Part shown: positions 1 through 64,000 of the stretch, one piece after another
Position numbering within the stretch: the stretch's first letter is position 1
How the letters are laid out: every line of letters begins with the position of its first letter
NCBI GenBank assembly: GCA_012798435.1
Contig: JAAZNF010000051.1
Location: 1-64,000, forward strand
Direction of reading: 5' to 3'
From: Myxococcales bacterium
GTDB taxonomy: Bacteria; Myxococcota; B64-G9
Length of the DNA stretch: 64,000 nucleotides
Notes under the pieces: model-generated
Databases searched by the model: none
What the model was told of the DNA's origin: nothing
Seen by the model: only the letters and a program-made list of their open reading frames with translations
Made by a program: the position numbers and the translations under genes

Positions 1-1241
1 GGCTCCGCCACGGGCGCGGGGCCCACCGCCACAGCCTTGAGTTCGGTGGGCTTCGCCTTGGCGGTGCTCACCACCGAGGCCACGCCGCCGGCGATCGGGT
101 CGGGGCAACCCTCGACGCGTTTGAACATGATCGAGGCCATGTTGTAGATCTCGACGCTGGCGCCGAGAAGGTCGGGATCGAGCTGGATTTCGGGCAGCGG
201 GCAGACCTCGCGCGAGCCGACCTTGACCAGGTACACGCCCACCCGGTAGTTGTTGCCCACGCGGGCGATGCCGCCCAGCGCGATGAAGTCCGCGCCGATC
301 TCCTTGCCCTGCTGGGCCACCACGTCGATCACCGAAGGCGGCAGCCGGTTCTTCTGCAGGGCCTCGGCGATCTCGCCCAGGGGGCCGCTGGCCTTCTTGG
401 CGCCGCCCAGCGCGGCCAATACCTGCTTGCGTTGCGTGGAGACGACGGTGACCTTCTCGGCCCAGGTCTGCAAACCTTCCTTCTCCACCCGGATGTAGTG
501 CTCGCCCGGCACCAGCTCCTTGAGCAGGATCGGGGTGGGGCCTACCTTGCGCCCGTCCAAAAACACCATGGCGCCGTCCTCGTTGGCGCCGACCTCCAGC
601 TCGCCACGGGCCTTGAGCAGGAGCTTCTTTCGCAGCGCGTCCACGGTGTTGCGGAACATGGGTGGGTACTTCTCGGGGTCCAGGCTGAGGTCCGGTGCCA
701 GGCGGATGACCTTGATCAGGACCTTGGCGCCTTCCTCGTCGTTGTCGGTGCGGTAGTAGCACACCGCCAGGTTGAGCAACGCCTCCACAATGGGGCCGAA
801 GTCCGTAAGCAACGCCAGGGAGCCCTCGTACTTGTTCACCGCCGCCTGCAGGGCCTTGGCCGCCTCGGCGAACTTGAGCTCGTTGTAGAGCCTCTCGCCG
901 TCCTTACGCAGCTTCTCGGCGGCCTTGAGCTCGGCGTCGGACATGGGCTTCACCGCCGTGGTCACGGTCTCCGGGATGAACACCGGGCCCTTCTGCAACG
1001 ACACTTCCTCGCTGTGCTTGATCTCGTTCTTGATGAGCTCGGTCACCTGGCTGGTGACGTCGGCCGGCGCGCCCTTGAAGACCGCCTGGATGGGGAAGAC
1101 ATAGATCTTGGCCTGGCTGCTGACGGCGGCCTCGGCGACGGTTTGCATCTTTTGGGGGAGCGGTACGCCCAGGAATACGAACAGTGCGGCCAGCACCGCC
1201 GACACCGGCTGGGGCCAGAACTTCCGAACCGACGGCGTCAT
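1..1241 (-). CDS. PEGA-domain envelope protein, C-terminus outside window
   Basis: The reading frame runs off the left edge, so only the first 413 residues are seen. The ATG at 1241-1239 has an AAGGAG Shine-Dalgarno six bases upstream. Residues 1-38 look like a signal peptide or membrane anchor. The next part is helical and TPR-like (KFAEAAKALQAAVNKYEGS). A PEGA domain, a small beta fold common in surface proteins, lies at about residues 210-265 (VFLDGRKVGPTPILLKEL). The rest is mixed alpha/beta and I do not recognise it. The gene is divergent from the TatD gene and has its own promoter about 110 bases upstream. Precise function unknown; a cell-envelope role is inferred from the signal sequence and PEGA domain. 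Confidence 0.8.
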   Translation of the reverse strand, partial: MTPSVRKFWPQPVSAVLAALFVFLGVPLPQKMQTVAEAAVSSQAKIYVFPIQAVFKGAPADVTSQVTELIKNEIKHSEEVSLQKGPVFIPETVTTAVKPMSDAELKAAEKLRKDGERLYNELKFAEAAKALQAAVNKYEGSLALLTDFGPIVEALLNLAVCYYRTDNDEEGAKVLIKVIRLAPDLSLDPEKYPPMFRNTVDALRKKLLLKARGELEVGANEDGAMVFLDGRKVGPTPILLKELVPGEHYIRVEKEGLQTWAEKVTVVSTQRKQVLAALGGAKKASGPLGEIAEALQKNRLPPSVIDVVAQQGKEIGADFIALGGIARVGNNYRVGVYLVKVGSREVCPLPEIQLDPDLLGASVEIYNMASIMFKRVEGCPDPIAGGVASVVSTAKAKPTELKAVAVGPAPVAE

Positions 1242-1357
1242 GGAGGGCTCCTTTCGCTCACGCCCGGAGGCTTGCCGCCCGTCCGGAGCGTCTTTTCCCG
1301 GATCGGACGTTCCGGGAAGAGATTCGGTTCGCCTGCCTTCCGGACCGAGGCGAAGGT

Positions 1358-1387
1358 ACGCTACCAGAACGAACTTTGGCCTGTCAA
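1358..1387 (-). promoter_or_regulatory. Sigma70-like promoter of the PEGA gene
   Basis: On the minus strand a perfect TTGACA (1387-1382) is followed after 18 bases by TAGCGT (1363-1358). The predicted start leaves a leader of about 110 bases that ends in a good AAGGAG ribosome site. Confidence 0.5.
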
Positions 1388-1426
1388 CAAAGGCCCCCCG
1401 GTATTTTCCCCTGGCGGATTTAGCAG

Positions 1427-1455
1427 TTGACCCTCCTTCGGCCGGGCGCTACCAT
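1427..1455 (+). promoter_or_regulatory. Promoter of the TatD-rnr-dgt operon
   Basis: TTGACC (1427-1432), 17 bases, TACCAT (1450-1455). Only eight bases separate the -10 box from the GTG at 1464 and there is no Shine-Dalgarno sequence, so transcription should begin at or within two bases of the start codon (leaderless mRNA). Confidence 0.5.
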
Positions 1456-1463
1456 CGCCGCTC

Positions 1464-2243
1464 GTGTTCATCCCCTTCATCGACGCCCACCTGCACCCGG
1501 AGAGCCGCTCGCAGGAGGATTTCGAACGCTTGCGGGAGGCGGGGTGTCTGGGGGTGGCCGCCCTGGCCGGTGGTGTCGGGGTGTACTCGGAGGCGGTCTG
1601 TCTGCGGGACCACTTCCGTCGCCTGGCCGATATCGACCGCGAGCGGGTTCGTAAGGCCGGTCTCAAGGTCTTTTTGGGTCTGGGTCTGCACCCGGCCGCG
1701 CTCCCGGCCAAGGGTACGGACGAGCTGCTCGCGGATCTTCCGGCCATCCTGAAGGTGAACGGCGCCGCGGCGGTGGGTGAGATCGGACTGGAACGGGCCG
1801 ACGAGACCGAGCGCCGGGTCCTGCGGCTCCAGCTCGACATCGCCGCCGATGCCGGTCTGCCGGCGGTGGTTCATACTCCCCGCGCCGACAAGCGCCGCGT
1901 CCTGGAGGCCACCCTGGACGTCCTGCGCCAGAGCCGCCTGCCGCCGGGGCGCGTCTTGCTGGATCACCTGGACGAGGAGACCATCGATCTCGCTGCGGGC
2001 GCGGGGTGCGCCCTCGGGCTCAGCGTCCACCCGGCCAAGCTCACCCCCACGCGGGCCGCAAGCCTGGTCGGGTCGCGGCCCGAGGCCCGCTGCCTGCTGT
2101 CCTCCGACCTGGGCGCCCGCCCCTCCTGGCTGTTCGCCGTTCCGGCTGCAATCGTGGCCATGCAGGACGCCGGCGTGCCCGATGCCATTGTCCGGGACGC
2201 GGCGGCCGGCCGCGCCGCGGCTTTCTTCTTCGGGGCATCGTGA
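1464..2243 (+). CDS. TatD-family metal-dependent hydrolase
   Basis: A 259-residue TIM-barrel amidohydrolase-type protein; TatD relatives are metal-dependent nucleases. The N-terminal metal site is seen as DAHLHPE, the central acidic site as GEIGLE, a third as VVHTPR, then LLDHLD and the C-terminal SSDLG, in the TatD order. The GTG start is chosen because the HxH strand begins six residues later, and a promoter lies directly upstream. The stop overlaps the GTG of the RNase R gene (GTGA, 2240-2243), so translation is coupled. The protein is a divergent TatD relative: the motifs are right, but the substrate (DNA, RNA or a small molecule) cannot be told. Confidence 0.8.
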   Translation: MFIPFIDAHLHPESRSQEDFERLREAGCLGVAALAGGVGVYSEAVCLRDHFRRLADIDRERVRKAGLKVFLGLGLHPAALPAKGTDELLADLPAILKVNGAAAVGEIGLERADETERRVLRLQLDIAADAGLPAVVHTPRADKRRVLEATLDVLRQSRLPPGRVLLDHLDEETIDLAAGAGCALGLSVHPAKLTPTRAASLVGSRPEARCLLSSDLGARPSWLFAVPAAIVAMQDAGVPDAIVRDAAAGRAAAFFFGAS

Positions 2244-4357
2244 GCGCGCGCTCGGATCAGGAGGTGGCCGGGGCCTTGCTCCACCTGCTGGCCGGCGCGA
2301 GCCGCCCGTTGTCGGTCCCGCGCCTGCTGGGTCTGTTGGGTCTTCGGGCGACCGCCCGGCGCCGGCTGCGCCGGATCTTGCAGGATCTCGCGCGCCAAGG
2401 GCGCATCGAATCCGAGCGGGGGAGGTATCGCGCCGCCGCCGGGCGGAAGCTCGAGGGGATCCTTCAGCCAGGGGAAGGCACCCTGCCATGGCTGGAGACG
2501 GACGACGGACGCTGCACCGGCCCGCTGTGGCTCGGTCCGGCGGGGTGGGCCGGCGCGGTGGTGGGGGACCGGGTCGTGCTCACGCTGTTCGGGCGCTCGG
2601 GCGATCGCCTGCGCGCGCGCGTCGAGCGGGTGCTCTGCCGCGGCTCGCTGCTCCATGTCGGAAGAGTCGCGACCGTCGCGGGCCGGCGGCAGGTGGTCCT
2701 GCTGGATTCCGGCGGCGCTGCGTTGCCCCTGGGCCTTCCTGCCCCCGAACTTCCCGACGGCGTGTACGTTTCGGTGAGCGTGCAAGGCGGCTCGATCCCC
2801 GTGTGCCGGCTGGAGACGGCGCTGGGCCGGCCGGGCACCTTACAGGGCGAGATGGCGCGCCTGTTGTGCGAGGCCGGATTGGATGGCGATTTTCCAGGGG
2901 CGGCCGAGGCCGAGGCCGCCGCCGGCGCCGATCGCCGCCGAGTGGCTGCCCGCAAGGACCTGCGGGATCGCCCGTTCGTCACCATCGATCCCGACGACGC
3001 CAGAGACTTCGACGACGCGGTGTGTGCCGAGCGGGTAAAAAGCGGGTTCCTGCTCCGTGTGGCCATCGCCGACGTGTCCGCCTTCGTAACCCCGGACGGC
3101 GCCATCGAACGCGAGGCGGCGCGGCGCGGGACGAGCGTGTATTTCCCCGGATCGGTGGTGCCCATGTTGCCCCGACGCCTGTCCGAGTCGCTGTGCTGCC
3201 TCTCGCCCGGCCAGGAGCGGGCGGCCCTGGTGGCGGAGCTCATCCTGAGGGGAGGGGAGTGCGCCGGCGGCCGGCTCTTCCCGGCGCTGATCCAGAGCCG
3301 CCGCCGTTTCAGCTACGCCGAAGCGCAGGACATCCTGGACGGTCGGGCCGCGTGCGATGCGGAGCTTGGCCACCAACTCCACACGCTCGCCGACTGCGCC
3401 GCCGAGCTGTGGCACCGCATGAACGAACGCGGCGCGCTGGACCTGGACCTGCCCGAGTCCGACATCCGCCTGGACGATGAGGGCCGTCCGGTGGCGGTGG
3501 CCCCGGCGGTGCGGCACGGCACCTGTCGCATCATCGAAGCCTGCATGGTGGCGGCCAACGAGGCGGTGGCCCGGCTGTTGCGCGATAGCGGCCTCCCGGC
3601 GCTCTACCGGGTTCACCGGCCGCCGGCTCCGCAGTCGATGCGAATTTTCGCCGAGACGGCGCGCGCGCTCGGGCTGCGGCTGCGCCTCCCGCGGGAGCCC
3701 GTTCCGGCGGACCTGGCCCGGGTGGTGCGAGAGATGTCCGCTCATCCCGCGGGCCGGTTCCTGCACGGCCCGCTGCTGCGCAGCCTGATGCCGGCGGAGT
3801 ACAGCGCCTCGTGCGAGATGCACTTCGGCCTGGCCAGCCCGGCCTACCTCCACTTCACCTCGCCCATCCGGCGCTTTCCGGACCTGATGGTGCACCGCCA
3901 GCTCGAGGCGCTGCTCGAATCGGCAGGGCCGGAAGGCGTGGACCTGGCGCACCCTCCTCGTGGCGGAAAATCGCGCTTCGATGGACGAATCGCGGATCGA
4001 GCGGCCCGCGCCGCCACTCGTTTGGAGCGCCGGGCCGCGCAGGCCGAGCGTCAGGCGCGCTGGCTCTACCACGCCGCCTTCCTGGCGGAGCGGATCGGCG
4101 AGACGTTCGAGGGGCGGGTGTGCGCGGTGTCCGAGGCCGGCCTCTTCGTCCGTCTCGAACCCAGCGGGATCGAGGGCTTGCTCCGGCGGGAGGTGCTTGG
4201 AAAAGGTTGGCGCTACGACGAAGGCCGGATACGATACGCCCGCCGCGGCGAACGCCCGGCGCTCACGCTCGGCAGCCCGCTCCGGACGCGCGTGATCCGC
4301 GCCGATCTGGAGAGCCGACGCGTCGAGCTGGATTGGGTCTTTGGAGGAAGCGCATGA
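2240..4357 (+). CDS. rnr: RNase R-type 3'-5' exoribonuclease
   Basis: 705 residues. Residues 1-75 form a winged-helix segment, as in RNase R. OB-fold/cold-shock-like segments follow, then the RNB catalytic domain at about 240-560 and an S1 RNA-binding domain at about 620-690 (FEGRVCAVSEAGLFVRL). The catalytic magnesium cluster is DPDDARDFDDA at residues 250-260. The GTG at 2240 is chosen over upstream in-frame starts because it overlaps the TatD stop and gives the normal RNase R N-terminus. It is expected to degrade structured RNA, including rRNA fragments, in the cytoplasm. The stop overlaps the dGTPase ATG (4354-4357). The domain order fits RNase R better than RNase II. Confidence 0.92.
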   Translation: MSARSDQEVAGALLHLLAGASRPLSVPRLLGLLGLRATARRRLRRILQDLARQGRIESERGRYRAAAGRKLEGILQPGEGTLPWLETDDGRCTGPLWLGPAGWAGAVVGDRVVLTLFGRSGDRLRARVERVLCRGSLLHVGRVATVAGRRQVVLLDSGGAALPLGLPAPELPDGVYVSVSVQGGSIPVCRLETALGRPGTLQGEMARLLCEAGLDGDFPGAAEAEAAAGADRRRVAARKDLRDRPFVTIDPDDARDFDDAVCAERVKSGFLLRVAIADVSAFVTPDGAIEREAARRGTSVYFPGSVVPMLPRRLSESLCCLSPGQERAALVAELILRGGECAGGRLFPALIQSRRRFSYAEAQDILDGRAACDAELGHQLHTLADCAAELWHRMNERGALDLDLPESDIRLDDEGRPVAVAPAVRHGTCRIIEACMVAANEAVARLLRDSGLPALYRVHRPPAPQSMRIFAETARALGLRLRLPREPVPADLARVVREMSAHPAGRFLHGPLLRSLMPAEYSASCEMHFGLASPAYLHFTSPIRRFPDLMVHRQLEALLESAGPEGVDLAHPPRGGKSRFDGRIADRAARAATRLERRAAQAERQARWLYHAAFLAERIGETFEGRVCAVSEAGLFVRLEPSGIEGLLRREVLGKGWRYDEGRIRYARRGERPALTLGSPLRTRVIRADLESRRVELDWVFGGSA

Positions 4358-5415
4358 TCAACATCCGCCGCATGCTGGAGCAGCAGGAGCACGCCACCCT
4401 CCATCCGCGCGCCGCCTTCTCGGACGCCAGCCAGGGGCGGCACCGGCCCGAGCCGCCCTGCTCGCTGCGCCCGGCCTTCCAGCACGATCGGGACAAGATC
4501 CTGCACTCCAAGTCTTTCCGCCGCCTGCTGCACAAGACCCAGGTCTTCCTCTCGCCGCTGGGCGATCACTACCGCACCCGCATGACGCACACCCTGGAGG
4601 TGGCGCAGATCGCGCGCACGCTGGCCCGCGCCCTGCGCCTGAACGAGCAGCTCACCGAGGCCATCGCGCTGGGCCACGATCTGGGGCACACGCCGTTCGG
4701 GCACGCCGGCGAGAGCGTGCTCGATAAGTTGCTCCCCGGCGGGTTCCGCCACTGGACCCAGAGCGTACGGGTGGTCACCGTGCTGGAGCGCGAAGGGCGG
4801 GGCCTCAACCTCACCCGCGAGGTGGTGAACGGCATCGGGCGTCATTCCAAGGGGAAGGGCATGATCCTGGGCGGGGCCGCCGACGAGCTGCCCTTCACCC
4901 TGGAAGGGCAACTGGTCCGAGTGTCGGACATCGTGGCCTACGTCAACCACGATCTGGACGACGCCCTGCGCGGGGGCGTGCTCAAGCTCTCGGACGTGCC
5001 GGCCCGCCTGCTGCGGGTGCTGGGAACGACCCACTCACGGCGCATCCGCCACATGGTGCTGGACATCGTCAAGCACACCGACCTCGACGGGGGCGGGCCG
5101 GTGCGGCTGAGCACCAGCATGGAGGAGGCCCTGGGCGAGATGCGCGCTTTTCTGTACCAGCGGGTGTACGAGAACCCCCGGGTGCACGAGGAGTTCGAGA
5201 AGTGCAGCAAGATGCTCAAGGACATGTTCGAGCTCTTCCTGGAGCGCCCCGAGGCCTTCCTGCGGCACGCGGGCCAGGAGCTGCCGGCCGCCGAGGCGGT
5301 GCGCCGGCGGGTCATCGCCGACTTCATCGCCGGCATGACCGACCGCTACGCCACCAACCTGTACCAGGAGCTGTTCGTCCCCCGGCCCTGGCCCATCCAG
5401 CGCAGCGAACGATGA
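4354..5415 (+). CDS. dgt: dGTPase-like HD-domain triphosphohydrolase
   Basis: 353 residues, the size of the short (type 2) dGTPase-like family. Such enzymes convert dNTPs to deoxynucleosides and triphosphate. The N-terminal segment FRRLLHKTQVF is a family hallmark. The HD metal site is at His108-Asp109 in HDLGHTPFGH, and the earlier metal histidine is in RMTHTLEV. The start overlaps the RNase R stop, so TatD, RNase R and dGTPase form one coupled unit devoted to nucleic-acid and nucleotide breakdown. The frame is open further upstream, but the ATG at 4354 gives the family N-terminus. Confidence 0.9.
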   Translation: MINIRRMLEQQEHATLHPRAAFSDASQGRHRPEPPCSLRPAFQHDRDKILHSKSFRRLLHKTQVFLSPLGDHYRTRMTHTLEVAQIARTLARALRLNEQLTEAIALGHDLGHTPFGHAGESVLDKLLPGGFRHWTQSVRVVTVLEREGRGLNLTREVVNGIGRHSKGKGMILGGAADELPFTLEGQLVRVSDIVAYVNHDLDDALRGGVLKLSDVPARLLRVLGTTHSRRIRHMVLDIVKHTDLDGGGPVRLSTSMEEALGEMRAFLYQRVYENPRVHEEFEKCSKMLKDMFELFLERPEAFLRHAGQELPAAEAVRRRVIADFIAGMTDRYATNLYQELFVPRPWPIQRSER

Positions 5416-5416
5416 G

Positions 5417-5460
5417 AGGGACCCGCCCGCCGGGTTGATTCAGGTGAGGCACCGGTCCCT
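5417..5460 (+). other. Inverted repeat after the dGTPase stop
   Basis: A perfect 7-bp inverted repeat, AGGGACC (5417-5423) and GGTCCCT (5454-5460), encloses 30 bases that can form an alternative CCCG/CGGG hairpin. It starts one base after the dGTPase stop. No T tract follows, so it is not a canonical intrinsic terminator. The rest of the 187-base gap (5416-5602) shows nothing I can interpret. Confidence 0.25.
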
Positions 5461-5602
5461 GCGGCACATACCCGCCAGTGGCCAAACGAACCAGCGTTCC
5501 TCCTCCCAATGGCAGCCCGCCCCCGGCCTTTTCAACTTGCTTTTCAGGAGATGAGGGGATTGAAGGGGCCTTTGCGATTCGGATCGAATCCAGGCGATGC
5601 TC

Positions 5603-6835
5603 TCAGTCGCACTCGGACGCCTGAGGCTCGGGGGTGGAATCCGTCACGCCAGCGAGGTGGGCGGCGTGCCCACCCGGGGCGGCGCAGAAGTAGGTGCTGC
5701 GGATGGAGGAGTCGCTGGGTTCGTTTCCCACGCAGGTGTCGTAGAATGTACACTTCTTGGATCCGCTGCCGCACTTCTGGCTGTCGCAGTCGTAGTCGTT
5801 GCTGCACGAGGAGGCCGAGTCGCCGGACACGCTGGCCCAGGCGGACATGTTGTGCCGGTCACCGTCGGGGCCCTTGGCCACGAAGGTGTCGTCGCAGCCA
5901 CCCATGTCGCAGTGGTGGTGGGTTCGCATCCCCCTGCAGTTCCCCTCGTTGTAGGGGATGCACACGGCGCTCTGGGCCTTGGAGCAGCAGAAGCTCTCGC
6001 AGTCGAAGTTGTAGAGGCAGCCCTCGCCGTCGGCCAGGTGGCGGCGGCAGCGGCTCGTGTTCCCATCGGCAAAGCAGCCGAAGACGCAGGCGTGGAGGCG
6101 GTTGCCCACGCCGCCCAACAACACGCAGTCCCCGCTCTGGCAGGTCCCGTCCCACGGGCAGTGGAACTGCAGGTTGGTCGAGTTGTAGCAGCGGTTGTCG
6201 GACACCGGGCCGGTCTCGTCCTTGAGCGCGCAGGCGAACCGGGCTCCGGCTTCGCGGGCGGCCTGCCAGTCCCAGGTCGCGCCTCGATCCAGACTGGCGC
6301 AGATGAAGGGATCGCCGCACGTGCCCGTCAGGCACTGCTCCGGCGCGCCGCACGACTCCGGGAAGCAGCACCACACGTCACCGCGGTGCTGGCAGGAGAG
6401 CACGTCACCGCAGTCGAGGCACTGTGGGCCGCAGTGGTGCTGGATCACGCACTGCTCGCAGGCGGGGCCGCCCGAGGCGGCCTCGTTGCAATAACGACCC
6501 GGCAGGCAGCCACCGCAGGGATCCGTGTCCGGCCCGCCGTCGCCGCCACCATCCTGCCCGTCCTCGCCCGCGTCGTTGTCCGGCCCGACGTCGTCCGGAC
6601 CGCCGTCGGCAGCGTCCGCGCCGTCGTCGAAGGCGTCCGGTCCGCCATCTCCGTCCAGGGCGGGTTCGGACCCGGGGCGCACGCAGCGCTTGCTGACCGG
6701 GTCGCAGGTCAGGCCGTCCGGGCACACCGCCCCCGGCGCGCAGATGAGGTTCTCGTAGGCCGGGTCGTAATGGCAGCAAACGCCGAGCACGCCGATCGCC
6801 GCAACCCCAAAGAACATGAACACCGCACAGCGCAT
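5603..6835 (-). CDS. Cys-rich secreted protein or lipoprotein
   Basis: 410 residues. The ATG at 6835 is preferred over an upstream in-frame start because GGAG lies ten bases before it and the protein then begins with a clean signal sequence (MRCAVFMFFGVAAIGVLG) ending in Cys-Cys. The first Cys (residue 20) could be lipidated, although LGVC is an imperfect lipobox. An Asp/Gly-rich acidic linker follows at about residues 60-105, then a Cys-rich domain with closely spaced pairs such as CSNDYDC, CESFCC and CGGCLPGRYC. It is probably disulphide-bonded and surface exposed. I do not recognise the family; similar Cys-rich proteins are frequent in Myxococcota. Confidence 0.75.
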   Translation of the reverse strand: MRCAVFMFFGVAAIGVLGVCCHYDPAYENLICAPGAVCPDGLTCDPVSKRCVRPGSEPALDGDGGPDAFDDGADAADGGPDDVGPDNDAGEDGQDGGGDGGPDTDPCGGCLPGRYCNEAASGGPACEQCVIQHHCGPQCLDCGDVLSCQHRGDVWCCFPESCGAPEQCLTGTCGDPFICASLDRGATWDWQAAREAGARFACALKDETGPVSDNRCYNSTNLQFHCPWDGTCQSGDCVLLGGVGNRLHACVFGCFADGNTSRCRRHLADGEGCLYNFDCESFCCSKAQSAVCIPYNEGNCRGMRTHHHCDMGGCDDTFVAKGPDGDRHNMSAWASVSGDSASSCSNDYDCDSQKCGSGSKKCTFYDTCVGNEPSDSSIRSTYFCAAPGGHAAHLAGVTDSTPEPQASECD

Positions 6836-6966
6836 GGCATTTCTCCTACCGCAAGGCACGACCGCCACTCGACGGCGCTCCCGCTCGCGCTGGCAGGTGG
6901 GGCCCCGCGGTCGGACGCGCCAAGAGATGCCCGCGCAGATGCCAATCGATACGGGATGGCATGATC

Positions 6967-7947
6967 TCAGAACCTCAAGCGTGCCCCGACGCCCAGGCCC
7001 GCCGGCACGATGGTGACGCCGGACGAATCCGCGTCGTCTTCGAAAAAGAAAAACAGCACCGCACCCGTCAGGGCCGCCGCGCCGGCCACGCCGAAGAGCA
7101 CGTTGGCGGCGAGCGCGTAGTTCTTGCCCTGGCGGTCGCGATCCGGGTCGAACTGGTGCTGGGCGGACGGATCGTAGGACATCTCGTCGGCGATGCCTTG
7201 GGACATCACGCCGAAGGTCAACCCCAGCGCCCCGGAGACCAGGCCCGTTCCCAACGAGAGCATCGAGGCCCAGTGCCGCGTGAAGAACCCTCGCGACGAA
7301 GCCTTCTCCTCGATCTGCGGAGGCTCGGGCGGACGCTCGACGACGGTGCGGGCCGGAGGGGGAGGCGGGGCCGGGCGGACTGGAGTTGGAGACGGTGCCG
7401 GTTCAGAAGGTGAGGCGATCAGCGGCTGGGTGCGGTTTTCCAGCAGGGCCTGCAAGCTGCCGGCGGCGCCGCCGGCCAGAAGCTCGGCCAGAGTCCCTTC
7501 GGAACGCACGCTGAGCTTTCCGGGGGGATCGCCCGCGTCCAGCCGGAGCAGCTCGAGCCGGAGCGAGTTGGGAGTTGGCATCCGCAGGTTGGCCACCAGC
7601 AATCGGGAGACGCCGAGCAACTTGGCCAGGTCCACCAGGCATGCTTCGGTACCGCCGCAGCCCGTAAGCGATCGGTCGGCTTCCTTCAGCTTGGCCTCGG
7701 CGGCGGCACGGGGCATGATGCGGACGTCGGTGCGGTGATCGAGACTTTCGGACAGGGCCTTGTCCAAAGAGGTGGCATCGCCGGCCAAGACCGCCGGATC
7801 GGCCAGGAAGAACCAGGCGCACAACGGCGCGTTGGGATCGACCACCGGCACCAGGTCGAGCGCGGCGTCGTCCTCCTGCGCCTGGACGCCGGGAGGAGTG
7901 GGGAGAAGAGCGGAGATGATCAACAATCCCCATGCGGGCGCGCGCAT
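6967..7947 (-). CDS. Secreted protein with Pro-rich linker and two C-terminal membrane segments
   Basis: 326 residues, ATG at 7947 with a GGAGG site. Residues 1-23 are a signal peptide ending QAQ. The N-terminal 150 residues are globular, with CAWFFLADPAVL and CGGTEACLVDLAKLLGV; this resembles the nucleotide-free 'DUF-type' periplasmic sensor domains of myxobacteria but cannot be named. A Pro-rich linker (about 180-210) leads to two hydrophobic segments (LSLGTGLVSGALGLTFGV and ALAANVLFGVAGAAALTGAV). It may be an operon with the downstream Cys-rich gene, 131 bases away. Function unknown. Confidence 0.7.
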   Translation of the reverse strand: MRAPAWGLLIISALLPTPPGVQAQEDDAALDLVPVVDPNAPLCAWFFLADPAVLAGDATSLDKALSESLDHRTDVRIMPRAAAEAKLKEADRSLTGCGGTEACLVDLAKLLGVSRLLVANLRMPTPNSLRLELLRLDAGDPPGKLSVRSEGTLAELLAGGAAGSLQALLENRTQPLIASPSEPAPSPTPVRPAPPPPPARTVVERPPEPPQIEEKASSRGFFTRHWASMLSLGTGLVSGALGLTFGVMSQGIADEMSYDPSAQHQFDPDRDRQGKNYALAANVLFGVAGAAALTGAVLFFFFEDDADSSGVTIVPAGLGVGARLRF

Positions 7948-7974
7948 GCGAGGCCTCCTCGAACGAATTCCATC

Positions 7975-9291
7975 CTATGGCGGTCCATCGGGGGTGTCAA
8001 CGGCGGCGCCGGCCAGGGTCTGCGCGGCCTGGCGCGCGAACAGTTTCAGCACGTCGAACTCGTCCTCTCCGATCCGTCCCAGCGCTGTGGCCCGGTCGAT
8101 ACCCAGCACGCCCAACACCCTGCCGCGGTGGGCGAGGGGCGCCACGGCGAAGGGGTTCTGCCCGATGCGCCGCTCCAGATCGCGATTGATGTCGGGGCGG
8201 GTCATCGGATCCGAAACATTGAAGGCCCGGTTCTCCAGGGCCGCGCGTGCGGTGAGGCCGCCCGCCGGGTCCATGGGGATGCTCACGCGCAGCGCCTGGC
8301 GCGCCGGTTCCGGGACGCGGGAGTGGTAGGCCACCCGCAGCAGGCGCAGCTCGCCTCCTTCGCGGACGTACATCAAAGCCCGGTCCACGTTCATGCCGGT
8401 GATCAGGATGTCGCAGATGCCGTCCAGGATCTCGTCGCGGGTACGGAAGCGCTGCAAGAGTTCGCTCACCTGGTACAGCATGCCCAGGAGGTGCGCCTTG
8501 CGCTCGAGCAAGCGGTTGGACTCGGAGATCTGGCGCGTCTTCCGGTGCAGGGTGCGCATGAGGAACCCGGCAGCCCCGGCCACCACCGCGAAGGCGAACA
8601 GGTTGACCAGGATCATCAAGGTGACATAGCTGCCGCGGCGGGCGAACTGGTCCAGCGCCACGAAGTAGCTCACGTGGGGCAAGAAGCCGGCGAGTTCCAG
8701 GGCGGCGAGCGCGGAGTAGCACAGGCCGGCCACCCCGGCGAAGGCCATGCCGGCACCGGGCGAGAGCAGCATGCTTCCCGCGATGATGGGCAGGAAGAAC
8801 AAGAAGGAGAACGGGCTGGTCGGGCCGCCGGTGCGCCACAGGTAGGCCGAGAAGGTCAGCACGTCGAGGAGCAACTGGAGGCTGACGAACTTCTTGAGGT
8901 CGAAACGTTCCCGCCGCAGCGCCAAGTAGTACAGGAGGTTCAGCGCCAGCGAGGCCGCCGTCACCAGGCCAGTGGAGATCAGGGTCTCGCGGGAAAGGGC
9001 TCCGGCTCCGCGGGTGAGGCCCTGCCAGTTGGTGACCAGCATGAGCAAGAACACCGCGGGGTTCACCACGAAGCGGATACGGATGATCCAGGCGATCTTC
9101 TTTCGCAATTCCTCGCGGCTGTCTGACAGCTCGAAGTCGATCTCGAAGATGCGCCGCGGCAATTCGAGGGCGAGGTTGCGCGTCCCGGCCAGCAACACCT
9201 TGCCCAGACCCGGCGCATTGGTGCCATCCGGCTCGCCAGGGGGCGGCGCCGTACTGTTCTCGGGTGAGCGATCCTCTGGCGGAGGGGTCAA
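7975..9291 (-). CDS. Membrane sensor with C-terminal GAF domain
   Basis: 438 residues. The first in-frame start is a TTG at 9291 with GGGAG upstream; a later GTG (residue 32) is possible. About six hydrophobic segments lie between residues 65 and 250, followed by a linker helix and a GAF domain at about 275-425 (RTRDEILDGICDILI ... HRGRVLGVLGIDR), a fold that binds small ligands. No kinase, cyclase or phosphodiesterase output domain follows, so it must act through a partner or is a stand-alone sensor. It sits 27 bases upstream of the 6967-7947 gene and 12 bases downstream of the 9304-9927 gene, so the three are probably co-transcribed. Confidence 0.75.
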   Translation of the reverse strand: MTPPPEDRSPENSTAPPPGEPDGTNAPGLGKVLLAGTRNLALELPRRIFEIDFELSDSREELRKKIAWIIRIRFVVNPAVFLLMLVTNWQGLTRGAGALSRETLISTGLVTAASLALNLLYYLALRRERFDLKKFVSLQLLLDVLTFSAYLWRTGGPTSPFSFLFFLPIIAGSMLLSPGAGMAFAGVAGLCYSALAALELAGFLPHVSYFVALDQFARRGSYVTLMILVNLFAFAVVAGAAGFLMRTLHRKTRQISESNRLLERKAHLLGMLYQVSELLQRFRTRDEILDGICDILITGMNVDRALMYVREGGELRLLRVAYHSRVPEPARQALRVSIPMDPAGGLTARAALENRAFNVSDPMTRPDINRDLERRIGQNPFAVAPLAHRGRVLGVLGIDRATALGRIGEDEFDVLKLFARQAAQTLAGAAVDTPDGPP

Positions 9292-9303
9292 GACACTCCC
9301 GGC

Positions 9304-9927
9304 TCAGAAGAGCGGCGTGGGCAGGGCGCGCCACTCGGTGCCGTCGGTCTCGAAGGTGAGCAACACCTTCTCGTACTTGGCCTCGCGCCCGTCCTTCTGG
9401 AAGGCCACGTCCAGCAGCGCCGAGGCGCGGAGGTTCTCCCCGGCGATGCGGGGCTGGCGGCTGATCTCGCGGATGTTGATGACCGGCTGGGTGGCCCCGG
9501 CGGCCGTCAGGCGGGCCATCACCTCGGCCGCCACCTGCTCGGAGGTGGGCAGCGGCATGCCGTCCTTCCAGCTCTTCTGGAGCTCGCCGAGCTGCACGCC
9601 CTTCAGGGTGTTCCCCACGAAGTGCAAGAACGTCTCCCGGTAGATCAGCAAGCGGAAGCCACGCTCCAGGTAGATGTCGGCCTTGATGAGGCAGGTGGAG
9701 AGCTTGCGCGGTTTGCCGCTCTTGTCCTTGCGCGTCGGGTCCTCCAGCTCGCCCTTTTCGCACTCGGTCTTCTTGGCCACGTGGACCAGGGTCTGGTCGG
9801 GCCATTGTTTCTTCCACCAGGACGTCACCTCCGACTCCAGCTTCTTTACGCTGGGGCCGGCCGCCCGTCCGGGGACCGGGACGAAAAACAGCGCGAGGAC
9901 GCCCACACACAAGATCCGGCGTGTCAT
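9304..9927 (-). CDS. Secreted protein of unknown function
   Basis: 207 residues. The ATG at 9927 starts a clear signal peptide (MTRRILCVGVLALFFVPVPG-RAAG). The frame is open upstream to 10416, but that part is antisense to the next gene. The mature part is a compact mixed alpha/beta domain with a Trp-rich start (SWWKKQWPDQ) and two Cys residues. No family recognised. It is first in a minus-strand group with the GAF gene. Confidence 0.65.
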   Translation of the reverse strand: MTRRILCVGVLALFFVPVPGRAAGPSVKKLESEVTSWWKKQWPDQTLVHVAKKTECEKGELEDPTRKDKSGKPRKLSTCLIKADIYLERGFRLLIYRETFLHFVGNTLKGVQLGELQKSWKDGMPLPTSEQVAAEVMARLTAAGATQPVINIREISRQPRIAGENLRASALLDVAFQKDGREAKYEKVLLTFETDGTEWRALPTPLF

Positions 9928-10010
9928 GGAGCCAAGGCCTCCGTATGGTTGAGGTTTTCGAACCGGATGCCGATTACCACGGGGGCTCGATATGTTCAAG
10001 AGAATGTTGT

Positions 10011-10040
10011 ATAGTATCGGCACCTTGGTTCTATCAGCAA
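10011..10040 (-). promoter_or_regulatory. Putative promoter for the 9304-9927 gene
   Basis: Minus strand TTGCTG (10040-10035), 18 bases, TACTAT (10016-10011). The region between the divergent genes is locally AT-rich. On the plus strand a weaker candidate for the Cys-rich gene is TTGAGG at 9949-9954, 17 bases, GATTAC at 9972-9977. Confidence 0.35.
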
Positions 10041-10060
10041 ACGACTCAAGGGAGGAATTC

Positions 10061-13000
10061 ATGGAGTCACGGCGAGACAGAGTGATGGCGCTGGTTGTGG
10101 GGATCCTGCTGGCCCTGCCGTTCTCGGCCTCGGCGCACGGTGTCATCCTGGACGGGACCAGCACCGAGTGGTCCACCCGGTTGCCCAACGCCTCCAACCT
10201 GGGCATCGTGGTGCGGGACGCAAACGGCCAGGGCGAGCTCGTGTTCCAGGACGCTTCGGGCGACCAGCGCACCGATCTCGGCGCCGGCGCCGCCGAGGAC
10301 ATCACCGTGGTGCGGATTACGGTGGGCTCCCTCGGGCCCGTGGCCGGCCTGGCCATCTTCATCCGCACCGCCACCCCGCCGGACGCGAACGCCCAGTTCC
10401 AGGTGGCCATCGACATGGACCGGATCGCCGGCTCGGGGAACCTCGATTTCGGAGGCTACGGCGACACCCAGGTCGGCAGCGCCGCCCGCTGGGAGTTTCT
10501 GGTGCAGACCCGGTTCACCTCGTGTGGCAATACCATCTGCGCCGCCACGGTGTACCTCGCCGACTGGACGGTGCTGCCGGGCGCCCTCGCCGCGCGCGGC
10601 GCCGAGGGCGTGGAGATCTTCGTGCCGGCCACCATGCTGGGCATCGCCGGGCCGCCGCCGGCCGGCATGGGTCTCACCATCGCCTCCTTCCACTCGGTGG
10701 ATCCGGTGGGCGACAACACCCAGGACATCGGCGGGCCGGGTGTCTCCAACGCCATCGACGTGGTCACCGACTACGGCGACCCGGCCACCTCGGGCTATCC
10801 CAACACCTGGAGCGAGGTCTCCGACGGCGTGGTCGACTACCACCTGTCGGCCTTCACCGATGCCTCCGGCGAGGCGATCTCTCCGATCCTGATCGATCGC
10901 TTCGCCCCCGCGCCGAGCAACACGACCTCCAGCGGCGAGTGGGTGGTCATCCGCAACCGCACCAGCCTGGACATCGACCTTTCGGCCTACAAGCTCGGCG
11001 ACGAGGAGACGCCCGTAAACTCGGAGGGGATGTATTCGTTCCCGGCAGGGGCCGTCGTTCCGGCAGGGGGAACCTATCTCGTCGCCCAGGTCGCGGATAA
11101 GTTCTTCAGCGTATTCGGGGTATATCCGGATGCCGAGTTCGGCAGTACGGTACCGGCGGTTTCCAAGATGACCAAGTTTGCCGCCTGGAGCAATGGAGAC
11201 TGGGGGTTGAACAACGCCGGCGACGAGGTCTTGTTGCTCAATGGCTCCAACACCATCCTGGACGTGGCGGTGTATGGCAGCGGCGTGTACCCCGGCGTGA
11301 CGGCCTTCACGCCGGCTCCGAGCGGCACCCAGGTCCTGGTCCGCTGGCCGACGGGGAGCGACACCGACGACTGCCAGGTGGACTTTGCCAACCGCGGCAA
11401 CCAGTGCCTGATCGACACCGACTGCGCCGATGTCTGTCTGGGGTGCTTCCTCTTCGCCTGCCTGCCCCAGCCGGCCGGCTTCTCGTGTGCCGATGCAGAC
11501 CTTTGCGATGGCGCCGAGAGCTGCGACGGCAACGGTGCTTGCCAGGCCGGGTCGCCGGTGGACTGCGACGACAGCAATCCCTGCACCAGCGACGTCTGCG
11601 ACCCGTCCACCGGCACTTGCAGCCACCCGCCGGTGGACTGCGACGACGCCGACCCTTGCACCGTGGACGGCTGCGATCCGTCCTCCGGCTGCACCCACGC
11701 CCCCAAGGACTGTAGCGACTCCGACCTGTGCACCACCGATAGCTGCGAGGCGGCCACCGGCACCTGCCTGCACGCCTTCAAGGACTGCGACGACGGAAGC
11801 GTGTGCACCGACGACTCCTGCAACTCGGCCACCGGCGAGTGCCAGTATCTCTTCAACACCGCGCCCTGCGACGACGCCAACGCCTGCACCCAGAACGACG
11901 CCTGCCAGAACGGCACCTGCGCCGGCCAAATCATCTCCTGCAACGACAACAACATGTGCAGCGTGGACAGCTGCAACCCGGCCAGCGGCTGCGAGCACAT
12001 CCCTGCAGCGCCGGACACCTCCTGCGACCTCGACTCGGACTTGTGCACGCTGGACCACTGCAGCGGCAGCGACCTGAGCTGTTCCGCGGGCCTGCCGAAG
12101 GACTGTTCCGACGGCGACGTGTGCACCAACGATAGCTGTGTCCCGGCCAGTGGGGCCTGCCAGCACGCCTTCAACACCGCAAGTTGCGACGACCTCGATC
12201 CCTGCACCACGGACGACCGTTGCAACCTGGGCGTGTGCCGGGGCACGGCGGTCTCCTGCGACGACGGCAACTTCTGCACCGAGGACGTGTGCAACCCGGT
12301 GAGCGGGGAGTGCCAGCACCTCAACAACACCCTGTCGTGCAACGACGGCGACGCCTGCACCGTCTCGGACGTGTGCAGCAACGGGTTGTGCGTCGGCCAG
12401 CCGCTCACCTGTGACGATCACAACCTTTGCACCGACGATTCCTGCGACCCGGCCAGCGGCTGTCTCTACCTGCCCGACGACACCAACGCTTGCAGCGATG
12501 GCGACAACTGCACCACGGACATTTGCAGCGGTGGCGCCTGCGTGAGCACGGCTATCCAGTGCAACGACAACGACGTGTGCACCGACGATTCCTGCAACCC
12601 GGCCACGGGGACGTGCCAGTACCTTCCCAACACCGCTTCCTGCGACGACGGCGACGCCTGCACCACCTCCGATCGTTGCGCCAGCGGCTCCTGCCATGGC
12701 CAGCCGCTGGACCAGGACAGAGACGGGTACGGTCCCGTGGCCTGCGGCGGGACCGACTGCGACGACGACAACGGCCAGATCAACCCCTCTGTCTTCGAGG
12801 GGCCGCTGGGGTCGGCCGTGTGCGCCGACAGCCTGGACAACAACTGCGACGGGCGCACCGATGACGCCGATCTGGGCTGCCACACCTGTGTCCAGGACAT
12901 AGACTGCAGCGATGGCAACGTATGCAACGGCGTCGAGACCTGCGTCAACCAGGCCTGCCTGGCCGGGACGGTTCTCGACTGCGACGACGATAACGTGTGC

Positions 13001-14176
13001 ACCAACGACTCGTGCGATCCCGTGGACGGCTGCCGTCACGAGAACAACCAGCTCGGCTGCGATGACGGAAACGCCTGCAGCGTGGGTGACCAGTGCCAGG
13101 CCGGCGCATGTGTCCCAGGCGCCGCCCGCGATTGCTCCGACGGCAACGTGTGCACCGACGATGGCTGCGATCCGGCCAGCGGCTGCCAGCACACCAACAA
13201 CACCGTCGCCTGCGACGACGGCGAGCCGTGCACCGAGGGTGAGAGCTGCAGCCAGGGGATCTGCCAGGGCGGCCTGCCCGTCGACTGCTCCGACGGCAAC
13301 GTGTGCACCGACGACACCTGCCAGAGCGGCCTCGGCTGCCGGCACGCCAACAACACCGCCGCCTGCGACGACAACAAGCTCTGTAGCACGGGTGATCGCT
13401 GTCTGGACGGCGTGTGCGTGGGCACCGGCATCCTGGACTGCGACGACGGCAACGTGTGCACGGACGACGCGTGCGACGATGCGCTCGGTTGCCAGCACGC
13501 GGCCAACACGGCCGCTTGCGACGACGGCGACCCATGCACGATCGACGACAGCTGCGCGGCCGGCGTGTGCGGCGGGCTACCCAAGAGCTGCGCCGAGCTG
13601 GACTCGGCCTGCGCCACCGGTGTGTGCGACACCGCCAGCGGCGCGTGCCTGGCGGCCCCCAAGGCCGATGGGATAACCTGCGACGACGGCGACGTGTGTA
13701 CGGTCAACGACGCCTGCAACGCCGGCGCCTGCCTCGGCGCCGCCAACACCTGTGACGATGGCAACGCCTGCACCGACGACTCGTGTCAGGTGGGGACGGG
13801 CTGCATCCACCAGGACCACGAGCGGCCCTGCGACGACGGCGATCTCTGCACCCTCAGCGATCGCTGCCAGGCGGGTCAGTGCCGTGGCACCGCGCGGGAT
13901 TGTCAGGCCTTCGACGGGCCTTGTGCCGTGGGCACCTGCGACCCCGCCACCGGTCAGTGCCGCGCCGAAAACCTCGCCGACGGCACGTCCTGCGACGATC
14001 ACGATCCTTGCACCCGAGGCGACACCTGCCAGAACGGCCTGTGCACCTCCGGGTCCGACACCTGTGTCGAGGGCGGCGGCTGCGGCTGCGGCTCGGCGCC
14101 GCCGCTGGGCGAGCTCACCCTGCTGTTCGGTCTGGCATTGCCGCGGCTCCGCCGTCGACGCGACAACGACGCATGA
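10061..14176 (+). CDS. Giant Cys-rich surface protein with lamin-tail-like domain, MopE motif and MYXO-CTERM-like tail
   Basis: 1371 residues. The ATG at 10061 has a strong GGGAGGA site and begins a signal peptide (cleavage near ASA-HG, residue 27). Residues 28-270 form a beta-rich N-terminal domain. Residues 273-413 look like a lamin-tail (LTD) domain (GEWVVIRNRTSLDIDLSAY). Residues 476-1335 are about 31 Cys-rich repeats of the type CDDGNVCTDDSCDPATG-C. They are interrupted at about 884-941 by a MopE-type metal-binding motif (DQDRDGYG, DCDDDNGQINP, CADSLDNNCDG). The C-terminus has GCGCGS, a hydrophobic stretch and RLRRRR, the pattern of MYXO-CTERM sorting signals, so the protein is probably processed and anchored at the surface. 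Its stop overlaps the HD hydrolase gene. Confidence 0.85.
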   Translation: MESRRDRVMALVVGILLALPFSASAHGVILDGTSTEWSTRLPNASNLGIVVRDANGQGELVFQDASGDQRTDLGAGAAEDITVVRITVGSLGPVAGLAIFIRTATPPDANAQFQVAIDMDRIAGSGNLDFGGYGDTQVGSAARWEFLVQTRFTSCGNTICAATVYLADWTVLPGALAARGAEGVEIFVPATMLGIAGPPPAGMGLTIASFHSVDPVGDNTQDIGGPGVSNAIDVVTDYGDPATSGYPNTWSEVSDGVVDYHLSAFTDASGEAISPILIDRFAPAPSNTTSSGEWVVIRNRTSLDIDLSAYKLGDEETPVNSEGMYSFPAGAVVPAGGTYLVAQVADKFFSVFGVYPDAEFGSTVPAVSKMTKFAAWSNGDWGLNNAGDEVLLLNGSNTILDVAVYGSGVYPGVTAFTPAPSGTQVLVRWPTGSDTDDCQVDFANRGNQCLIDTDCADVCLGCFLFACLPQPAGFSCADADLCDGAESCDGNGACQAGSPVDCDDSNPCTSDVCDPSTGTCSHPPVDCDDADPCTVDGCDPSSGCTHAPKDCSDSDLCTTDSCEAATGTCLHAFKDCDDGSVCTDDSCNSATGECQYLFNTAPCDDANACTQNDACQNGTCAGQIISCNDNNMCSVDSCNPASGCEHIPAAPDTSCDLDSDLCTLDHCSGSDLSCSAGLPKDCSDGDVCTNDSCVPASGACQHAFNTASCDDLDPCTTDDRCNLGVCRGTAVSCDDGNFCTEDVCNPVSGECQHLNNTLSCNDGDACTVSDVCSNGLCVGQPLTCDDHNLCTDDSCDPASGCLYLPDDTNACSDGDNCTTDICSGGACVSTAIQCNDNDVCTDDSCNPATGTCQYLPNTASCDDGDACTTSDRCASGSCHGQPLDQDRDGYGPVACGGTDCDDDNGQINPSVFEGPLGSAVCADSLDNNCDGRTDDADLGCHTCVQDIDCSDGNVCNGVETCVNQACLAGTVLDCDDDNVCTNDSCDPVDGCRHENNQLGCDDGNACSVGDQCQAGACVPGAARDCSDGNVCTDDGCDPASGCQHTNNTVACDDGEPCTEGESCSQGICQGGLPVDCSDGNVCTDDTCQSGLGCRHANNTAACDDNKLCSTGDRCLDGVCVGTGILDCDDGNVCTDDACDDALGCQHAANTAACDDGDPCTIDDSCAAGVCGGLPKSCAELDSACATGVCDTASGACLAAPKADGITCDDGDVCTVNDACNAGACLGAANTCDDGNACTDDSCQVGTGCIHQDHERPCDDGDLCTLSDRCQAGQCRGTARDCQAFDGPCAVGTCDPATGQCRAENLADGTSCDDHDPCTRGDTCQNGLCTSGSDTCVEGGGCGCGSAPPLGELTLLFGLALPRLRRRRDNDA
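11486..14065 (+). repeat. About 31 coding Cys-rich repeats
   Basis: Each unit is about 24-28 codons and begins CDD/CSD/CND, with CT four to five residues later and two more Cys residues. Two unit types alternate: one ends SCDPATG-CxH with an NNT turn, the other DxCxxGxCxG. Units are diverged at both DNA and protein level, so this is an old expansion and not a recent slippage array. The MopE motif at about 12710-12880 separates the first 16 units from the last 15. Confidence 0.8.
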
Positions 14177-14799
14177 AGACCCGCCGCCAGCGTTCATCAC
14201 GGCTCGGGGCCGGAGAGCGGAAGATATTCGAGGCGCTCGACTTCGCCACCCGCGCCCACCGCGGCCAATACCGGAAGGGGACTCGCGTTCCCTACCTGTT
14301 ACACCCGCTGCGGGTGGCGCGACTGCTCATCGAGGCGGAAAGCGCCTGGCAGGTCGTGGTGGCCGGGTTGTTGCACGACACCACCGAGGACGCCGGGGTG
14401 CGGCTCGAGACCATTCGTCGACGCTTCGGGTCTCGCGTGGCCCGCCTGGTGTCCGAGGCCTCCGAGCCCGACAAGACCCTGTCCTGGGAGGAGCGCAAAC
14501 GCCGGACCCTGGCGGCTGTCGCCACCGCGAGCCCGGACGCCTTGCGGGTGGAGTTGGCCGACAAGCTGGACAACATCCGCTCCATCCGCGAAGACCTGGA
14601 GAAGGATGGCGACGCGCTCTGGGCGCGCTTTCGGCGCGGCAGAGAGGAGCAGCGCTGGTACTACCGGGGCCTGGCGCGTGAGTTCTCGCTTTCCGCGCGC
14701 GCGGAGCCGCTGCGGAGTCTGGCGCGGCTGTTCGCAAAAGAGGTCCGGGCGGTCTTCAGTGCCCGGCGGGAGCCGCCGAGACGCCGGCTGGCGCGGTGA
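14173..14799 (+). CDS. MESH1/SpoT-type HD (p)ppGpp hydrolase-like protein
   Basis: 208 residues. The ATG overlaps the stop of the giant Cys-rich gene. HD-fold metal motifs are in the RelA/SpoT hydrolase order: AHRGQYRKGTRVPYLLHPLRV (residues 33-53; first metal His), GLLHDTTEDAG (HD pair) and ELADKLDNI (distal Asp). No synthetase, TGS or ACT domain follows, so it is a stand-alone small alarmone hydrolase-like protein. Expected role: removal of the 3'-pyrophosphate of (p)ppGpp or a related nucleotide. Its 3' end overlaps the convergent L,D-transpeptidase gene by 44 bases. Confidence 0.8.
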   Translation: MKTRRQRSSRLGAGERKIFEALDFATRAHRGQYRKGTRVPYLLHPLRVARLLIEAESAWQVVVAGLLHDTTEDAGVRLETIRRRFGSRVARLVSEASEPDKTLSWEERKRRTLAAVATASPDALRVELADKLDNIRSIREDLEKDGDALWARFRRGREEQRWYYRGLAREFSLSARAEPLRSLARLFAKEVRAVFSARREPPRRRLAR

Positions 14800-15556
14800 T
14801 GCGGTAGCGCCCGTCTCGCTCCACGCTCACCTTCGGGGGAACCCGGTAGGACTCGAAGAGCAGGTATCCCGGCTGGAGTTCCTGCCAGAACTCGAAAAGG
14901 TCTTTCCGGTTCTCGTACCGCTCCCGGAGCCGCGCCATGCCCTCGTCGTCGAGCCGGTCGGGGAACAGGTGGACCTCGGGCCAGTGGCGGTAGCGGGCGT
15001 ACGAGTCCAGCGCGATGAGGTACAGCTCCTCGATGAGTGGGTTGGTGATGGGGACGCAGCCGATGGTGCAGCACTCGCCGTGGATCAAGATGTCGCCGCC
15101 GGGATCGGCGCCGAACGCCCGGAGGCGATCCGATGCGTTCGGGTAGCTGATGCGCAGCGAAAGGTGGAACATACTGGTGGGGTGGAAGGCCGTGACGCGG
15201 TAGAACCCCTCCGGCACTTGCAGGTCCCCGCGCCGGTGTTTCGGGCCCAGCTCGCCGGAGCGGGCGCACACCGGGTAGTCCTTGAGGTGGACGTACGGCT
15301 GGGTTCCGCTGGGCTGTACCCACAATTCGAGGATGTCGAGATCCTTGAACAGGCGCAAGAAGACCCTGCGCGGCGGGTAGGGGAGGGCCGCCTCGGCGAA
15401 CAAGCGCTGGATGTTGGGGTAGCGCAGGGCCCGGGCGTTCTTGACCCGGATCTCGCGCGCCTGCTCCTGCGTGGGGACGAACTCGGGCGCGGTCGCGGCC
15501 GGCGACAACGACGGAGCGAGCAAGCGGAACAGGAGGTAAAGGATGGTCTCGCTCAT
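14756..15556 (-). CDS. YafK-type L,D-transpeptidase
   Basis: 266 residues with an N-terminal signal/anchor sequence (MSETILYLLFRLLAPSLSPA). The catalytic YkuD motif is HGECCTIGCVPITN, with the nucleophile Cys in IGC, in the YafK/murein-transpeptidase arrangement. Such enzymes form or cut meso-DAP crosslinks, or attach or detach proteins at peptidoglycan. It lies 28 bases after the 98-aa gene and is the last gene of the ten-gene minus-strand operon, tail to tail with the HD gene. Confidence 0.85.
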   Translation of the reverse strand: MSETILYLLFRLLAPSLSPAATAPEFVPTQEQAREIRVKNARALRYPNIQRLFAEAALPYPPRRVFLRLFKDLDILELWVQPSGTQPYVHLKDYPVCARSGELGPKHRRGDLQVPEGFYRVTAFHPTSMFHLSLRISYPNASDRLRAFGADPGGDILIHGECCTIGCVPITNPLIEELYLIALDSYARYRHWPEVHLFPDRLDDEGMARLRERYENRKDLFEFWQELQPGYLLFESYRVPPKVSVERDGRYRITAPAGVSAAPAGH

Positions 15557-15584
15557 GAGGGTCGGGGCCCCGCCGCGCGCCCGC

Positions 15585-15881
15585 CTAGAGAAAGTCGGCG
15601 TTGCGCGTCCGGATGACGTCCTGGGTGAACTTCTGCTCCGGGAGCCGGAACGTCCGGAAGGAGTTTTTCACCCTCTTCAGAAAATACATGAGGTGCGGGT
15701 TCTTGATGTGTCCCTCGATGTCCAGGTTGTCGAAGCGGTACACCCGCACCGCGCCGGCCTTGGCCTCGGATCCGGGCGCCGGAGCGGGCTCGCGGGCATG
15801 CGACATGGGGGGCGAAAGCACCGAGGACAGAGCGAGGGCCGCGAGAATGCGGCGCAGCGGTTGGCGAAAGCCGCGCGTCAT
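15585..15881 (-). CDS. 98-aa secreted protein
   Basis: The ATG at 15881 overlaps the stop of the upstream TPR lipoprotein gene (ATGA) and has GGAGG eight bases before it. Signal peptide at residues 1-31. The mature part is about 65 residues with a strongly patterned core, VRVYRFDNLDIEGHIKNP, then basic and aromatic residues (FLKRVKNSFRTF) up to the C-terminus. No family recognised. Its place inside the operon of TPR proteins and barrels suggests a small periplasmic partner. Confidence 0.7.
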   Translation of the reverse strand: MTRGFRQPLRRILAALALSSVLSPPMSHAREPAPAPGSEAKAGAVRVYRFDNLDIEGHIKNPHLMYFLKRVKNSFRTFRLPEQKFTQDVIRTRNADFL

Positions 15882-17011
15882 TTTGATCCTCCGGGCGCGT
15901 TGCCGGCGCCGGGGCAATCCTTCGGGTGTTTGAGGCGCAGATCGTCCAGGTAGCCCCGCACGCGCTGCACCAGCTCGGGCTCGGTGCGGCCGGAGTCCAG
16001 GTAGCGCTGGAAGGCCTCGCAGGCCCAGGCCGGCTTCTGGCGGTACTGCATGTACAGGATGCCCAGGTTGAAGAGGCTCTCGGGGTGGGTGCGGTCGAGC
16101 CCCAGGATTTGCTGGTAGCTCTTCTCGGCGTTTTCCACCTCTCCCATCTGGCGCGCGGCCACGGCCTGGCCGACCAGGGCGGGCAGCAGCCCCGGGATGC
16201 GCTCCGCCGCTTGCCGGAAGGCGGCGGCCGCTCCGGCAAAGTCGCCGCTGTCGAGGTGGACGACGGCCTCGTTCAAGACCGCCTCCTCCAGGTAGGGTTT
16301 GCGGGAGGCGGCACGCTGGAACAGCTCCAGCGCCTCCTGGATCTTGCTGGCCTTGAGCCGCGCCAGGCCCAGGTTGTTCAGCACGCGCGGATCGTCGGGA
16401 GAAAGGGTCAGCGCGCGCTGGAACAGATCCTCGGCCATGGCGTGCCGGCCCTGCTCCGAGAAGATGGTGGCCAGGTTGTTGTAGGCCAGCACCTGGCGTG
16501 GCTCGTGGTCGAGGACGATGCGCGCCTGCTCGATGGCGCGCTCGTAGTCCCGCCGCACCCGCAGGATCACCGCCAGGTTGTTGCGGGCCTCGTGGTCGGT
16601 CGGGTTCTTGTCCAGCAGCTCTTCCAGGATGCGGCGGGCCTCGTCGTGCCGGCCCAGGCGGAGGTACAGCGCCGATAGGTTCAGGGAGGCCGGTCGATCG
16701 CCGGGTCGCAGGCGCAACACGGCGCGGTACTCGGCCTCCGAGCGCGCGAAGTCGCTGCCGCGTTCGGACAGCAGCGCCAGGGTGAAGTGCGCTTCGGCGA
16801 GCTCAGGATCCAGCTCCACCGCGCGCTGCAGCAGCTTCACCGCCTCGAAGTAGTTGGCGCGCGCCCCGGAAAGGTACTCGAGCGAGCGGTTGAAGGTCAG
16901 CACCGCTTCCCGCCGCGCCTCCGGCGCGGGCCCGCTCGGCCGCACCTCCACCCGGGCCGGGGCGCAGGCGCCGGCGAGGAGAATTCCGGCCAGGAGCGCA
17001 AGGCGCCTCAT
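15878..17011 (-). CDS. TPR lipoprotein (GltE/AglT-like by architecture)
   Basis: 377 residues. The ATG at 17011 overlaps the upstream stop. The lipoprotein signal is MRRLALLAGILLAGAC, lipobox LAGAC with Cys16. From about residue 40 it consists of consecutive tetratricopeptide repeats, for example DPELAEAHFTLALLSERG, NPTDHEARNNLAVILR and DPRVLNNLGLARLK, about eight to nine in all. The residue after Cys is Ala, which favours outer-membrane retention. Myxococcus GltE/AglT is a TPR lipoprotein in the gliding complex; the similarity noted here is of architecture and context, not a sequence search. Confidence 0.85.
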   Translation of the reverse strand: MRRLALLAGILLAGACAPARVEVRPSGPAPEARREAVLTFNRSLEYLSGARANYFEAVKLLQRAVELDPELAEAHFTLALLSERGSDFARSEAEYRAVLRLRPGDRPASLNLSALYLRLGRHDEARRILEELLDKNPTDHEARNNLAVILRVRRDYERAIEQARIVLDHEPRQVLAYNNLATIFSEQGRHAMAEDLFQRALTLSPDDPRVLNNLGLARLKASKIQEALELFQRAASRKPYLEEAVLNEAVVHLDSGDFAGAAAAFRQAAERIPGLLPALVGQAVAARQMGEVENAEKSYQQILGLDRTHPESLFNLGILYMQYRQKPAWACEAFQRYLDSGRTEPELVQRVRGYLDDLRLKHPKDCPGAGNAPGGSK

Positions 17012-20000
17012 CGCGGACCTCCCGCGGCGGGCGCCGGCGCGGGCGGCACCGGCAGCGGTTTCTGCACCAGCGGGAACACCGTCAAGGAGTCCGCCCAGCG
17101 GTACCCCGGGCGCACCTCCTCCTCGGGCGGGAAGCGCGCCGGATCGAGCTTGCGCAGCATCTGCAAGGTGCGCTGGCTCCACACGCTGAAATAACGGTAG
17201 CGCAGCGCGGTCTCGTGGCTGATGCCGAACGCCTTCAGGGCCTTGTCCTCGATGGGGAAGGCCAGCGCCTGGAGCTCCTGCCGGTAGATGTCCACCTCGT
17301 CCGGCTTGAGATCCGGCGGCGTGGGCGAGCGGTAGATGGCCTCGGAGAACTGCGCGTACATGTCCCCCACGCGGAAGAGCGCCGCCGAGGCCCACTCCAG
17401 GTGGCCCGCCGCCACCACCTGGGCGAACAGGCCCTCGGCCTTGGCGAGCAGCTGCGCCTTGTCCTTGAGCGCCTGGATCAGGCGCGTCTTGGGCGGCTTG
17501 AGCTCGATGCGACGGTATTCCTCGAAGACCTGCTCGGCCTGGAGGAAACGGCAATGTGCCGCGGCCTCCAGCTCGGAACCTTCCGGCGGTTTTCGCGCCG
17601 GAAAAGCGCCGCACTTCTCGATGAGTTCGCGCGCCCGGGCCGCCTTTCCCTGCGCAAGCAGCGCTCGGGCCAGCAGCAGGCTGGATTCGCGGACCCGCTT
17701 CTGCTTCTCGGCGTGTTTTTCCAGATAGGCCTGGAAGGCCCGCTCCGCCTCGGCGGGTTTCTCGCCCTGCATCAGGGCGATGCCCGCCGCCAGCAAGGCC
17801 TCCGGGGCCTTCGGGTGCCGCGGCCAGGTGCGGGTGAACTCCAGCAGCAGGCGGGCCGCGCCGTCGTAGGCTCCCCGGGCGTTCTCCAGGCGGGCGGCCA
17901 GGAGCAGCGCGTCCGGCGCGCGCGCGTCCTCGCGGAAGCGCTCGGCGAAGGCCGCGTAGTGGCGCGCCGACTTCTCGTAGTCGTACTGGCGCTCGAGCAG
18001 CCCGGCCATGACGATGCTGGCCTCGGCGGCCTGCGCCGGGTAGCGGGCGATGACCTGCTGGAAGGCCTCCACCGCGGCGGCCTTCTCCCCGGCCTGGTCC
18101 AGGGCCGTACCCCGGTTGAACAGCGCCTGGGGAGCCAGCGGGTCGGCCGGGAACTCCTTCACCAGGCGAAGGTACTCGGCGGCGGCCTGGGAAAAGCGCT
18201 GCTCTTTCAGGTGCTCGCCGGCCCCTCGGAAGATGGCGGCCGAGATGATCGACGGGAGCTTGCGAGCCATCTCGCCGGAGACGAAGGTCTTCTGCTGCTG
18301 GAAGGCGCGTGCCTCCTTCTCCAGGGACTTCCAGTCGCGCAGCCGGGTGAAACTGTCCAGGGCCAGATCGGCGGCCGCCTCGGCCAGGGGATCCTTGGGG
18401 TGGTTTCGGACCAAGGCCAGCAGATGCTCCGCGGCGCGGCTGAACTGGGCGCGGGCGTAGAAGATGCGGCCGCACTCGAAGCGCAGCGCCGGGAGCTTCT
18501 CGTCGGCCGACGACAGCCGGCCGAGCATCTCCACTGCGCGCACGAAACCCGCCTCGGCCGAGGACAGCACCTCCTCGCGGGCCGCGGGCTCGACCGGGCC
18601 GGCGCTCTTGGGTCGCAGGCGATCGTAGGCCAGCACCGCGGCATAGGCCGCCTCACGCCGCAGGCCAGGATCCTGGCCGTGCTCGGCGGCGGTGAGGTAG
18701 TTGAGGGCGGCGGGCTCGAAACGCCCCAGCTGGTACAGCGCCTCGCCCACCAAGAAGTGCATCCGCGGCGACTCGGCGGCGGAGGGGAAGATCTTGAGGT
18801 AGTCCTGGTAGGCGACGACGGCCACCTCGTAGGCGGCGGCGTCTTTCTTTTCCTGCGCCTGCTTGTGGCGCCGCAGGGCCACCTGGCGCAGGTTCTCCTC
18901 CGCCATGGCCACGGCCTTCTCCGCGAGCTCCGGCCGCTGGCGGTGCTCGGCCAGCCAGGAGGAGCCCGGGCCGAACCGCTCGGCCAGCCGGCGGCGCTCT
19001 CTCAGGGATTCCTCGATGCGGCCGCGGCGCTCCAGCGCCTCCACCACGCGGGCCTGGTGCTCCGGCCCGTCGTCGGCCAGCGGGAAGTTGTCCACCAGGC
19101 TGCGGAAGGCGTCCACCGCCTCGTCGAAACGCGCCTGGCGCAAGAAGACCTCGCCCAGCGAGCGCAGCACGCGGATGGAGTAGTCCTCGCCCCCCACCTG
19201 TCCCATGAAGCGCAGGGCCTCGCGCGCGCCGCCGGACTCCGAGAAGGTCAGGGCCAGATCCTCCAGGGCCTCGTTCTCCAGGTCGCCGGCGGCCGTCTGG
19301 ACCCGCCGGCCACTCTCGCGGCGCTCACGGGAGCGGCGCAGCACCTCGCGGAAACGCAGGGCCGCCTCCTGCGCCTGCCCCTCCTTGAAGAAGCACCAGG
19401 CCGCCTTGTACGCCGCCAGGTCGTACAGGGCGTTCTGGGGATCGTCCATGACCCGCTGGTAGGCCTGCCGCGCCTCGGCGTAACGGCCCTTGGTGAAGGC
19501 GTACTCGCCGAGCGCCAGGTGGGCGTCCGCGGCGAAGGCGCTGTTGGGGAAGCGCTTGAGCAGCGTCCGATAGATGGAGAGCGCGGTCTCCTCGTCGCCG
19601 TGCTCGTTGAGCGCGAAGCCGTACAGGTACAGCACCATGTCGGTCTGGGAGAAATCGGGGTGCTTCTCCAGGATCTGCTCGTACACCGCCAGGCTGGCCC
19701 GTAGGTCGATGCGCGGCTCGCCGGGGCGTTCCCGGATGCGGCCGGCGCGGAAGGCCTCGATCGATTCCTCGTAGGCGCGCATGCTGGCGAGGAGCTCGCG
19801 CTCGGACCGCTCCCACAGGAGCTCCGCCAGTCGGAACAGCGCGTCGGCGCGCTCGCGGGCGGCCGGCTGGTCTCGCAAGAAGCCGTTCAGCAGCTCGATG
19901 GCGCGCTCCCGCTCGGCCGCCACGGCGTCCTCGCGTCGCTGCATCTGCCGTTCCATCCAGGCGGGATCGCCCGGCCGGACGGGGCAGGGCTCCCCCGCCC

Positions 20001-20058
20001 ACAAGGGGGCGATCGCGCACATGGCCATGAGCAGCGCGAGCGAGCTAGTGGATCTCAT
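17008..20058 (-). CDS. 1016-aa periplasmic TPR protein (GltD/AgmU-like by architecture)
   Basis: Signal peptide at residues 1-21 (ending LWAG). The rest is almost entirely TPR and TPR-like helical hairpins, for example YAEARQAYQRVMDDPQNAL, FDEAVDAFRSLVDNFPLA and AQALFNRGTALDQAGEKA, probably more than 20. There is no catalytic motif, so it is a large protein-protein scaffold in the periplasm. It overlaps the gene upstream by 14 bases and the TPR lipoprotein downstream by four. Size and context recall AgmU/GltD of the myxobacterial gliding machinery. Confidence 0.85.
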   Translation of the reverse strand: MRSTSSLALLMAMCAIAPLWAGEPCPVRPGDPAWMERQMQRREDAVAAERERAIELLNGFLRDQPAARERADALFRLAELLWERSERELLASMRAYEESIEAFRAGRIRERPGEPRIDLRASLAVYEQILEKHPDFSQTDMVLYLYGFALNEHGDEETALSIYRTLLKRFPNSAFAADAHLALGEYAFTKGRYAEARQAYQRVMDDPQNALYDLAAYKAAWCFFKEGQAQEAALRFREVLRRSRERRESGRRVQTAAGDLENEALEDLALTFSESGGAREALRFMGQVGGEDYSIRVLRSLGEVFLRQARFDEAVDAFRSLVDNFPLADDGPEHQARVVEALERRGRIEESLRERRRLAERFGPGSSWLAEHRQRPELAEKAVAMAEENLRQVALRRHKQAQEKKDAAAYEVAVVAYQDYLKIFPSAAESPRMHFLVGEALYQLGRFEPAALNYLTAAEHGQDPGLRREAAYAAVLAYDRLRPKSAGPVEPAAREEVLSSAEAGFVRAVEMLGRLSSADEKLPALRFECGRIFYARAQFSRAAEHLLALVRNHPKDPLAEAAADLALDSFTRLRDWKSLEKEARAFQQQKTFVSGEMARKLPSIISAAIFRGAGEHLKEQRFSQAAAEYLRLVKEFPADPLAPQALFNRGTALDQAGEKAAAVEAFQQVIARYPAQAAEASIVMAGLLERQYDYEKSARHYAAFAERFREDARAPDALLLAARLENARGAYDGAARLLLEFTRTWPRHPKAPEALLAAGIALMQGEKPAEAERAFQAYLEKHAEKQKRVRESSLLLARALLAQGKAARARELIEKCGAFPARKPPEGSELEAAAHCRFLQAEQVFEEYRRIELKPPKTRLIQALKDKAQLLAKAEGLFAQVVAAGHLEWASAALFRVGDMYAQFSEAIYRSPTPPDLKPDEVDIYRQELQALAFPIEDKALKAFGISHETALRYRYFSVWSQRTLQMLRKLDPARFPPEEEVRPGYRWADSLTVFPLVQKPLPVPPAPAPAAGGPR

Positions 20059-21853
20059 CCGGCCACTCCTCGCCGTCGTAGGGCCAGTATTCCTGCGTCT
20101 CGTCGATCAGGCCTGCCTCGGCCAGCTCCCGCAGCAGCGAGAGCGGATAGCGGCCCACCGCCAGGTTCTGGATCTCCAGCTCCAGCGCCTGCTTGCGTCC
20201 GATGACGGAGTCGATGCGGCCGATCGACGATTGCCGGACCCAGGCCGAGGCGGTCTGGGTCACCTCCGCGGTGTAGTCCCGCTCGGCCGCCTGGGACAGG
20301 GCGTGCGAACGTTGCCACAAGGCCATGCCATCTTGTCCCGCGGCTCGCCACGCGGCCGCCTCCGCCTCCAGGTAGCGTACCAGCTCGGGCCGGGGCAGGT
20401 TGCCCAGCGGCAATGGGGCCGAAAGCTCGGAGGCGCGAAGCCGTTCGTCGGCGGCGCGCAGCCGTTGATCCGCCTCGTCCAGGACCGTCAGGTATTCTCG
20501 GATCGCCTGCGTGGCCGCGGGGTCGTCCGGCAAGGCGGACAGGCGCGCACGCAGGGCGCCCAGGCGTTGCCGCAGGTGCCGGGCGTGTGACGCCTCCGCC
20601 TGGAGGTTCTCGGTTAGCCGATCGCCGGGGTGTTCCGGGACGCGCGACGGGACCGGGCTGGCCAGGCGCTCGAGTTCCCGGCCGATCCAGCGCAGCCGGC
20701 CCAGGGTGCGCTCGATGCGCTCCGGTTCCGTCAGCGCCGCGCTCACGTCCACGTCCGGCGGCACCTGCGAACGCAGCGTCTCATTGGTGAAGATCTGCCC
20801 CGTGTTCCCCAGGGCCAGCAGACCCTGCGACGAGCGTAGCACCTCCTCGAAGATCGGCTCCGCTTCGTCGAAGCGACACTCGCCCAGCAAAGTGTACCCG
20901 AGCAGGATGCGCGCCATGGCAGCGCGCGGGAAACGCGGCGCGTGTTCGAACAGCGAAAGCAGCGTCCGGCGCGCCTCGGCGAACCGGTTCAGACGAAACA
21001 GCGACCAGGCCGCGCGGTACAGGGCCTCGGCGTGGCTCGGCGAGTCCTCGGCGATGACGCGGAACGCTTCGACCGCCCGGCGGTGCTCGCCCCGGTCGTG
21101 GCGCAGGCTGCCCAGCGCCAGCCAGGCGTGCTCGATGACCTGGACCGCGCCCGCGGACAAGAAGAACACGGTTCGCCCCGGCTGCACAGGACGCCGCACC
21201 AGCGCACACAGCAGGTCCTCGGCCGCGTCTTCCTTTCCCTCCTCGATCGCCAGGATGGCCCGCTGGTAGAGAGCGGCGGCTCCGTGCCGGCTGGCGCGGG
21301 AGACGGCGGCGAAGGAGGCGTCGGCCTCCTTGCGATGCCCGAGGAGCGAGAGCGCGCGGCCCTTGAGGTAGGCCACCTCGTCTCGCTCGTCGCTGGACAG
21401 GGAGCGCCGCACGCGCATGAGCAGCGACAACGTCTGCTCGAACTGTCCCGAGCGCACGGTGAGGTCGACCAGCTTGCGCAGCGCCGGAGCGCGGAAGGTG
21501 GAGGCGGGTTCTCGTTCCCACAGCTCGGTCAAGATCTCGCGGGCCCGCCCCAGGGCCCCCTCGTCGGCCAGGGCGCCGGCCGCCAGAAACCGCAGGTTGT
21601 CGGACAGCATGTCGCGAGGGAGCGAGCGCAGGCGGGGATCGAGCAGCGCGCTCAGCAGCCGGACGGCGCAGCTGCGCGCGCCGCCGTCCAGACACACCAC
21701 CTCCTGCTCGCGCAGCACGCGGGAAAGCTCCTCCTCCGTCGCCGACCCCGAACCCGCGCTGGACTGCTGCAGGAACACGTCCAGCGCGCCCTCCGGTCCT
21801 CCGGGCACCGGCAGGGGTGGCGCGAGCAGCAGGATGGCGGAAAGGAACAGCAT
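20045..21853 (-). CDS. 602-aa periplasmic TPR protein (GltC-like by architecture)
   Basis: Short signal sequence (MLFLSAILLLAPPLPVPGG). TPR-like hairpins occupy residues 60-340 (LGRAREILTELWEREPAS, EARRTLLSLFEHAPRFP), followed by a coiled-coil-rich region at about 380-500 (ERIERTLGRLRWIGREL, DEADQRLRAADERLRAS). The C-terminus is acidic (EYWPYDGEEWPDEIH). There are no enzymatic motifs. It ends with TAG inside the start of the 1016-aa TPR gene. It is an envelope scaffold of the same operon; equivalence to GltC is an inference. Confidence 0.8.
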   Translation of the reverse strand: MLFLSAILLLAPPLPVPGGPEGALDVFLQQSSAGSGSATEEELSRVLREQEVVCLDGGARSCAVRLLSALLDPRLRSLPRDMLSDNLRFLAAGALADEGALGRAREILTELWEREPASTFRAPALRKLVDLTVRSGQFEQTLSLLMRVRRSLSSDERDEVAYLKGRALSLLGHRKEADASFAAVSRASRHGAAALYQRAILAIEEGKEDAAEDLLCALVRRPVQPGRTVFFLSAGAVQVIEHAWLALGSLRHDRGEHRRAVEAFRVIAEDSPSHAEALYRAAWSLFRLNRFAEARRTLLSLFEHAPRFPRAAMARILLGYTLLGECRFDEAEPIFEEVLRSSQGLLALGNTGQIFTNETLRSQVPPDVDVSAALTEPERIERTLGRLRWIGRELERLASPVPSRVPEHPGDRLTENLQAEASHARHLRQRLGALRARLSALPDDPAATQAIREYLTVLDEADQRLRAADERLRASELSAPLPLGNLPRPELVRYLEAEAAAWRAAGQDGMALWQRSHALSQAAERDYTAEVTQTASAWVRQSSIGRIDSVIGRKQALELEIQNLAVGRYPLSLLRELAEAGLIDETQEYWPYDGEEWPDEIH

Positions 21854-21863
21854 GCGCCGGGCC

Positions 21864-22508
21864 TCAACGTGGCACGGTCTCGAACCGGGCCTTGAAGCTC
21901 ACCTTCCAGGTGCCGTCCGGCTCGTTGCCCTTGAGATCGGCGGCGTCGGGAGGATCTCCGTCTCCGTCCGCGTTGAACTCGGCGTCGGTGGTCGACTTTT
22001 CTCTCAAGTGGACCACCAGGCCCGACGCGGCCCGGTAGCCGGGCGGCCCCGCCTCGGGGTCCTGCGGCCCGCGGGCCGCCAGGCGCACCTCCAGCAGGTG
22101 TCGGCCGGGGCTGAGGAATCCATCGAAGAGCTTCAAGGATTCTACCGTGGCGGGGCCGGAGAACTCCTGGCGGAAGGCCAGCTCTCCATCGAGCAGCAGC
22201 GCGACCTCTACCAGGCGGAAAGGCCGATCGATCTCGGCCTGGAGCCGGACCCGCAGACGGGAGTCGAAGACTTTCTCTTCCAGCGCGGCCAGCCGGGCCT
22301 CCGTGGCCAGCAGCACGTCGCGGACCCGGCTGTGCTCCAGCGACAGCTCGCCCAGGGCGCGCACGTCGAGCGCCGGGGCAGGGGAGGCCGCGGGGGCGCC
22401 GTCCGGGCCGGTGCCGGTGGCGGCGCTCTCTGGCGGTCCGGCCCGCAGCATGCCCGCCGAGACCAGCACGCCGATGGCGATGCACAGTCGGACCTTGCGC
22501 CGTTCCAT
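21864..22508 (-). CDS. Periplasmic protein with coiled-coil and beta domain
   Basis: 214 residues. The ATG at 22508 shares a base with the upstream stop (TGATG). Signal peptide up to about residue 25 (GMLRAGPPES). A short coiled coil (LEHSRVRDVLLATEARLAALEEKV) is followed by a beta-rich domain of about 110 residues containing LLDGELAFRQEF and LSPGRHLLEVRLAARG, which resembles the PEGA or carboxypeptidase-regulatory class of small beta domains. Not recognised as a named family. Ten bases separate it from the 602-aa TPR gene. Confidence 0.7.
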   Translation of the reverse strand: MERRKVRLCIAIGVLVSAGMLRAGPPESAATGTGPDGAPAASPAPALDVRALGELSLEHSRVRDVLLATEARLAALEEKVFDSRLRVRLQAEIDRPFRLVEVALLLDGELAFRQEFSGPATVESLKLFDGFLSPGRHLLEVRLAARGPQDPEAGPPGYRAASGLVVHLREKSTTDAEFNADGDGDPPDAADLKGNEPDGTWKVSFKARFETVPR

Positions 22509-23815
22509 CAGAAACCTCCCTCGAAGGCCAAGCTTCCCACGAAGATCTGGCCGCCGGCGAAACTCGTCCGGGTGGGGCCGGCCACGCCGTTCCAGCCGGA
22601 GAAACCGTTGGGCGAGCCGATGCCTTCCCAGTCGAAATGCGTCTTCTGGAAGCAGAAGCCGACGTCCAGCGAGAAGTGCCGAAACAGGCCCAGCAGGCGC
22701 CGGTCCTCGGCCAGCCAAAGGACCCGCACCCCGGACTCGGCCCACCAGGCCAGGTACGAGGCCAGGTGCCGGTCGGCCGACCAGTAGGCGCCGGGCGGCC
22801 CGTCAGGATAGTCGTTGCGGTAGAAGCTGGCCCGGGTCTGGTGCCAGGCGCCGCCGGACAGGCGCGCCACCAGGCGTTCGAACAACCGCAACTGGAAGCC
22901 GAGCATCAGGCTCTCGTGTTCCACCCGCCAGTTGTCGCGCCCGTAGCCCGCGCCGGCCTCGAAGACTCCGCGGACGCCCACGGTCTTGCGGACCCGCAGC
23001 AGCCCCTCCAAACGGTGCCTCGCGCCGGGGTGGTTCTCCGGTTCGCTGCGAGGGACGCCGACGGCGGGGAGCGCCGGATCGTGTTGGCTCCACAACGTGA
23101 CCTTGCGGTACGGGCTCGCCAAGAACCCCTCCTCGATGGCCGCCACGAGATCCAGTCGCAGGTTGATCCCGGGAGTGAAGCCCTGCTCCAGAGAGGCGGA
23201 GAAGCGGTCCACGCGCACGTCCTCGGATAGCGGCAGGTCCGCCGGAAGACGCTCGGCGGGAATGACCAGCGACCGAAGCTGGCGCGCGTAGCCCACCTCC
23301 AGCACGGTGTCGCGGCCCAGGATCAAGGTCCGCGCCAGGATGGAGGGTTCATGGGTCTGTCCGTCCCAGGCGGTGCGGAAGCGGTACCCCAGGCGCAGCA
23401 GGCTGGTCCCGTCGTCCAGCACCACGGCGGCATCCGGCCCGTGCAGAAGGCGCTCCACGGTGAGCGGGCCGAAGAAGCCGTCCAGGCGATGCTCGATGTG
23501 CCGATCGGAGGCCACGCCGTACCCCGCCTCCAGGGCGATGCCGGAGAGGACCTCGACGGCCGCGCGGAGGCTGGATTCGGTCGAGGTCCCGGCCACGTCG
23601 GCGCCTGTTTCCGCGGCCACCACGATCCGAGAAGTCACCGTGTTGGGGGCGATGATCGCGTCCGGTGCGATGCGCGGCTCGCTCGGCCCGCGGAGCTGGG
23701 GCGGCGGGTCGAAGCGCATGAGCGGGTCGGCCAGCGATTCGCGCGACAGGCGCACCCCACCGGCGCAGCCCCACAGGCACGCCAGGAGCCCGAAGCCACA
23801 CAGCGCGCGGCTCAT
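22508..23815 (-). CDS. DUF3570-like outer-membrane barrel with lipoprotein-type start
   Basis: 435 residues. The ATG at 23815 overlaps the stop of the gene before it (ATGA). The N-terminus MSRALCGFGLLACLWGCAGG has Cys residues compatible with lipidation at Cys17. The remainder alternates in short beta strands with aromatic ends, as in porin-like barrels. The segment ASFYRNDYPDGPPGAYWSAD near residue 350 resembles the DUF3570 family signature. It probably sits in the outer membrane next to the two smaller barrels encoded upstream. Distant similarity only. Confidence 0.65.
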   Translation of the reverse strand: MSRALCGFGLLACLWGCAGGVRLSRESLADPLMRFDPPPQLRGPSEPRIAPDAIIAPNTVTSRIVVAAETGADVAGTSTESSLRAAVEVLSGIALEAGYGVASDRHIEHRLDGFFGPLTVERLLHGPDAAVVLDDGTSLLRLGYRFRTAWDGQTHEPSILARTLILGRDTVLEVGYARQLRSLVIPAERLPADLPLSEDVRVDRFSASLEQGFTPGINLRLDLVAAIEEGFLASPYRKVTLWSQHDPALPAVGVPRSEPENHPGARHRLEGLLRVRKTVGVRGVFEAGAGYGRDNWRVEHESLMLGFQLRLFERLVARLSGGAWHQTRASFYRNDYPDGPPGAYWSADRHLASYLAWWAESGVRVLWLAEDRRLLGLFRHFSLDVGFCFQKTHFDWEGIGSPNGFSGWNGVAGPTRTSFAGGQIFVGSLAFEGGF

Positions 23816-24471
23816 GGGAAGAACGGGAACCACACCCCGACTCCCAGCGAGAAGGCCAGGTTGTTGGTGAGGGATTGCTCGGCCAGGACCTCCTGGACGT
23901 GGATGTGATCCCGAAGCTCGATCCGGACCGAGAGCCAGGAATTGACGAAGACCTTCACGCCCATGCCCACGCAGTAGGTGAGGCCGACGGTGGTGCGGCT
24001 GTCGGTGACCCCCAGCCCGGCGAGGAAGAAGAAATCGAAGTGGGGCACACCCGACTGGAAGAACATGAACTTCCCGTGGAAGGGGTGCCACACCAGGTTG
24101 CCCAGGTAGATGCGGGCATCGTGATCCGGAAGGAAGGAGTACCCGGTGTAGCTTTGCACCGGGCCGGAGAGCGCCGAGGAAAAATAGGCCCAGGCGAAGT
24201 CCGCCTCCAGGGCGAAGTCCTCGTTCAGGTGGAAGCTGTAGGCCACGGAGGCCACCGGGCCGAGCCCCATGATCTCGCTGGAGTACACACCGCCCAAAAG
24301 GTCCAACTCGTGGCGCAGGCTCTTCGGAAAGTCGCGCTGCCCGATCCCCTTGCGCTCCCCGGTCTCGGTCTCCGGCGGCTCCGGGCAGGCGCCCATCGCC
24401 GGGTTCGGTGGCAGCGTGGTGAAGCCGAAGGCCGAGAGCAGCAGCAGGAGTCGGGTGAGGTGATGGAGCAT
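23812..24471 (-). CDS. Outer-membrane beta-barrel protein (myxobacterial type)
   Basis: 219 residues with a signal peptide ending near AMGA (residue 27). The mature part has regular amphipathic strands, such as HELDLLGGVYSSEIMGLGPV and NLAFSLGVGVWFPFFP, ending in the C-terminal aromatic residue (…FFP) typical of barrels. This pattern matches the myxobacterial outer-membrane barrel domain (TIGR04565 class) to which GltA and GltB belong. It starts seven bases after the previous stop. Confidence 0.75.
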   Translation of the reverse strand: MLHHLTRLLLLLSAFGFTTLPPNPAMGACPEPPETETGERKGIGQRDFPKSLRHELDLLGGVYSSEIMGLGPVASVAYSFHLNEDFALEADFAWAYFSSALSGPVQSYTGYSFLPDHDARIYLGNLVWHPFHGKFMFFQSGVPHFDFFFLAGLGVTDSRTTVGLTYCVGMGVKVFVNSWLSVRIELRDHIHVQEVLAEQSLTNNLAFSLGVGVWFPFFP

Positions 24472-24478
24472 GGTCTTC

Positions 24479-25249
24479 TCAGAACGACAGCATGAAGCCG
24501 CCGGAGAGCGCCAGCGCGCCCCAGTGTTGATCGGCGGTGAGGAGCACCAGGCGCCGCGCGTCCAGGCGCAGGTTGATCCCCGGCAGCGCGATCAGGACGC
24601 CCCCTCCGCCCAGTAGCATGAATTGCGTGCGGGAGGAAAAGAGCCGGACATCCTGGCCGGGCAGGCTGGTGCCGCCGCCGGCCCCGGCGGCCAGGAAGGG
24701 AACGATGAAGCGCCAGGGGCCCACGGCCACCAACAGTTCGACGGCGTAGGTGAGGATGTTCCCCAGCTTGCCGGGGGACTCGCTGGCGAAAAGCTCCAGC
24801 GCATAGTACTGGCTCGGCTGGTACCCGACCCGGAAGGTGAACAGGCCCTCGCTCTGTAGGGTGCCGCCCTGGAGAGAGATGGTCAGGCGGCCATCGCCGA
24901 AAGGGGAGTTCTGCGAGAGGCGCGCCAGCAGGCCCGGCTCGCCCGAACCCGCCTCATCCACCACCTCGAACGGCCACACCAGCTCGCCCAGCACCCAGCC
25001 GGAGATGCCGCGGGTCAGCCGGATGCGGTACCAGGCTCCGTCCGGGCTGCGATCGATCGCGTCGTAGACCTGGTCCCGGCCGACACGAGCGATCTCCAGG
25101 TACGAGCCGCCCGGCCCGCTCCGCACCGGAACGCTCTGCGCCATCACCCGCAGCTTCACCCGGACGGGGACACGGCTCATGCCCTGAGCTGCGGCGGCGG
25201 CCGGCAGGACCGGAACCAGGCAGAGCAGAACCCACGCCATTCGCTTCAC
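24479..25249 (-). CDS. SH3-domain outer-membrane barrel protein
   Basis: 256 residues. The GTG start overlaps the upstream stop (GTGA, 25249-25246). Signal peptide MKRMAWVLLCLVPVLPAAAAA. Residues 30-95 form a bacterial SH3 domain (VPVRSGPGGSYLEIARV, GAWYRIRLTRGISGWVL), a fold that often binds peptidoglycan. The C-terminal 150 residues form a small barrel ending LALSGGFMLSF with a terminal Phe. It probably links the outer membrane to the cell wall. The pairing with the 219-aa barrel recalls GltA/GltB. Confidence 0.75.
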   Translation of the reverse strand: MKRMAWVLLCLVPVLPAAAAAQGMSRVPVRVKLRVMAQSVPVRSGPGGSYLEIARVGRDQVYDAIDRSPDGAWYRIRLTRGISGWVLGELVWPFEVVDEAGSGEPGLLARLSQNSPFGDGRLTISLQGGTLQSEGLFTFRVGYQPSQYYALELFASESPGKLGNILTYAVELLVAVGPWRFIVPFLAAGAGGGTSLPGQDVRLFSSRTQFMLLGGGGVLIALPGINLRLDARRLVLLTADQHWGALALSGGFMLSF

Positions 25250-25695
25250 GGGGATGCCCCTCCCGAGCGCAGCCAGGCCAGCACCTCGGTCTCCTCGGCG
25301 GGGGTGAGGGCCGAGAGCCCGGGGTGGGCCTCCTCGCGTCCGCTGCCCCAGCGGACGAGCGCGCTGCGTTCCGGGATGCTCAGATCGCAGAAGGACAGCA
25401 CCAGAAAATAGTCACCCAAAAAAGGCTCGGGAAGTTCCCGTGGATGGGAGATGGCGCTCTGGGGGGGGAACGGGGAGGAAGCCGGGCGAAGCCGGAAGGT
25501 TGTGTCCCGGGCATGGCAGTCCGCCAGGGCGCACGAACCCACGAGGTGAGGCTGGACCGCTGTGGCGAACACCACGGGATCCGGAACGCGCATGTTCCTG
25601 CTCAGGGTTTCCTCTCCGGAATCTATGGTGCCGCAGGCCGCCGAGAGCACGCCAAAAAGCCATAGGAGACATGCGGTTCTGTTCTCTTCTCTCAT
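25246..25695 (-). CDS. Small lipoprotein with CX4CH motif, first gene of the envelope operon
   Basis: 149 residues. MREENRTACLLWLFGVLSAAC gives a lipobox LSAAC with Cys21. The mature protein has a motif CALADCH (CX4CH), similar to divergent c-type cytochrome-like domains of myxobacterial proteins, and a C-terminal helix LTPAEETEVLAWLRSGG that is also typical of such domains. No axial-ligand Met can be assigned, so haem binding is uncertain. It is the promoter-proximal gene of the ten-gene operon; the position is like that of the lipoprotein GltK. The ATG lies only nine bases after the -10 box and lacks a ribosome site. Confidence 0.7.
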   Translation of the reverse strand: MREENRTACLLWLFGVLSAACGTIDSGEETLSRNMRVPDPVVFATAVQPHLVGSCALADCHARDTTFRLRPASSPFPPQSAISHPRELPEPFLGDYFLVLSFCDLSIPERSALVRWGSGREEAHPGLSALTPAEETEVLAWLRSGGASP

Positions 25696-25704
25696 CGGGA
25701 GGCG

Positions 25705-25733
25705 ACGATATTATGGCTCGCGCCGCGTGTCAA
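25705..25733 (-). promoter_or_regulatory. Promoter of the ten-gene envelope operon
   Basis: Minus strand perfect TTGACA (25733-25728), 17 bases, TATCGT (25710-25705). Transcription would start about 25698, only 0-3 bases before the ATG at 25695, giving a leaderless mRNA. Confidence 0.55.
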
Positions 25734-25821
25734 CCGAGAGGCCGCAGTGGCTCGATCCGGGTATTGGACGTTGCAGCCGGCTCGTAACGTGTTGTTTTGG
25801 ATGAACTAATCGTTATTTTTC

Positions 25822-25850
25822 TTGACTTTTTCACTGCGATTGATGACAAT
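25822..25850 (+). promoter_or_regulatory. Promoter of the 50-aa basic gene
   Basis: TTGACT (25822-25827), 17 bases, GACAAT (25845-25850) in an AT-rich stretch. The leader to the ATG at 25921 would be about 64 bases and ends in AGGAGGAGAA. Confidence 0.55.
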
Positions 25851-25920
25851 GCTCTCCATGCCTCGCTCGGACGAAGTCCCGGCTTCACATCTGTAAACTT
25901 GCAGAATCAGAGGAGGAGAA

Positions 25921-26073
25921 ATGGGACAAGTCTCCAAGAAAACTTGCCGAAAGACGGGCAGCGTGAAAAATTCTGCAACAAAGAAAAAAAGCCTTGCGGC
26001 GTCGACGAACAAGAGAAGTCCGAAGGTCGTGGACGACAGACAGCTTCTCAAAGACTGGGAGCATGTGACCTGA
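25921..26073 (+). CDS. 50-aa Lys-rich basic protein
   Basis: The frame reads MGQVSKKTCRKTGSVKNSAT … RQLLKDWEHVT and stops at TGA 26071-26073. Thirteen of 50 residues are Lys or Arg, concentrated in the first 40, and the last ten are amphipathic. The support is contextual: a near-perfect AGGAGGAG site four bases before the ATG and a good promoter upstream. It resembles short basic tails that bind nucleic acid, but no family is recognised. A longer frame in another register (25797-26084) has no ribosome site and an implausible composition. Confidence 0.6.
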   Translation: MGQVSKKTCRKTGSVKNSATKKKSLAASTNKRSPKVVDDRQLLKDWEHVT

Positions 26074-26123
26074 CGGGAGATTGAGGCGGGGGAGGATCGA
26101 ACACCGTTGGTCGAGGAGGGGGA

Positions 26124-27020
26124 TCACCTTTCAGGAGCCGGGGTTTTGGGGAGGAGTTTTCTCAGTTCTTCCTGCTTCTTTTCATCAATCAGCTTGGTCG
26201 CTTCTTGCAGCTTCTTCAAGTCGCTTCGAATTTGAAGGTCCTGGTATATCCGATATCCGAGCCAGATTCCGATACCGAGGAGGATCACCAGGGCGAGCAA
26301 GAGGACGTCTCGGAGGCTCAGAGTGAACCGCTGCCGCATGACTCTCGATGAGCTGGCCATGGGCGCCGGCCCGCTGATGATGAGCACCTTCTTTTCTTTC
26401 TCATGGCTCCGGCTCCGGCGGGAGGACGAAGTCCCCTCGAATTCGCTGATATCGAGCGGCTGGATGCCGCCGGTGGTCCCGGTGGCGAAGCGCGGTCTTT
26501 CGCGGCCTTCGGCCGGTCCCGTCGGCACACCCTCCCGCGGTGTCGGCGGTCTGGGGATCTGGCCGGACGGGGTACTCTTCTCTTTCGCGTAGACGGGAGG
26601 AACGGTCTTTTGCGGCGCCGTCGAGTTTTCCATCTCTTCGAAAATGCTCTCCAGCGGTTCGCTGGGCTGTCTGGATTTCTTGCTCCCGGCCGGAGGTGTC
26701 GCGCGTGAGGGTATGGGCGTGGGCTTGAGGAGTCTCGGGCTCGTCACGGGAGGTGCGAAGATCGGGAGGAAATCCTCGTCGGAGGACTGCGGCAGATCGA
26801 TGTCGATGTCGATGGCGTCTTGCGCCGCCGTGGAGTCTTTTTCCGAGCTCCTCGAGCTTCTGGGATCCCTATCCGGCTCGTTCGTCCGCTCCTGAACGAC
26901 CGTGGTCTCGAGATCCGACTCCAGCTCGGACTCGAGTAGCTCGTGGAGCAGGCGCGCCCTGGGTTTCGCACGCTTCGCTTCTGCCTGCGTCGAGTCGTCT
27001 TCGTCGTTCTTTTGGGCCAT
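26124..27020 (-). CDS. Acidic/disordered single-pass membrane protein
   Basis: 298 residues from the ATG at 27020. The frame is open further upstream, but that part overlaps the promoters and the glyQ start. Residues 1-225 are low-complexity, rich in Ser, Pro, Glu and Asp (DAIDIDIDLPQSSDEDF), and probably disordered and cytoplasmic. One transmembrane helix lies at about 245-267 (VLLLALVILLGIGIWLGYRI), followed by a short coiled coil (LKKLQEATKLIDEKKQEELRK). Base composition is less GC-rich than its neighbours. No homology recognised. Divergent from glyQ. Confidence 0.7.
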   Translation of the reverse strand: MAQKNDEDDSTQAEAKRAKPRARLLHELLESELESDLETTVVQERTNEPDRDPRSSRSSEKDSTAAQDAIDIDIDLPQSSDEDFLPIFAPPVTSPRLLKPTPIPSRATPPAGSKKSRQPSEPLESIFEEMENSTAPQKTVPPVYAKEKSTPSGQIPRPPTPREGVPTGPAEGRERPRFATGTTGGIQPLDISEFEGTSSSRRSRSHEKEKKVLIISGPAPMASSSRVMRQRFTLSLRDVLLLALVILLGIGIWLGYRIYQDLQIRSDLKKLQEATKLIDEKKQEELRKLLPKTPAPER

Positions 27021-27036
27021 GAGGAAACCTTGAAAA

Positions 27037-27065
27037 ATGCTATTCCAATCCATCGGATACTGCAA
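27037..27065 (-). promoter_or_regulatory. Promoter of the 26124-27020 gene
   Basis: Minus strand TTGCAG (27065-27060), 17 bases, TAGCAT (27042-27037). The leader would be only about ten bases. Confidence 0.45.
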
Positions 27066-27110
27066 GAATACGGAAGCATTTTTCTCAACGCCGGTGGCCT
27101 TTTCAAGTGC

Positions 27111-27139
27111 TTGACTTGGATCGGGGTCGATGCTAGCTT
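27111..27139 (+). promoter_or_regulatory. Promoter of the glyQ gene train
   Basis: TTGACT (27111-27116), 17 bases, TAGCTT (27134-27139), 26 bases before the glyQ GTG. AAGGGA provides a ribosome site in the short leader. Confidence 0.55.
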
Positions 27140-27165
27140 GCGCCGCGAAAACAAGGGAACCCACC

Positions 27166-28065
<900 letters not shown>

Positions 28066-28070
28066 GATCC

Positions 28071-28376
28071 ATGCAAGACATCGAATCGCTCATGGACAGC
28101 AAGATCATCATTCTCCTGGGAGGAGGCCTTCTGGCCCTGATCGTGGCCGTCATCATGCGCAGGGGCCGCCTCGTGGAAGAGACTCCCTCCGTTTTCGAAC
28201 GGATTCTCTGGGTGGTGGGGATCCTGGCCGTGGTCTCCGGCGTGCTCGTGGCGGTGCTTCGCCCGGACGTGGTCGATCTGCCCAAGCATGACGAGAAGCA
28301 GCTCAAGGAGTTCGACCGCGAGTCTTCGGGCTGTTCGAAGCCGCAACAAGGCCTCAAGGAATACCAGAAGCCCTGA
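28071..28376 (+). CDS. Small two-helix membrane protein between glyQ and glyS
   Basis: 101 residues, ATG five bases after the glyQ stop. Two hydrophobic helices (IIILLGGGLLALIVAVIM at residues 12-29 and ILWVVGILAVVSGVLVAVL at 46-64) flank a short basic loop (RRGRLVEE). The C-terminal 35 residues are polar. Not recognised; placed in the synthetase operon by spacing alone. Confidence 0.7.
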   Translation: MQDIESLMDSKIIILLGGGLLALIVAVIMRRGRLVEETPSVFERILWVVGILAVVSGVLVAVLRPDVVDLPKHDEKQLKEFDRESSGCSKPQQGLKEYQKP

Positions 28377-28386
28377 GGGCCAACTA

Positions 28387-30624
28387 ATGGATTTGCTTCT
28401 TGAAATTGGATGCGAAGAAATTCCGGCTCGATTCCTGCCCCCGGCGCGGGCGGCATTTTCGGAGTTGCTGCAGCGGCGGTGCGCTGAATGCGGGCTGGGG
28501 GAGGGCATCCAGGTCCGTTCGCTGGGCACCCCACGCCGGCTCGCATGGATTGCCGGCGGGTTGCTCGAAGGTCAAAAAGACAAGGACGAAGAGATCCTGG
28601 GTCCGCGGCTGGAGGCCGCCTACGATGCCGACGGGCAGCCGACCCGCGCCTGTCAGGGGTTCTTGAAGAGCCGCAATGCCGCCGTCGGGGATCTGGTCAA
28701 GATCGAGACTTCCCGCGGGACCGTGGTGGGGCTCAGGCGCACCATCCGGGGACGGTCGACCCGCGAGGTGCTCTCGGAGGAGCTCCCCGCGATTCTTTCG
28801 CAGTTCAGCTTTCCCAAGAGCATGCGCTGGGGAGAGGGAACGTTCTCCTTCGTGCGGCCGGTGCACTGGATCGTCTGTCTTCTCGACAATGAAGTCGTTC
28901 CGTTCTCGTTCGCCGGCGTGGAGGCGGGGCGCCACAGCCGGGGACACCGCATGGCGCCCGGGGGCGAGCTCCCGCTCGAACATCCGCGCCAGTACCTCGA
29001 TCGCCTGCGCGAGCGCTTTGTCCTGGTCGATCCGGCCGAGAGGCGGGAATTGATCGCACGTGAGGCGGCCCGGCTGGCGCAGAGCGTCGGCGGCCGGTTG
29101 GTCATGGACGAGGGCCTGCTCGACGAGGTCACCGACTTGGTCGAGTTCCCGGTGCCGGTGCTCGGCCGGTTCGAGCCGGCCTTCCTGGATGTGCCGCGAC
29201 CGGTGCTGGTGGCCGCCATGCGCAACCACCAGCGTTACTTCGCTGTCGAGGACTCGGCGGGAAGGTTGCTGAACGCTTTCGTGGCCGTGGGCAACACGCC
29301 GGTGCGCGACCCGGGAGTGGTGCGACACGGGAACGAGCGCGTGCTGGGCGCGCGCCTCAGCGACGCTCGCTTCTTCTTCGAGCACGACCTGGAGGTGCCG
29401 CTCGCGGAGCGGGTGCCGCGCCTGCAAGACATGCTGTTCCAGGCGGACCTGGGCTCGTACTACGAAAAGTCGGTGCGGGTCGCCAACCTGACCGTGTGGC
29501 TGTCCTGGAAGATGGGCCTGGGTGCGTGGGAGCGCATGAACCGCGTGATCGAGATCCTGACCTACGCCCAGGAAAACCTGCACACGGACGCGGAGCGCAT
29601 CTCCTGGCGGGTGGCGCGCGCGGCCATCTTGTGCAAAGCCGACCTGCTCAGCGAGATGGTCGGCGAGTTCCCGGAGCTGCAGGGGGAGATGGGCGCGGAG
29701 TACGCGCGCCGGAGCGGCGAACAACCCCAGGTGGCGCAGGCCATCGAGGAGCACTACCGCCCCCGCGCCTCGGGCGGGCGGCTGCCCGAGTCGCCCGAGG
29801 GCGCCGTGCTGGCCCTCGCGGACAAACTGGACACCCTGGCCGGCTGCTTCGGCGTGGGCCTGAAACCCAGCGGCGCCGCCGATCCCTACGCCTTGCGCCG
29901 GGCCTGCCTCGGCGTCCTGGCCATCCTGTTCGAACGCTCCCTGCACCTTTCGCTGCGGGAGATGCTGCAACACGCCGTCCGGGGCGTCGCCGACCGCATC
30001 CAGGTCTACCAGCGGAAGAAAGCCGAGGAGAAGGCCCGGCGGGCCGCGCAGAAGAAGAAGGACCTGGCAGCGCCCGAAAGACCCGCGGAATTCTCCGAGG
30101 ACAAGCAGGTGGAGGAGCTGCTGGAGTTCTTCGGCGGCAGGTTGCGCCAACGTCTGCTGGAAGAGGCGCCGGCGGACCGGGTCGAGGCGGTGATGGCGGC
30201 CGGGTTCGACGACCCGGTGGCGGCGCTCTTGCGCTTGCGTGGCCTGTGCTCCATCGCGTCCGATCCATCGTTCGGGGACCTGGTGGTGGCGTTCCGCAGG
30301 GTGAGCCGCATCCTGGAAGGGTTCGCGCAGGACGGTTTCGATCCGACCCGGCTTTCGCACCCCGAGGAGCGGCAGCTCTATCAGGTGGTGAGCGAGATCG
30401 GGCCGGTGTTCGAGGAGCACCTTGCGGCCCACCGGTATTCCGAGGCGCTCGCGCTCCTGGCGGGGCGCTTGCGTGCGCCGGTGGACGCTTTCTTCGAGAA
30501 GATCCTGGTCAACGACCCCGCGGACGCGAGCGGCAGCGCCAACCGCAAGGCGCTGCTTCACCGCATCAACGGGATGTTCTCGCGGGTGGCGGATTTCAAC
30601 CGTCTCCAGGTGCGAGAGGGATAG
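28387..30624 (+). CDS. glyS: Glycyl-tRNA synthetase beta subunit
   Basis: 745 residues, beginning [20 protein letters not shown], the hallmark of GlyS. Conserved stretches include [33 protein letters not shown]-type ([14 protein letters not shown]) and [17 protein letters not shown]. The beta subunit carries the tRNA-binding domains of the alpha2beta2 enzyme. It is longer than the usual 690 or so residues because of a charged Lys/Glu-rich insertion at about residues 540-575 ([17 protein letters not shown]). It ends in TAG, which shows that amber is a normal stop here. Confidence 0.96.
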
Positions 30625-30673
30625 CCAACGCGTGCGCGCCGCGTCTCAGGCGCGACGAAACCGGAGGATTCGC

Positions 30674-33577
30674 ATGGCGACGAAGATGGTGTACTTTTTC
30701 GGTGACGGGAAGGCCGAGGGCGACGGCAGCATGAAGAACCTGCTCGGGGGCAAGGGCGCCGGACTGGCGGAGATGAGCCGGCTGGGCATCCCCGTCCCCG
30801 CGGGCTTCACCATCACCACCGAGGTGTGCACCTCCTTCTACCAGAACCGCAAAACCTACCCGGCCGGCTTGAAAAAGGCGGTCGAGGATTGCCTGCGCCG
30901 GGTGGAGAAGGTCATGGGAGCGCGCTTCGGCTCCCGCGACAATCCCCTGCTGGTGTCGGTGAGATCGGGCGCGCGGGTGAGCATGCCGGGCATGATGGAC
31001 ACCGTGCTCAACCTGGGGCTCAACGACCAGACCGTGGAGGGGCTGGCCGCCGCCACCGGCAACCCGCGCTTCGCCTGGGACTCCTACCGGCGCTTCGTGC
31101 AGATGTACGGTGACGTGGTGTTGGGCCTGAAGCCCGAGGGCAAGGACGACATCGATCCGTTCGAGGAGATCCTGGAGCAGAAGAAGCACGCCGTCGGCGC
31201 CAAGTTCGACACCGACCTCGACGTCGAGGCCCTGAAGGACCTGGTGGCGCTCTTCAAGCAAGCCATCCTGCGGCGCACCGGCAAGAAGTTCCCCGAGGAC
31301 CCGGAGGAGCAACTGTGGGGCGCCATCGGGGCAGTGTTCGGCTCGTGGAACAACGACCGCGCCAAGGCCTACCGCCAGCTCAACGGCATCCCCGAGGGCT
31401 GGGGCACGGCGGTCAACGTCCAGGCCATGGTGTTCGGCAACCTGGGAGACGACAGCGGCACCGGGGTGATGTTCAGCCGCGACGCGGCCACCGGGGAGCG
31501 GCGCCTGTACGGCGAGTTCTTGATGAACGCCCAGGGCGAGGACGTGGTGGCCGGCATCCGCACCCCGCGGCGCATCGAGGAGATGGCCCAGATCGACGAG
31601 CGGCTCTATCAGCAGGTGAAGGACGTGGCCGAGCGGCTGGAGCGCCACTTCCGCGACATGCAGGACATGGAGTTCACGGTCCAGCGCGGCAAGCTGTGGA
31701 TGCTGCAGACCCGCAACGGCAAGCGCACCGGATTCGCCGCGGTCCGCATCGCGGTGGAGATGGTGAAGGAAGGGCTCATCGACGAGCGCGAGGCGCTGCG
31801 CCGGGTGTCCCCGGAGGCGCTGGATCAGTTGCTGCGCCCGGTGTTCGACCGGGAGGACAAGGCGCACGCCCTCTCCCACGGCCGGTTGCTGGCCAAGGGG
31901 CTGAACGCCGGGCCCGGCGCCGCCTCGGGGCGGGTGGTGTTCAACGCCCAGGACGCCGAGGACTGGGCGCGCCGTGACGAGAAGGTCATCCTGGTCCGCA
32001 TCGAGACCTCGCCCGAGGACATCCGCGGCATGGACGCCGCCCAGGGCATCCTCACCGCCCGTGGCGGCATGACCTCGCATGCGGCGCTGGTCGCCCGCCA
32101 GATGGGAAAGGTGTGCGTGGCCGGCTGCGGCGAGCTGCGCATCGACTACAAGATGCGCCAGATGCGGGTGGGCGCCAAGACCATCCAGGAGGGCGACTGG
32201 ATCTCCATCGACGGTACGACCGGCGAGGTCATCGAGGGGCGCGTCAAGACCAAACCCTCCGAGGTGCTCCAGGTCCTCGAGGAGAAGACCCTGGCGCCCG
32301 AAAAGTCGCCGATCTACCAGCAGTACGCACAGCTCATGGCCTGGTCCGATCGCCTGCGCCGTCTGGGTATCCGCACCAACGCCGATCAACCGGACCAGGC
32401 GGCCATCGCGGTGGCCTTCGGCGCGGAGGGCATCGGCCTGTGCCGGACCGAGCACATGTTCTTCGGCGAGCAGAAGATCGGCCCCATGCGGGAGATGATC
32501 CTGGCCGATGACGCGACCTCGCGGGAGAAGGCGCTGGCGAAGCTGCTGCCCCTGCAGCGCCAGGACTTCGTGGGCATCTTCCGGGCCATGGGCGAGCGGC
32601 CGGTGACCATCCGCACCCTGGATCCCCCGCTGCACGAGTTCTTGCCCCACCAGGAGCACGAGATCGCGGCGCTGTCGCAACAGATGAACATTCCACCGGA
32701 GAAGATCCGCGCCCGGGTGGAGGCGCTGCACGAGGCCAACCCCATGCTGGGCCACCGCGGCTGCCGGCTGGGGATCACCTTCCCCGAGATCACCGCCATG
32801 CAGGCCCGCGCCATCCTGGAGGCGGCCTGCCTGGTCAAGAAGGAGGCCCGCTTCACGCCCCACCCGGAGATCATGATCCCGCTGGTGGGGTTCCTCTCGG
32901 AGCTCCGCCACCAGACCCGCATCGTGCGAGAGGTGGCCGAGAAGGTCTTCGCCGAGCAGGGCGTCCGGGTGGCCTACTCCGTCGGGACCATGATCGAGCT
33001 GCCGCGCGCGGCCTTGACCGCCGAGGAGATCGCCGAGGAGGCCGAGTTCTTCTCCTTCGGCACCAACGATCTCACCCAGACCGCGTTGGGCTTGAGCCGG
33101 GATGATGCCGGCAAGTTCCTGCGGCCGTACCGCGACCTCAACATCCTCGAGGACGATCCCTTCCAGACCCTGGACACCGTCGGCGTCGGCCGCCTGATCC
33201 AGATGGCCGTGGAGAAGGGGCGGGGACGGCGCCAGGGGCTCAAGGTGGGTATCTGCGGCGAACACGGCGGCGATCCCCGCTCCATCGCCTTCTGCCACCG
33301 GGTCGGCCTGAACTACGTCTCTTGTTCGCCGTTCCGGGTCCCGATCGCTCGCCTGGCCGCCGCGCAAGCAGCCCTGAACGAGCCCGCCAAGGCCGCGAAA
33401 GGCGCGGGCCGCACCGCCAAGAAAGCGACCCTGGCAAAGAAGGGTAAGAAGACAGTGGTGAAGAAGGCGCACAAAGCCCCAAAGGCATCGAGGAGCGCCG
33501 CCCGTAGACCCTCCGGCCGGCCGGCCGGGAAGAAAGCCCGGCGCCGGATGGTTTCAGCCCGCGAGGCGCGGAGGTAA
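30674..33577 (+). CDS. ppdK: Pyruvate, phosphate dikinase with basic C-terminal tail
   Basis: 967 residues; GGAGG lies six bases before the ATG. The N-terminal ATP-binding domain starts with [20 protein letters not shown]. The phosphohistidine domain has [15 protein letters not shown] with catalytic His469. The C-terminal PEP/pyruvate TIM barrel has LGHRGCRLG and ICGEHGGDP with catalytic Cys861. It interconverts pyruvate, ATP and phosphate with PEP, AMP and PPi. The normal protein ends near residue 902; here a 65-residue tail with 14 Lys and 11 Arg follows ([19 protein letters not shown]). Neighbouring glyQS is a frequent arrangement in related bacteria (from memory). Confidence 0.96.
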
Positions 33578-33579
33578 TC

Positions 33580-34836
33580 GTGAAGCGATGCCGCAAGGCA
33601 GCCCTCGCCCTGGGTGCCATCGCGCTCCTGGCCGGCTGCGGGGCGCAACCCCTGGGCGAGGATATTCCGGAGAGATCCTTCCAGTTCCCGGTGGGGCTGG
33701 CCGTTCATCCCCAGGGGTTCGCGCTGGTGGTCAGCAGCAACTTCGACCTGCGGTACGCCGGGGGATCGCTGCGCACCATCGATCTCAACCGCCTGGCCGC
33801 CCGGCTGGACGCGGGCGCCCCGGCCGGCGAGTCCTTCAGCGATCTGATCGACGACAACCAGGCGGTGGGACTGCCGGCGTTCGCCGGGGAGATCCACATC
33901 TCCCCGGACGGCACCCTGGCCACGGTCACCTTGCGGCAGAGCAATGAACTGGCGCTGATCGACCTGCGCGTCATGTCAGCGGGTGGCCAGGCCAGCCTGG
34001 AACTGTCGTGCTGGAGCGGGACTCGTCCCGCTGGCAAGTTTCCACTGTGCGAAGGGGGCCGACACCTGGTGCCCCTCAGCGGGATCGATCCGTTCGCCTC
34101 GATGTTCCTCCCCCCGACGGCCGGTTTCTCGTACGAGGTGCTGGTCGGGTTTTTGCGCTCGGGCGACCTGGACCGGGTCCAGATCCCGGACCGCACGCAG
34201 AGTCAGGATCCGCCACGGGTGGCGTACAGCCTCTCGACCTACGCCCGCGGAGTCAACGCCTTCGCCAGGTCCCCGGTGAGCGGCCGCGCCTACTTGACGG
34301 ATCGCTACCGGGGCGCGAACGCCAACGCCATCTACTTTTTCGATCCGGCGGCGGGTTCGAACGCGACGGTCGGCGTGCTCAACCTTTTCTCCCTGCTCAT
34401 GGGCAGCGAGACCCGTGGTGCCGATTTCCTGGCGGATGGCACCACCCTGGGCGTTCTGGTGCGCAACCCCAACCTGATCTTGTTCTTGGACACCCGCTTG
34501 GATCTCGACGGCAACCCGGCGAACAGCTACCAGGGCAGCGAGGTGCTCGGTCACGGCCCCACCCGGCTGCGGCGAAACGGAGACTTCTTGTACGTCACCG
34601 CCACCGAGGACGATGCACTGTACGTGGTGCACGCCCCGAGCCGGCGCCTGTACGCGGTCCGCGAGGACGTATGCCGCGGCCCGTTCGAGGTGGACTTCTG
34701 GAACGAGGCGGGCCGCCAGTGGGCGTTGATAAGCTGCTTCGAGGAGGACGTGGTGGCCGTGGTGGACGCCGATCCCGCTTCACCCTCCTTCCTCGAAACG
34801 CTGGCTCGGGTGGGACAGCGCCGCCCCGAGGAGTGA
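33580..34836 (+). CDS. Lipoprotein, propeller-like
   Basis: 418 residues. The GTG at 33580 lies two bases after the ppdK stop, and its GGAGG site is inside the last ppdK codons. Lipobox LLAGC with Cys20. The mature part has repeated strand patterns typical of surface beta-propellers (FPVGLAVHPQGFALVVSSNF, EIHISPDGTLATVTLRQSNE, ALYVVHAPSRRLYAVREDVC). It pairs with the similar 720-aa lipoprotein that follows after two bases. Function unknown. Confidence 0.75.
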   Translation: MKRCRKAALALGAIALLAGCGAQPLGEDIPERSFQFPVGLAVHPQGFALVVSSNFDLRYAGGSLRTIDLNRLAARLDAGAPAGESFSDLIDDNQAVGLPAFAGEIHISPDGTLATVTLRQSNELALIDLRVMSAGGQASLELSCWSGTRPAGKFPLCEGGRHLVPLSGIDPFASMFLPPTAGFSYEVLVGFLRSGDLDRVQIPDRTQSQDPPRVAYSLSTYARGVNAFARSPVSGRAYLTDRYRGANANAIYFFDPAAGSNATVGVLNLFSLLMGSETRGADFLADGTTLGVLVRNPNLILFLDTRLDLDGNPANSYQGSEVLGHGPTRLRRNGDFLYVTATEDDALYVVHAPSRRLYAVREDVCRGPFEVDFWNEAGRQWALISCFEEDVVAVVDADPASPSFLETLARVGQRRPEE

Positions 34837-34838
34837 CC

Positions 34839-37001
34839 ATGAGATCTTTTTCGTGGCGGCTTCTTTTACTGGCCGCGATCCTGGGTGGTTGCGAGGAGCC
34901 GAGCGCCACCATGACCGGGCGCCTGGCCGGGCCCATGGGCCTCGGGCTGTTCACCGGGTGCGCGCAGTCCAACCCGGCCTGCGATAGGATAAGCGAGGGA
35001 CGCCCGTTGTTGCTCATCTCCGACTCGCTGAGCGACGAGCTGCGGGTCTTCGACATCAAGGCCCGCAACTTCTTTGCCTCCTACGACCCGCTGTTTCCGC
35101 TGGCGGTGCCGGTGGGGGAGCGGCCGCGCGGCATGGCGCTCGACCCGCTCCGGCGGTACGCCTTCGTGGCGAACTCCGCGCTGGCCAACGCCTCGCTGGT
35201 GGATCTTTCGCCGGACCGGCTGGTGGAGATCGACACCGACGCCGACCCGGCCACCTGCGCGGCGGAACTCCCTCCGAGCGGAGATCGCTGCCGCGCCGGG
35301 GTGAGCCGGGTCTCGCTCTCCGAGGACCCGTTCGCCTTGCCGGAGGCCGTGGTCGTTCCCGCGGGAAGCGGTGATCCCGTATGGAACCCGTCCGATCCGT
35401 TGCCCGTGTTCGTGAGTTTGCCCGGGACCGGCGAGCTGGCGGTGCTCGAGTTTCGCTACCCCGAATCGCAACCCGACAACCGGCCGCGCCTGAGCCTGCA
35501 GAGGCGCATCGCCGTGGGTGGAGTCCCCTCGGGGATGGCGGTCACCCCCGACGCTGTCCGGGTGTACCTGGCCGACGAGGGCAGTGACAGCGTGGCGGTG
35601 GTGGAGGTGGCGACGGGGTCGGTGACGCGAGTGCCCGTGGGCGGCCCCAGCCGGCGCCTGGCGCTGGCTCCGGATGGTTCGGTGGTGTACGTGCTGCGCC
35701 TGGATCGGGGCCGGGTGATGCTGCTCGACACGGCGAGCCTCGCCCTGCGCGCGCCGGGCGATGTCCGGCCCGAAGCGCAGGACCCCGCCACGGGGCTCGC
35801 CGAGGGGATCTACCTCACCGGCATTCCTCGCGAGATCACCTTCGTGCGCGGCAGTCCCATGCGGGTCCTGAGCGAGGCCGGCCAGGCCCGCGACTACACC
35901 ACTGAGCTGCTGACGGCGGAGGAGTTCGAGGCACGCAAAGCGCAGGAGCCCGAGTTCGTCGAACACGTGGTCACCACCTTCGCCTACCTCTCGAACATGA
36001 ACGGCAACGTGTACTTCCTGGACGCCGAGAACCACCGACCCATCGACTCGCAACCGTTCATCGGGGCCATGGTCCTGGGGGCGCCGCGCCTCACCGTGTC
36101 CGGCACGGCGGTGGCCACCGAGGAGCTGGACGCCTGCGTCCACGATGCCCATTGCCCGTACCCGCAGCTGGCCGACTACGACAAGGTCAAGGGGGAGACC
36201 GAGCAGCGCCCCATCTATTATGGTGTCTGGATGAAGACATCCATCACGCCGACCGCGCCCTGGGTATTCACCTGGGAGGGCACGCTGGCGGGTAGCGAAC
36301 AATCCACCACGGGGCGGTTCGACGGCTGGCTCCTTCGCGACGACCGGCCGGGCCTGGATTTCGTGGCCTCGGGGGTCGAGGTGGGCGACCGGCTGGTGGT
36401 CACCTCCGCTCCGCAGGGGAGCGGGGCCGACGACCCGTGTCGTCCGGGGAGCGGCGCCACCGAGTCGGACAGCGTTCGCAGCGAGTTCGAGATCGCCTCC
36501 GTGGGCACGGACTTCCTCGAGCTTTCTCCGGTCGAGGGAATGGCGCCCGCCGCCTGCTGGCCGGAGGCGCTGCGCTACAACGTGCGCGCGTACAACGCCT
36601 GGACCGTGTACACCGAGATTCCGCTGGGCACCCCGCGCTGGATGCCGCGCATCCACCCGGTCCCGTTCTCGGACCCTCCCCCGGAGCAGCCGGTGTACGA
36701 CAACGGTTACATCGCGCTCACCATGTTCGACCCCGGGCCGGACGAGAACGGGCAGCCGCGGCAAATCCCGCGCGACACCACCTGGGGTTTCAACAGCGAC
36801 AGCGGGTTCAGCCCGCTGGTCTTCGCGCCCTCGGTGCGCGCCGGAGCGGCCGGGCCGCTCCTCCCGGTCGACCTCTCCAGCGAGACCGGCGAGACCTCGC
36901 CCAAGGACGACCGGGTGTACATGCTGTTCACCGGCTCCAACGCCATGATGGAGTTCTTCCCGGGGCAGTTCGACGCCCTCAACTACATCCTGTACCAGTG
37001 A
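34839..37001 (+). CDS. Large lipoprotein with YVTN-type beta-propeller segments
   Basis: 720 residues. Lipobox ILGGC with Cys18. Residues 55-330 contain YVTN/NHL-like blades (ERPRGMALDPLRRYAFVANS, GVPSGMAVTPDAVRVYLADE, PSRRLALAPDGSVVYVL). The second half is beta-rich with several Cys residues and lacks a recognisable motif. It is likely anchored in the outer membrane. With the preceding lipoprotein it separates ppdK from the polysaccharide export genes; whether it acts with them is unknown. Confidence 0.75.
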   Translation: MRSFSWRLLLLAAILGGCEEPSATMTGRLAGPMGLGLFTGCAQSNPACDRISEGRPLLLISDSLSDELRVFDIKARNFFASYDPLFPLAVPVGERPRGMALDPLRRYAFVANSALANASLVDLSPDRLVEIDTDADPATCAAELPPSGDRCRAGVSRVSLSEDPFALPEAVVVPAGSGDPVWNPSDPLPVFVSLPGTGELAVLEFRYPESQPDNRPRLSLQRRIAVGGVPSGMAVTPDAVRVYLADEGSDSVAVVEVATGSVTRVPVGGPSRRLALAPDGSVVYVLRLDRGRVMLLDTASLALRAPGDVRPEAQDPATGLAEGIYLTGIPREITFVRGSPMRVLSEAGQARDYTTELLTAEEFEARKAQEPEFVEHVVTTFAYLSNMNGNVYFLDAENHRPIDSQPFIGAMVLGAPRLTVSGTAVATEELDACVHDAHCPYPQLADYDKVKGETEQRPIYYGVWMKTSITPTAPWVFTWEGTLAGSEQSTTGRFDGWLLRDDRPGLDFVASGVEVGDRLVVTSAPQGSGADDPCRPGSGATESDSVRSEFEIASVGTDFLELSPVEGMAPAACWPEALRYNVRAYNAWTVYTEIPLGTPRWMPRIHPVPFSDPPPEQPVYDNGYIALTMFDPGPDENGQPRQIPRDTTWGFNSDSGFSPLVFAPSVRAGAAGPLLPVDLSSETGETSPKDDRVYMLFTGSNAMMEFFPGQFDALNYILYQ

Positions 37002-37010
37002 GTTTTCGAG

Positions 37011-37805
37011 GTGCGCTCATCGCCTGCCAACCTGTGGCGCCGCCGGCACCTGGTCCGGGTGCTGGTCACCTCCAACCTCAAGCGCCAGAGCCGCCATTCC
37101 GCGCTGGGATACCTGTGGTGGCTGATCGACCCGCTGCTGATGACGGGCGTGTACTACGTGGTGGTGTCGATCCTGTTCCGGCGCGGCGGCCACGACCAGC
37201 CCTACATCCTGTTTTTGATGTGCGGCCTCCTGCCCTGGAAGGCCTTCTCGGACTCGGTGGGCCAGAGCGTGGGCGCCATCAAAGGCTCGGCCGGCATCAT
37301 CAAGGCCATCCCGTTCCCCAAGGCGGTGCTGCCGCTCTCGTTCGTGCTCTCCAATCTGGTGTTCTTCGCCTTCGGCTTGGTGGTGCTGATTCTGCTTTCG
37401 TTGGCCTACGGTCCCCAGTATGGGACCTGGCCGGGAGCGGCCTACCTGTGGCTGCCGCTGGTGCTGCTCGTCCAGCTCCTCTTCACCTGCGGCGTCGCCT
37501 TCTTCGTCTCGACCATGGGGGTGCTGTTCTCCGACACCGCCAACATCACCGGGCACATCCTGCGCATGTGGTACTTCCTGTCTCCGGGGCTCTACAGCCT
37601 GGACCAGATCCCCGCGGGGTTGCGGAGCTGGTTCCGACTCAACCCGTTTTGCGGCCTGATGGAGAGCTACCGCGCCATCGTCATGAACGACAGCGCGCCG
37701 CCGATGTTCGAGCTGGGCATCGCGGCCGCGATCAGCGTCGTTACGCTTGGCGCGGGTCACTGGTTGTTCCAGGCCCGCGAAGGCACCTTCGTGCAGAGGC
37801 TGTGA
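37011..37805 (+). CDS. wzm: Polysaccharide ABC exporter permease (Wzm/TagG type)
   Basis: 264 residues, GTG start nine bases after the previous stop. The N-terminal signature LKRQSRHSALGYLWWLIDPL is the ABC-2 polysaccharide-export motif. Six hydrophobic segments follow (DPLLMTGVYYVVVSILF, LVFFAFGLVVLILLSLAYG and others). It moves lipid-linked glycan across the inner membrane together with the ATPase encoded three bases downstream. Confidence 0.9.
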   Translation: MRSSPANLWRRRHLVRVLVTSNLKRQSRHSALGYLWWLIDPLLMTGVYYVVVSILFRRGGHDQPYILFLMCGLLPWKAFSDSVGQSVGAIKGSAGIIKAIPFPKAVLPLSFVLSNLVFFAFGLVVLILLSLAYGPQYGTWPGAAYLWLPLVLLVQLLFTCGVAFFVSTMGVLFSDTANITGHILRMWYFLSPGLYSLDQIPAGLRSWFRLNPFCGLMESYRAIVMNDSAPPMFELGIAAAISVVTLGAGHWLFQAREGTFVQRL

Positions 37806-37808
37806 GCG

Positions 37809-38543
37809 ATGGATGCCGCCAACCTCATCGAGGTGGAAAACCTCGACATGCGCTATCGCGTGTACCGCTCCCGGCGGCACTCGCTGCGGGAGGCCGTGTT
37901 CCGCACCCTCCTGCTGCGGGACGAACGGGTCGACGTGTGGGCGCTCCAAGATGTGAGCTTCTCCGTGCGTAGAGGCGAGGCCCTGGGCATCATCGGCAAG
38001 AACGGCTCGGGTAAATCCACCCTGTGCCTCATCCTGTCGCGCATCCTCTCGCCCACGCGGGGGCGGGTCGACATCGCCGGCCGGGTGTCGGCGCTGCTCT
38101 CGCTCGGGGCCGGTTTCCAGACCGATCTCACCGGGCGCGAGAACATCTACCTCCAGGGCGCCTTCATGGGCCACCGCATCCAGGACATCGACGCCCGGTT
38201 CCGCGAGATCGTCGAGTTCTCGGAGCTCGGGGAGTTCATCGACTTTCCGGTGCGCACCTATTCCAGCGGGATGCTGGCCCGTCTGGCCTTCAGCATCGCC
38301 GCCTCCATCGAGCCCGAGATCCTGGTGGTGGACGAACTCATGGGGGTCGGGGATCTGAGCTTCCAGGAGAAGAGCGCCGCGCGCATGAACGAGTTGATCC
38401 ACAAGAGCCAGGGACTGGTGGTGGTCTCGCACAACATGGACACCATCCGCTCCCTGTGCTCAAAGGTGATCTGGCTGGAACGGGGCCGGCTGGTCGCCCA
38501 GGGGCGCGCCGAGGACATCATCCCCCGCTACGAGGCGAGCTGA
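37809..38543 (+). CDS. wzt: Polysaccharide ABC exporter ATPase (Wzt/TagH type)
   Basis: 244 residues. Walker A is GKNGSGKS (about residues 63-70), the signature region is YSSGMLARLAFSIA, Walker B is EILVVDELMGVGD and the H-loop His is in VVSHNMD. The sequence GRVSALLSLGAGFQTDLTGREN is diagnostic of O-antigen/teichoic-acid exporters. There is no C-terminal carbohydrate-binding domain, so export probably does not depend on a capped glycan end. Confidence 0.93.
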   Translation: MDAANLIEVENLDMRYRVYRSRRHSLREAVFRTLLLRDERVDVWALQDVSFSVRRGEALGIIGKNGSGKSTLCLILSRILSPTRGRVDIAGRVSALLSLGAGFQTDLTGRENIYLQGAFMGHRIQDIDARFREIVEFSELGEFIDFPVRTYSSGMLARLAFSIAASIEPEILVVDELMGVGDLSFQEKSAARMNELIHKSQGLVVVSHNMDTIRSLCSKVIWLERGRLVAQGRAEDIIPRYEAS

Positions 38544-38546
38544 CGA

Positions 38547-39755
38547 ATGAGCCGACATCCCCGCCAACCCGCGGGTGGGGGCCGGGTGTGTATGCTGGTG
38601 CACCACTACTTCCCGCGGGATCCGCGGGTGCGGCGTGAGGCCCTGGCCCTGGCCCGCGCCGGCCTGGAGGTGACGGTCCTGGCGCTACGCCGGCCCGGCG
38701 AGCCGGCCCGCGAGACCTGGCAGGGCATCTCGGTGGTGCGCCTGCCGGTCCAGCGCCACCGGGGCAGCCCGCTGCCGGTGTACCTGGCCGAGTACCTGGC
38801 CTTCTCGGCGGCGGCCTCGGCGACCGTGCTGTGGTTGGCCGCGCGCCGGCCGTTCGATGTGGCCCACGTGCACACCCCGCCGGATTTCCTGCTGGGCGCG
38901 GCCTGGCCGCTGCGGCTGCAGGGGACCCGCCTGATCCTGGACAATCACGATCCCACCCCGGAGCTGTACCAGAGCCGCTTCCGCGGCGCCGGCGGCCCGG
39001 CCATCCGGCGCATCATCGAGACGGTGGAAAGTCGCTCCTGCCGCGCCTGCGATCGCGTGGTCACCGCCACCGAGGCCTTCCGCCGCTGCCTGACCGAGCG
39101 GGGCGTGCCCGCCGAGCGTATCCGGGTGGTGCACAACTCACCCGATCCGGAAGTCTTCGATCGGCGCCGGGTCCAGCCGCTGCCTCGAGAGGCGCGGGAG
39201 TTCCGCATCGTGCACCACGGCACCCTGATGCACCGGTACGGCGAGGACGTTCTGCTCGATGCCTTCCGGCTGCTCCAGGAGCGGGTGCCCTCCGCCCGTC
39301 TGCACGTGTACGGCGAGGGTGATCTGCTGCCGCGCCTGCGCCGCATGGCCGCAGTCGAGCCGCTGCGCGGCCGGGTGTTTTTACACGGCGAGGTGAGCCA
39401 GGAGGAGATCGCGGCCGCCCTGGCCGCGGCGGACGTCGCCGTCGTGCCCAACCGCGCCGGCGGCATCATGGACCTGGCCTTCCCCACCAAGCTGCTCTAG
39501 GCCATGCAGATGGGAGTGCCCGTCGTCGCCAGCGCCACCCGGCTGGTGGCCGAGACCTTCCCGAACTGCGTGGCGTTGGTGCCGCCGGGAGACGTGGCGG
39601 CGCTGGCCCACACCCTGTACGAGCTGGCGCTGCGGCCGGATGCGCGGCGGCGGCTCTCGGCGGAGGGGTACCGCGAGGTGCAGCGCTTTTCCTGGGAGAC
39701 AGAGAGGGAGAAACTGCTCGGGCTGTACCGGGAGCTGGGTTGCCGGATGCCCTGA
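38547..39755 (+). pseudogene. Family-4 glycosyltransferase interrupted by one in-frame amber codon
   Basis: Read through, this is a 402-codon GT4 enzyme of GT-B fold: an N-terminal acceptor domain (HHYFPRDPRVRREALALAR, DVAHVHTPPDFLL) and a C-terminal nucleotide-sugar domain (FRIVHHGTLMHRYGEDVLL). At 39498-39500 the frame has TAG in FPTKLL-stop-AMQMGVPVVAS. Family members have Glu there (KLLEAM), so one G-to-T change would explain it. The distal 83 codons stay in frame to 39755 and are well conserved. Either a recent nonsense mutation, a sequencing error, or two split products. TAG is used as an ordinary stop in other genes of this window. Confidence 0.8.
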
Positions 39756-39768
39756 GCGCACCGCGGCC

Positions 39769-41217
39769 ATGCCGATCCACCGCGACAGCTCCGGCGAGCG
39801 CCTGATCCTGGTCGTGCTCGACCTGCTCTCGTTTTTCCTCGCGGCCAACCTGGCCTTCGACCTGCGCTACCACTTCCTCGACTGGCACGAGCTGGGCCTG
39901 CCGGTGAAGGCCGGGCCGGCCCCGTGGGGCGCACTGTACCAGGCCTTGCCCTATCTGCTGCTCGGCTGGTTCGTCATGTTCAGCATCTTCGGCGTGTATC
40001 GGCAGGGCCCCGACTGGCGCGAGCGGCAGATGCAGGTGTTCAAGGCCCAGGTGGCCTTCTTCCTGCTCATGTTCGCCACCACCTTCTTCTACCGCGGCTT
40101 CTCCTATTCCCGGGGCGCCGCCTTGTTCCTGGTGCCGCTCTCCATGGGGTTCACCTTCGGGCTGCGCGGACTCTTCGCGTTCACGCGGGGGCGCCTGATG
40201 CGCTCAGAGATCTTGCGCGAGCGGGTCCTGCTCGTTGGCTGGTCGCGGGAATCTGTGGACCTCGTCCGCCGCCTGGAATCGCCGGAGCGGCCCTTTCGCC
40301 TGGCGGGCGTCCTTCTCCGGGAGGGCCAACCCCCGCCGGACGGCGTCCGGCAGCTCGGGCTCATCGACGATCTGGGCCGGGTGTTGACGCGGGAGCCCGT
40401 CGAGCGGGTGTTGTTCCAGGAATCCGAGCTTTCCCGTCGGGAGATGACCCTGCTTCTGGAGACCTGCGCGCGCCACCGGGTGGAGTGGTCGGTGGTCCCG
40501 TACCTGGCCTCCGCCTTCTCCGACCGGTTGCGGCTGGATAGCCTGGGCGGATTGCCGGTGCTGTCGCCGCGCGGCAGCAACATCGTGGGCCTCAACTGGC
40601 TCATCAAGCGCCTCTTCGACCTCGCGGCCGCCGCCACCTTGGCGGTCGCGCTGTCGCCGATCCTGCTGTCGTGCGCGCTCCTGGTGCGCCTGAGCTCTCC
40701 CGGGCCGGTGCTGTTCGTACAGAAGCGGGTGGGGCGGCGCGGCCGGGAGTTCCCCTTCTACAAATTTCGCACGATGGTGGCCGGCGCCCGGGATCGCCAG
40801 CACCAGCAGGTCATGGAACAGGTGATCCGGGACGGGCAGGCGCCGGCCCAGGAAGGGGAGGCGCCGCTCTTCAAGATGATCGACGACCCGCGCATCACCC
40901 GGCTGGGTCGCTTTTTGCGGCGCTACTCGCTGGACGAGCTCCCTCAACTCGTCAACGTGCTCAAGGGGGACATGAGCCTGGTCGGCCCCCGGCCGGCACT
41001 GCCGTACGAGGTGGCCATGTACTCGGAGCGGGCCCGGCGCCGGCTCGAGGTGTTCCCCGGCATCACCGGCTTGTGGCAGGTCTCGGGTCGCAACCGGCTG
41101 CCGTTCGACGCCATGATCGACCTCGACATCCAGTACCTCGAGAACTGGTCCCTGGGGCTGGACATCCGCATCCTGGCCAGGACCCTGATCGCGGTATTCA
41201 CCCAGCGGGGGTACTGA
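39769..41217 (+). CDS. Polyprenyl-phosphate sugar-1-phosphate transferase
   Basis: 482 residues, WbaP/WcaJ class. The N-terminal 130 residues contain about four transmembrane helices, a Rossmann-like central part follows, and the catalytic C-terminus starts at about residue 290 with a reentrant helix (FDLAAAATLAVALSPILL) and the motifs PFYKFRTMV, RFLRRYSLDELPQLVNVLKG, MSLVGPRPALP and GITGLWQVSGRN. It transfers sugar-1-phosphate to undecaprenyl phosphate and thus starts repeat-unit synthesis for the polysaccharide exported by the adjacent ABC genes. Confidence 0.92.
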   Translation: MPIHRDSSGERLILVVLDLLSFFLAANLAFDLRYHFLDWHELGLPVKAGPAPWGALYQALPYLLLGWFVMFSIFGVYRQGPDWRERQMQVFKAQVAFFLLMFATTFFYRGFSYSRGAALFLVPLSMGFTFGLRGLFAFTRGRLMRSEILRERVLLVGWSRESVDLVRRLESPERPFRLAGVLLREGQPPPDGVRQLGLIDDLGRVLTREPVERVLFQESELSRREMTLLLETCARHRVEWSVVPYLASAFSDRLRLDSLGGLPVLSPRGSNIVGLNWLIKRLFDLAAAATLAVALSPILLSCALLVRLSSPGPVLFVQKRVGRRGREFPFYKFRTMVAGARDRQHQQVMEQVIRDGQAPAQEGEAPLFKMIDDPRITRLGRFLRRYSLDELPQLVNVLKGDMSLVGPRPALPYEVAMYSERARRRLEVFPGITGLWQVSGRNRLPFDAMIDLDIQYLENWSLGLDIRILARTLIAVFTQRGY

Positions 41218-42039
41218 ATGCGGCGCGCCTCCCAGACCCGGGCAGGGCGACTGCGGGCCGGCGAGACCCTGGATCGGGTATGCGGCGCGCTCGACATCAT
41301 CCAGGCGCGGGACGGGTACCGCTTCGGGATGGAGGCGCTGTTCTTGTGCGGGTTCGTGGCGGGGCGGGCGGAGTGCGTGCTCGACCTGGGGACCGGCTGC
41401 GGGATCATCCCCCTGGTCTTGTTGTGGAGCGGCAAGGCCCGGCGCGCCACGGGCATCGAGCTGCAAGAGGCCATGTGCGATCGCGCGCGCCGCTCGGCGC
41501 GCAAAAACGGTCTGGCCCGCCATTTCGTGGTGATCGAGGGAGACATCCGAACGCCTCCGACCGATCTTCCCGCGGGAGGGTTCGATCTGGTGACCGCCAA
41601 CCCGCCGTTCTTCGAGATCGGGCGGGGGCGGACCTGTCCGAACGCGGAGCGGGCGCTGGCCCGCGAGGAGCGGTGCGGCACGTTGCAGGACTTCGTGAGC
41701 GCCGCCCATCGCATGCTCGTCCCCCGGGGCCGGTTGGTGTTGGTCTTTTCGCCGCGCCGCCTGGAATCGGCGCTGCAGGCGTGCCGTTCGGAAGGTCTTT
41801 CTCCGACCCGCTTGCGGTTCGTTCATCCGCGAGCGGATCTTCCTCCCCGGCACGTCCTGTTGGAGGCCCGTCTGGCGACCCGCTCTGCGCTCGACATCGA
41901 ACCGCCGCTCCTCATCCAGGACGCGGATGGGCACGCGACCGCTGAGTTCCAGGCGTGGATGTACCCGGCCCGCGGACGGCTCGCGCAGAAGCCGCCACCG
42001 TCACCCGTCAGGGGAGTCCGGGTGCCCAGTCCAGGTTGA
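41218..42039 (+). CDS. TrmN6/YfiC-like SAM-dependent methyltransferase
   Basis: 273 residues; the ATG follows the previous stop directly (TGAATG). SAM-binding motif I is LDLGTGCGIIPLVL and the catalytic motif NPPF is in LVTANPPFFEIG, the signature of adenine-N6 methyltransferases acting on tRNA1-Val A37. The Pro/Gly-rich C-terminal 15 residues overlap the convergent lipoprotein gene by 32 bases, so a slightly shorter ancestral end is possible. Substrate assignment rests on motif similarity. Confidence 0.82.
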   Translation: MRRASQTRAGRLRAGETLDRVCGALDIIQARDGYRFGMEALFLCGFVAGRAECVLDLGTGCGIIPLVLLWSGKARRATGIELQEAMCDRARRSARKNGLARHFVVIEGDIRTPPTDLPAGGFDLVTANPPFFEIGRGRTCPNAERALAREERCGTLQDFVSAAHRMLVPRGRLVLVFSPRRLESALQACRSEGLSPTRLRFVHPRADLPPRHVLLEARLATRSALDIEPPLLIQDADGHATAEFQAWMYPARGRLAQKPPPSPVRGVRVPSPG

Positions 42040-43138
42040 CGATGGTGATCCCGTCACCGAACACCTTGAAGCGGATCTCACCGAGCGGGACCAGCTGGCC
42101 CTGTCCGTCCTGGGCCACGCACGAGAGGCGGTGATCCCCGGCCGGGAGATCGATGCCCGCGTACAGGCCGTTGTTGTTGGTGGACTTCTGCGCCTTGTCG
42201 GGCCGGGGGTTCTCGGCGTTGTTGAAGTACGCGATCTGGTCGGGCGCCTGCACGAAGCCGCAACGCGCTCCCTTGACGGGCCGGTAGCGGCAATCGCGGA
42301 TGGTGCCGGCCACCGCGCCATGGCCGGTGGGCAGCCGGGAAATCCCGAGCGTCAGCAAAATCACGTTGTAGGTGGCCTGGGAGATGGCGTAGCCGCGCCA
42401 GGGCAGAAGCTCGATCTCGGACCCGGTCCTCGGATCCTGGACCTTGGTGCGGGCGTCGAAGACGAAGTTCCCGCCACCCTCGTCCACTGCCAGATCCGCC
42501 CACAGCACCACGTTGTACTTGTAGGTGGTGACGAATCCCCCGTTGGGGTCATAGCTCTTCACGATGAGCGGGGTGTTGGTGGGCACGTCGGCGATGGAGA
42601 AGGAACCGTAACTGGAGCAGTGTTCGCGATCCTCGACCACCTCGACGTCGAGCGACGAGGCCTTGGTGGGATCCTGGGAACCGCTGTACACGGCCAGGCG
42701 CGTACCCACCGTGTTCTGGTTGATGCCAAAGGCGTCCACGCACCCCCGGTAGGTCACCGTGGCCGGCGTGGCGTCGGGCAGGGGGACGGCGCAGAACCCG
42801 CCGCGGCAGCGCAGCGGTTTCCCCGCGGCGTCCTGGGGACAATCGATGTCCGCGGTGCAAGGCGCCACGTTGTGGCAGGAGAGGTCCGCCGCCTCCGTGC
42901 ACTGATACACGTTCTCCTGCACCTCGACGCAACCCTGGGCGGCGGTGTCCGGCTTCGAGACGCACACCGAGGCGTTGACGCAGATTTCGCTGCTCAGACA
43001 TTGTTGGGTCCCGCAAGCATTTCCGTTGTCGTCGGTCGGGTGGGCGCCGTCGGCGTCCAGCCCCGCGTCGCCGCCGTTCCCGCCGCCGCTGCACGCCGCC
43101 AGCCAGATTGCCGCCGTCCACGCCATGGCCCGCTTCAT
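42008..43138 (-). CDS. Cys-rich lipoprotein
   Basis: 376 residues. Lipobox LAAC with Cys16 (MKRAMAWTAAIWLAAC), then a Gly/Asp linker (about 17-40), a Cys-rich segment with CTADIDC and CRGGFC to about residue 120, and a beta-rich C-terminal domain ending in an Ig-like strand pattern (LPAGDHRLSCVAQDG). The start overlaps the stop of the DUF721 gene (ATGA), so it belongs to the efflux operon transcript. Probably outer-membrane and surface exposed; function unknown. Confidence 0.75.
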   Translation of the reverse strand: MKRAMAWTAAIWLAACSGGGNGGDAGLDADGAHPTDDNGNACGTQQCLSSEICVNASVCVSKPDTAAQGCVEVQENVYQCTEAADLSCHNVAPCTADIDCPQDAAGKPLRCRGGFCAVPLPDATPATVTYRGCVDAFGINQNTVGTRLAVYSGSQDPTKASSLDVEVVEDREHCSSYGSFSIADVPTNTPLIVKSYDPNGGFVTTYKYNVVLWADLAVDEGGGNFVFDARTKVQDPRTGSEIELLPWRGYAISQATYNVILLTLGISRLPTGHGAVAGTIRDCRYRPVKGARCGFVQAPDQIAYFNNAENPRPDKAQKSTNNNGLYAGIDLPAGDHRLSCVAQDGQGQLVPLGEIRFKVFGDGITIVNLDWAPGLP

Positions 43139-43677
43139 GTCTTTCCTCCCGGTTCGCTATCCGATGAATGGTCTACCCCGCTGCGGCCTCGCCGGTCAAG
43201 CCGCCGCAGCCGGGCCAGGCTCGCGCGGAGGATGGCCTGCCGCAGCGCCTCGTCGCTGACTTGTTCGGCTGCCTGCTCCGCCTCGCGTATCATGGCGTCG
43301 GTGACCGGCGCAAGGCATGCGGTTGCGGAAGGTTCGTGCGGCCGGATCTCCGGGGCCGGCTCACCCACCACGAACTTCAATTCTTCGACCCACTGGCCCG
43401 GCAACGCCTGCTGCAGGCGTTCCAGCAGCGGACCGGCGAGGTAGGACATCTCGTTGAGCCAGGCGTGATCGGCGACGGACAGCCGCAGCGTCTTTCTCAC
43501 CAGGCGCACCGGGACCACGTGGCGCGCCAGCATCTCACCGGCTACTTGCCGCCAACAGGAGCGGATGACCTCCAGGCGCCGCAGCGAGTGGAAACGCAGC
43601 TTGCGGGACTGGCGCTCGATGATCCCGGAGAGCTTCACCGGGGCCTTGAGGCGCGCCCGTCGAAATCGTGTGGTCAT
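43135..43677 (-). CDS. DUF721/DciA-like protein
   Basis: 180 residues. Residues 25-110 match the DUF721 pattern (VIRSCWRQVAGEMLARHVVP, LRLSVADHAWLNEMSYLAG, LLERLQQ). DUF721 includes DciA, the ancestral loader of the replicative helicase DnaB. The C-terminal 70 residues are acidic helices and then a polar tail. The ATG overlaps the stop of the RND transporter, and the stop overlaps the lipoprotein start, an unexpected partner set. DNA-replication role inferred from the family only. Confidence 0.78.
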   Translation of the reverse strand: MTTRFRRARLKAPVKLSGIIERQSRKLRFHSLRRLEVIRSCWRQVAGEMLARHVVPVRLVRKTLRLSVADHAWLNEMSYLAGPLLERLQQALPGQWVEELKFVVGEPAPEIRPHEPSATACLAPVTDAMIREAEQAAEQVSDEALRQAILRASLARLRRLDRRGRSGVDHSSDSEPGGKT

Positions 43678-46600
43678 GGCACATCCGCCGGGCGGTCCTC
43701 GGGCAGCCACTCGGTGCGCGGCCGGCGCCGAAACACGCTGAACAGGACCGGAATGAGGATCAGCGTCAACAAGGTGGAGACGGTGAGACCTCCCACCACC
43801 GCCCGCGCCAGCGGCACGTTCGACTCCGAGCCCTCGCCGATGCCGATGGCCATGGGGAGCAGCCCGAGCAGGGTGGTGAGGGTGGTCATCAAGATGGGTC
43901 GCAGCCGCACTGCGCCGGCCTCCACCACCGCCGCGAAACGATCCAGGCCCCGGCTCATCTGCACGTTGGCGAATTCCACCAGCAGGATGCCGTTGGAGAG
44001 GACGATGCCCACCATCATGATGATGCCCATGAAGGCCATGATGGAGAGCGGCGTGCCGGTGAGGGCCAGGATAGCCACCACGCCCGAGGCCCCCAGGGGC
44101 ACCGAGAACATCACGATGAAGGGGTCGAGCAGCGAGCGGAACTGCGCCGCCATGGTGGCGTAGGCCAGCAACAGGGCCAGCCCCAGCGCGAGCAAGAGGG
44201 AGCGGAACGACTCCGTCTGTTGCTCCCGCTGGCCGCCCAGCCGCAGCTCGAAGCCCGCCGGCCGCGGCAGGTTTTCCAGGCCGCGCTCGATGTCGGCCGC
44301 CACGTCGCCCAGCGGCCGCCCGTACACATTGGCGGTGACGTGCGCGATGCGCTGCTGGTGCTTCCGATCCACCTGCACCGGCCCCGCACCGGGCGCGACC
44401 TCCGCCACCGTGCGCAGCTCCACCACACGCCCGGCGCGGGTGGACAGCGGCACGGCCTCCAGATCGGCGAGGCTGGTCCGGTCCTGCTCGCGCAAACGGA
44501 CCACCACGTTGTACTCCTTGCCGGTGATCGGATCGCTGAAGATCGAGGGTTGGTTGAGGTTGCCGGCCATGGAGGTGAGCACGGTCTGGGCGATGTCGCG
44601 GGTGGTGAGGCCGAGGCGGCCGGCCTTCTCCCGGTCCACCAGGATGTCGAGCTCGGGGTAATCTTCCTCCCGGCTGGTGCGGACGTCCGCCGTCCCCGGG
44701 GTGCTTTCGACCAGGGCCATCACCCGCTGGGTCAGCAGCCGCGCCTGCGCAAAGTCCTGGCCCAGGATCTCCACATCGATGGGCGACTCGGAGCCGAAGG
44801 AGAGCATGCGCCGCACCAGACCCCCGGCGTCCAGTAGCAAGCGGCGGCCGGCGAAGCGATCCCCCAGGGCCCGCCGTACGCGCGCGATGGCTTCCTGGTC
44901 GCTGAAGGGGCGGCGGTTCGGGGGCACTAGCTGAACCCGCAGCATTCCCGAGTGGGGTCCGGTGTTGCCGCCGAAGATGGCGCCACCGCCGGACTGGCGC
45001 ACCCCCGAGTCGCTGACCAGGGCCACCAGATTCTCCGGCCCCAGCGCCTTGCGCACGATGTTCTGGATCTCGAGCAGCTCGGCGCTGGTGCGCTCCACCC
45101 GCTGGCCCACCGGGCTGCGCAGCATGACGATGATCTGGCTTTCGTCGGAATCCGGGAAGAACGTCGACCCGATGCGGGACAGGCCCAAAAAAGGCAAGGC
45201 GCAGGCCACCGCGATGCACACCGTGGCCAAAGCCCGGTGCCGCAGCACCCCTTGCAGCAGGGAGCGGTAGCCGCGCTCCAGGCCGTCGAAGAATCCCTTC
45301 CAGGCGGCGCGGAGCCGGGCGGCGAGGCCCCGGGAACGCGCGCTCTCTTCCGGGGCGCCGTCCATGATTCGCACCGAGAGCGCCGGGATCACCGTCATGG
45401 AAACGAAGTACGAGGCCGCCAGCGCGAACACGATGGCCAGGGTGAGCGGGATGAAGAGCAGCTTGGCGATCCCGCTCAGGAAGACCACCGGCAAGAAGAC
45501 CGCCATGGTGGCGACGGTGGAGGCCAACACCGGCATGGCCACCTCGCGCGCGCCCGAGAGCGCCGCCGGCACCGCGGCCCCTCCCCGGGAGCGGTGGCGG
45601 AAGATGTTCTCCAGCACCACGATGGAGTCGTCCAGCAGGCGCCCCACGCCCAGCGCCAGGCCGCCCAGGGTGAAAGTGTTGAGGCTCTGGCGCCCGATGA
45701 AGAAGAGCAGCATGAAGGTGGCCAGCAGCGACAGCGGGATGGACAGGGCGATGACCAGGGTCGAGCGGAAGGAGCGCAGGAACAGAAAGATCACCAGGAT
45801 GGCCAGCACGGCGCCCATCAGGGCCTCGTTGGCCAGCGAGTCGATGGAGGCGCGGATGTACTGGGACTGATCGAAGGTCGGGGCCACGCTCACCCCGCTG
45901 GGGATTCCCCGCAGGCGTGGGATGGCCGCGAGCACCCGGTCCACCACCTCGACCGTGTTGGCCCCGGGCTGCTTGCGCACCCACAGGTTCACGCCGCGCT
46001 TGCCGTTGACCCGCACCAGGTTGGTGAGGTTCTCTCCGCCGTCCTCGACCACGGCCACGTCGCGTACCAGCACCGCCGCCTCGCCGTCGGCGCTCACCTT
46101 GACCGGAAGCTCGGCGAAGCGCTGCACCTCGTCGATCTGGGTGTCGGTGAAGAGGCTGTATTCCACCTCGCCGACGGGCAGGCTGCCCGACGGCATGAGG
46201 AAGTTGGCCTGGGAGACTGCCGCGGTGAGATCGGCGCAGGAGAGGTTGCGCGCCGCCAGCGCGTCGCGGTCGGCCAGGATGTTCACCTGACGCACCCGGC
46301 CGCCGCTGATGTTCACCGTGGCCACCCCCGGCAAGCGCTCCAGCTGGGGCAGCACCGTGTTGTAGCCCAGGTCGTACAGCTCCCGATCGTCATGGGTCTC
46401 GCCCGACAGGGTGAGCCCGATCACCGCCATGTTGGACATGTCGACCTTGACCACGAACGGAGGTTGGGTCCCGGGCGGAAGGGCCGCCATGATCTGTTGC
46501 ACCTTCTGGATACAGTCGGTGGCGCCGGTGTTGATGTCGGCGCCCCAGTCGAAGTACACCCGCAGGATGGCCATGCCCTGGCGGGCGGTGCTCTCGATGT

Positions 46601-46832
46601 AGGTGGCGTTGGGCACGCTGGAGAGGGCGCGCTCGAGCGGGATGACCAGCGAGGCCTCCACGTCGCGCGGCCCGGCGCCCGGGTACACCACCCCGACCAC
46701 CGCGATGGGGACGGTGATCTCCGGGAAGAGATCCACCGGGATTCGCTTGAGGGAGATCCAGCCCAGCACGGCCAACACCACCGCGATCATCAACACCGCC
46801 ACGGGGTTCTTGAGAGCGGCCCGCGTCAGCAT
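43674..46832 (-). CDS. RND efflux transporter permease
   Basis: 1052 residues, the full length of the AcrB-type pump. TM1 is LKNPVAVLMIAVVLAVLGWI; twelve transmembrane segments in two halves are expected, with two large periplasmic loops. Proton-relay Asp pair is in GRLLDDSIVVLENIFRH near residue 400. LFPEITVPIAVVGVVYPGA and GTQPPFVVKVD are family hallmarks. It exports hydrophobic compounds or metals with the adaptor and TolC-type proteins encoded just upstream. Substrate unknown. Its stop overlaps the DUF721 start. Confidence 0.93.
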   Translation of the reverse strand: MLTRAALKNPVAVLMIAVVLAVLGWISLKRIPVDLFPEITVPIAVVGVVYPGAGPRDVEASLVIPLERALSSVPNATYIESTARQGMAILRVYFDWGADINTGATDCIQKVQQIMAALPPGTQPPFVVKVDMSNMAVIGLTLSGETHDDRELYDLGYNTVLPQLERLPGVATVNISGGRVRQVNILADRDALAARNLSCADLTAAVSQANFLMPSGSLPVGEVEYSLFTDTQIDEVQRFAELPVKVSADGEAAVLVRDVAVVEDGGENLTNLVRVNGKRGVNLWVRKQPGANTVEVVDRVLAAIPRLRGIPSGVSVAPTFDQSQYIRASIDSLANEALMGAVLAILVIFLFLRSFRSTLVIALSIPLSLLATFMLLFFIGRQSLNTFTLGGLALGVGRLLDDSIVVLENIFRHRSRGGAAVPAALSGAREVAMPVLASTVATMAVFLPVVFLSGIAKLLFIPLTLAIVFALAASYFVSMTVIPALSVRIMDGAPEESARSRGLAARLRAAWKGFFDGLERGYRSLLQGVLRHRALATVCIAVACALPFLGLSRIGSTFFPDSDESQIIVMLRSPVGQRVERTSAELLEIQNIVRKALGPENLVALVSDSGVRQSGGGAIFGGNTGPHSGMLRVQLVPPNRRPFSDQEAIARVRRALGDRFAGRRLLLDAGGLVRRMLSFGSESPIDVEILGQDFAQARLLTQRVMALVESTPGTADVRTSREEDYPELDILVDREKAGRLGLTTRDIAQTVLTSMAGNLNQPSIFSDPITGKEYNVVVRLREQDRTSLADLEAVPLSTRAGRVVELRTVAEVAPGAGPVQVDRKHQQRIAHVTANVYGRPLGDVAADIERGLENLPRPAGFELRLGGQREQQTESFRSLLLALGLALLLAYATMAAQFRSLLDPFIVMFSVPLGASGVVAILALTGTPLSIMAFMGIIMMVGIVLSNGILLVEFANVQMSRGLDRFAAVVEAGAVRLRPILMTTLTTLLGLLPMAIGIGEGSESNVPLARAVVGGLTVSTLLTLILIPVLFSVFRRRPRTEWLPEDRPADVP

Positions 46833-46835
46833 GCG

Positions 46836-47972
46836 CTACTTCCCGCCGCCCGGAGCGTCCACGGTTCGAACGTTCACACCGTCCCGGAGCAGCTCACGCC
46901 CCACCACCACCAGCCGGTCGCCCGCGGACAGGCCCTCGACCACCTCGACGCGGCCGTCGGGGAGCGTCCGCCCGAGCCGGAGTGTGACCTCGCGGGCGCG
47001 GTCGCCTTCCACCACGTAGGCGCGGCCGGTCCCGCCCTCCTGCCGGGCCAGCGAAAGCGGAGACGCCAGCAAGACACCCTTGAGCTCTTCGAGCACCACT
47101 TCCGCCCGCCCGAACATCCCCGGCAGGAGAGCCCGCTCCGGGTTGTCGAACTCCATCTCCACTTCCATGGTCCGGGTGGCGGGGTCCAGCCCGGGGGAGA
47201 ACCTCTTGAGCACGCCCGGGAGGCGGCCCGGCAGACCGTCCACGGTGAGGATCACCGGGTGACCCTCCCGCAGGAAACGCAGGTCGGCCTGGGGTACCGC
47301 CGCCACCGCCTTGATGCGTCCGATGGCCGCCATCAAAAACAGCGGCTGTCCCCCGGGGCTCACCAGGCTGCCCACCTCGGCGTTGCGTTTCATGACCACG
47401 CCGTCGAAGGGTGCCAGGATGTCCGCGTACCCGGCCCGCATCCGGCTGAGCCCCAGGTTGGCCTGGGCCACCTCCACCTGCGCCTCGGCCGTGCGCAGGG
47501 CGGTGCGGGCGGCGTCCACCTCCGCCTGCGACACGAGCTGGTCGCGCAGCAGGCGCTCGAGCCGCTCCAGGTTCTGGCGCGCGTTCTCCAGGGTGGCCTG
47601 GGACGACTGCAGGCCGGCGGCAGCCTGGCGCTGCTGCTCGGTGAGCTCGTCCCGCTCGATCACGGCCAGGCGCTGGCCGCGGCGCACGCGGTCCCCGCGA
47701 TCGACGAACCAGGCCGTCACGTACCCGGAGGTCTTGGCGGACACGCCGACCTGCTCCTGGGGTTGCAAGGTGACCAGGAAGCTGCGCCGGATCTGCTCGT
47801 CGACCGGCTGCACGGTCACCACCTGGACCAGCGGCAAGCGCGCCCCGGCGTCCTTTCCGGCCGCCGCTTTTTCGGACGAGCAGGCCGAGGAGGCGAGGGT
47901 GAAAAATAGGACGCACAGCGCTCCCGGCGATCGCAGCGATACGGGCGTCATGATTCTGGCTCCGGTTCTCAT
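46836..47972 (-). CDS. RND efflux periplasmic adaptor, lipoprotein
   Basis: 378 residues. The ATG at 47972 overlaps the TolC-type stop (ATGA) and has AAGGA before it; a second in-frame ATG at 47951 is possible. Lipobox SSAC in VLFFTLASSACSS. The order is that of membrane-fusion proteins: first beta strand and lipoyl half (VSAKTSGYVTAWFVDRGDRV), coiled-coil hairpin (about 95-155), second lipoyl half (ILAPFDGVVMKRNAEVGSLV), then a beta-barrel (PATRTMEVEMEFDNPE). It links the inner-membrane pump to the outer-membrane channel. It ends in TAG three bases before the pump ATG. Confidence 0.92.
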   Translation of the reverse strand: MRTGARIMTPVSLRSPGALCVLFFTLASSACSSEKAAAGKDAGARLPLVQVVTVQPVDEQIRRSFLVTLQPQEQVGVSAKTSGYVTAWFVDRGDRVRRGQRLAVIERDELTEQQRQAAAGLQSSQATLENARQNLERLERLLRDQLVSQAEVDAARTALRTAEAQVEVAQANLGLSRMRAGYADILAPFDGVVMKRNAEVGSLVSPGGQPLFLMAAIGRIKAVAAVPQADLRFLREGHPVILTVDGLPGRLPGVLKRFSPGLDPATRTMEVEMEFDNPERALLPGMFGRAEVVLEELKGVLLASPLSLARQEGGTGRAYVVEGDRAREVTLRLGRTLPDGRVEVVEGLSAGDRLVVVGRELLRDGVNVRTVDAPGGGK

Positions 47973-49321
47973 TTTTCCTTCCAGCGCTCGGGGAGGCGGC
48001 CCAGGACCCGCTGCAGGTTGACCCAGCACACGGCCAGCTCGTACCGGGCCCGCACCAGCGAGGCCTCGGCGTTCGCCAGCGAGGCCTGGGCGTCCAGAAG
48101 CTCCACCTGATTGCCGGTGCCCGCCTCGTAGCGGCCGTCCGCCAGGCGCAGCGCCTCGCGCGCCGCCCGGACCGCGGCGTTCACCGGCCCGAGGCGCGTG
48201 CGCGCGTCCACGAGCATGCGCAGGGCCTGCTCCGCCTCCATGCGAATCTGGAGGCGCAGGCTCTCCAGGTTGGCGCGCAGCGAACCCAGCACGGCTTCCG
48301 CCTCGCCGATCTCGTGTCGGGTCGAGAACCCCGAGAACAACGGCAGAGAGATCCCGATCCCGAGCGACCAGTTGTACACCAGCGCGTCGATTTCGGTCCC
48401 GCCGTAGTTGAATCCGGCCTGGGCGAACAAGACCGGGTAGTAGCTGGCTCGCCGCTGTTGCACGACGGCTTCTTGCGCCCGGATCCGGTGGAGGAGCGCC
48501 GTGACCTCGGGCCGGCTGGCCAGGGCTTCCGAGATGGCGTTTTCCATCTCGGGAACGGGCTCCTGGCCGAAGGAGGCGGGGAGCGGCTCGACCACGAAGT
48601 CGAAACGTGCGCCGCTGCCGAAGGTCGCCGCCAGCGCCGCCTGGGAGAGCGCCAGGGTGTCCTGGGCCTGGAGCAGTGACGAGGCGGCGTTCTGGGCATC
48701 GGCCTCGGTGCGCACCACGTCGATGAGGGGGCGCAGGCCGGACTCGAACATGGCGCTCGCCCGGTTTGCGTATCGGGTGGCTTGATCGCGCGAGCGCTCG
48801 GCCACGCCGACCATTTCTTGAGCGGAGAGGACCGCCACGTACCGGCTGACCACGAGGGACCAGAGGTCCAGGCGCGAACGCGTCAGGTCGGATTCGGCGG
48901 CATGGGCAAGGCTCTTGGCTTGTTCCGAGAGCCCGTTCGTCCGGCCGAAGTCATACACCGTCTGGCGGATAGCGAGCGAGAAGTTGAAGTAATGGTACGG
49001 GGTCAGGCTGGGATCGGCGGCGAACTGTTTGAAGTTCATGCCCGGGCGTGGGACGAAGTTGCCGCTCTGCGGCAGATAGGCCGCTTCCAGGTTGACCACT
49101 GGCGAGTATCCGGCTGAGGTCGCCGACTGACGCTCGATGGTGGCCTCGAGCATGCTTTTCGCGTAAATGAGGGAGGGATCGCGGGAGAAGGCCATCTCGA
49201 GGGCCTCCTCCAGGTTGATCCGGCGCGCCCCATCCGCGGCTTGAGACCCGGAAAAAAATAGAATAATCGCAAGCGTGCCCGCTCCAAGCGAAAATGAACG
49301 CGGTACGCGTGTCAGGCTCAT
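47969..49321 (-). CDS. TolC-family outer-membrane efflux protein
   Basis: 450 residues from the ATG at 49321 (a GTG nine bases earlier is also in frame). Signal peptide ending SQAAD. The repeated outer-membrane efflux motif appears twice: [20 protein letters not shown] near the start, and helices such as [20 protein letters not shown] and [20 protein letters not shown] in the second half. It forms the trimeric exit duct for the pump encoded downstream and is first gene of the efflux operon. Confidence 0.9.
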
Positions 49322-49375
49322 CCGCCTCACCTCACAGCCGCAGAGTAAAGTCGCTGGTGCTCGCCGCTCGGCTGT

Positions 49376-49389
49376 TTACCGCTCGGTAA
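49376..49389. promoter_or_regulatory. Palindromic operator-like site at the efflux promoter
   Basis: TTACCG-CT-CGGTAA, a 14-bp site with perfect 6-bp arms. It overlaps the -10 box of the tolC promoter by two bases and lies where a repressor would block transcription. The sequence is of the kind bound by TetR-type repressors of efflux pumps (family knowledge). No TetR gene is in the window; the nearest DNA-binding gene is the ribbon-helix-helix gene 120 bases away. Confidence 0.5.
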
Positions 49390-49416
49390 CATATTTGTAT
49401 TCGCTTTCTCATGCAA
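49388..49416 (-). promoter_or_regulatory. Promoter of the tolC-adaptor-RND operon
   Basis: Minus strand TTGCAT (49416-49411), 17 bases, TATGTT (49393-49388). The leader would be about 60 bases and begins within the palindrome. Confidence 0.45.
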
Positions 49417-49442
49417 CAAATTTCAGAAGCGTAACCGGCACC

Positions 49443-49471
49443 TTGACTGTAATGGTATTGTCATGTATGGT
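49443..49471 (+). promoter_or_regulatory. Promoter of the ribbon-helix-helix/epimerase operon
   Basis: TTGACT (49443-49448), 17 bases, TATGGT (49466-49471). Leader of about 30 bases with a GGAGGAAC ribosome site before the ATG at 49510. It is back to back with the efflux promoter. Confidence 0.6.
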
Positions 49472-49509
49472 ACATCGGTTTTTCCTGCGGATCTCACTGG
49501 AGGAACAGG

Positions 49510-49695
49510 ATGGCCCGAACCAAGATCTCGACGACGGTCTACATCACCCAGGAACAGGCCGACAAGCTCAAACTCCTGCACAAGAAGACCAAGGTGCCCG
49601 TGTCCGAATACATCCGCGAGGGGATCGATCTCGTGCTCGAAAAACACGTCAACGAACTCCCCGGGCAGATCATGTTGGTCAATCCTCCGCGTTGA
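49510..49695 (+). CDS. Ribbon-helix-helix DNA-binding protein
   Basis: 61 residues. The N-terminal strand [20 protein letters not shown] and helix-turn [18 protein letters not shown] are the CopG/Arc-type ribbon-helix-helix fold, which binds DNA as a dimer. The C-terminal [14 protein letters not shown] is an unstructured extension. It is the first gene of the operon, eight bases ahead of the UDP-sugar gene, and could be autoregulatory or act on the divergent efflux promoter. No toxin gene is adjacent. Confidence 0.85.
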
Positions 49696-49703
49696 GGCCT
49701 CGA

Positions 49704-50648
49704 ATGAGCGCACACGCCCTGGTGACAGGGGGAGCCGGGTTCATCGGCTCCCATCTATGCGAGCGCCTGCTGAAGGCCGGCAGCAGGGTGACCTGTGTCG
49801 ACAACCTCATCACCGGCTCGCTCGCGAACATCGAGGGCTTGTTTGGCAAGGATGGTTTTTCATTTGCAAAGCAAGACATTGCTAATTTCATTTATGTACC
49901 TGGAAAAATAGATGAAATTTATCATCTCGCTTCTCCTGCGAGCCCGGTGGACTATCAGTTGTATCCCATCGAGACCTTGAAGGTCGGCTCACTGGGAACG
50001 CGCAACGTCTTGGGGCTCGCGAGGGAGAAGAAAGCGCGTGTTCTCATCGCCTCGACTTCCGAGGTGTATGGTGATCCGGAGGAGCACCCGCAAAAGGAGT
50101 CTTACTGGGGGCATGTGAACCCGATCGGTCCCCGTTCGATGTACGACGAGTCGAAGCGATTCTCCGAGGCGCTGGTGATGGCCTATCACCGCAAGCACGG
50201 GCTCTTGACCCGTATCGTGCGTATCTTCAACACCTACGGGCCCAGGATGCGCGCGAACGACGGCCGGGCGGTGCCGAATTTCATCTGCCAGGCCCTGGCC
50301 GGCGAAGACATCACCGTTTACGGAGACGGGACGCAGACTCGCAGCTTCTGTCATGTGTCCGATCTCGTCGAGGGTCTCGTGCTCGCCATGGAGCGGGCCG
50401 ACTCCGATCCGGTGAACCTGGGGAATGACCACGAGAACACCCTCATGGAGATCGCTCAGAAGATAAAGGAGTTGACAAAAAGCTCCTCTCGAATCGTCCA
50501 TCGGCCGCTGCCGCAGGACGACCCGCGCGTCCGCCGGCCGGATATCTCCAGGGCGAAGAGCCTCCTCGGCTGGGCGCCGCGCATCGGGCTCGAGGAGGGC
50601 CTGCGCGACACCATCGAGTATTTTCGAAGAATCGGAGCCAAGCGATGA
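49704..50648 (+). CDS. UDP-glucuronate decarboxylase (UDP-xylose synthase)-like
   Basis: 314 residues, the normal size. The NAD site is [20 protein letters not shown]; the Tyr-x3-Lys catalytic pair is in [24 protein letters not shown] and [14 protein letters not shown] are UXS-type segments. It converts UDP-glucuronate to UDP-xylose or a related sugar, feeding surface polysaccharide. A stretch at 49840-49935 is unusually AT-rich compared with the rest. The stop overlaps the next gene. Confidence 0.88.
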
Positions 50649-51574
50649 AGATCCTGGTCACCGGCGGCGCCGGCTTCATCGGATCGCACGTGGCAGAGAG
50701 GATGCTCTCGCTCGGGCATCGGGTGCTGATCGTCGACGACCTGTCGAGCGGAAAGCAAGAGAACCTTCCCCCGGGCGCGCAGTTCTTTCGCTGCGACATC
50801 CGCAGCGATGAGTGCGCTCGCTTGATCCGGGACGAGCGGCCCGAGGCGGTATTCCACTTGGCGGCGCAGATGGACGTCCGCAAGTCGGTGGCCGATCCCA
50901 TGCTGGATGCCGACATCAACGTGCGGGGGTTCATCCGGGTGCTTCAGGCGGCCGCGGATTCCGGCTGCCGGGTGGTGGTGTTCTCTTCCACCGGCGGCGC
51001 CATCTACGGTGAGCAGGAGCGCTTTCCGGCAGGCGAGGACCATCCCTGCCGGCCGGTGAGCCCGTACGGAACCTCCAAGTACTGCGGTGAGCAATACCTG
51101 CGCTACTTCGGCGAGATGGCCGGCATGCGCACCGTCGCCCTGCGCTACGCCAACGTGTACGGCCCACGCCAGGATCCGCACGGCGAGGCGGGCGTGGTGG
51201 CCATCTTCGCCCGGGCCTTGCTCCAGGGGGGCACGCCCCGCATCTACGGTGACGGGCGGCAGACCCGGGACTTCGTGTTCGTGGGCGACGTGGTGGCGGC
51301 GAACCAGGCGGCGCTGGAGCGCGAGGTGAGGGGGGTGTTCAACATCGGCACCGGCGTCGAGACCGATGTGATGACAGTGTTTCGAACCATGGCCGAGCTG
51401 GCCGGGTTCTCGCGCGAGCCGGAGTTTTTGCCGGAGCGTCCCGGCGAGCAGCGGCGCAGCGTGATCGACCCGGGCCGGGCGCGGGAAGGCCTTGGCTGGC
51501 GACCCGCGGTCGGAATCCGCGAGGGGCTACGGACCACCTTGGACTACTTCCGCACCAAGCTGGAGAGGCGATGA
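50645..51574 (+). CDS. NAD-dependent UDP-sugar epimerase (GalE-like)
   Basis: 309 residues, ATG overlapping the previous stop. NAD site [16 protein letters not shown]; Ser-Thr site [11 protein letters not shown]; catalytic YGTSKYCGE; substrate region [20 protein letters not shown]. The fold is the extended short-chain dehydrogenase type, as in UDP-glucose 4-epimerase. It probably makes a UDP-hexose for the same glycan as the UXS-like enzyme. The stop overlaps lepB. Confidence 0.88.
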
Positions 51575-52824
51575 AGATGACCCATCCGTCCGGCAACATG
51601 CCCAAGTGCTGGAGCCAACGCCTGTGGTGGATCTCGGTCCCGCTGGCCCTGGTCCTGGCGTACCTGGTGCTCTCCAACTTCGAGATGGGCTACTGGGTGT
51701 TCTTGATCTCGCTGGGGGCCTTTGTCTCGGCCGGATACATGGGGGGCTACTGGCTGGGGACGCTCATCGATCGCAAGTACCGCACCGAGAAGGGCCTCAG
51801 ACGGCAGGAGCGGCGCACGGGACGGGCGCTGTTGCGCTGGCTGCGGCGCGTGGCCCGGCGGAAACGTGACCGCCTGGAGCCGGTGGTGCTGCGCCGGCTC
51901 GAAGAGGGCATTCAGCGCCTGGCCGATGGGTTGGGCAACCCCGCGGCCAGCCGCGAGGAGCTGTTCGCGGAGCGGCGGCGGATGGAGGAGTTCGCCGAAG
52001 AGCATCTGCGACGCTTCCGCAAGAGCGTGGTGCGCGAGTACGTGGAGAGCATCGGCTTCGCGGTGCTCATCGCGCTCTTCTTGCGCGCCTTCTTCATCGA
52101 GGCCTTCCAGATCCCCTCGGGATCGATGATCCCGTCGCTCCGGGTCGGAGATCACATCTTCGTCAACAAGCTGGCCTACGGGGTGCGGCTGCCGTTGCTC
52201 CCCTTGAAGGTCTTCGGCAAACGCATCGGCGCGGTGGCGTGGAACTGGTCGCAGCCAAGACGGGGAGACGTGATCGTCTTCATCACGCCGGAGAACGAAG
52301 AGGAGGATTACATCAAGCGGGTGGTGGCGGTGGCCGGCGACACCCTGGCCATCCAGGACAACCAGCTCATCGTCAACGGCCAGCCGGTAGCCCAGGACGA
52401 CCGCGGGGGCTTCGAGTACAACGAGCTGGATCAGAACGGTCGCTTCGTGGGCGTGGTCGAGACGCGCCGCTTCGAGGAGACCTTCGACGGTGGCCGACCC
52501 CACCCCATGTTGCGCAAGAGCTGCGAAAGCGACCGCGACTGCCTGCGCATCGACGCCGCCTGTGACCACGACAAGAAGCTGTGCCAGCAGGGCCACTACA
52601 CCTTTCACCCCGAGCTGAACCATCCCGAGCAACGCCTGTGGGGGCCCTGGACCGTTCCCGAGGGGCATGTATTCTGCATGGGGGACAACCGCGACAACAG
52701 CCGCGACAGTCGCTTCTGGGGACCGGTGCCCCTCGAGTTCATCAAGGGACGGGCCGAGTTCATCTGGTGGTCGTACCGGGAGGAGCGGGTGCAATGGGAG
52801 CGAATGTTCACCGCCATCGAATGA
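51571..52824 (+). CDS. lepB: Signal peptidase I with long N-terminal and Cys-rich insertions
   Basis: 417 residues. Two membrane segments near residues 18-60, then a 70-residue basic cytoplasmic domain, a third membrane segment (SIGFAVLIALFLRAFFIEAF), the nucleophile box IPSGSMIPSL (Ser185), the lysine box DYIKRVVAVAGD (Lys249) and box E MGDNRDNSRDSRFWG. It removes signal peptides at the periplasmic face of the inner membrane. An insertion before box E carries four Cys residues (318, 324, 331 and 338), so disulphides are likely. The ATG overlaps the epimerase stop. Confidence 0.95.
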   Translation: MKMTHPSGNMPKCWSQRLWWISVPLALVLAYLVLSNFEMGYWVFLISLGAFVSAGYMGGYWLGTLIDRKYRTEKGLRRQERRTGRALLRWLRRVARRKRDRLEPVVLRRLEEGIQRLADGLGNPAASREELFAERRRMEEFAEEHLRRFRKSVVREYVESIGFAVLIALFLRAFFIEAFQIPSGSMIPSLRVGDHIFVNKLAYGVRLPLLPLKVFGKRIGAVAWNWSQPRRGDVIVFITPENEEEDYIKRVVAVAGDTLAIQDNQLIVNGQPVAQDDRGGFEYNELDQNGRFVGVVETRRFEETFDGGRPHPMLRKSCESDRDCLRIDAACDHDKKLCQQGHYTFHPELNHPEQRLWGPWTVPEGHVFCMGDNRDNSRDSRFWGPVPLEFIKGRAEFIWWSYREERVQWERMFTAIE

Positions 52825-53210
52825 AGCCGGTGGGGTTGCCAGCGATCCTTGTCGGGCGCGGCGGCGGGGTCGTGGCCAAGGTGTTGGTGTTTCTGCTGCT
52901 GGCCGCTGCGGTGTACTTCGGGGTGATGCTGATCCCGCCCTACGTGGAGAACTTCAAGTTCGACTCGGCGCTCGACGCGGTCGCCCGGCATTCGGTGATC
53001 GAGAAGAACGACAACGTGCTGCTCGCGATGATCCAGAAGGAGGCCACCACCCTCGGCATCCAGGTTCTCGGCGACGATATCTCCATCCAGCGCGATGCGG
53101 AAAAATCCTCCATCTCCATCCGCACCCGCTACCGGCGCGTAGTGGTCCTCAAGCCGTTTGGCGCGACTTTGTCGCTGGATTTCTCCAACGATGCCCAGCA
53201 GAAACTCTAA
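52821..53210 (+). CDS. Small single-pass membrane protein (DUF4845-like)
   Basis: 129 residues, ATG overlapping the lepB stop. One transmembrane helix (VVAKVLVFLLLAAAVYFGVM) and an extracytoplasmic alpha/beta domain of about 85 residues (YVENFKFDSALDAVARHSVI ... SISIRTRYRRVVVLKPFG). A similar small protein follows lepB in many proteobacteria (DUF4845); similarity here is by size, topology and position. Confidence 0.7.
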   Translation: MKPVGLPAILVGRGGGVVAKVLVFLLLAAAVYFGVMLIPPYVENFKFDSALDAVARHSVIEKNDNVLLAMIQKEATTLGIQVLGDDISIQRDAEKSSISIRTRYRRVVVLKPFGATLSLDFSNDAQQKL

Positions 53211-54552
53211 CGGCGCAGACCCGCCGACTGATGAAGGGTCCTTGCGGATCCTGGGCGCGCGCGTCATCGATCCCACCCAGGGGCTGGACCAACCGGCGGA
53301 TCTCTGGATCCAAGGAGGGCGGATCGCGGCGCTGGCGCCGGTCGGCCGGCTGCCCCCCGCGCTGCCGGAAGAGTCCGTGATCCGGGCAAAGGGTTTGTGG
53401 CTGGTGCCCGGCTTCGTCGATTTGCACACCCATTTGCGCGATCCAGGTCAGACCGAAGCCGAGGATCTCGAAAGCGGAAGTCGGGCCGCTGCGGCGGGGG
53501 GGTTCACCACCGTAGTATGCATGCCCAACACGCGCCCGCCGCTCGATCGCGCCCGGCGCGTGCGGGACCTTGTGCTACGCGCCGAGCGGCTGGCCGGGGT
53601 GCGAGTGATCGTGGCGGCGGCCCTGTCGCTCGATCTGGCGGGAGAGCGGCCCGGAGATTTCGATGCGCTCATCCGCGCCGGGGCCGGGGCGCTGTGCGAT
53701 GACGGCGTGGGGACCGCCAGGGAAGCGGTGCTGGCCGCGGCGTTGTGGGCGAGCCTGCGCCACGGGATCCCCGTCATGGTCCACTGCGAAGACCGGACGC
53801 TCAGCGCGGGCGGGGTGGCGCGCCAGGGGCCCACGGCGCGCCGGTGGAAATTGCCGGAATGGCCCGCCGAAGCGGAGTGGCGCAGCATCGAGCGGCACCT
53901 TGCAACCCTGCGCCGCGCCCCTGGGCACCTCCACTTGCAGCACCTCTCCTGCGCCCGCTCGCTCGAACTGCTCCGCGCGGGGCGCGCCCAAGGGTTGCAC
54001 CTCACCGCCGAGGTCACCCCGCACCACCTGGCCCTGACGGATCGTGATCTGTCACGAGCGGAGGGGATGGCGGATCCGGATCCACGCTTCAAGATGAACC
54101 CGCCGCTGCCGACCCCGCGGGACCGGGCCGCCTTGCTCCAGGCCCTGCGCGATGGGACCATCGACGCGGTGGCGACCGATCACGCTCCGCACACCGCCGA
54201 AAAGAAGGCCCTGCCTTTCGCGTCCGCGCCGTTCGGCGTGGTGGGGCTGGAGACGGCGGCCGCGATCCTGTTCGAGCGGGTCCGCGACGGGACCATCTCC
54301 CGCGCGCGCTGGGTGGAGCTGCTGGCCGCGGGACCGGCCCGGGTACTGGGCCTCGATCGAGGGCACCTGCGCCTGGGGGGCGCTGCCGATGTGTGCCTGT
54401 TCGACCCAGCGGCTTGCTGGACCGTTCGAAAGTGCGACCTGCGTGGGAAATCGGCCAACAGCCCGTTCCTGGGACGGCGGGTCCGGGGACGGGTGGTGGC
54501 CACCTGGGTCGCGGGGCGCTGCCTGTTCTGGCGCCGGAAACATCGAGGCTGA
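53191..54552 (+). CDS. pyrC: Dihydroorotase
   Basis: 453 residues, amidohydrolase type I (PyrC of the longer class). Metal-binding HxH in VDLHTHLRDPGQTEAEDL, further ligands in VHCED, LTAEVTPHHL and the catalytic ATDHAPHT. FTTVVCMPNTRPPLD is the family signature. It converts carbamoyl-aspartate to dihydroorotate in pyrimidine synthesis. The ATG lies inside the end of the previous gene (20-base overlap). No pyrB is adjacent, so aspartate carbamoyltransferase is encoded elsewhere. Confidence 0.94.
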   Translation: MPSRNSNGADPPTDEGSLRILGARVIDPTQGLDQPADLWIQGGRIAALAPVGRLPPALPEESVIRAKGLWLVPGFVDLHTHLRDPGQTEAEDLESGSRAAAAGGFTTVVCMPNTRPPLDRARRVRDLVLRAERLAGVRVIVAAALSLDLAGERPGDFDALIRAGAGALCDDGVGTAREAVLAAALWASLRHGIPVMVHCEDRTLSAGGVARQGPTARRWKLPEWPAEAEWRSIERHLATLRRAPGHLHLQHLSCARSLELLRAGRAQGLHLTAEVTPHHLALTDRDLSRAEGMADPDPRFKMNPPLPTPRDRAALLQALRDGTIDAVATDHAPHTAEKKALPFASAPFGVVGLETAAAILFERVRDGTISRARWVELLAAGPARVLGLDRGHLRLGGAADVCLFDPAACWTVRKCDLRGKSANSPFLGRRVRGRVVATWVAGRCLFWRRKHRG

Positions 54553-54554
54553 TC

Positions 54555-55226
54555 ATGGAGCAGACACCGCTCGACCCCATCCTCTCCGAGATGAGCCAGC
54601 CACCGCAGCTGACCGAGATCCAGCGCGCCCGCAAGGAGTTCTTCGCGGCCATCCCGGATCTGGGAGAGGACGACCCCTCCTTCGAGGCGCTGATGGCGTT
54701 CTTCCTGAGCTGGTTCGTGCTCGATCGCCCGCTGGAAGGGCAACCGGTCACGCCACTGCAATGGTACGCGGCGAAACCCGAACGCACGCCAGAGCAGCGC
54801 GCGCTGTGCATCGCCCTGAGCGCCAACCGCCACAGCCTGTTCCGGGTGGAGAAGTTCGGCGCGGGCAGCGTGATGCTACGGGATCTGTTCCTCAACGAGC
54901 CGCTTAAGGTCAACGAGCGGCGACACCTGGCCGGCCTGCGCCCCAAGGACATCCTCGAGGCGCGGCTGTTTCCGCGGGAGCCGGGGCTGGTGTTCCTCTC
55001 GGGCAACTTCCTGGTGCACCCGACGGCGGCGGTTCGGGTCATCGGGCGCGCCGTCGAGGAGCATCGCGCCACTGGTCGGCCCCCGCGACGGCAGATCCTG
55101 GATCGCCTGCGGGTCGGCTGCTTCCGCTATCGGGATCGCTTCCGCGAGCGGGTGGACGCGGCCCGCTTGTACGCCGAGGCCCTGGAGCCTAGGGGGACGC
55201 CGGACTCGAGTTCGACATCTGGGTGA
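54555..55226 (+). CDS. Unknown soluble protein following dihydroorotase
   Basis: 223 residues, ATG two bases after the pyrC stop. Mostly helical, with the segment DDPSFEALMAFFLSWFVLDR and a compact centre (FRVEKFGAGSVMLRDLFLNE, RPKDILEARLFPREPGLVFL). No signal or membrane segment. It looks like an intracellular protein related to the DUF class that occurs beside metabolic genes in myxobacteria, but I cannot name it. It overlaps the convergent lipoprotein gene by 38 bases. Confidence 0.65.
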   Translation: MEQTPLDPILSEMSQPPQLTEIQRARKEFFAAIPDLGEDDPSFEALMAFFLSWFVLDRPLEGQPVTPLQWYAAKPERTPEQRALCIALSANRHSLFRVEKFGAGSVMLRDLFLNEPLKVNERRHLAGLRPKDILEARLFPREPGLVFLSGNFLVHPTAAVRVIGRAVEEHRATGRPPRRQILDRLRVGCFRYRDRFRERVDAARLYAEALEPRGTPDSSSTSG

Positions 55227-57009
55227 GCGAGCGCATCGCCTCGCCGGTCTCCTTGAGATGCTCCGATGGAAGGCGCAGGGTCATGGCCAGGCGCTCCGGG
55301 GTCGAGTCGAAGGAGAGGAAGATCCCGCTCTGCATCTTGGCGCCTGGTTTGGCGCCGCCGGCCAGCATGGGGTTCAGCATGCCCATGGTGTTGTTCATCA
55401 TCCCGCTGATGGAAATGAACATGAAGGCCCCGCTCTGCTTTTCGAGCCCTCCCGCCGCCGCCTGAAAGTATGGGGCGGCGCTGATCCCGGCTTCTTTTTT
55501 CCGCGCGCGATCGAGCAGGGCCTTGATGCGCGCGACGGGATCCTTGCCCATGGACATCAGCATCTTCCCATCGAAGAAGGCGCACACCAGCCGCATGCGC
55601 TCGCCGTACATGCGCTTGAGCATCTCGGCCTCTCCCGGCGCCATCTCACTGGTGTCGAAGGTGAAGTCGAAGCCGGTGAGCTCGACGCCCTGATGCTCCC
55701 CGAGTTTTCCAGGTAGCGACACCTGGTACTTGATCCCCGGCACGGTGAGTTTCGGGGCGGCCGCCTCGACGAGTTTCAGGGTCTTTGCCAGCGCCGCCTT
55801 GGCCTTGGCCTCGTCCCGGAGCGCCACGATCTCGTCCAGGCCGAGCCCGTCGGCCGAGATGTCCTCCACCGCCGCGAGCTCGTCGCCCAGCGAGTCCAGC
55901 ATGTCCTGGATCACCGCTTTCCACTCGGGAGCGACGCCCTCGTCGAAGACGGTGCCGAGCAACTGTTGCGAGAACTCCAGTAGATCGGATTTCACCAGGT
56001 CCCACTGGATGTTCATGCCCATGGCCAGGAAACCCTGCGCCGGCAGGAGGACGTAGAGTTGCTGGGGCGTGTTGCGCTTCTGGGCGGCGAGGAGCTTGGA
56101 AAAGAACGATCCCGGCTCGCACCACAAACCCGCCTTGAGGATGAGCGCCTCATCGGTGGTGCCCAGCACCACCTGCACCGTTCGCATCTGCTCGATGGCC
56201 GAGCCCGTCTTGTCGAGCATCCAGCCGTACATGAACACCACCGGTGGCGTCGCCAGGTTCGATTGTTCGAGCAACTGGATCATCGACTGCCGGGTCTGCT
56301 GCAGGGAGGCGCGGATCTCCGGGCCGTAGAGCTTGCGGAGCCGGTCGACCTGGAGCTGGAACACGAGATTTCGGGACTTGATCTCGGCGGCGGGATCGGC
56401 CTTCGAGGCCACCAGGACGGCCGCGCGCGAGGCCCCGAGCCAGGCCCGGCCTCCGTCGACCCGCACGTAGAGCTTCTCCTTGGGGCGCGGCACCGCTTCG
56501 GCATCGGCGCCACCCTTGAATACGGCATAGGTGTCGACGCCGCCGCTCTGCAATTCGACGACGCCTTCTTTCTCCTCGATTGTCTTCCAGGCAGGAGAGA
56601 GGGCCGCGACGAAATCGTCCTTCCCGGTCACACTGATGCGCAGGACTGCCGGATCGGGATACTCCTTGGGGTTCAGGATCAGCACGGCCGCGGGCCGGGT
56701 CAGATCCACTACATGTGTCTTCGAGAGCCCCATCTCCAGCAGAAGCCGGTTGAGCTGCATGGAGAGCATGCCGGGCATGACGAGCCCGGTCGCCGCCAGC
56801 ACTTTCTCTACATCGGCGACCAGCGTCGCCGGGCTTGCACAGGCGAACACTCCCACGGTGTCTTCTGGAAGCGAGATCGAGCTCATCAAATCTACCGCGG
56901 CGGGAGGAACAGTGATTGGGCTTTCCGCCGCAGGCTCTTTCTTCTTGCAGCCGAACAGGACGAGACCGAGCGCCACGATGCACAAGAGCCCCAAGGACTT
57001 CCTTCTCAT
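55189..57009 (-). CDS. Large lipoprotein of unknown function
   Basis: 606 residues. GGAGG before the ATG at 57009. Lipobox LFGC with Cys21, followed by KKKEP. The mature part has a tandem arrangement of about two similar alpha/beta regions of 200 residues (for example FFSKLLAAQKRNTPQQLYVL and QSGIFLSFDSTPERLAMTLR). It resembles proteins annotated as conserved hypothetical in deltaproteobacteria. Location in the periplasm or on the outer membrane is inferred from the signal. Divergent from the radical SAM gene. Confidence 0.75.
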   Translation of the reverse strand: MRRKSLGLLCIVALGLVLFGCKKKEPAAESPITVPPAAVDLMSSISLPEDTVGVFACASPATLVADVEKVLAATGLVMPGMLSMQLNRLLLEMGLSKTHVVDLTRPAAVLILNPKEYPDPAVLRISVTGKDDFVAALSPAWKTIEEKEGVVELQSGGVDTYAVFKGGADAEAVPRPKEKLYVRVDGGRAWLGASRAAVLVASKADPAAEIKSRNLVFQLQVDRLRKLYGPEIRASLQQTRQSMIQLLEQSNLATPPVVFMYGWMLDKTGSAIEQMRTVQVVLGTTDEALILKAGLWCEPGSFFSKLLAAQKRNTPQQLYVLLPAQGFLAMGMNIQWDLVKSDLLEFSQQLLGTVFDEGVAPEWKAVIQDMLDSLGDELAAVEDISADGLGLDEIVALRDEAKAKAALAKTLKLVEAAAPKLTVPGIKYQVSLPGKLGEHQGVELTGFDFTFDTSEMAPGEAEMLKRMYGERMRLVCAFFDGKMLMSMGKDPVARIKALLDRARKKEAGISAAPYFQAAAGGLEKQSGAFMFISISGMMNNTMGMLNPMLAGGAKPGAKMQSGIFLSFDSTPERLAMTLRLPSEHLKETGEAMRSLTQMSNSSPASP

Positions 57010-57036
57010 GGTTTTCCTCCAGTCAGAATTGCGGCC

Positions 57037-57066
57037 TATGTAACACTGGTTAACTTGAGCCAGCAA
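57037..57066 (-). promoter_or_regulatory. Weak candidate promoter of the large lipoprotein gene
   Basis: Minus strand TTGCTG (57066-57061), 18 bases, TACATA (57042-57037). The interval 57010-57205 is clearly AT-rich and holds both divergent promoters. Confidence 0.3.
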
Positions 57067-57170
57067 GCCAAATCTTTGTATTGGCGATAACTAATTGAAT
57101 ATATTATTTATAACAATAAGGTGTATTTCTTGAAACAAAGTTCTTGTATTACTGAAAACCGATTTTGCCG

Positions 57171-57199
57171 TTGACAATCGAGCTTGGAAAAGGTAAGCT
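57171..57199 (+). promoter_or_regulatory. Promoter of the radical SAM gene
   Basis: TTGACA (57171-57176), 17 bases, TAAGCT (57194-57199). Only six bases lie between the -10 box and the ATG at 57206, so the mRNA should be leaderless. Confidence 0.6.
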
Positions 57200-57213
57200 G
57201 TACGCATGTACAG
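57198..57213. promoter_or_regulatory. LexA-box-like inverted repeat over the start codon
   Basis: CTGTACGCATGTACAG: 6-bp perfect arms around GCAT, matching the CTGT-N8-ACAG form of enterobacterial and beta/gamma-proteobacterial LexA boxes. It covers the last two bases of the -10 box, the predicted transcription start and the ATG. LexA sites in studied Myxococcota differ from this form, so the assignment is tentative. Confidence 0.45.
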
Positions 57214-58204
57214 TGGTCGCAAAGGCGTTGTACAAGACCTTCCGGCGCCTGATGGTCCCAAGGTCATCGGCGTCGAGGTGGAACGTGCCTTCGAGCGCCC
57301 GTTCAGGAAGTGCCAGCAAGGGATGTTGGTGTTGAACGTGGCCGCCGGCTGTTCGTTCGGTTGTCTGTTCTGTCCACTCAGCCACAGGCTCTCGCGGACA
57401 AACGAGATTCAGCTCAGGGTGAACCTGCCCGGCGTCCTGGAGCGCGAGATCCAGGCTCGGCGAAAGAACGGCCACCTGCCAGCGGCCGTCTTTCTCAACA
57501 CCACGACCGACCTGTTCCAGCCTATCGGCTCGCTCCTCACGGTCACGCACGAGGTGCTGCGCATCCTGCTCTCCGAAGGGCTGGAGGTGTCGTTTCAGAC
57601 CCGTGGGCTGGTACCGGAGGGGTTCGGCGAGCTGCTTGCGGCGTACCCGGGGAAGGTGCACGCCCAGGTTTCGATGTTTGCCATGAGCCGTGAGCTGACG
57701 CGGCTGTACGAGCCGGGGGCCCCCGACCCGTTGGAGCGGCTCGAGAGCATCCGGCGGCTCCTGAAGTGGGGCGTTGACGTGCGGGGACGCATCGAGCCTC
57801 TCATCCCGTTCGTCTCGGATACCGCTGGGCACCTGGATGAGCTCTTGCGCCACCTTCGCTCGGCAGGCGTACAGCGCGCCACCGCCGCCTACCTCGTGCT
57901 ACGGCCCCAGATCCTGGACCGGCTCCAGGAACTCTTGCCCATCGCTCACTATCATCTCATCAAGGGAAGCTTCCGGGGGCAGGCCTGGCAGAAGGAAGGG
58001 CTGTACTCCCAGGTGCGGATGCTGCCCCAGTCCACCCGCAACCAGGGGTACGAGCGCCTCCGGGCCGCCGCGCGCCGTGCGGACATGTCGATATCCGTCT
58101 GCGCTTGCCACGATCCCTCATCTGGCGAGTCGTGCTGGGAGCAGGCGGTGGCTACTCCCGGTGCCGGGAAGCGTGGCCAGCTCGATCTGTTCTCCCGGGC
58201 ATAG
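57206..58204 (+). CDS. SplB-like radical SAM enzyme
   Basis: 332 residues. The [4Fe-4S] motif CSFGCLFC (Cys49, Cys53, Cys56) is the Cx3Cx2C of radical SAM enzymes. The following half-barrel includes FLNTTTDLFQPIGSLLTVTHE and RLYEPGAPDPLERLESIRRL, the pattern of the SplB/Rv2578c group (COG1533), named after spore photoproduct lyase, a DNA-repair enzyme. A second Cys group lies near the C-terminus (VCACHDPSSGESC). Function of this subgroup is not established; DNA repair is supported only by the LexA-like site. It ends in TAG. Confidence 0.85.
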   Translation: MYSGRKGVVQDLPAPDGPKVIGVEVERAFERPFRKCQQGMLVLNVAAGCSFGCLFCPLSHRLSRTNEIQLRVNLPGVLEREIQARRKNGHLPAAVFLNTTTDLFQPIGSLLTVTHEVLRILLSEGLEVSFQTRGLVPEGFGELLAAYPGKVHAQVSMFAMSRELTRLYEPGAPDPLERLESIRRLLKWGVDVRGRIEPLIPFVSDTAGHLDELLRHLRSAGVQRATAAYLVLRPQILDRLQELLPIAHYHLIKGSFRGQAWQKEGLYSQVRMLPQSTRNQGYERLRAAARRADMSISVCACHDPSSGESCWEQAVATPGAGKRGQLDLFSRA

Positions 58205-58219
58205 CATCGTTCAAATCCG

Positions 58220-58249
58220 TTGACGCAGCGCCGGGGGCCTTGTTATGGT
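58220..58249 (+). promoter_or_regulatory. Promoter of the PP2C/cNMP-binding gene
   Basis: TTGACG (58220-58225), 18 bases, TATGGT (58244-58249). Leader of about 45 bases with GGGGAG ahead of the GTG at 58300. It lies just after the radical SAM stop, so the two genes can be transcribed separately. Confidence 0.45.
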
Positions 58250-58299
58250 TCGCGGCAAGGCGGCGGCGATCCGTCGCGAGCGCAGGGGAGAGCACGGCC

Positions 58300-59565
58300 G
58301 TGAAGCCGATCGTCTTCGGAAAAACCGACGTTGGGCGCAAGCGGGAGCACAACGAGGACGCGTTCTTCATCGACGAGGAGCTGGGGATCTTCATGGTGGC
58401 CGACGGCATGGGGGGGCACGCCGCCGGCGAGGTCGCCGCGGCCAAGGCGGTGGAAGTCATCCAGGGGCACCTGGCCGCCCAGGTCGAGCGCCTGGCTCAA
58501 TACCGTGCCCAACCAACGGTGGAGACGCGCGATCAGATCCTCGAGCTTGTCGAGGAAGCGGTGCAGAAGGCCTGCGGCGAGATCTACCGCCTGGCGCAAG
58601 AAAACAAGGCGCGCCACGGCATGGGCACGACGCTGTCGTTGCTGCTGGTGGCCGGCCAGGAGGCGTTCATCGGCCACGTAGGTGATTCCCGAGTGTACCT
58701 GCTGCGCGAGGGCCTCGTCCACCAGCTCACCGTGGACCACACCCTGATCAACGAGCAACTGAAGCGCGGGGTCATCTCCAAGGAGGAGGCCACCGCCGCC
58801 CGGTACAAGAACGTGATCACCCGCGCGGTCGGCATCCAGGAGCGGGTGCGAGTCGACACGTTGCACCTGGACGTGTTGCCGGGCGACCGTTTCATCTTGT
58901 GCAGCGACGGCCTGCACGGTTACCTCAAGCCGGGCGATGTCGAGAAGATCACCGGGAGTGCCCCGGCCGCGGAAATCCCCGAGCGCTTCATTGACCTGGC
59001 CAACCAGCGCGGCGGCCGAGACAACATCTCGGTCATCTACCTCGAGATGCCGCCGGGGGACGAGGAGGCCTCGCGCGAGGCCCGCCAGCGGCTGGAGACC
59101 ATGCGTAATGCGCCGCTGTTCAAGTATCTGAGCTATCGCGAGCTGGTCACGCTGGTGAACCTGGCGTACACCCGCAGCGCCCGAGCGGGGGAGCGGATCA
59201 TCGAGGAGGGAGTGACAGGCGACGAGCTGTTTCTCATCGTCAGCGGGAGCGCCCGGGTGCTCAAGGGGGAGCAGACCATCGCCAGGTTGGGGCAGGGGAG
59301 CCATTTCGGAGAGATGGCGCTAATCGACAACGCCCCGCGCTCCGCCAGCGTGGAAGCGGGCGAGCCGACCCGGCTGCTGGTGATCGGGCGCAAACCGTTC
59401 TACGACTACATTCGCAAGGACACCACCGCCGGTCTGAAGCTTTTGTGGAGCTTCTTGCAGATCCTCACCTTGCGCTTGCGCACGGCAGACGAGCGTCTGC
59501 GCGAGGCCCAGGAAGAGCTGGCCGTGCAGCAGGTCCAACCCGACTGGATCCTTCCCGACGATTGA
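58300..59565 (+). CDS. PP2C-type phosphatase fused to a cyclic-nucleotide-binding domain
   Basis: 421 residues, GTG start at 58300. PP2C motifs in order: VGRKREHNEDAF, VADGMGGHAAGEVAA, IGHVGDSRVYLL, ILCSDGLHGYL and GGRDNISVIYLE; the metal Asp residues are intact, so it should dephosphorylate Ser/Thr. From about residue 300 a cyclic-nucleotide-binding domain follows, with the phosphate cassette HFGEMALIDNAPRSAS. The C-terminal 35 residues are helical. cAMP or cGMP may control the phosphatase. Standalone by promoter; convergent with the PilZ gene. Confidence 0.9.
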   Translation: MKPIVFGKTDVGRKREHNEDAFFIDEELGIFMVADGMGGHAAGEVAAAKAVEVIQGHLAAQVERLAQYRAQPTVETRDQILELVEEAVQKACGEIYRLAQENKARHGMGTTLSLLLVAGQEAFIGHVGDSRVYLLREGLVHQLTVDHTLINEQLKRGVISKEEATAARYKNVITRAVGIQERVRVDTLHLDVLPGDRFILCSDGLHGYLKPGDVEKITGSAPAAEIPERFIDLANQRGGRDNISVIYLEMPPGDEEASREARQRLETMRNAPLFKYLSYRELVTLVNLAYTRSARAGERIIEEGVTGDELFLIVSGSARVLKGEQTIARLGQGSHFGEMALIDNAPRSASVEAGEPTRLLVIGRKPFYDYIRKDTTAGLKLLWSFLQILTLRLRTADERLREAQEELAVQQVQPDWILPDD

Positions 59566-59742
59566 TTCGTTGCGGCGCGGTTGCAACCGTCAACCCGGGT
59601 GTTCTCATTGGGGAGCGCGTGCCCGCCCCGCGCAGGCTTCGTCGGTCCCGCGGTCGGTCGCGCCGGAGAACTTCATTCTCGAACCCGTCCATCCTGTGTA
59701 TGAAAGGCTCTACCCGGCACTGGCGGTGGGTCTTGTGGTGAA

Positions 59743-60756
59743 TCACTCGATCAGAAAGTCGTACGCCTTGCGCCGGTCGGGGTGGCTGAGGATGGCGTAG
59801 GCCTTGCGGATCCGGCCCAGGGTCTCCGAAAGCTGCCGCATCAGATCTCGCGGCAGGGCCTCCGGTGGGCAGGCCGGCTTGAAACGGTCCAGCAGGCTCT
59901 GGTAGGCCGCCTGGACCTCCTCGGCGGTCGCAGTCTTCTTGAGCCCGAGGATGGAGTAATAATTGTCGTCCTCGAGCGCCTTCTGGTAGGCGGCGAGGTC
60001 TTTTTTCAGCGTCGCGACGAGATCGATGTCAGCGCCGGGCCGCGGCGGAAGCTGGGCCGGCTTGGCCGGAGCCGGTGCAACTGCCGCCTTGGGTGGTGCC
60101 GGTGGAGAGGGCGGAGAGGCGAGCGCTGCAGATGGGGCCTTTGTGGAAGGGACCGGGGTCCTGCGAGAGGTGGACGGCGGTGCCGGCGGAGGCTGCTTCT
60201 TGGCTTTGATCTCGGACTCCATCGAGTCCAAGAGATCGTCGATCTCGGAGAGCAGAGCGTCCGGATCGTTCTCGTCGGCGTCACGTTTTTCGACCGTGGG
60301 AGCTTCCGCGGGCTTGGTTGCCTGTGGTGCCGACGCCTGCGCGGCCGGCGCGGGAGCCGTCGGGCGCCGGGCACACAGATCCAGCACCACCTGGAGCAGC
60401 ATCTTGTGGCGGGTGCGGGACACTTCGTCGAAGGCCACCGCCATGCCCGCCGACTGCTTGTCGTTGGCGCGTTCCCGGGGGATGGAGCGGACGACCTCGC
60501 CGCCGATCTCGAAGTTCTTTCCGTCCGGCAGGGCGATGGAGAGCCTGACCCGCTTCCACAGCGGGGCGGGCTGGTCGGTGTGCAGGAACATGCCACCCGC
60601 CCCGATGTCGCGGCTTACGAGCTTCACCCGGCGCTTCTCTCCGGCGACCTCCACGTCCACGTCGAGCTCGGCATGGGCGCGCGGGCTGGCGCGCTCCGGC
60701 GAGGCGTCGTTCTTGCTGTTGGAATCCGGCGACATGCTCTGTCCCATGCTCGACAT
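59743..60756 (-). CDS. PilZ domain protein with C-terminal degenerate J domain
   Basis: 337 residues. PilZ domain at about residues 20-120: RASPR supplies the RxxxR c-di-GMP motif and DIGAGG replaces the usual DxSxGG. A 100-residue Pro/Ala-rich linker follows, then a J-like domain (YYSILGLKKTATAEEVQAAY ... LSHPDRRKAYD). The HPD tripeptide that stimulates DnaK is absent between helices II and III (DRFKPACPPEA); the HPDRR near the end is in a different place. Its start lies 28 bases after the RNase E/G stop. It may couple c-di-GMP to protein assembly. Confidence 0.8.
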   Translation of the reverse strand: MSSMGQSMSPDSNSKNDASPERASPRAHAELDVDVEVAGEKRRVKLVSRDIGAGGMFLHTDQPAPLWKRVRLSIALPDGKNFEIGGEVVRSIPRERANDKQSAGMAVAFDEVSRTRHKMLLQVVLDLCARRPTAPAPAAQASAPQATKPAEAPTVEKRDADENDPDALLSEIDDLLDSMESEIKAKKQPPPAPPSTSRRTPVPSTKAPSAALASPPSPPAPPKAAVAPAPAKPAQLPPRPGADIDLVATLKKDLAAYQKALEDDNYYSILGLKKTATAEEVQAAYQSLLDRFKPACPPEALPRDLMRQLSETLGRIRKAYAILSHPDRRKAYDFLIE

Positions 60757-60784
60757 TTTTCCCAGCGGCCGGACCGATCATACC

Positions 60785-62485
60785 TCAGGCGGGCGGCGCC
60801 TTCAATTCGGCCTGGGCCGGCTTGCGCCGGCGCCGGTGCCGCCGGCGGCGGGAGCGTTTCTTGGGTGCCGGTCCGGCCGCGTCCGCCGCAGTTCCCGGCG
60901 TTGCCGGAGGATGATTTCCAACCTCGGGTGACGCAGCTGGGGGCGGTTCGGATGCTGGCTTGGCGACGGGCGAGGCGGGGGCACGAGCCGGCGGGGGCGC
61001 GACCGGGGACGGCGCTCTCTGCGTGGCCACGGGAGCCGGGGGCGTCACGATCTGAACAGGATCGCGAGCGGGATCTGGCGCCACGGCGGCCTCGATGACC
61101 ACCCGGCCGCGGTAGCGGCGCTCCAGCTCGATCAGCCGCTCGCGCTGGTTGGCCAGCAAGTTGGCCACCGGGATGGGGAGCGTCACCCGCACCTCGCCGC
61201 CCTCTCCCCGAGACAGCTCGCCGGCGATGCGGCGCAAGGTGTCGAGGGCCGCCGCCTCGGGCGACCGGACCCGGCCGTCGCCACCGCAGGCCGGGCAGGG
61301 GTCGTAGCCCAACACGCGGCTTGACTGCCCCAGCCGCTGGCGGGTGAGGGTGCACAGCCCGAAGCTCGAGATCTTGTTGATTTGAAAACGCGCCTTGTCC
61401 GGGCGCATGGCCTCGCGCAGCGCCTTCTCCACCTCGGCGTTGTGGCGCGGCTGGTTCATGTCGATGAAGTCGATCACCACGATGCCGCCCAGGTCGCGCA
61501 GCCGAAGCTGGCGCGCCACCTCTCGCGCTGCCTCCAGGTTGGTGGCCAAGGCCGTGTTCTCCTGGCCCGGCGCGCCGCGGGTGCGGCCGGAGTTCACGTC
61601 GATGGACACCAGCGCCTCGGTCTGTTCGATGACAAGGCTACCGCCGGAGGGCAACGGGACGCGGCGCTGCTGGATGGCGCGAATCTGCTCCTCCAGATCG
61701 AAGCGTGAGAAAAGCGGTTTCGGCTCGCTCCACTGGCGCACGCAGGACTGCAGGCGAGGCATGAAGCGCCGGAAGAACTCCTGCGCCCGCTCGAAGGCCC
61801 GCGGCTCGTCGATCCATACCTCGCTGATGTCGTTTTGAAAGTAATCACGCAGCACCCGCACGATCAGATCGTCCTCGCCGTGGAGCAGCGCCGGCGCCTG
61901 GGCCGACCGGGCGCGCTTTTCGATATCGTTGAACAGGCGTACCAAGTGACCCAGATCCTGGGCGAGCTCCCGCTTCCCCCGGTCCTGGCCGGCGGTGCGG
62001 ATGATCACGCCCATGCCGGCGGGGACCTCCAGCTTGGACACGATCTCGCGGAAGCGCTGTCGATCGTCGTCGTCCAGGCGGCGGGACACTCCGCGCGTTT
62101 CGGAGTGAGGCATGAGCACCAGGTACCGCCCAGCCAGGGACAGGAAGTTGGTCAGGCGCGCGCCCTTGGTCCCGATGGGCTCCTTGTCCACCTGGACCAG
62201 CAGCGTCATTCCCCGGCGCAGCCGGCGACGCCGCTCGTTGGCGTCGAGGTTGGCTACCTCGGCAATCTCGTCCATGGGTAGGAAACCGTGGCGCTCACCG
62301 CCGAACTCGACGAAGCAAGCGTCCAGCGATGGTTCCACGTTGGTGATTCGTCCCAGGTAGATGTTACCGCGGATACGCGCCTGCTCCTCGGACTCGTTGA
62401 AGTATGACTGGAGACGACCGTCCTCGACGATGGCCAGTCGGACATTTTCCGGCAGGACGGCGTTGATGAGCATTTGTCGGGTCAT
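60785..62485 (-). CDS. rng: RNase E/G family endoribonuclease
   Basis: 566 residues. S1 domain near residues 35-120 (IRGNIYLGRITNVEPSLDACF), catalytic DNase I-like domain with SIDVNSGR and VIDFIDM (metal Asp residues), the Zn-link CPACGG at about 405, and a Pro/Ala-rich tail ending in a Lys/Arg cluster (KKRSRRRRHRRRRK). The size is between RNase G and full RNase E, so the protein lacks a long degradosome scaffold. It processes rRNA and decays mRNA. First of two genes with PilZ-J. Confidence 0.92.
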   Translation of the reverse strand: MTRQMLINAVLPENVRLAIVEDGRLQSYFNESEEQARIRGNIYLGRITNVEPSLDACFVEFGGERHGFLPMDEIAEVANLDANERRRRLRRGMTLLVQVDKEPIGTKGARLTNFLSLAGRYLVLMPHSETRGVSRRLDDDDRQRFREIVSKLEVPAGMGVIIRTAGQDRGKRELAQDLGHLVRLFNDIEKRARSAQAPALLHGEDDLIVRVLRDYFQNDISEVWIDEPRAFERAQEFFRRFMPRLQSCVRQWSEPKPLFSRFDLEEQIRAIQQRRVPLPSGGSLVIEQTEALVSIDVNSGRTRGAPGQENTALATNLEAAREVARQLRLRDLGGIVVIDFIDMNQPRHNAEVEKALREAMRPDKARFQINKISSFGLCTLTRQRLGQSSRVLGYDPCPACGGDGRVRSPEAAALDTLRRIAGELSRGEGGEVRVTLPIPVANLLANQRERLIELERRYRGRVVIEAAVAPDPARDPVQIVTPPAPVATQRAPSPVAPPPARAPASPVAKPASEPPPAASPEVGNHPPATPGTAADAAGPAPKKRSRRRRHRRRRKPAQAELKAPPA

Positions 62486-62512
62486 GGTATGGTCCCGGGT
62501 TGGAATGGGTGA

Positions 62513-62541
62513 GGGTTATCCGACACGGCTCGGACTGTCAA
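62513..62541 (-). promoter_or_regulatory. Candidate promoter of rng
   Basis: Minus strand perfect TTGACA (62541-62536), 17 bases, TAACCC (62518-62513); GATAAC at 15-base spacing is an alternative. It lies over the 3' end of the membrane-protein gene. Confidence 0.4.
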
Positions 62542-63640
62542 GCGTGGGCCGACGGGTCCAGCCAGCGTTCCGAAGCACTCGATGGATCATGACGTAGGGG
62601 TGGTTTGACAGATCCTTCTCTTCCATGTCGCGTAGGACCGACGAGACCGCCCAGGCGGAGGCCGATAGCGAGATGACGAAGCACACCAGCACCTTGACCA
62701 GGATGGCCAGGTCCACCGAAAGGAGATCGAGAGAGGCGACAGCGAGCGGCAGGCGCACCAGCGGGTATACCACGAACGGCAGCGCCAGCGGGAGCCACAG
62801 ACGGTAGCGCCGTTGCCGGCCGGCCGGCCGCGGGCCGGTGAGCACGAGCGGGCTCAAGAAGTCCACCCGCGCCTTGACTCGGGCCGCGCCCACCACGAAC
62901 AGGCATATGAAAAACGAGGTGACGGCTAGGTGCAGCGCCAGATCGTGCGAAGCGACCGGCAGCCCCTGCTGATAGGACCGACCGAAGCGAGCGAAGGCCA
63001 GCCCGACGCCCAAGGCGGTATTGAACAGTGCGTACGGCAACACGTTGTGGAGCAGGATGTAGCGGCGCCGGGGGATTTCGAGGGGAGGGGATAGCTCCAT
63101 GGCCGGGACCAGACGCCGCAGCGATCGCCGCGCCGCCCAGGGCGCGAGCCAGGCGGTCCCCAGGGCCGGCAGGAAGGCCGCGGCGAACAGGAACTCCCGC
63201 CGGTCCGGGCCCCAGCCAACCATCCAGGAGCCGAGGCGAGTCAGGCCGTAGATCGCCCAGGAGAAGGCGGTGGCGGCGATGAGGGCCGGCACGAAGAAGC
63301 CGGCCCGCAGCGTCCGCGGCGGTTGCGCCTCGAGGTCGCGCCACTCGGACGCGTCCGGCTCCAGCCGGCCGAAGAAGAACCGGCGCCGCGCCTGGATGGT
63401 GGCCGCGCACACCACCACAAACACGGATACGAACCCGCTCCAGCCGGCCGCGGTGGCGGCCTCGTTGGGATCCAGTCGACCATCGCGGTTGAGCCAGTAG
63501 AAGCCCACGTTGCCGCTCCACCACAGGAAGAGGGACCAGAAGAAGAAATTCCATCCGGCCAGGCGCCGGACGTAGCTCTTGATGGTCTGCGGCGGCCGCG
63601 GGCGGAGCCAGCGGGGTTTGTCCGGTGAACTCGCCGTCAC
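62516..63640 (-). CDS. Multi-pass membrane protein of unknown function
   Basis: 374 residues. The frame is open to 63847, but the ATG at 63718 would overlap the divergent MFS start; the GTG at 63640 is preferred (VTASSPDKPRWLRPRPPQTI). About seven hydrophobic segments, for example WSGFVSVFVVVCAATIQA, ALFNTALGVGLAFARF and LAILVKVLVCFVISLSASAW. A cytoplasmic basic N-terminus is likely. No family recognised. Precedes rng on the same strand. Confidence 0.7.
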   Translation of the reverse strand: MTASSPDKPRWLRPRPPQTIKSYVRRLAGWNFFFWSLFLWWSGNVGFYWLNRDGRLDPNEAATAAGWSGFVSVFVVVCAATIQARRRFFFGRLEPDASEWRDLEAQPPRTLRAGFFVPALIAATAFSWAIYGLTRLGSWMVGWGPDRREFLFAAAFLPALGTAWLAPWAARRSLRRLVPAMELSPPLEIPRRRYILLHNVLPYALFNTALGVGLAFARFGRSYQQGLPVASHDLALHLAVTSFFICLFVVGAARVKARVDFLSPLVLTGPRPAGRQRRYRLWLPLALPFVVYPLVRLPLAVASLDLLSVDLAILVKVLVCFVISLSASAWAVSSVLRDMEEKDLSNHPYVMIHRVLRNAGWTRRPTLDSPSRVG

Positions 63641-63716
63641 AGGCGTCCCATACCACGCCCAGGGTGGCAATTCCAGACCGAGTGATTTATTCTGCCGCGG
63701 TCCCGGGAGGCGGCTC

Positions 63717-64000
63717 ATGAACGAGCAAAACCAGTTCAGCATTCCCGCCGGCGGCTCGCTGAATGCGTCCGAGGCCGGAAACAAGCTGCGGCGGCGGGCC
63801 CTGGGATTCGTCGTGCTGCTCGGGATCGTCAGTCTGTTTGCGGACATGACCTACGAGGGGGCGCGCAGCATCACCGGCCCCTTCCTGTTGCTGCTACAGG
63901 CGAGCGGGGCGGTCGTCGGCTTCGTGGCGGGCCTCGGTGAGCTCGTCGGATATGGTCTGCGCCTCGCCTCCGGGTACCTCGCGGATCGAACCAGGCGCTA
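63717..64000 (+). CDS. MFS transporter, N-terminal 94 codons
   Basis: The right edge cuts the gene. ATG at 63717 with GGGAGG seven bases upstream. After a 25-residue polar start comes TM1 (LGFVVLLGIVSLFADMTYEG) and the MFS loop signature GYLADRTRR, typical of motif A between TM2 and TM3. It belongs to the major facilitator superfamily; substrate unknown. Divergent from the 62516-63640 gene. Confidence 0.85.
   Translation, partial: MNEQNQFSIPAGGSLNASEAGNKLRRRALGFVVLLGIVSLFADMTYEGARSITGPFLLLLQASGAVVGFVAGLGELVGYGLRLASGYLADRTRR

Follow-up and report, generated by a model that had tools for sequence, protein, structure and literature searches.

An envelope-gene operon related to the Glt/Nfs core in a class of Myxococcota, probably part of a fifth paralogous surface-transport machine

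The minus strand between positions 25695 and 15585 of the window (the whole 64-kb stretch of DNA that was analysed) carries nine genes for envelope proteins, g1 to g9, which overlap or nearly abut (Table 1). The overlaps measure 4, 4, 1, 14, 4 and 4 bp and the gaps 7 and 10 bp; a further 28 bp lead to g10. All open reading frames listed in an earlier sequence-only reading of this DNA, including the TPR proteins of 602 and 1016 aa, are present on the minus strand where it had placed them. That reading announced a ten-gene operon in its title and nine genes in its text; nine envelope genes are indeed found, but the tenth gene encodes a YafK-like L,D-transpeptidase. A sigma70-like site (TTGACA-17-TATCGT, positions 25733–25705) lies immediately upstream of g1. 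A scan of both strands of positions 14600–27300 gave 3 promoter-like sites, against a mean of 0.5 in shuffled sequences, and a single minus-strand promoter for the operon is plausible.

Table 1. Genes of the operon and the adjoining transpeptidase gene
Gene	Positions	Strand	Product and features
g1	25246..25695	-	lipoprotein of 149 aa with CX4CH motif, lipobox judged by eye; first gene of the operon
g2	24479..25249	-	SH3_3 domain and putative barrel-like C-terminus (barrel judged by look)
g3	23812..24471	-	GltA/GltB-type outer-membrane barrel
g4	22508..23815	-	lipobox, RE-x-LxDPxM head, DUF3570 barrel, 16 predicted strands
g5	21864..22508	-	small protein of the periplasm; its homologue in the mglA-linked (G4) cluster precedes the GltC-like gene there
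g6	20045..21853	-	GltC homologue, TPR, 602 aa, C-terminal YWPYDGE-W-DE motif
g7	17008..20058	-	GltD homologue, TPR, 1016 aa
g8	15878..17011	-	GltE homologue, TPR lipoprotein
g9	15585..15881	-	GltF homologue (by alignment), 98 aa
g10	14756..15556	-	YafK-like L,D-transpeptidase, NF040599

The first four genes encode the outer-membrane parts. The g3 product scores 110 bits with TIGR04565 (cut-off 60) and aligns by hhalign with GltB (99.6%) and GltA (99.1%). It is the one GltA/GltB-type barrel found in the operon where two are expected; the g2 product shows no clear relation to the Glt barrels (best hhalign value 37%, to NfsB). The SH3_3 domain of g2 (PF08239) scores 27.5 bits against a cut-off of 27. 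DUF3570 is detected in all seven aligned members of the g4 family, the window's protein included (2e-5 there; best 9.8e-14). The N-terminus of g4 has a spacing, C...R-x-x-L...M-x-F, that looks like that of DUF4266, but the hhalign value is only 20%, and a DUF4266 relic there is doubtful.

The g1 lipoprotein has no match in Pfam or NCBIfam. A profile search finds it in 9/9 genomes of the class, all with the CX4CH motif, and in 5 of 184 other genomes at E-values of 1.4e-9 to 6.5e-4. A fold search with a weak model (pLDDT 65) gave nothing at E 0.001; c-type cytochromes occur among the 29 insignificant matches, and the identification of g1 as a cytochrome c by fold was therefore not adopted. The SH3-barrel protein, the DUF3570 barrel and the CX4CH lipoprotein seem to be new outer-membrane parts, absent from the known versions of such machines.

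The sequence-only reading had proposed homology to the envelope half of the Agl-Glt gliding machine, with comparison of each product to the Glt proteins as a check. Profile comparison finds such similarities for g3, g6, g7, g8 and g9, and the proposal stands for the GltA/GltB-type barrel and for GltC, GltD, GltE and GltF by profiles, ranking, tree and synteny. The g6 product aligns with the GltC of the paralogous cluster G4 at 99.5%, of G2 at 99.1% and of G3 (Nfs) at 98.8%, while TPR decoys reach at most 94.7%; with the GltC of G5 it also gives 94.7%, no better than the decoys. When the genes of the genome are ranked with NF033756, g6 (34.9 bits) follows the GltC genes on contigs C59, C92, C1, C9 and C51 and stands above the other TPR genes (16.6 bits or less), though at 45 of 450 bits it is below the equivalog cut-off. 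Its terminal motif is also found at the end of the GltC on C59. A profile of the g7 family ranks the four other GltD proteins of its own genome and four of genome G136, which we take to be a Myxococcus from its GltC over the cut-off and its cluster content, first. The g8 product scores 116 bits with NF033758, below the equivalog cut-off of 225, and aligns with GltE at 99.8–100% (decoys 67–97.9%), and g9 aligns with three GltF groups at 90.1–94.5% (decoys 3.9% or less). The g5 product matches the corresponding G4-cluster protein at 93.6% (E 2e-7; two unrelated families 0.1 and 0.2%), with a BLASTP value of 2e-5 to L063_11174.

Three further TPR proteins served as TPR decoys, joined in the case of g6 by the operon's own GltD and GltE. 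As decoy values rise to 97.9% with g8 and 94.7% with g6, the TPR comparison is weak by itself and the argument rests on the ranking, the full-length tree, the non-TPR proteins GltF and GltG and gene order. On these grounds a general resemblance among TPR proteins was rejected as the source of the Glt matches. The evidence for homology to the Glt/Nfs core is thus strong at the level of sequence comparison.

Each of the nine class genomes has at least part of the operon. The order g1–g9 is intact in six of them (G000, G002, G003, G004, G005 and G007, the last counted as intact although a contig end cuts its g1), whereas in G001, G006 and G008 it is broken where contigs end; all records of the relatives are metagenome assemblies. 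Conservation of gene order across the class excludes a chance arrangement of g1–g9. Outside the class, a search with g6 gives matches in 67 genomes of the phylum, none above 56 bits. A contig scan with two short peptide patterns returned six loci of the class (G002–G005, G007, G008) and one weak Verrucomicrobiales match; since only these two patterns were used, its silence outside the class is weak. Among the phylum genomes searched, the machine was not seen outside this class.

The 28-bp distance and common strand, the SH3_3 domain of g2 and the presence of g10 orthologues in 8/8 class relatives would suit a peptidoglycan-remodelling machine, with g10 as an active subunit whose task is to open or anchor the cell wall for the complex. 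Against this, none of the g10 neighbourhoods read in seven of the eight relatives (two on contigs under 7 kb) contains an operon gene, and in G002 g10 faces, in convergent orientation, the HD-domain gene that it also faces in the window. This suggests that it was the operon that moved to g10. A role of g10 as a subunit was rejected on these grounds; g10 is probably a bystander as judged from gene context, and the remodelling machine is very improbable. The g10 product scores 134 bits with NF040599, below the LdtF/DpaA/YafK equivalog cut-off of 365.

In a tree of GltD proteins (six rows of which, the window's included, are flagged for unusual letter make-up) the operon's sequences group by themselves (100/100) and pair with G4 as sister clade (100/98), while Glt, Nfs and G5 branch elsewhere; the operon lies outside the G1 and G3 clades, and beside but not within G4. 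This makes it a fifth such lineage in the genome. The same genome has a separate G1/G2-type set, with A/B barrels and C to H, on contigs C59 and C1 and an Nfs (G3)-type cluster on C92. The operon is thus a further paralogue and not the gliding set itself.

The system shares with Agl-Glt (gltA-K, aglRQS) homologues of the core A/B and C to H, and the start of the operon, lipoprotein-barrel-barrel-...-GltC, recalls cglC-gltB-gltA-gltC (PMC4488436); it differs in its GltD clade and in the existence of the G1/G2-type set. A second gliding machine, driving surface motility in the class, would fit this homology and the MglA/MglB-like genes and M1-type AglRQS of the genome. It is nevertheless improbable, as the G1/G2-type set is separate, the operon's GltD is sister to G4 and outside the G1 clade, and polar mutations that hit the G3, G4 or G5 copy of gltD are reported to leave motility of M. 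xanthus unchanged (PMC3169522).

The closest known relative is the M. xanthus G4 cluster (gltD homologue MXAN_1922), by the sister position of its GltD and by its GltC, the nearest by hhalign. Both have a g5-type protein before GltC and the order [p233]-C-D-E-F-G. Unlike G4, the operon has g1, g2, g4 and a GltA/B-type barrel and is not beside mglBA-like genes; a Pfam scan of the 25 other window proteins gave no GTPase family. The G4-type set of the same genome has AglRQS between F and G, whereas the operon has no AglRQS. Which cluster of G136 is G4 (on the mglBA side) and which is G5 was assumed from locus-tag positions, and mglA, mglB, glycyl-tRNA synthetase and enolase were named from the look of their sequences.

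With the Nfs system (nfsA-H, spore-coat transport in M. xanthus) the operon has in common a single cluster without motor genes, barrels and C–H. It differs in its separate GltD clade, in the Nfs-type cluster elsewhere in its genome, and in that G and H lie outside the operon here; BLAST of g1, g2 and g4 against the nfs stretch of G136 gave no match. The earlier statement that Myxococcus has these genes in separate clusters holds for glt but not for nfs, which is described as a single cluster using an AglRQS encoded elsewhere (PMC3858216).

The sequence-only reading found no motor and had suggested a genome search for GltG and AglRQS. The GltG of the operon subfamily is located at positions 51052–52416 of contig C105, together with a lipoprotein and a GltH-like barrel, apart from the operon. 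In G003 and G005 these three genes follow GltF directly, and in G002 and G004 GltG is on the same contig as the operon. With a query from G003, this GltG is found in 9/9 genomes of the class at 316–675 bits (eight relatives and the window genome, self match excluded), the next match scoring 118.8. Its family aligns with GltG at 99.4–100% by hhalign and forms a clade of its own (100/100) in a GltG tree; that tree, with long G5 branches flagged, does not settle where the clade joins the other GltG proteins. The GltH-like family of L068:11036-11662 aligns with GltH at 97.2% (E 4e-11) and with NfsH at only 43.5%. Two AglRQS-type motors are encoded, on C9 and C12; the AglR of C12 is closest to M1 (51%) and that of C9 to M2 (50%). 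GltJ-like matches on C75 and C9 reach only 88 and 85 bits. With GltG and two motors encoded elsewhere, the operon's lack of a motor reflects where the genes lie, as it does in nfs.

One alternative is a trans-envelope scaffold that is static and works without a motor, or else an exopolysaccharide/lipoprotein export complex; either could have evolved from the Glt core and make no use of AglRQS, with g4 as the pore and the TPR proteins as a periplasmic guide. Neither the operon nor the surroundings of GltG on C105 contain motor genes. In addition, in VIA-align the g4 model has Z 19.9 to 6tzk (BcsC) and to 4y25 (presumably PgaA), and five of its top six rows belong to the channels by which TPR-barrel systems export exopolysaccharide through the outer membrane (BcsC three times, 4y25 and PelBC; Z 18.9–19.9). 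However, this is an AF2 model with a mean pLDDT of 63, CdiB (Z 19.3) ties with the export channels, and Foldseek puts Occ porins and siderophore receptors first, listing 6tzk 17th and 4y25 26th. The operon also has no polysaccharide synthase, and the subfamily's GltG is retained in every genome of the class, GltG being described as the component through which Glt and Nfs touch their motor (PMC3858216). A static or export complex is therefore considered unlikely.

The explanation favoured here, and a fairly probable one, is that g1–g9 supply those components of a motor-driven surface-transport machine that lie in the outer membrane and periplasm, the machine being a fifth paralogue of the Agl-Glt/Nfs type. 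GltG from C105 would cross the inner membrane and, by analogy, couple the complex to the proton-driven AglRQS-type motor of C9 or C12; the nfs cluster of Myxococcus is described as using AglRQS through NfsG (PMC3858216). GltC, GltD and GltE would bridge the periplasm, g2 may contact peptidoglycan by its SH3 domain, and g1, g2, g3, g4 and the H-like barrel would constitute an outer-membrane platform. Dragged along the envelope by the motor, this platform may move or place a surface cargo. As a separate gliding-type set is present, gliding adhesins are a less probable cargo than a polymer that the cell secretes or a module of the outer membrane.

Luciano et al. proposed that copies of the Glt core took on new functions after duplication (PMC3169522). 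Of the Myxococcus paralogues, Glt serves gliding and Nfs the spore coat, and G4 and G5 are assigned no function in that paper. A literature search found no later work on the roles of G4 and G5 and no description of the present system. A further class-wide lineage with different outer-membrane proteins supports the core as a reusable platform, and g1, g2 and g4 are concrete candidates for what determines the cargo. For annotation it matters that a missing motor and GltG in such an operon can reflect rearrangement and not loss. A tRNA scan of the window gave none.

The g4 barrel also recalls the DUF4266-DUF3570-thioredoxin-ApbE redox clusters (PMC8238504). In the redox cluster of genome G151 a CX4CH lipoprotein is located beside DUF3570, as g1 is with g4. 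Unlike those clusters, the operon has no ApbE or thioredoxin. The [ST]GA[ST] motif is absent from all seven g4 proteins tested, which rules out flavinylation of g4 through this known motif. Tentatively, a proton-driven Glt-type machine may have captured a redox or polymer-export outer-membrane module and may move or gate it across the cell surface, as a motor-coupled outer-membrane conduit. The module would then be the 16-stranded DUF3570 barrel with the CX4CH lipoprotein, and the whole would be neither a motility nor a spore-coat device.

Nine minus-strand genes, g1 to g9, follow one another with overlaps of 1–14 bp or gaps of 7–10 bp, with a sigma70-like site directly ahead of g1; a tenth gene, g10, starts 28 bp after g9. 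The genome is a 5.05 Mb assembly of 129 contigs, 97% complete, and the window is bases 1–64000 of contig C102. Its class is represented by nine genomes in the collection, this one counted, and orthologous loci were taken from six class genomes, all metagenome assemblies. Coordinates and family assignments are collected in the table.

Coordinates and family assignments of the operon, its surroundings and related loci
Feature	Coordinates (strand)	Assignment or description	Basis
sigma70-like site	window 25733–25705		
g1–g9	window 25695–15585 (-)		
g2		SH3_3	Pfam/NCBIfam search
g3		TIGR04565	Pfam/NCBIfam search
g4		DUF3570, just below cut-off (2e-5 in the window)	Pfam/NCBIfam search
g6, g7, g8		TPR families in the Pfam/NCBIfam search; GltC and GltE models also matched, below their cut-offs	
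g10		YafK-type L,D-transpeptidase, below cut-off	Pfam/NCBIfam search
Protein upstream of g1	window 26124–27173 (-)	349 aa, one hydrophobic span	by eye
Sugar-related genes	window 37011–41217 (+)	ABC-2 permease, ABC ATPase, glycosyltransferase, bacterial sugar transferase	
Cys-rich protein	window 9992–14176 (+)	1394 aa, many Cys-rich repeat units (VCTDDSC...)	
Relative of Cys-rich protein	G005, L103 544–4794		
GltG of the window's subfamily	C105 51052–52416		437 bits
Second, shorter GltG-like gene	C59, L009 8299–9699	adjoins GltH-like barrel of the Glt-type set	
M2-type AglRQS in G4-type set	L012 16317–18392; L082 1418–2794	between GltF and GltG	
Redox cluster of G151	L110 7093–14136	thioredoxin, DUF4266, DUF3570, CX4CH lipoprotein, ApbE; the DUF3570 protein lacks [ST]GA[ST] despite the ApbE	

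The operon families were aligned by hhalign against decoys and the families of Glt-type clusters from the same genome, two relatives and G136, a genome which we take to be Myxococcus-like. The g3 family matched GltB at 99.6% and GltA at 99.1%. The g6 family matched the GltC of G4, the mglA-linked cluster (99.5%), of the gliding cluster G2 (99.1%) and of the Nfs cluster G3 (98.8%), with decoys reaching 94.7%; the GltC of the further paralogue G5 gave only 94.7%, level with the top decoy. Matches of g8 to GltE were 99.8–100% (decoys 67–97.9%), and those of g9 to GltF 90.1–94.5% (decoys 3.9% or less). The small protein g5 matched, at 93.6%, an unnamed protein of the mglA-linked cluster whose gene comes before the GltC-like one, and g2 gave no clear match to Glt families. 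EYWPYDGEEWPDE is the C-terminal end of g6; the GltC on contig C59 has the counterpart YWPYDGEYWRDELG close to its own end.

A g7 profile built from seven orthologues was searched against the window's genome and G136. After g7 itself, four other GltDs lead in the window's genome (best segments: C9 544 bits, C92 291, C51 271, C59 152), and the four GltDs of G136 lead there at 510, 295, 221 and 187 bits. Other TPR proteins score at most 66 and 91 bits, respectively. A tree of 17 GltD proteins groups the window's protein with six orthologues in a single clade (100/100), sister to G4 (100/98) and apart from G1, G3 and G5; six of its rows, including that of the window, were flagged for unusual letter make-up. 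Which G136 clusters are G4 and G5 is our assumption, based on locus-tag positions.

The window's system is a relative of Glt and Nfs, ordinary in kind. What is new is the lineage itself and its outer-membrane parts; searches of one literature library found no description of the system. Orthologues of g6 above 300 bits occur, among 195 genomes of the phylum, in the class only, in eight of its nine genomes; G001, where only g1–g4 and the G locus were found, gave no g6 match in the search. The whole g1–g9 order is present in six of the nine, contig ends cutting the other three.

In the window's genome, the GltG of the window's subfamily, which all nine class genomes have, lies on contig C105. Next to it come a small lipoprotein and then a barrel with a family match to GltH of 97.2% (hhalign). 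This H-like barrel has one and the same neighbour in six of the nine genomes, presumably enolase by the look of its sequence. GltG follows GltF within ~100 bp in G003 and G005, is on the operon's contig in G002 (some 1.7 kb off) and G004 (some 5 kb off), and is on a different contig in the other class genomes, all drafts. At least 14.7 kb separates the operon, and at least 8.1 kb the C105 locus, from the end of its contig, so the two do not lie close together. The simplest history is an ancestral single long locus, split by rearrangement in this genome.

The genome holds further sets of this kind. The Glt-type set has its A/B barrels and the start of GltC at the end of C1; C59 holds the remainder, from the end of GltC through D, E, F and G to H. 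From the Nfs-type set, on C92, one barrel, C, D, E, F and G were found; a G5-type set is on C51. The G4-type set on C9 carries genes that look to us like mglB and mglA; its F and G flank an AglRQS-type motor, a placement that may indicate which motor G4 uses. C12 has another AglRQS-type motor. In BLAST comparisons with the G136 AglRs, C12 AglR is 51% identical to motor type M1 and 36% to M2, and C9 AglR 50% to M2 and 38% to M1. In G136 the G4 cluster (L063) and the M2 motor (L081) are apart.

The Glt and Nfs complexes of Myxococcus share one motor, AglRQS, which touches the G subunit (GltG or NfsG) and sets the complex in motion. The nfs genes, nfsA-H, sit together in one cluster; they are homologues of gltA-H, and counterparts of I, J and K are lacking (PMC3858216). 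The outer-membrane barrels GltA and GltB stabilise GltC in the periplasm (PMC4488436). The sister cluster G4 had no assigned function in PMC3169522. By analogy, the C105 GltG would link the window's complex to the C9 or C12 motor as driver; both this coupling and the cargo are inferences.

At the outer membrane, the CX4CH of the lipoprotein g1 is kept in all nine class genomes. The g1 profile matches all nine and five of 184 others (E 1.4e-9 to 6.5e-4), and the g4 profile all nine and three of 184 others (7e-8 to 4.5e-10, over partial length). DUF3570 was found in seven of seven aligned g4 family members. Out of five AF2 models of g4, made from six sequences, the best has a mean pLDDT of 63 (three of the models are below 37); it shows 16 strands after a low-confidence head that begins with a lipobox. 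Foldseek matched it to many kinds of outer-membrane barrel, Occ porins and siderophore receptors leading, with 6tzk (BcsC) at rank 17 and 4y25, which we take to be PgaA, at 26. The best VIA-align rows were BcsC, 4y25, BcsC, CdiB, PelBC and BcsC, scoring Z 19.9–18.9, with OmpF-like porins near Z 16; rows within 1 Z are ties, and a common fold is no proof of function.

The g1 and g4 profiles both match within a redox cluster of G151, a genome that belongs to a different Myxococcota family; therefore the g1–g4 pair may, to judge from these profile matches, descend from a cluster of this kind, despite the missing flavinylation motif ([ST]GA[ST] in none of seven g4 proteins tested) and the lack of ApbE in the operon.

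The sequence-only reading had counted g10 in the operon. An orthologue is present in all eight class relatives and absent from G136 at E 1e-4. No operon gene adjoins g10 in the neighbourhoods read from seven relatives (G006 left out; G001 and G007 contigs under 7 kb), and therefore the break is probably between g9 and g10, which is best viewed as a neighbour. The same HD-domain gene faces g10 convergently both in G002 and in the window (49% identity).

The 349-aa protein upstream of g1 has no Pfam match at 1e-5, and homologues are likewise upstream of g1 in G001, G005 and G006. The sugar-related genes, ~11 kb from the operon, are likely an ABC-type surface polysaccharide locus; a tie to the operon is not implied. 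The Cys-rich protein has a hydrophobic, arginine-rich, sorting-like tail.

Follow-up and report, generated by a model that had tools for sequence, protein, structure and literature searches.

A divergent SplB-like radical SAM gene of a Myxococcales bacterium carries, across the end of its promoter and its start codon, a perfect palindrome that is very probably an operator for LexA, and taken as a whole the gene likely encodes a DNA-repair-type enzyme under SOS control. It lies within a window of 64,000 nucleotides, the whole stretch of DNA that was analysed, and its features are collected in Table 1. The operator sequence, the promoter, their conservation, the box held in common with lexA, recA1 and an imuB-like gene, the protein fold and the tail motif were all computed.

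Table 1. Features of the radical SAM gene and its surroundings in the 64,000-nt window
Feature	Position	Strand	Evidence or remark
-35 element TTGACA	57171..57176	+	sequence; unchanged in 8 orthologues
-10 element TAAGCT	57194..57199	+	sequence; TA--CT unchanged in 8 orthologues
Predicted LexA operator (SOS box) CTGTAC-GCAT-GTACAG	57198..57213		covers -10 end and start codon
SplB-like radical SAM protein, 332 aa	57206..58204	+	ORF; Radical_SAM PF04055 (6e-9); Foldseek
CxxxCxxC (C49, C53, C56), radical SAM [4Fe-4S] ligands	57350..57373	+	invariant in alignments A1 and A3
Invariant extra cysteines C299, C301, C310	58100..58135	+	with C36 at 57311-57313
QLDLF, predicted beta sliding-clamp-binding motif, residues 325-329	58178..58192	+	disordered C-terminal tail
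PP2C phosphatase with cyclic-nucleotide-binding domain	58300..59565	+	domain matches; downstream of radical SAM gene

Palindrome, promoter and start codon

The palindrome CTGTACGCATGTACAG (6 + 4 + 6, arms matching at 6/6) spans the end of the -10 element, the +1 position and the first three codons of the radical SAM gene, an arrangement over promoter end and ATG that the initial annotation had described and that was confirmed in the sequence. The -35 and -10 elements are separated by a 17-nt spacer, and six bases lie between the end of the -10 element and the ATG. Since the seven other orthologues keep this distance to their ATG or GTG and there is no obvious ribosome-binding site, the mRNA is probably leaderless. 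Control of the PafBC type need not be invoked, because the -35 element is canonical.

The class of the box had to be revised. It had been described as CTGT-N8-ACAG, the E. coli-type LexA box, but about 0.57 copies of this bare motif are expected in a 64-kb window, so its presence is not significant as such, and in the 5.05-Mb genome it is not enriched, with 9 sites against 25 for the reversed control; a pattern search of the 5.05 Mb placed none of the nine at lexA or recA, and the motif was rejected. The relevant motif is instead CTGnAC-N4-GTnCAG, the Myxococcota class, which is the class of the host SOS box and is shared by the window site. The 5.05 Mb contain five sites of the form CTGNACN4GTNCAG, and lexA and the window gene account for two of them. 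With a weight matrix trained on 18 SOS boxes, from which the family of the window gene was left out, the site scored 22.6 bits, more than the genome's own lexA box (21.2) and recA1 box (20.5); the runner-up position in the 64 kb reached 3.4 bits, and 1.28 Mb of Markov-simulated sequence gave no match reaching 22.6 bits.

The box is found at the same place in all eight family genomes with an orthologue (the window and seven others), between flanks that diverge, and the invariant columns of the eight-member DNA alignment are those of the -35 element, the -10 element and the box. TTGACA-N17/18-TAnnCT is kept in the seven others, with -10 variants TATACT, TATGCT, TATCCT and TACACT, and their proteins are 40–52% identical to that of the window (52% for a partial copy in G003). 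Against a LexA operator, the left half-site departs in relatives, reading CTATAC in four, CTGAAA in G005 and CTCAAC in G006. The palindrome might also be a by-product to which no repressor binds, left by a strong promoter and the conserved N-terminal MYS of a leaderless protein, since the -10 element and the first three codons, on both of which the box encroaches, may each be under constraints of their own. This is very improbable, given the behaviour of the codons: G006 has TTC in place of TAC, a Phe codon, yet a perfect LexA half-site GTTCAG; in G005, AGG replaces AGT (Ser to Arg) and TACAG is retained; and the G003 box does not share the reading frame of the presumed start. It is therefore the DNA rather than the peptide that is conserved, and the motif is the same as that at the lexA, recA1 and imuB-like promoters, all of which favours an operator.

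Two further features of the upstream regions were seen. A conserved CAAGAAAAAA lies upstream of the -35 element in L058, L060, L062 and L063 and is a possible UP element, although unclear in the window copy. More distant Myxococcota homologues, L072 (G010) and L074 (G163), have the LexA-like sites CTTGACGCATGTTCAG and CTGTACGCACATTCAG, respectively.

On the downstream side, the order of radical SAM gene and phosphatase is kept in most relatives examined. Despite this conserved synteny an operon is unlikely, as the gap between the two is about 95 nt and a ribosome-site-like sequence precedes the phosphatase, which probably has a ribosome site of its own; some read-through into the phosphatase gene may occur.

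LexA boxes in the source genome and its relatives

The SOS box of M. xanthus is CTRHAMRYBYGTTCAGS (PMC9705874). Upstream of lexA in the source genome is TTGACAT-CTGCACGCGTGTTCAG-C, and the box CTGCACGCGTGTTCAG fits this consensus at 17/17 positions; the window site agrees with it at 16/17 on the reverse strand, contrary to the initial annotation, in which known Myxococcota LexA sites were held to differ. recA1 has CTGTTCATTTGTTCAG over its promoter, and inspection of the region upstream of recA2 found no box. Sequences within one mismatch of CTGTACN4GTTCAG occur at nine places in the source genome, and five of the nine are promoters, namely those of lexA, recA1, an imuB-like Y-family gene, a TIGR03916 radical SAM gene and the window gene. 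The TIGR03916 match ('putative DNA modification/repair radical SAM protein') scored 314 bits, just below the model cut-off of 343.5. A LexA-like box, CTGTAAATGTGTTCAG, lies at the start of this second radical SAM gene of the same genome (C27, L106:1494-2651).

Six lexA boxes in the family, five of them from relatives, conform to CTGYAC-N4-GTTCAG, and that of G007, CTGTACGCATGTTCAG, is one base off the window site. Also against the LexA reading, no lexA turned up in G001 or G006 and just a fragment in G003, although these genomes are fragmented drafts. The pattern CTGNACN4GTTCAG gave 34 rows in the family against 12 in the control, and in relatives such sites stand upstream of lexA, imuA-like, dnaE2 and dinB genes (for imuA, dnaE2 and dinB a single case apiece was confirmed by HMM, the others being assigned by sequence similarity). 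The gene had been suggested to be of the SOS type, with lexA, recA, imuB and dnaE2 as the promoters at which to look for its box; the conserved palindrome and the same box class at lexA and recA1 support that suggestion, as far as sequence comparison reaches, and the box precedes the imuB-like gene in the source genome as well as imuA, dnaE2 and dinB in relatives.

It could be speculated that some other palindrome-binding repressor acts at the site in place of the main LexA, either a second LexA-like protein or an XRE regulator resembling DdiA, and relatives do offer examples of both. G008 (L035), alone among the relatives, encodes an additional LexA-like protein, with a separate palindrome, CCGTACAACTGTACGG, upstream, and G002 (L043) has an XRE-family regulator with the LexA-type box CTGTACTAATGTTCAG just upstream, recalling the DdiA of M. 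xanthus, which co-regulates the DNA damage response in that species (PMC12288472). Only a single gene with a LexA DNA-binding domain was found in the source genome, however, the box of that gene belongs to the same class, and the window site matches genuine LexA boxes in score, so a repressor other than LexA is an unlikely occupant.

The radical SAM protein and its tail

The protein had initially been placed in the spore photoproduct lyase group, and with respect to fold and CxxxCxxC motif this placement stands. Its AlphaFold2 model has a mean pLDDT of 82.9, and the top six PDB matches of the model in Foldseek are all spore photoproduct lyase (E 3e-12 to 3e-11); a PDB sequence search using the family alone gave no match. 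It is probably not that lyase itself, as the catalytic H-donor, Cys140, is not conserved: in a profile alignment, itself weak (E about 0.005), Cys140 is opposite Thr99, a variable position occupied by Ala, Leu or His in relatives, and for this reason the chemistry of spore photoproduct lyase is unlikely as well. Membership of PA0069 (NF033668) or Rv2578c (NF038135) was rejected too, since the NCBIfam scores of 59.7 and 78.8 bits are far under the curated cut-offs of 360 and 430 bits. Four extra cysteines, C36, C299, C301 and C310, are invariant in the family and absent from PA0069/Rv2578c relatives in the alignments, and could possibly form a second metal site.

Residues 315-332 have pLDDT values below 50 and are predicted to be disordered. 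QLDLF lies in this tail, although five-residue clamp motifs can mislead. The seven full-length orthologues all have its Q, L, L and F, and Q--L is kept in 15/15 relatives with 21–52% identity to the window protein (shuffled rate 0.0009), where it is the sole conserved part of the tail, mostly as QL[SD]LF. The 15 include PA0069/Rv2578c members of Sinorhizobium, Paracoccus, Legionella, Streptomyces, Tsukamurella, Sphingomonas, Aeromonas and a Myxococcus-like genus; two actinobacterial/sphingomonad relatives have the degenerate tails QESLF and QGELF. In three more distant radical SAM relatives, from Selenomonas, Monoglobus and Runella, the tail motif is absent. The L072 (G010) homologue ends in QLGLFKG. 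Several relatives in other phyla have the kind of LexA box used in their lineage (alphaproteobacteria GTTC-N7-GTTC, Streptomyces GAACATGTGTTC, Aeromonas CTGTATATATAAACAG), and CTGAACGSGCWTTCAG-like sites are found at relatives in 13 Myxococcus-like genomes. PMC4549789 uses QLSLF as the complete consensus for beta-clamp binding, and a search of the open-access literature found no paper linking clamp binding to SplB-like proteins. On this pattern, docking of the tail on the beta sliding clamp is somewhat favoured, and a consensus clamp motif at such a position suggests a clamp-recruited, lesion-processing enzyme.

Sequence does not reveal the substrate, and the lyase's Cys140 has no conserved counterpart; the gene could therefore be LexA-controlled and yet encode an enzyme that modifies tRNA, protein or some small molecule required once damage has occurred. 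We regard this as improbable, though less so than the other alternatives considered here: the closest structure is that of a lyase acting on DNA lesions, the clamp motif suggests work on DNA, and the co-regulated genes belong to DNA repair and translesion synthesis. A DNA lesion is the probable substrate.

Proposed mechanism and known systems

From these observations we infer LexA binding, induction, a leaderless start, clamp binding and the substrate, in the following scheme. In undamaged cells, LexA lying over the -10 element and the +1 position and start codon would block RNA polymerase. DNA damage would lead to RecA-stimulated self-cleavage of LexA and free the promoter, which would then give a probably leaderless mRNA for a radical SAM enzyme folded like spore photoproduct lyase. 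By its disordered QLDLF tail the enzyme would dock on the beta sliding clamp and so be brought to stalled forks and repair gaps, beside the translesion polymerases induced with it. At these places it would most likely reverse or modify a damaged base, by a 5'-deoxyadenosyl radical chemistry unlike that of spore photoproduct lyase.

In M. xanthus, direct action of LexA has been reported on only five genes, all of them regulatory (PMC9705874). The source genome shares the box class of that regulon and differs in having the box on repair genes too, the window gene among them, so that the predicted SOS regulon of Myxococcota is extended from regulators to repair genes also. With spore photoproduct lyase (PDB 4FHC/4FHD/4FHG) the protein shares the fold (TM-score 0.67) and CxxxCxxC, but has the variable Thr99 where the lyase has Cys140.

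SplB-like radical SAM proteins (COG1533) under SOS control are known from Bacteroidetes, alpha- and beta-Proteobacteria, Gram-positives and Balneolaeota (PMC8565304, PMC3323433, PMC7739468), and the regulation described here is not new in kind. The open-access literature yielded no experimentally established function for proteins of the PA0069/Rv2578c kind. As a radical SAM protein of the spore photoproduct lyase group with predicted LexA control, the window protein resembles the published examples; it differs in belonging to a divergent branch, found at this similarity in its own family only, with scores under the PA0069/Rv2578c cut-offs and with extra invariant cysteines. What appears to be new is this divergent Myxococcota branch, the overlap of a predicted operator with the start codon of a probably leaderless gene, and the putative clamp motif in the tail. 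The latter resembles that of beta-clamp clients with QLSLF, such as transposases (PMC4549789), in being a Q-L-x-L-F pentapeptide in a flexible tail. SplB-like radical SAM genes recur in SOS regulons across phyla, and the conserved, predicted clamp-docking tail would tie their products to the translesion machinery and suggests where they may act. It is about as likely as not that, more broadly, SOS-induced SplB-like proteins (the window family, PA0069 and Rv2578c) are clamp-recruited lesion processors working at stalled forks alongside ImuB and DnaE2, rather than free-standing photolyase look-alikes.
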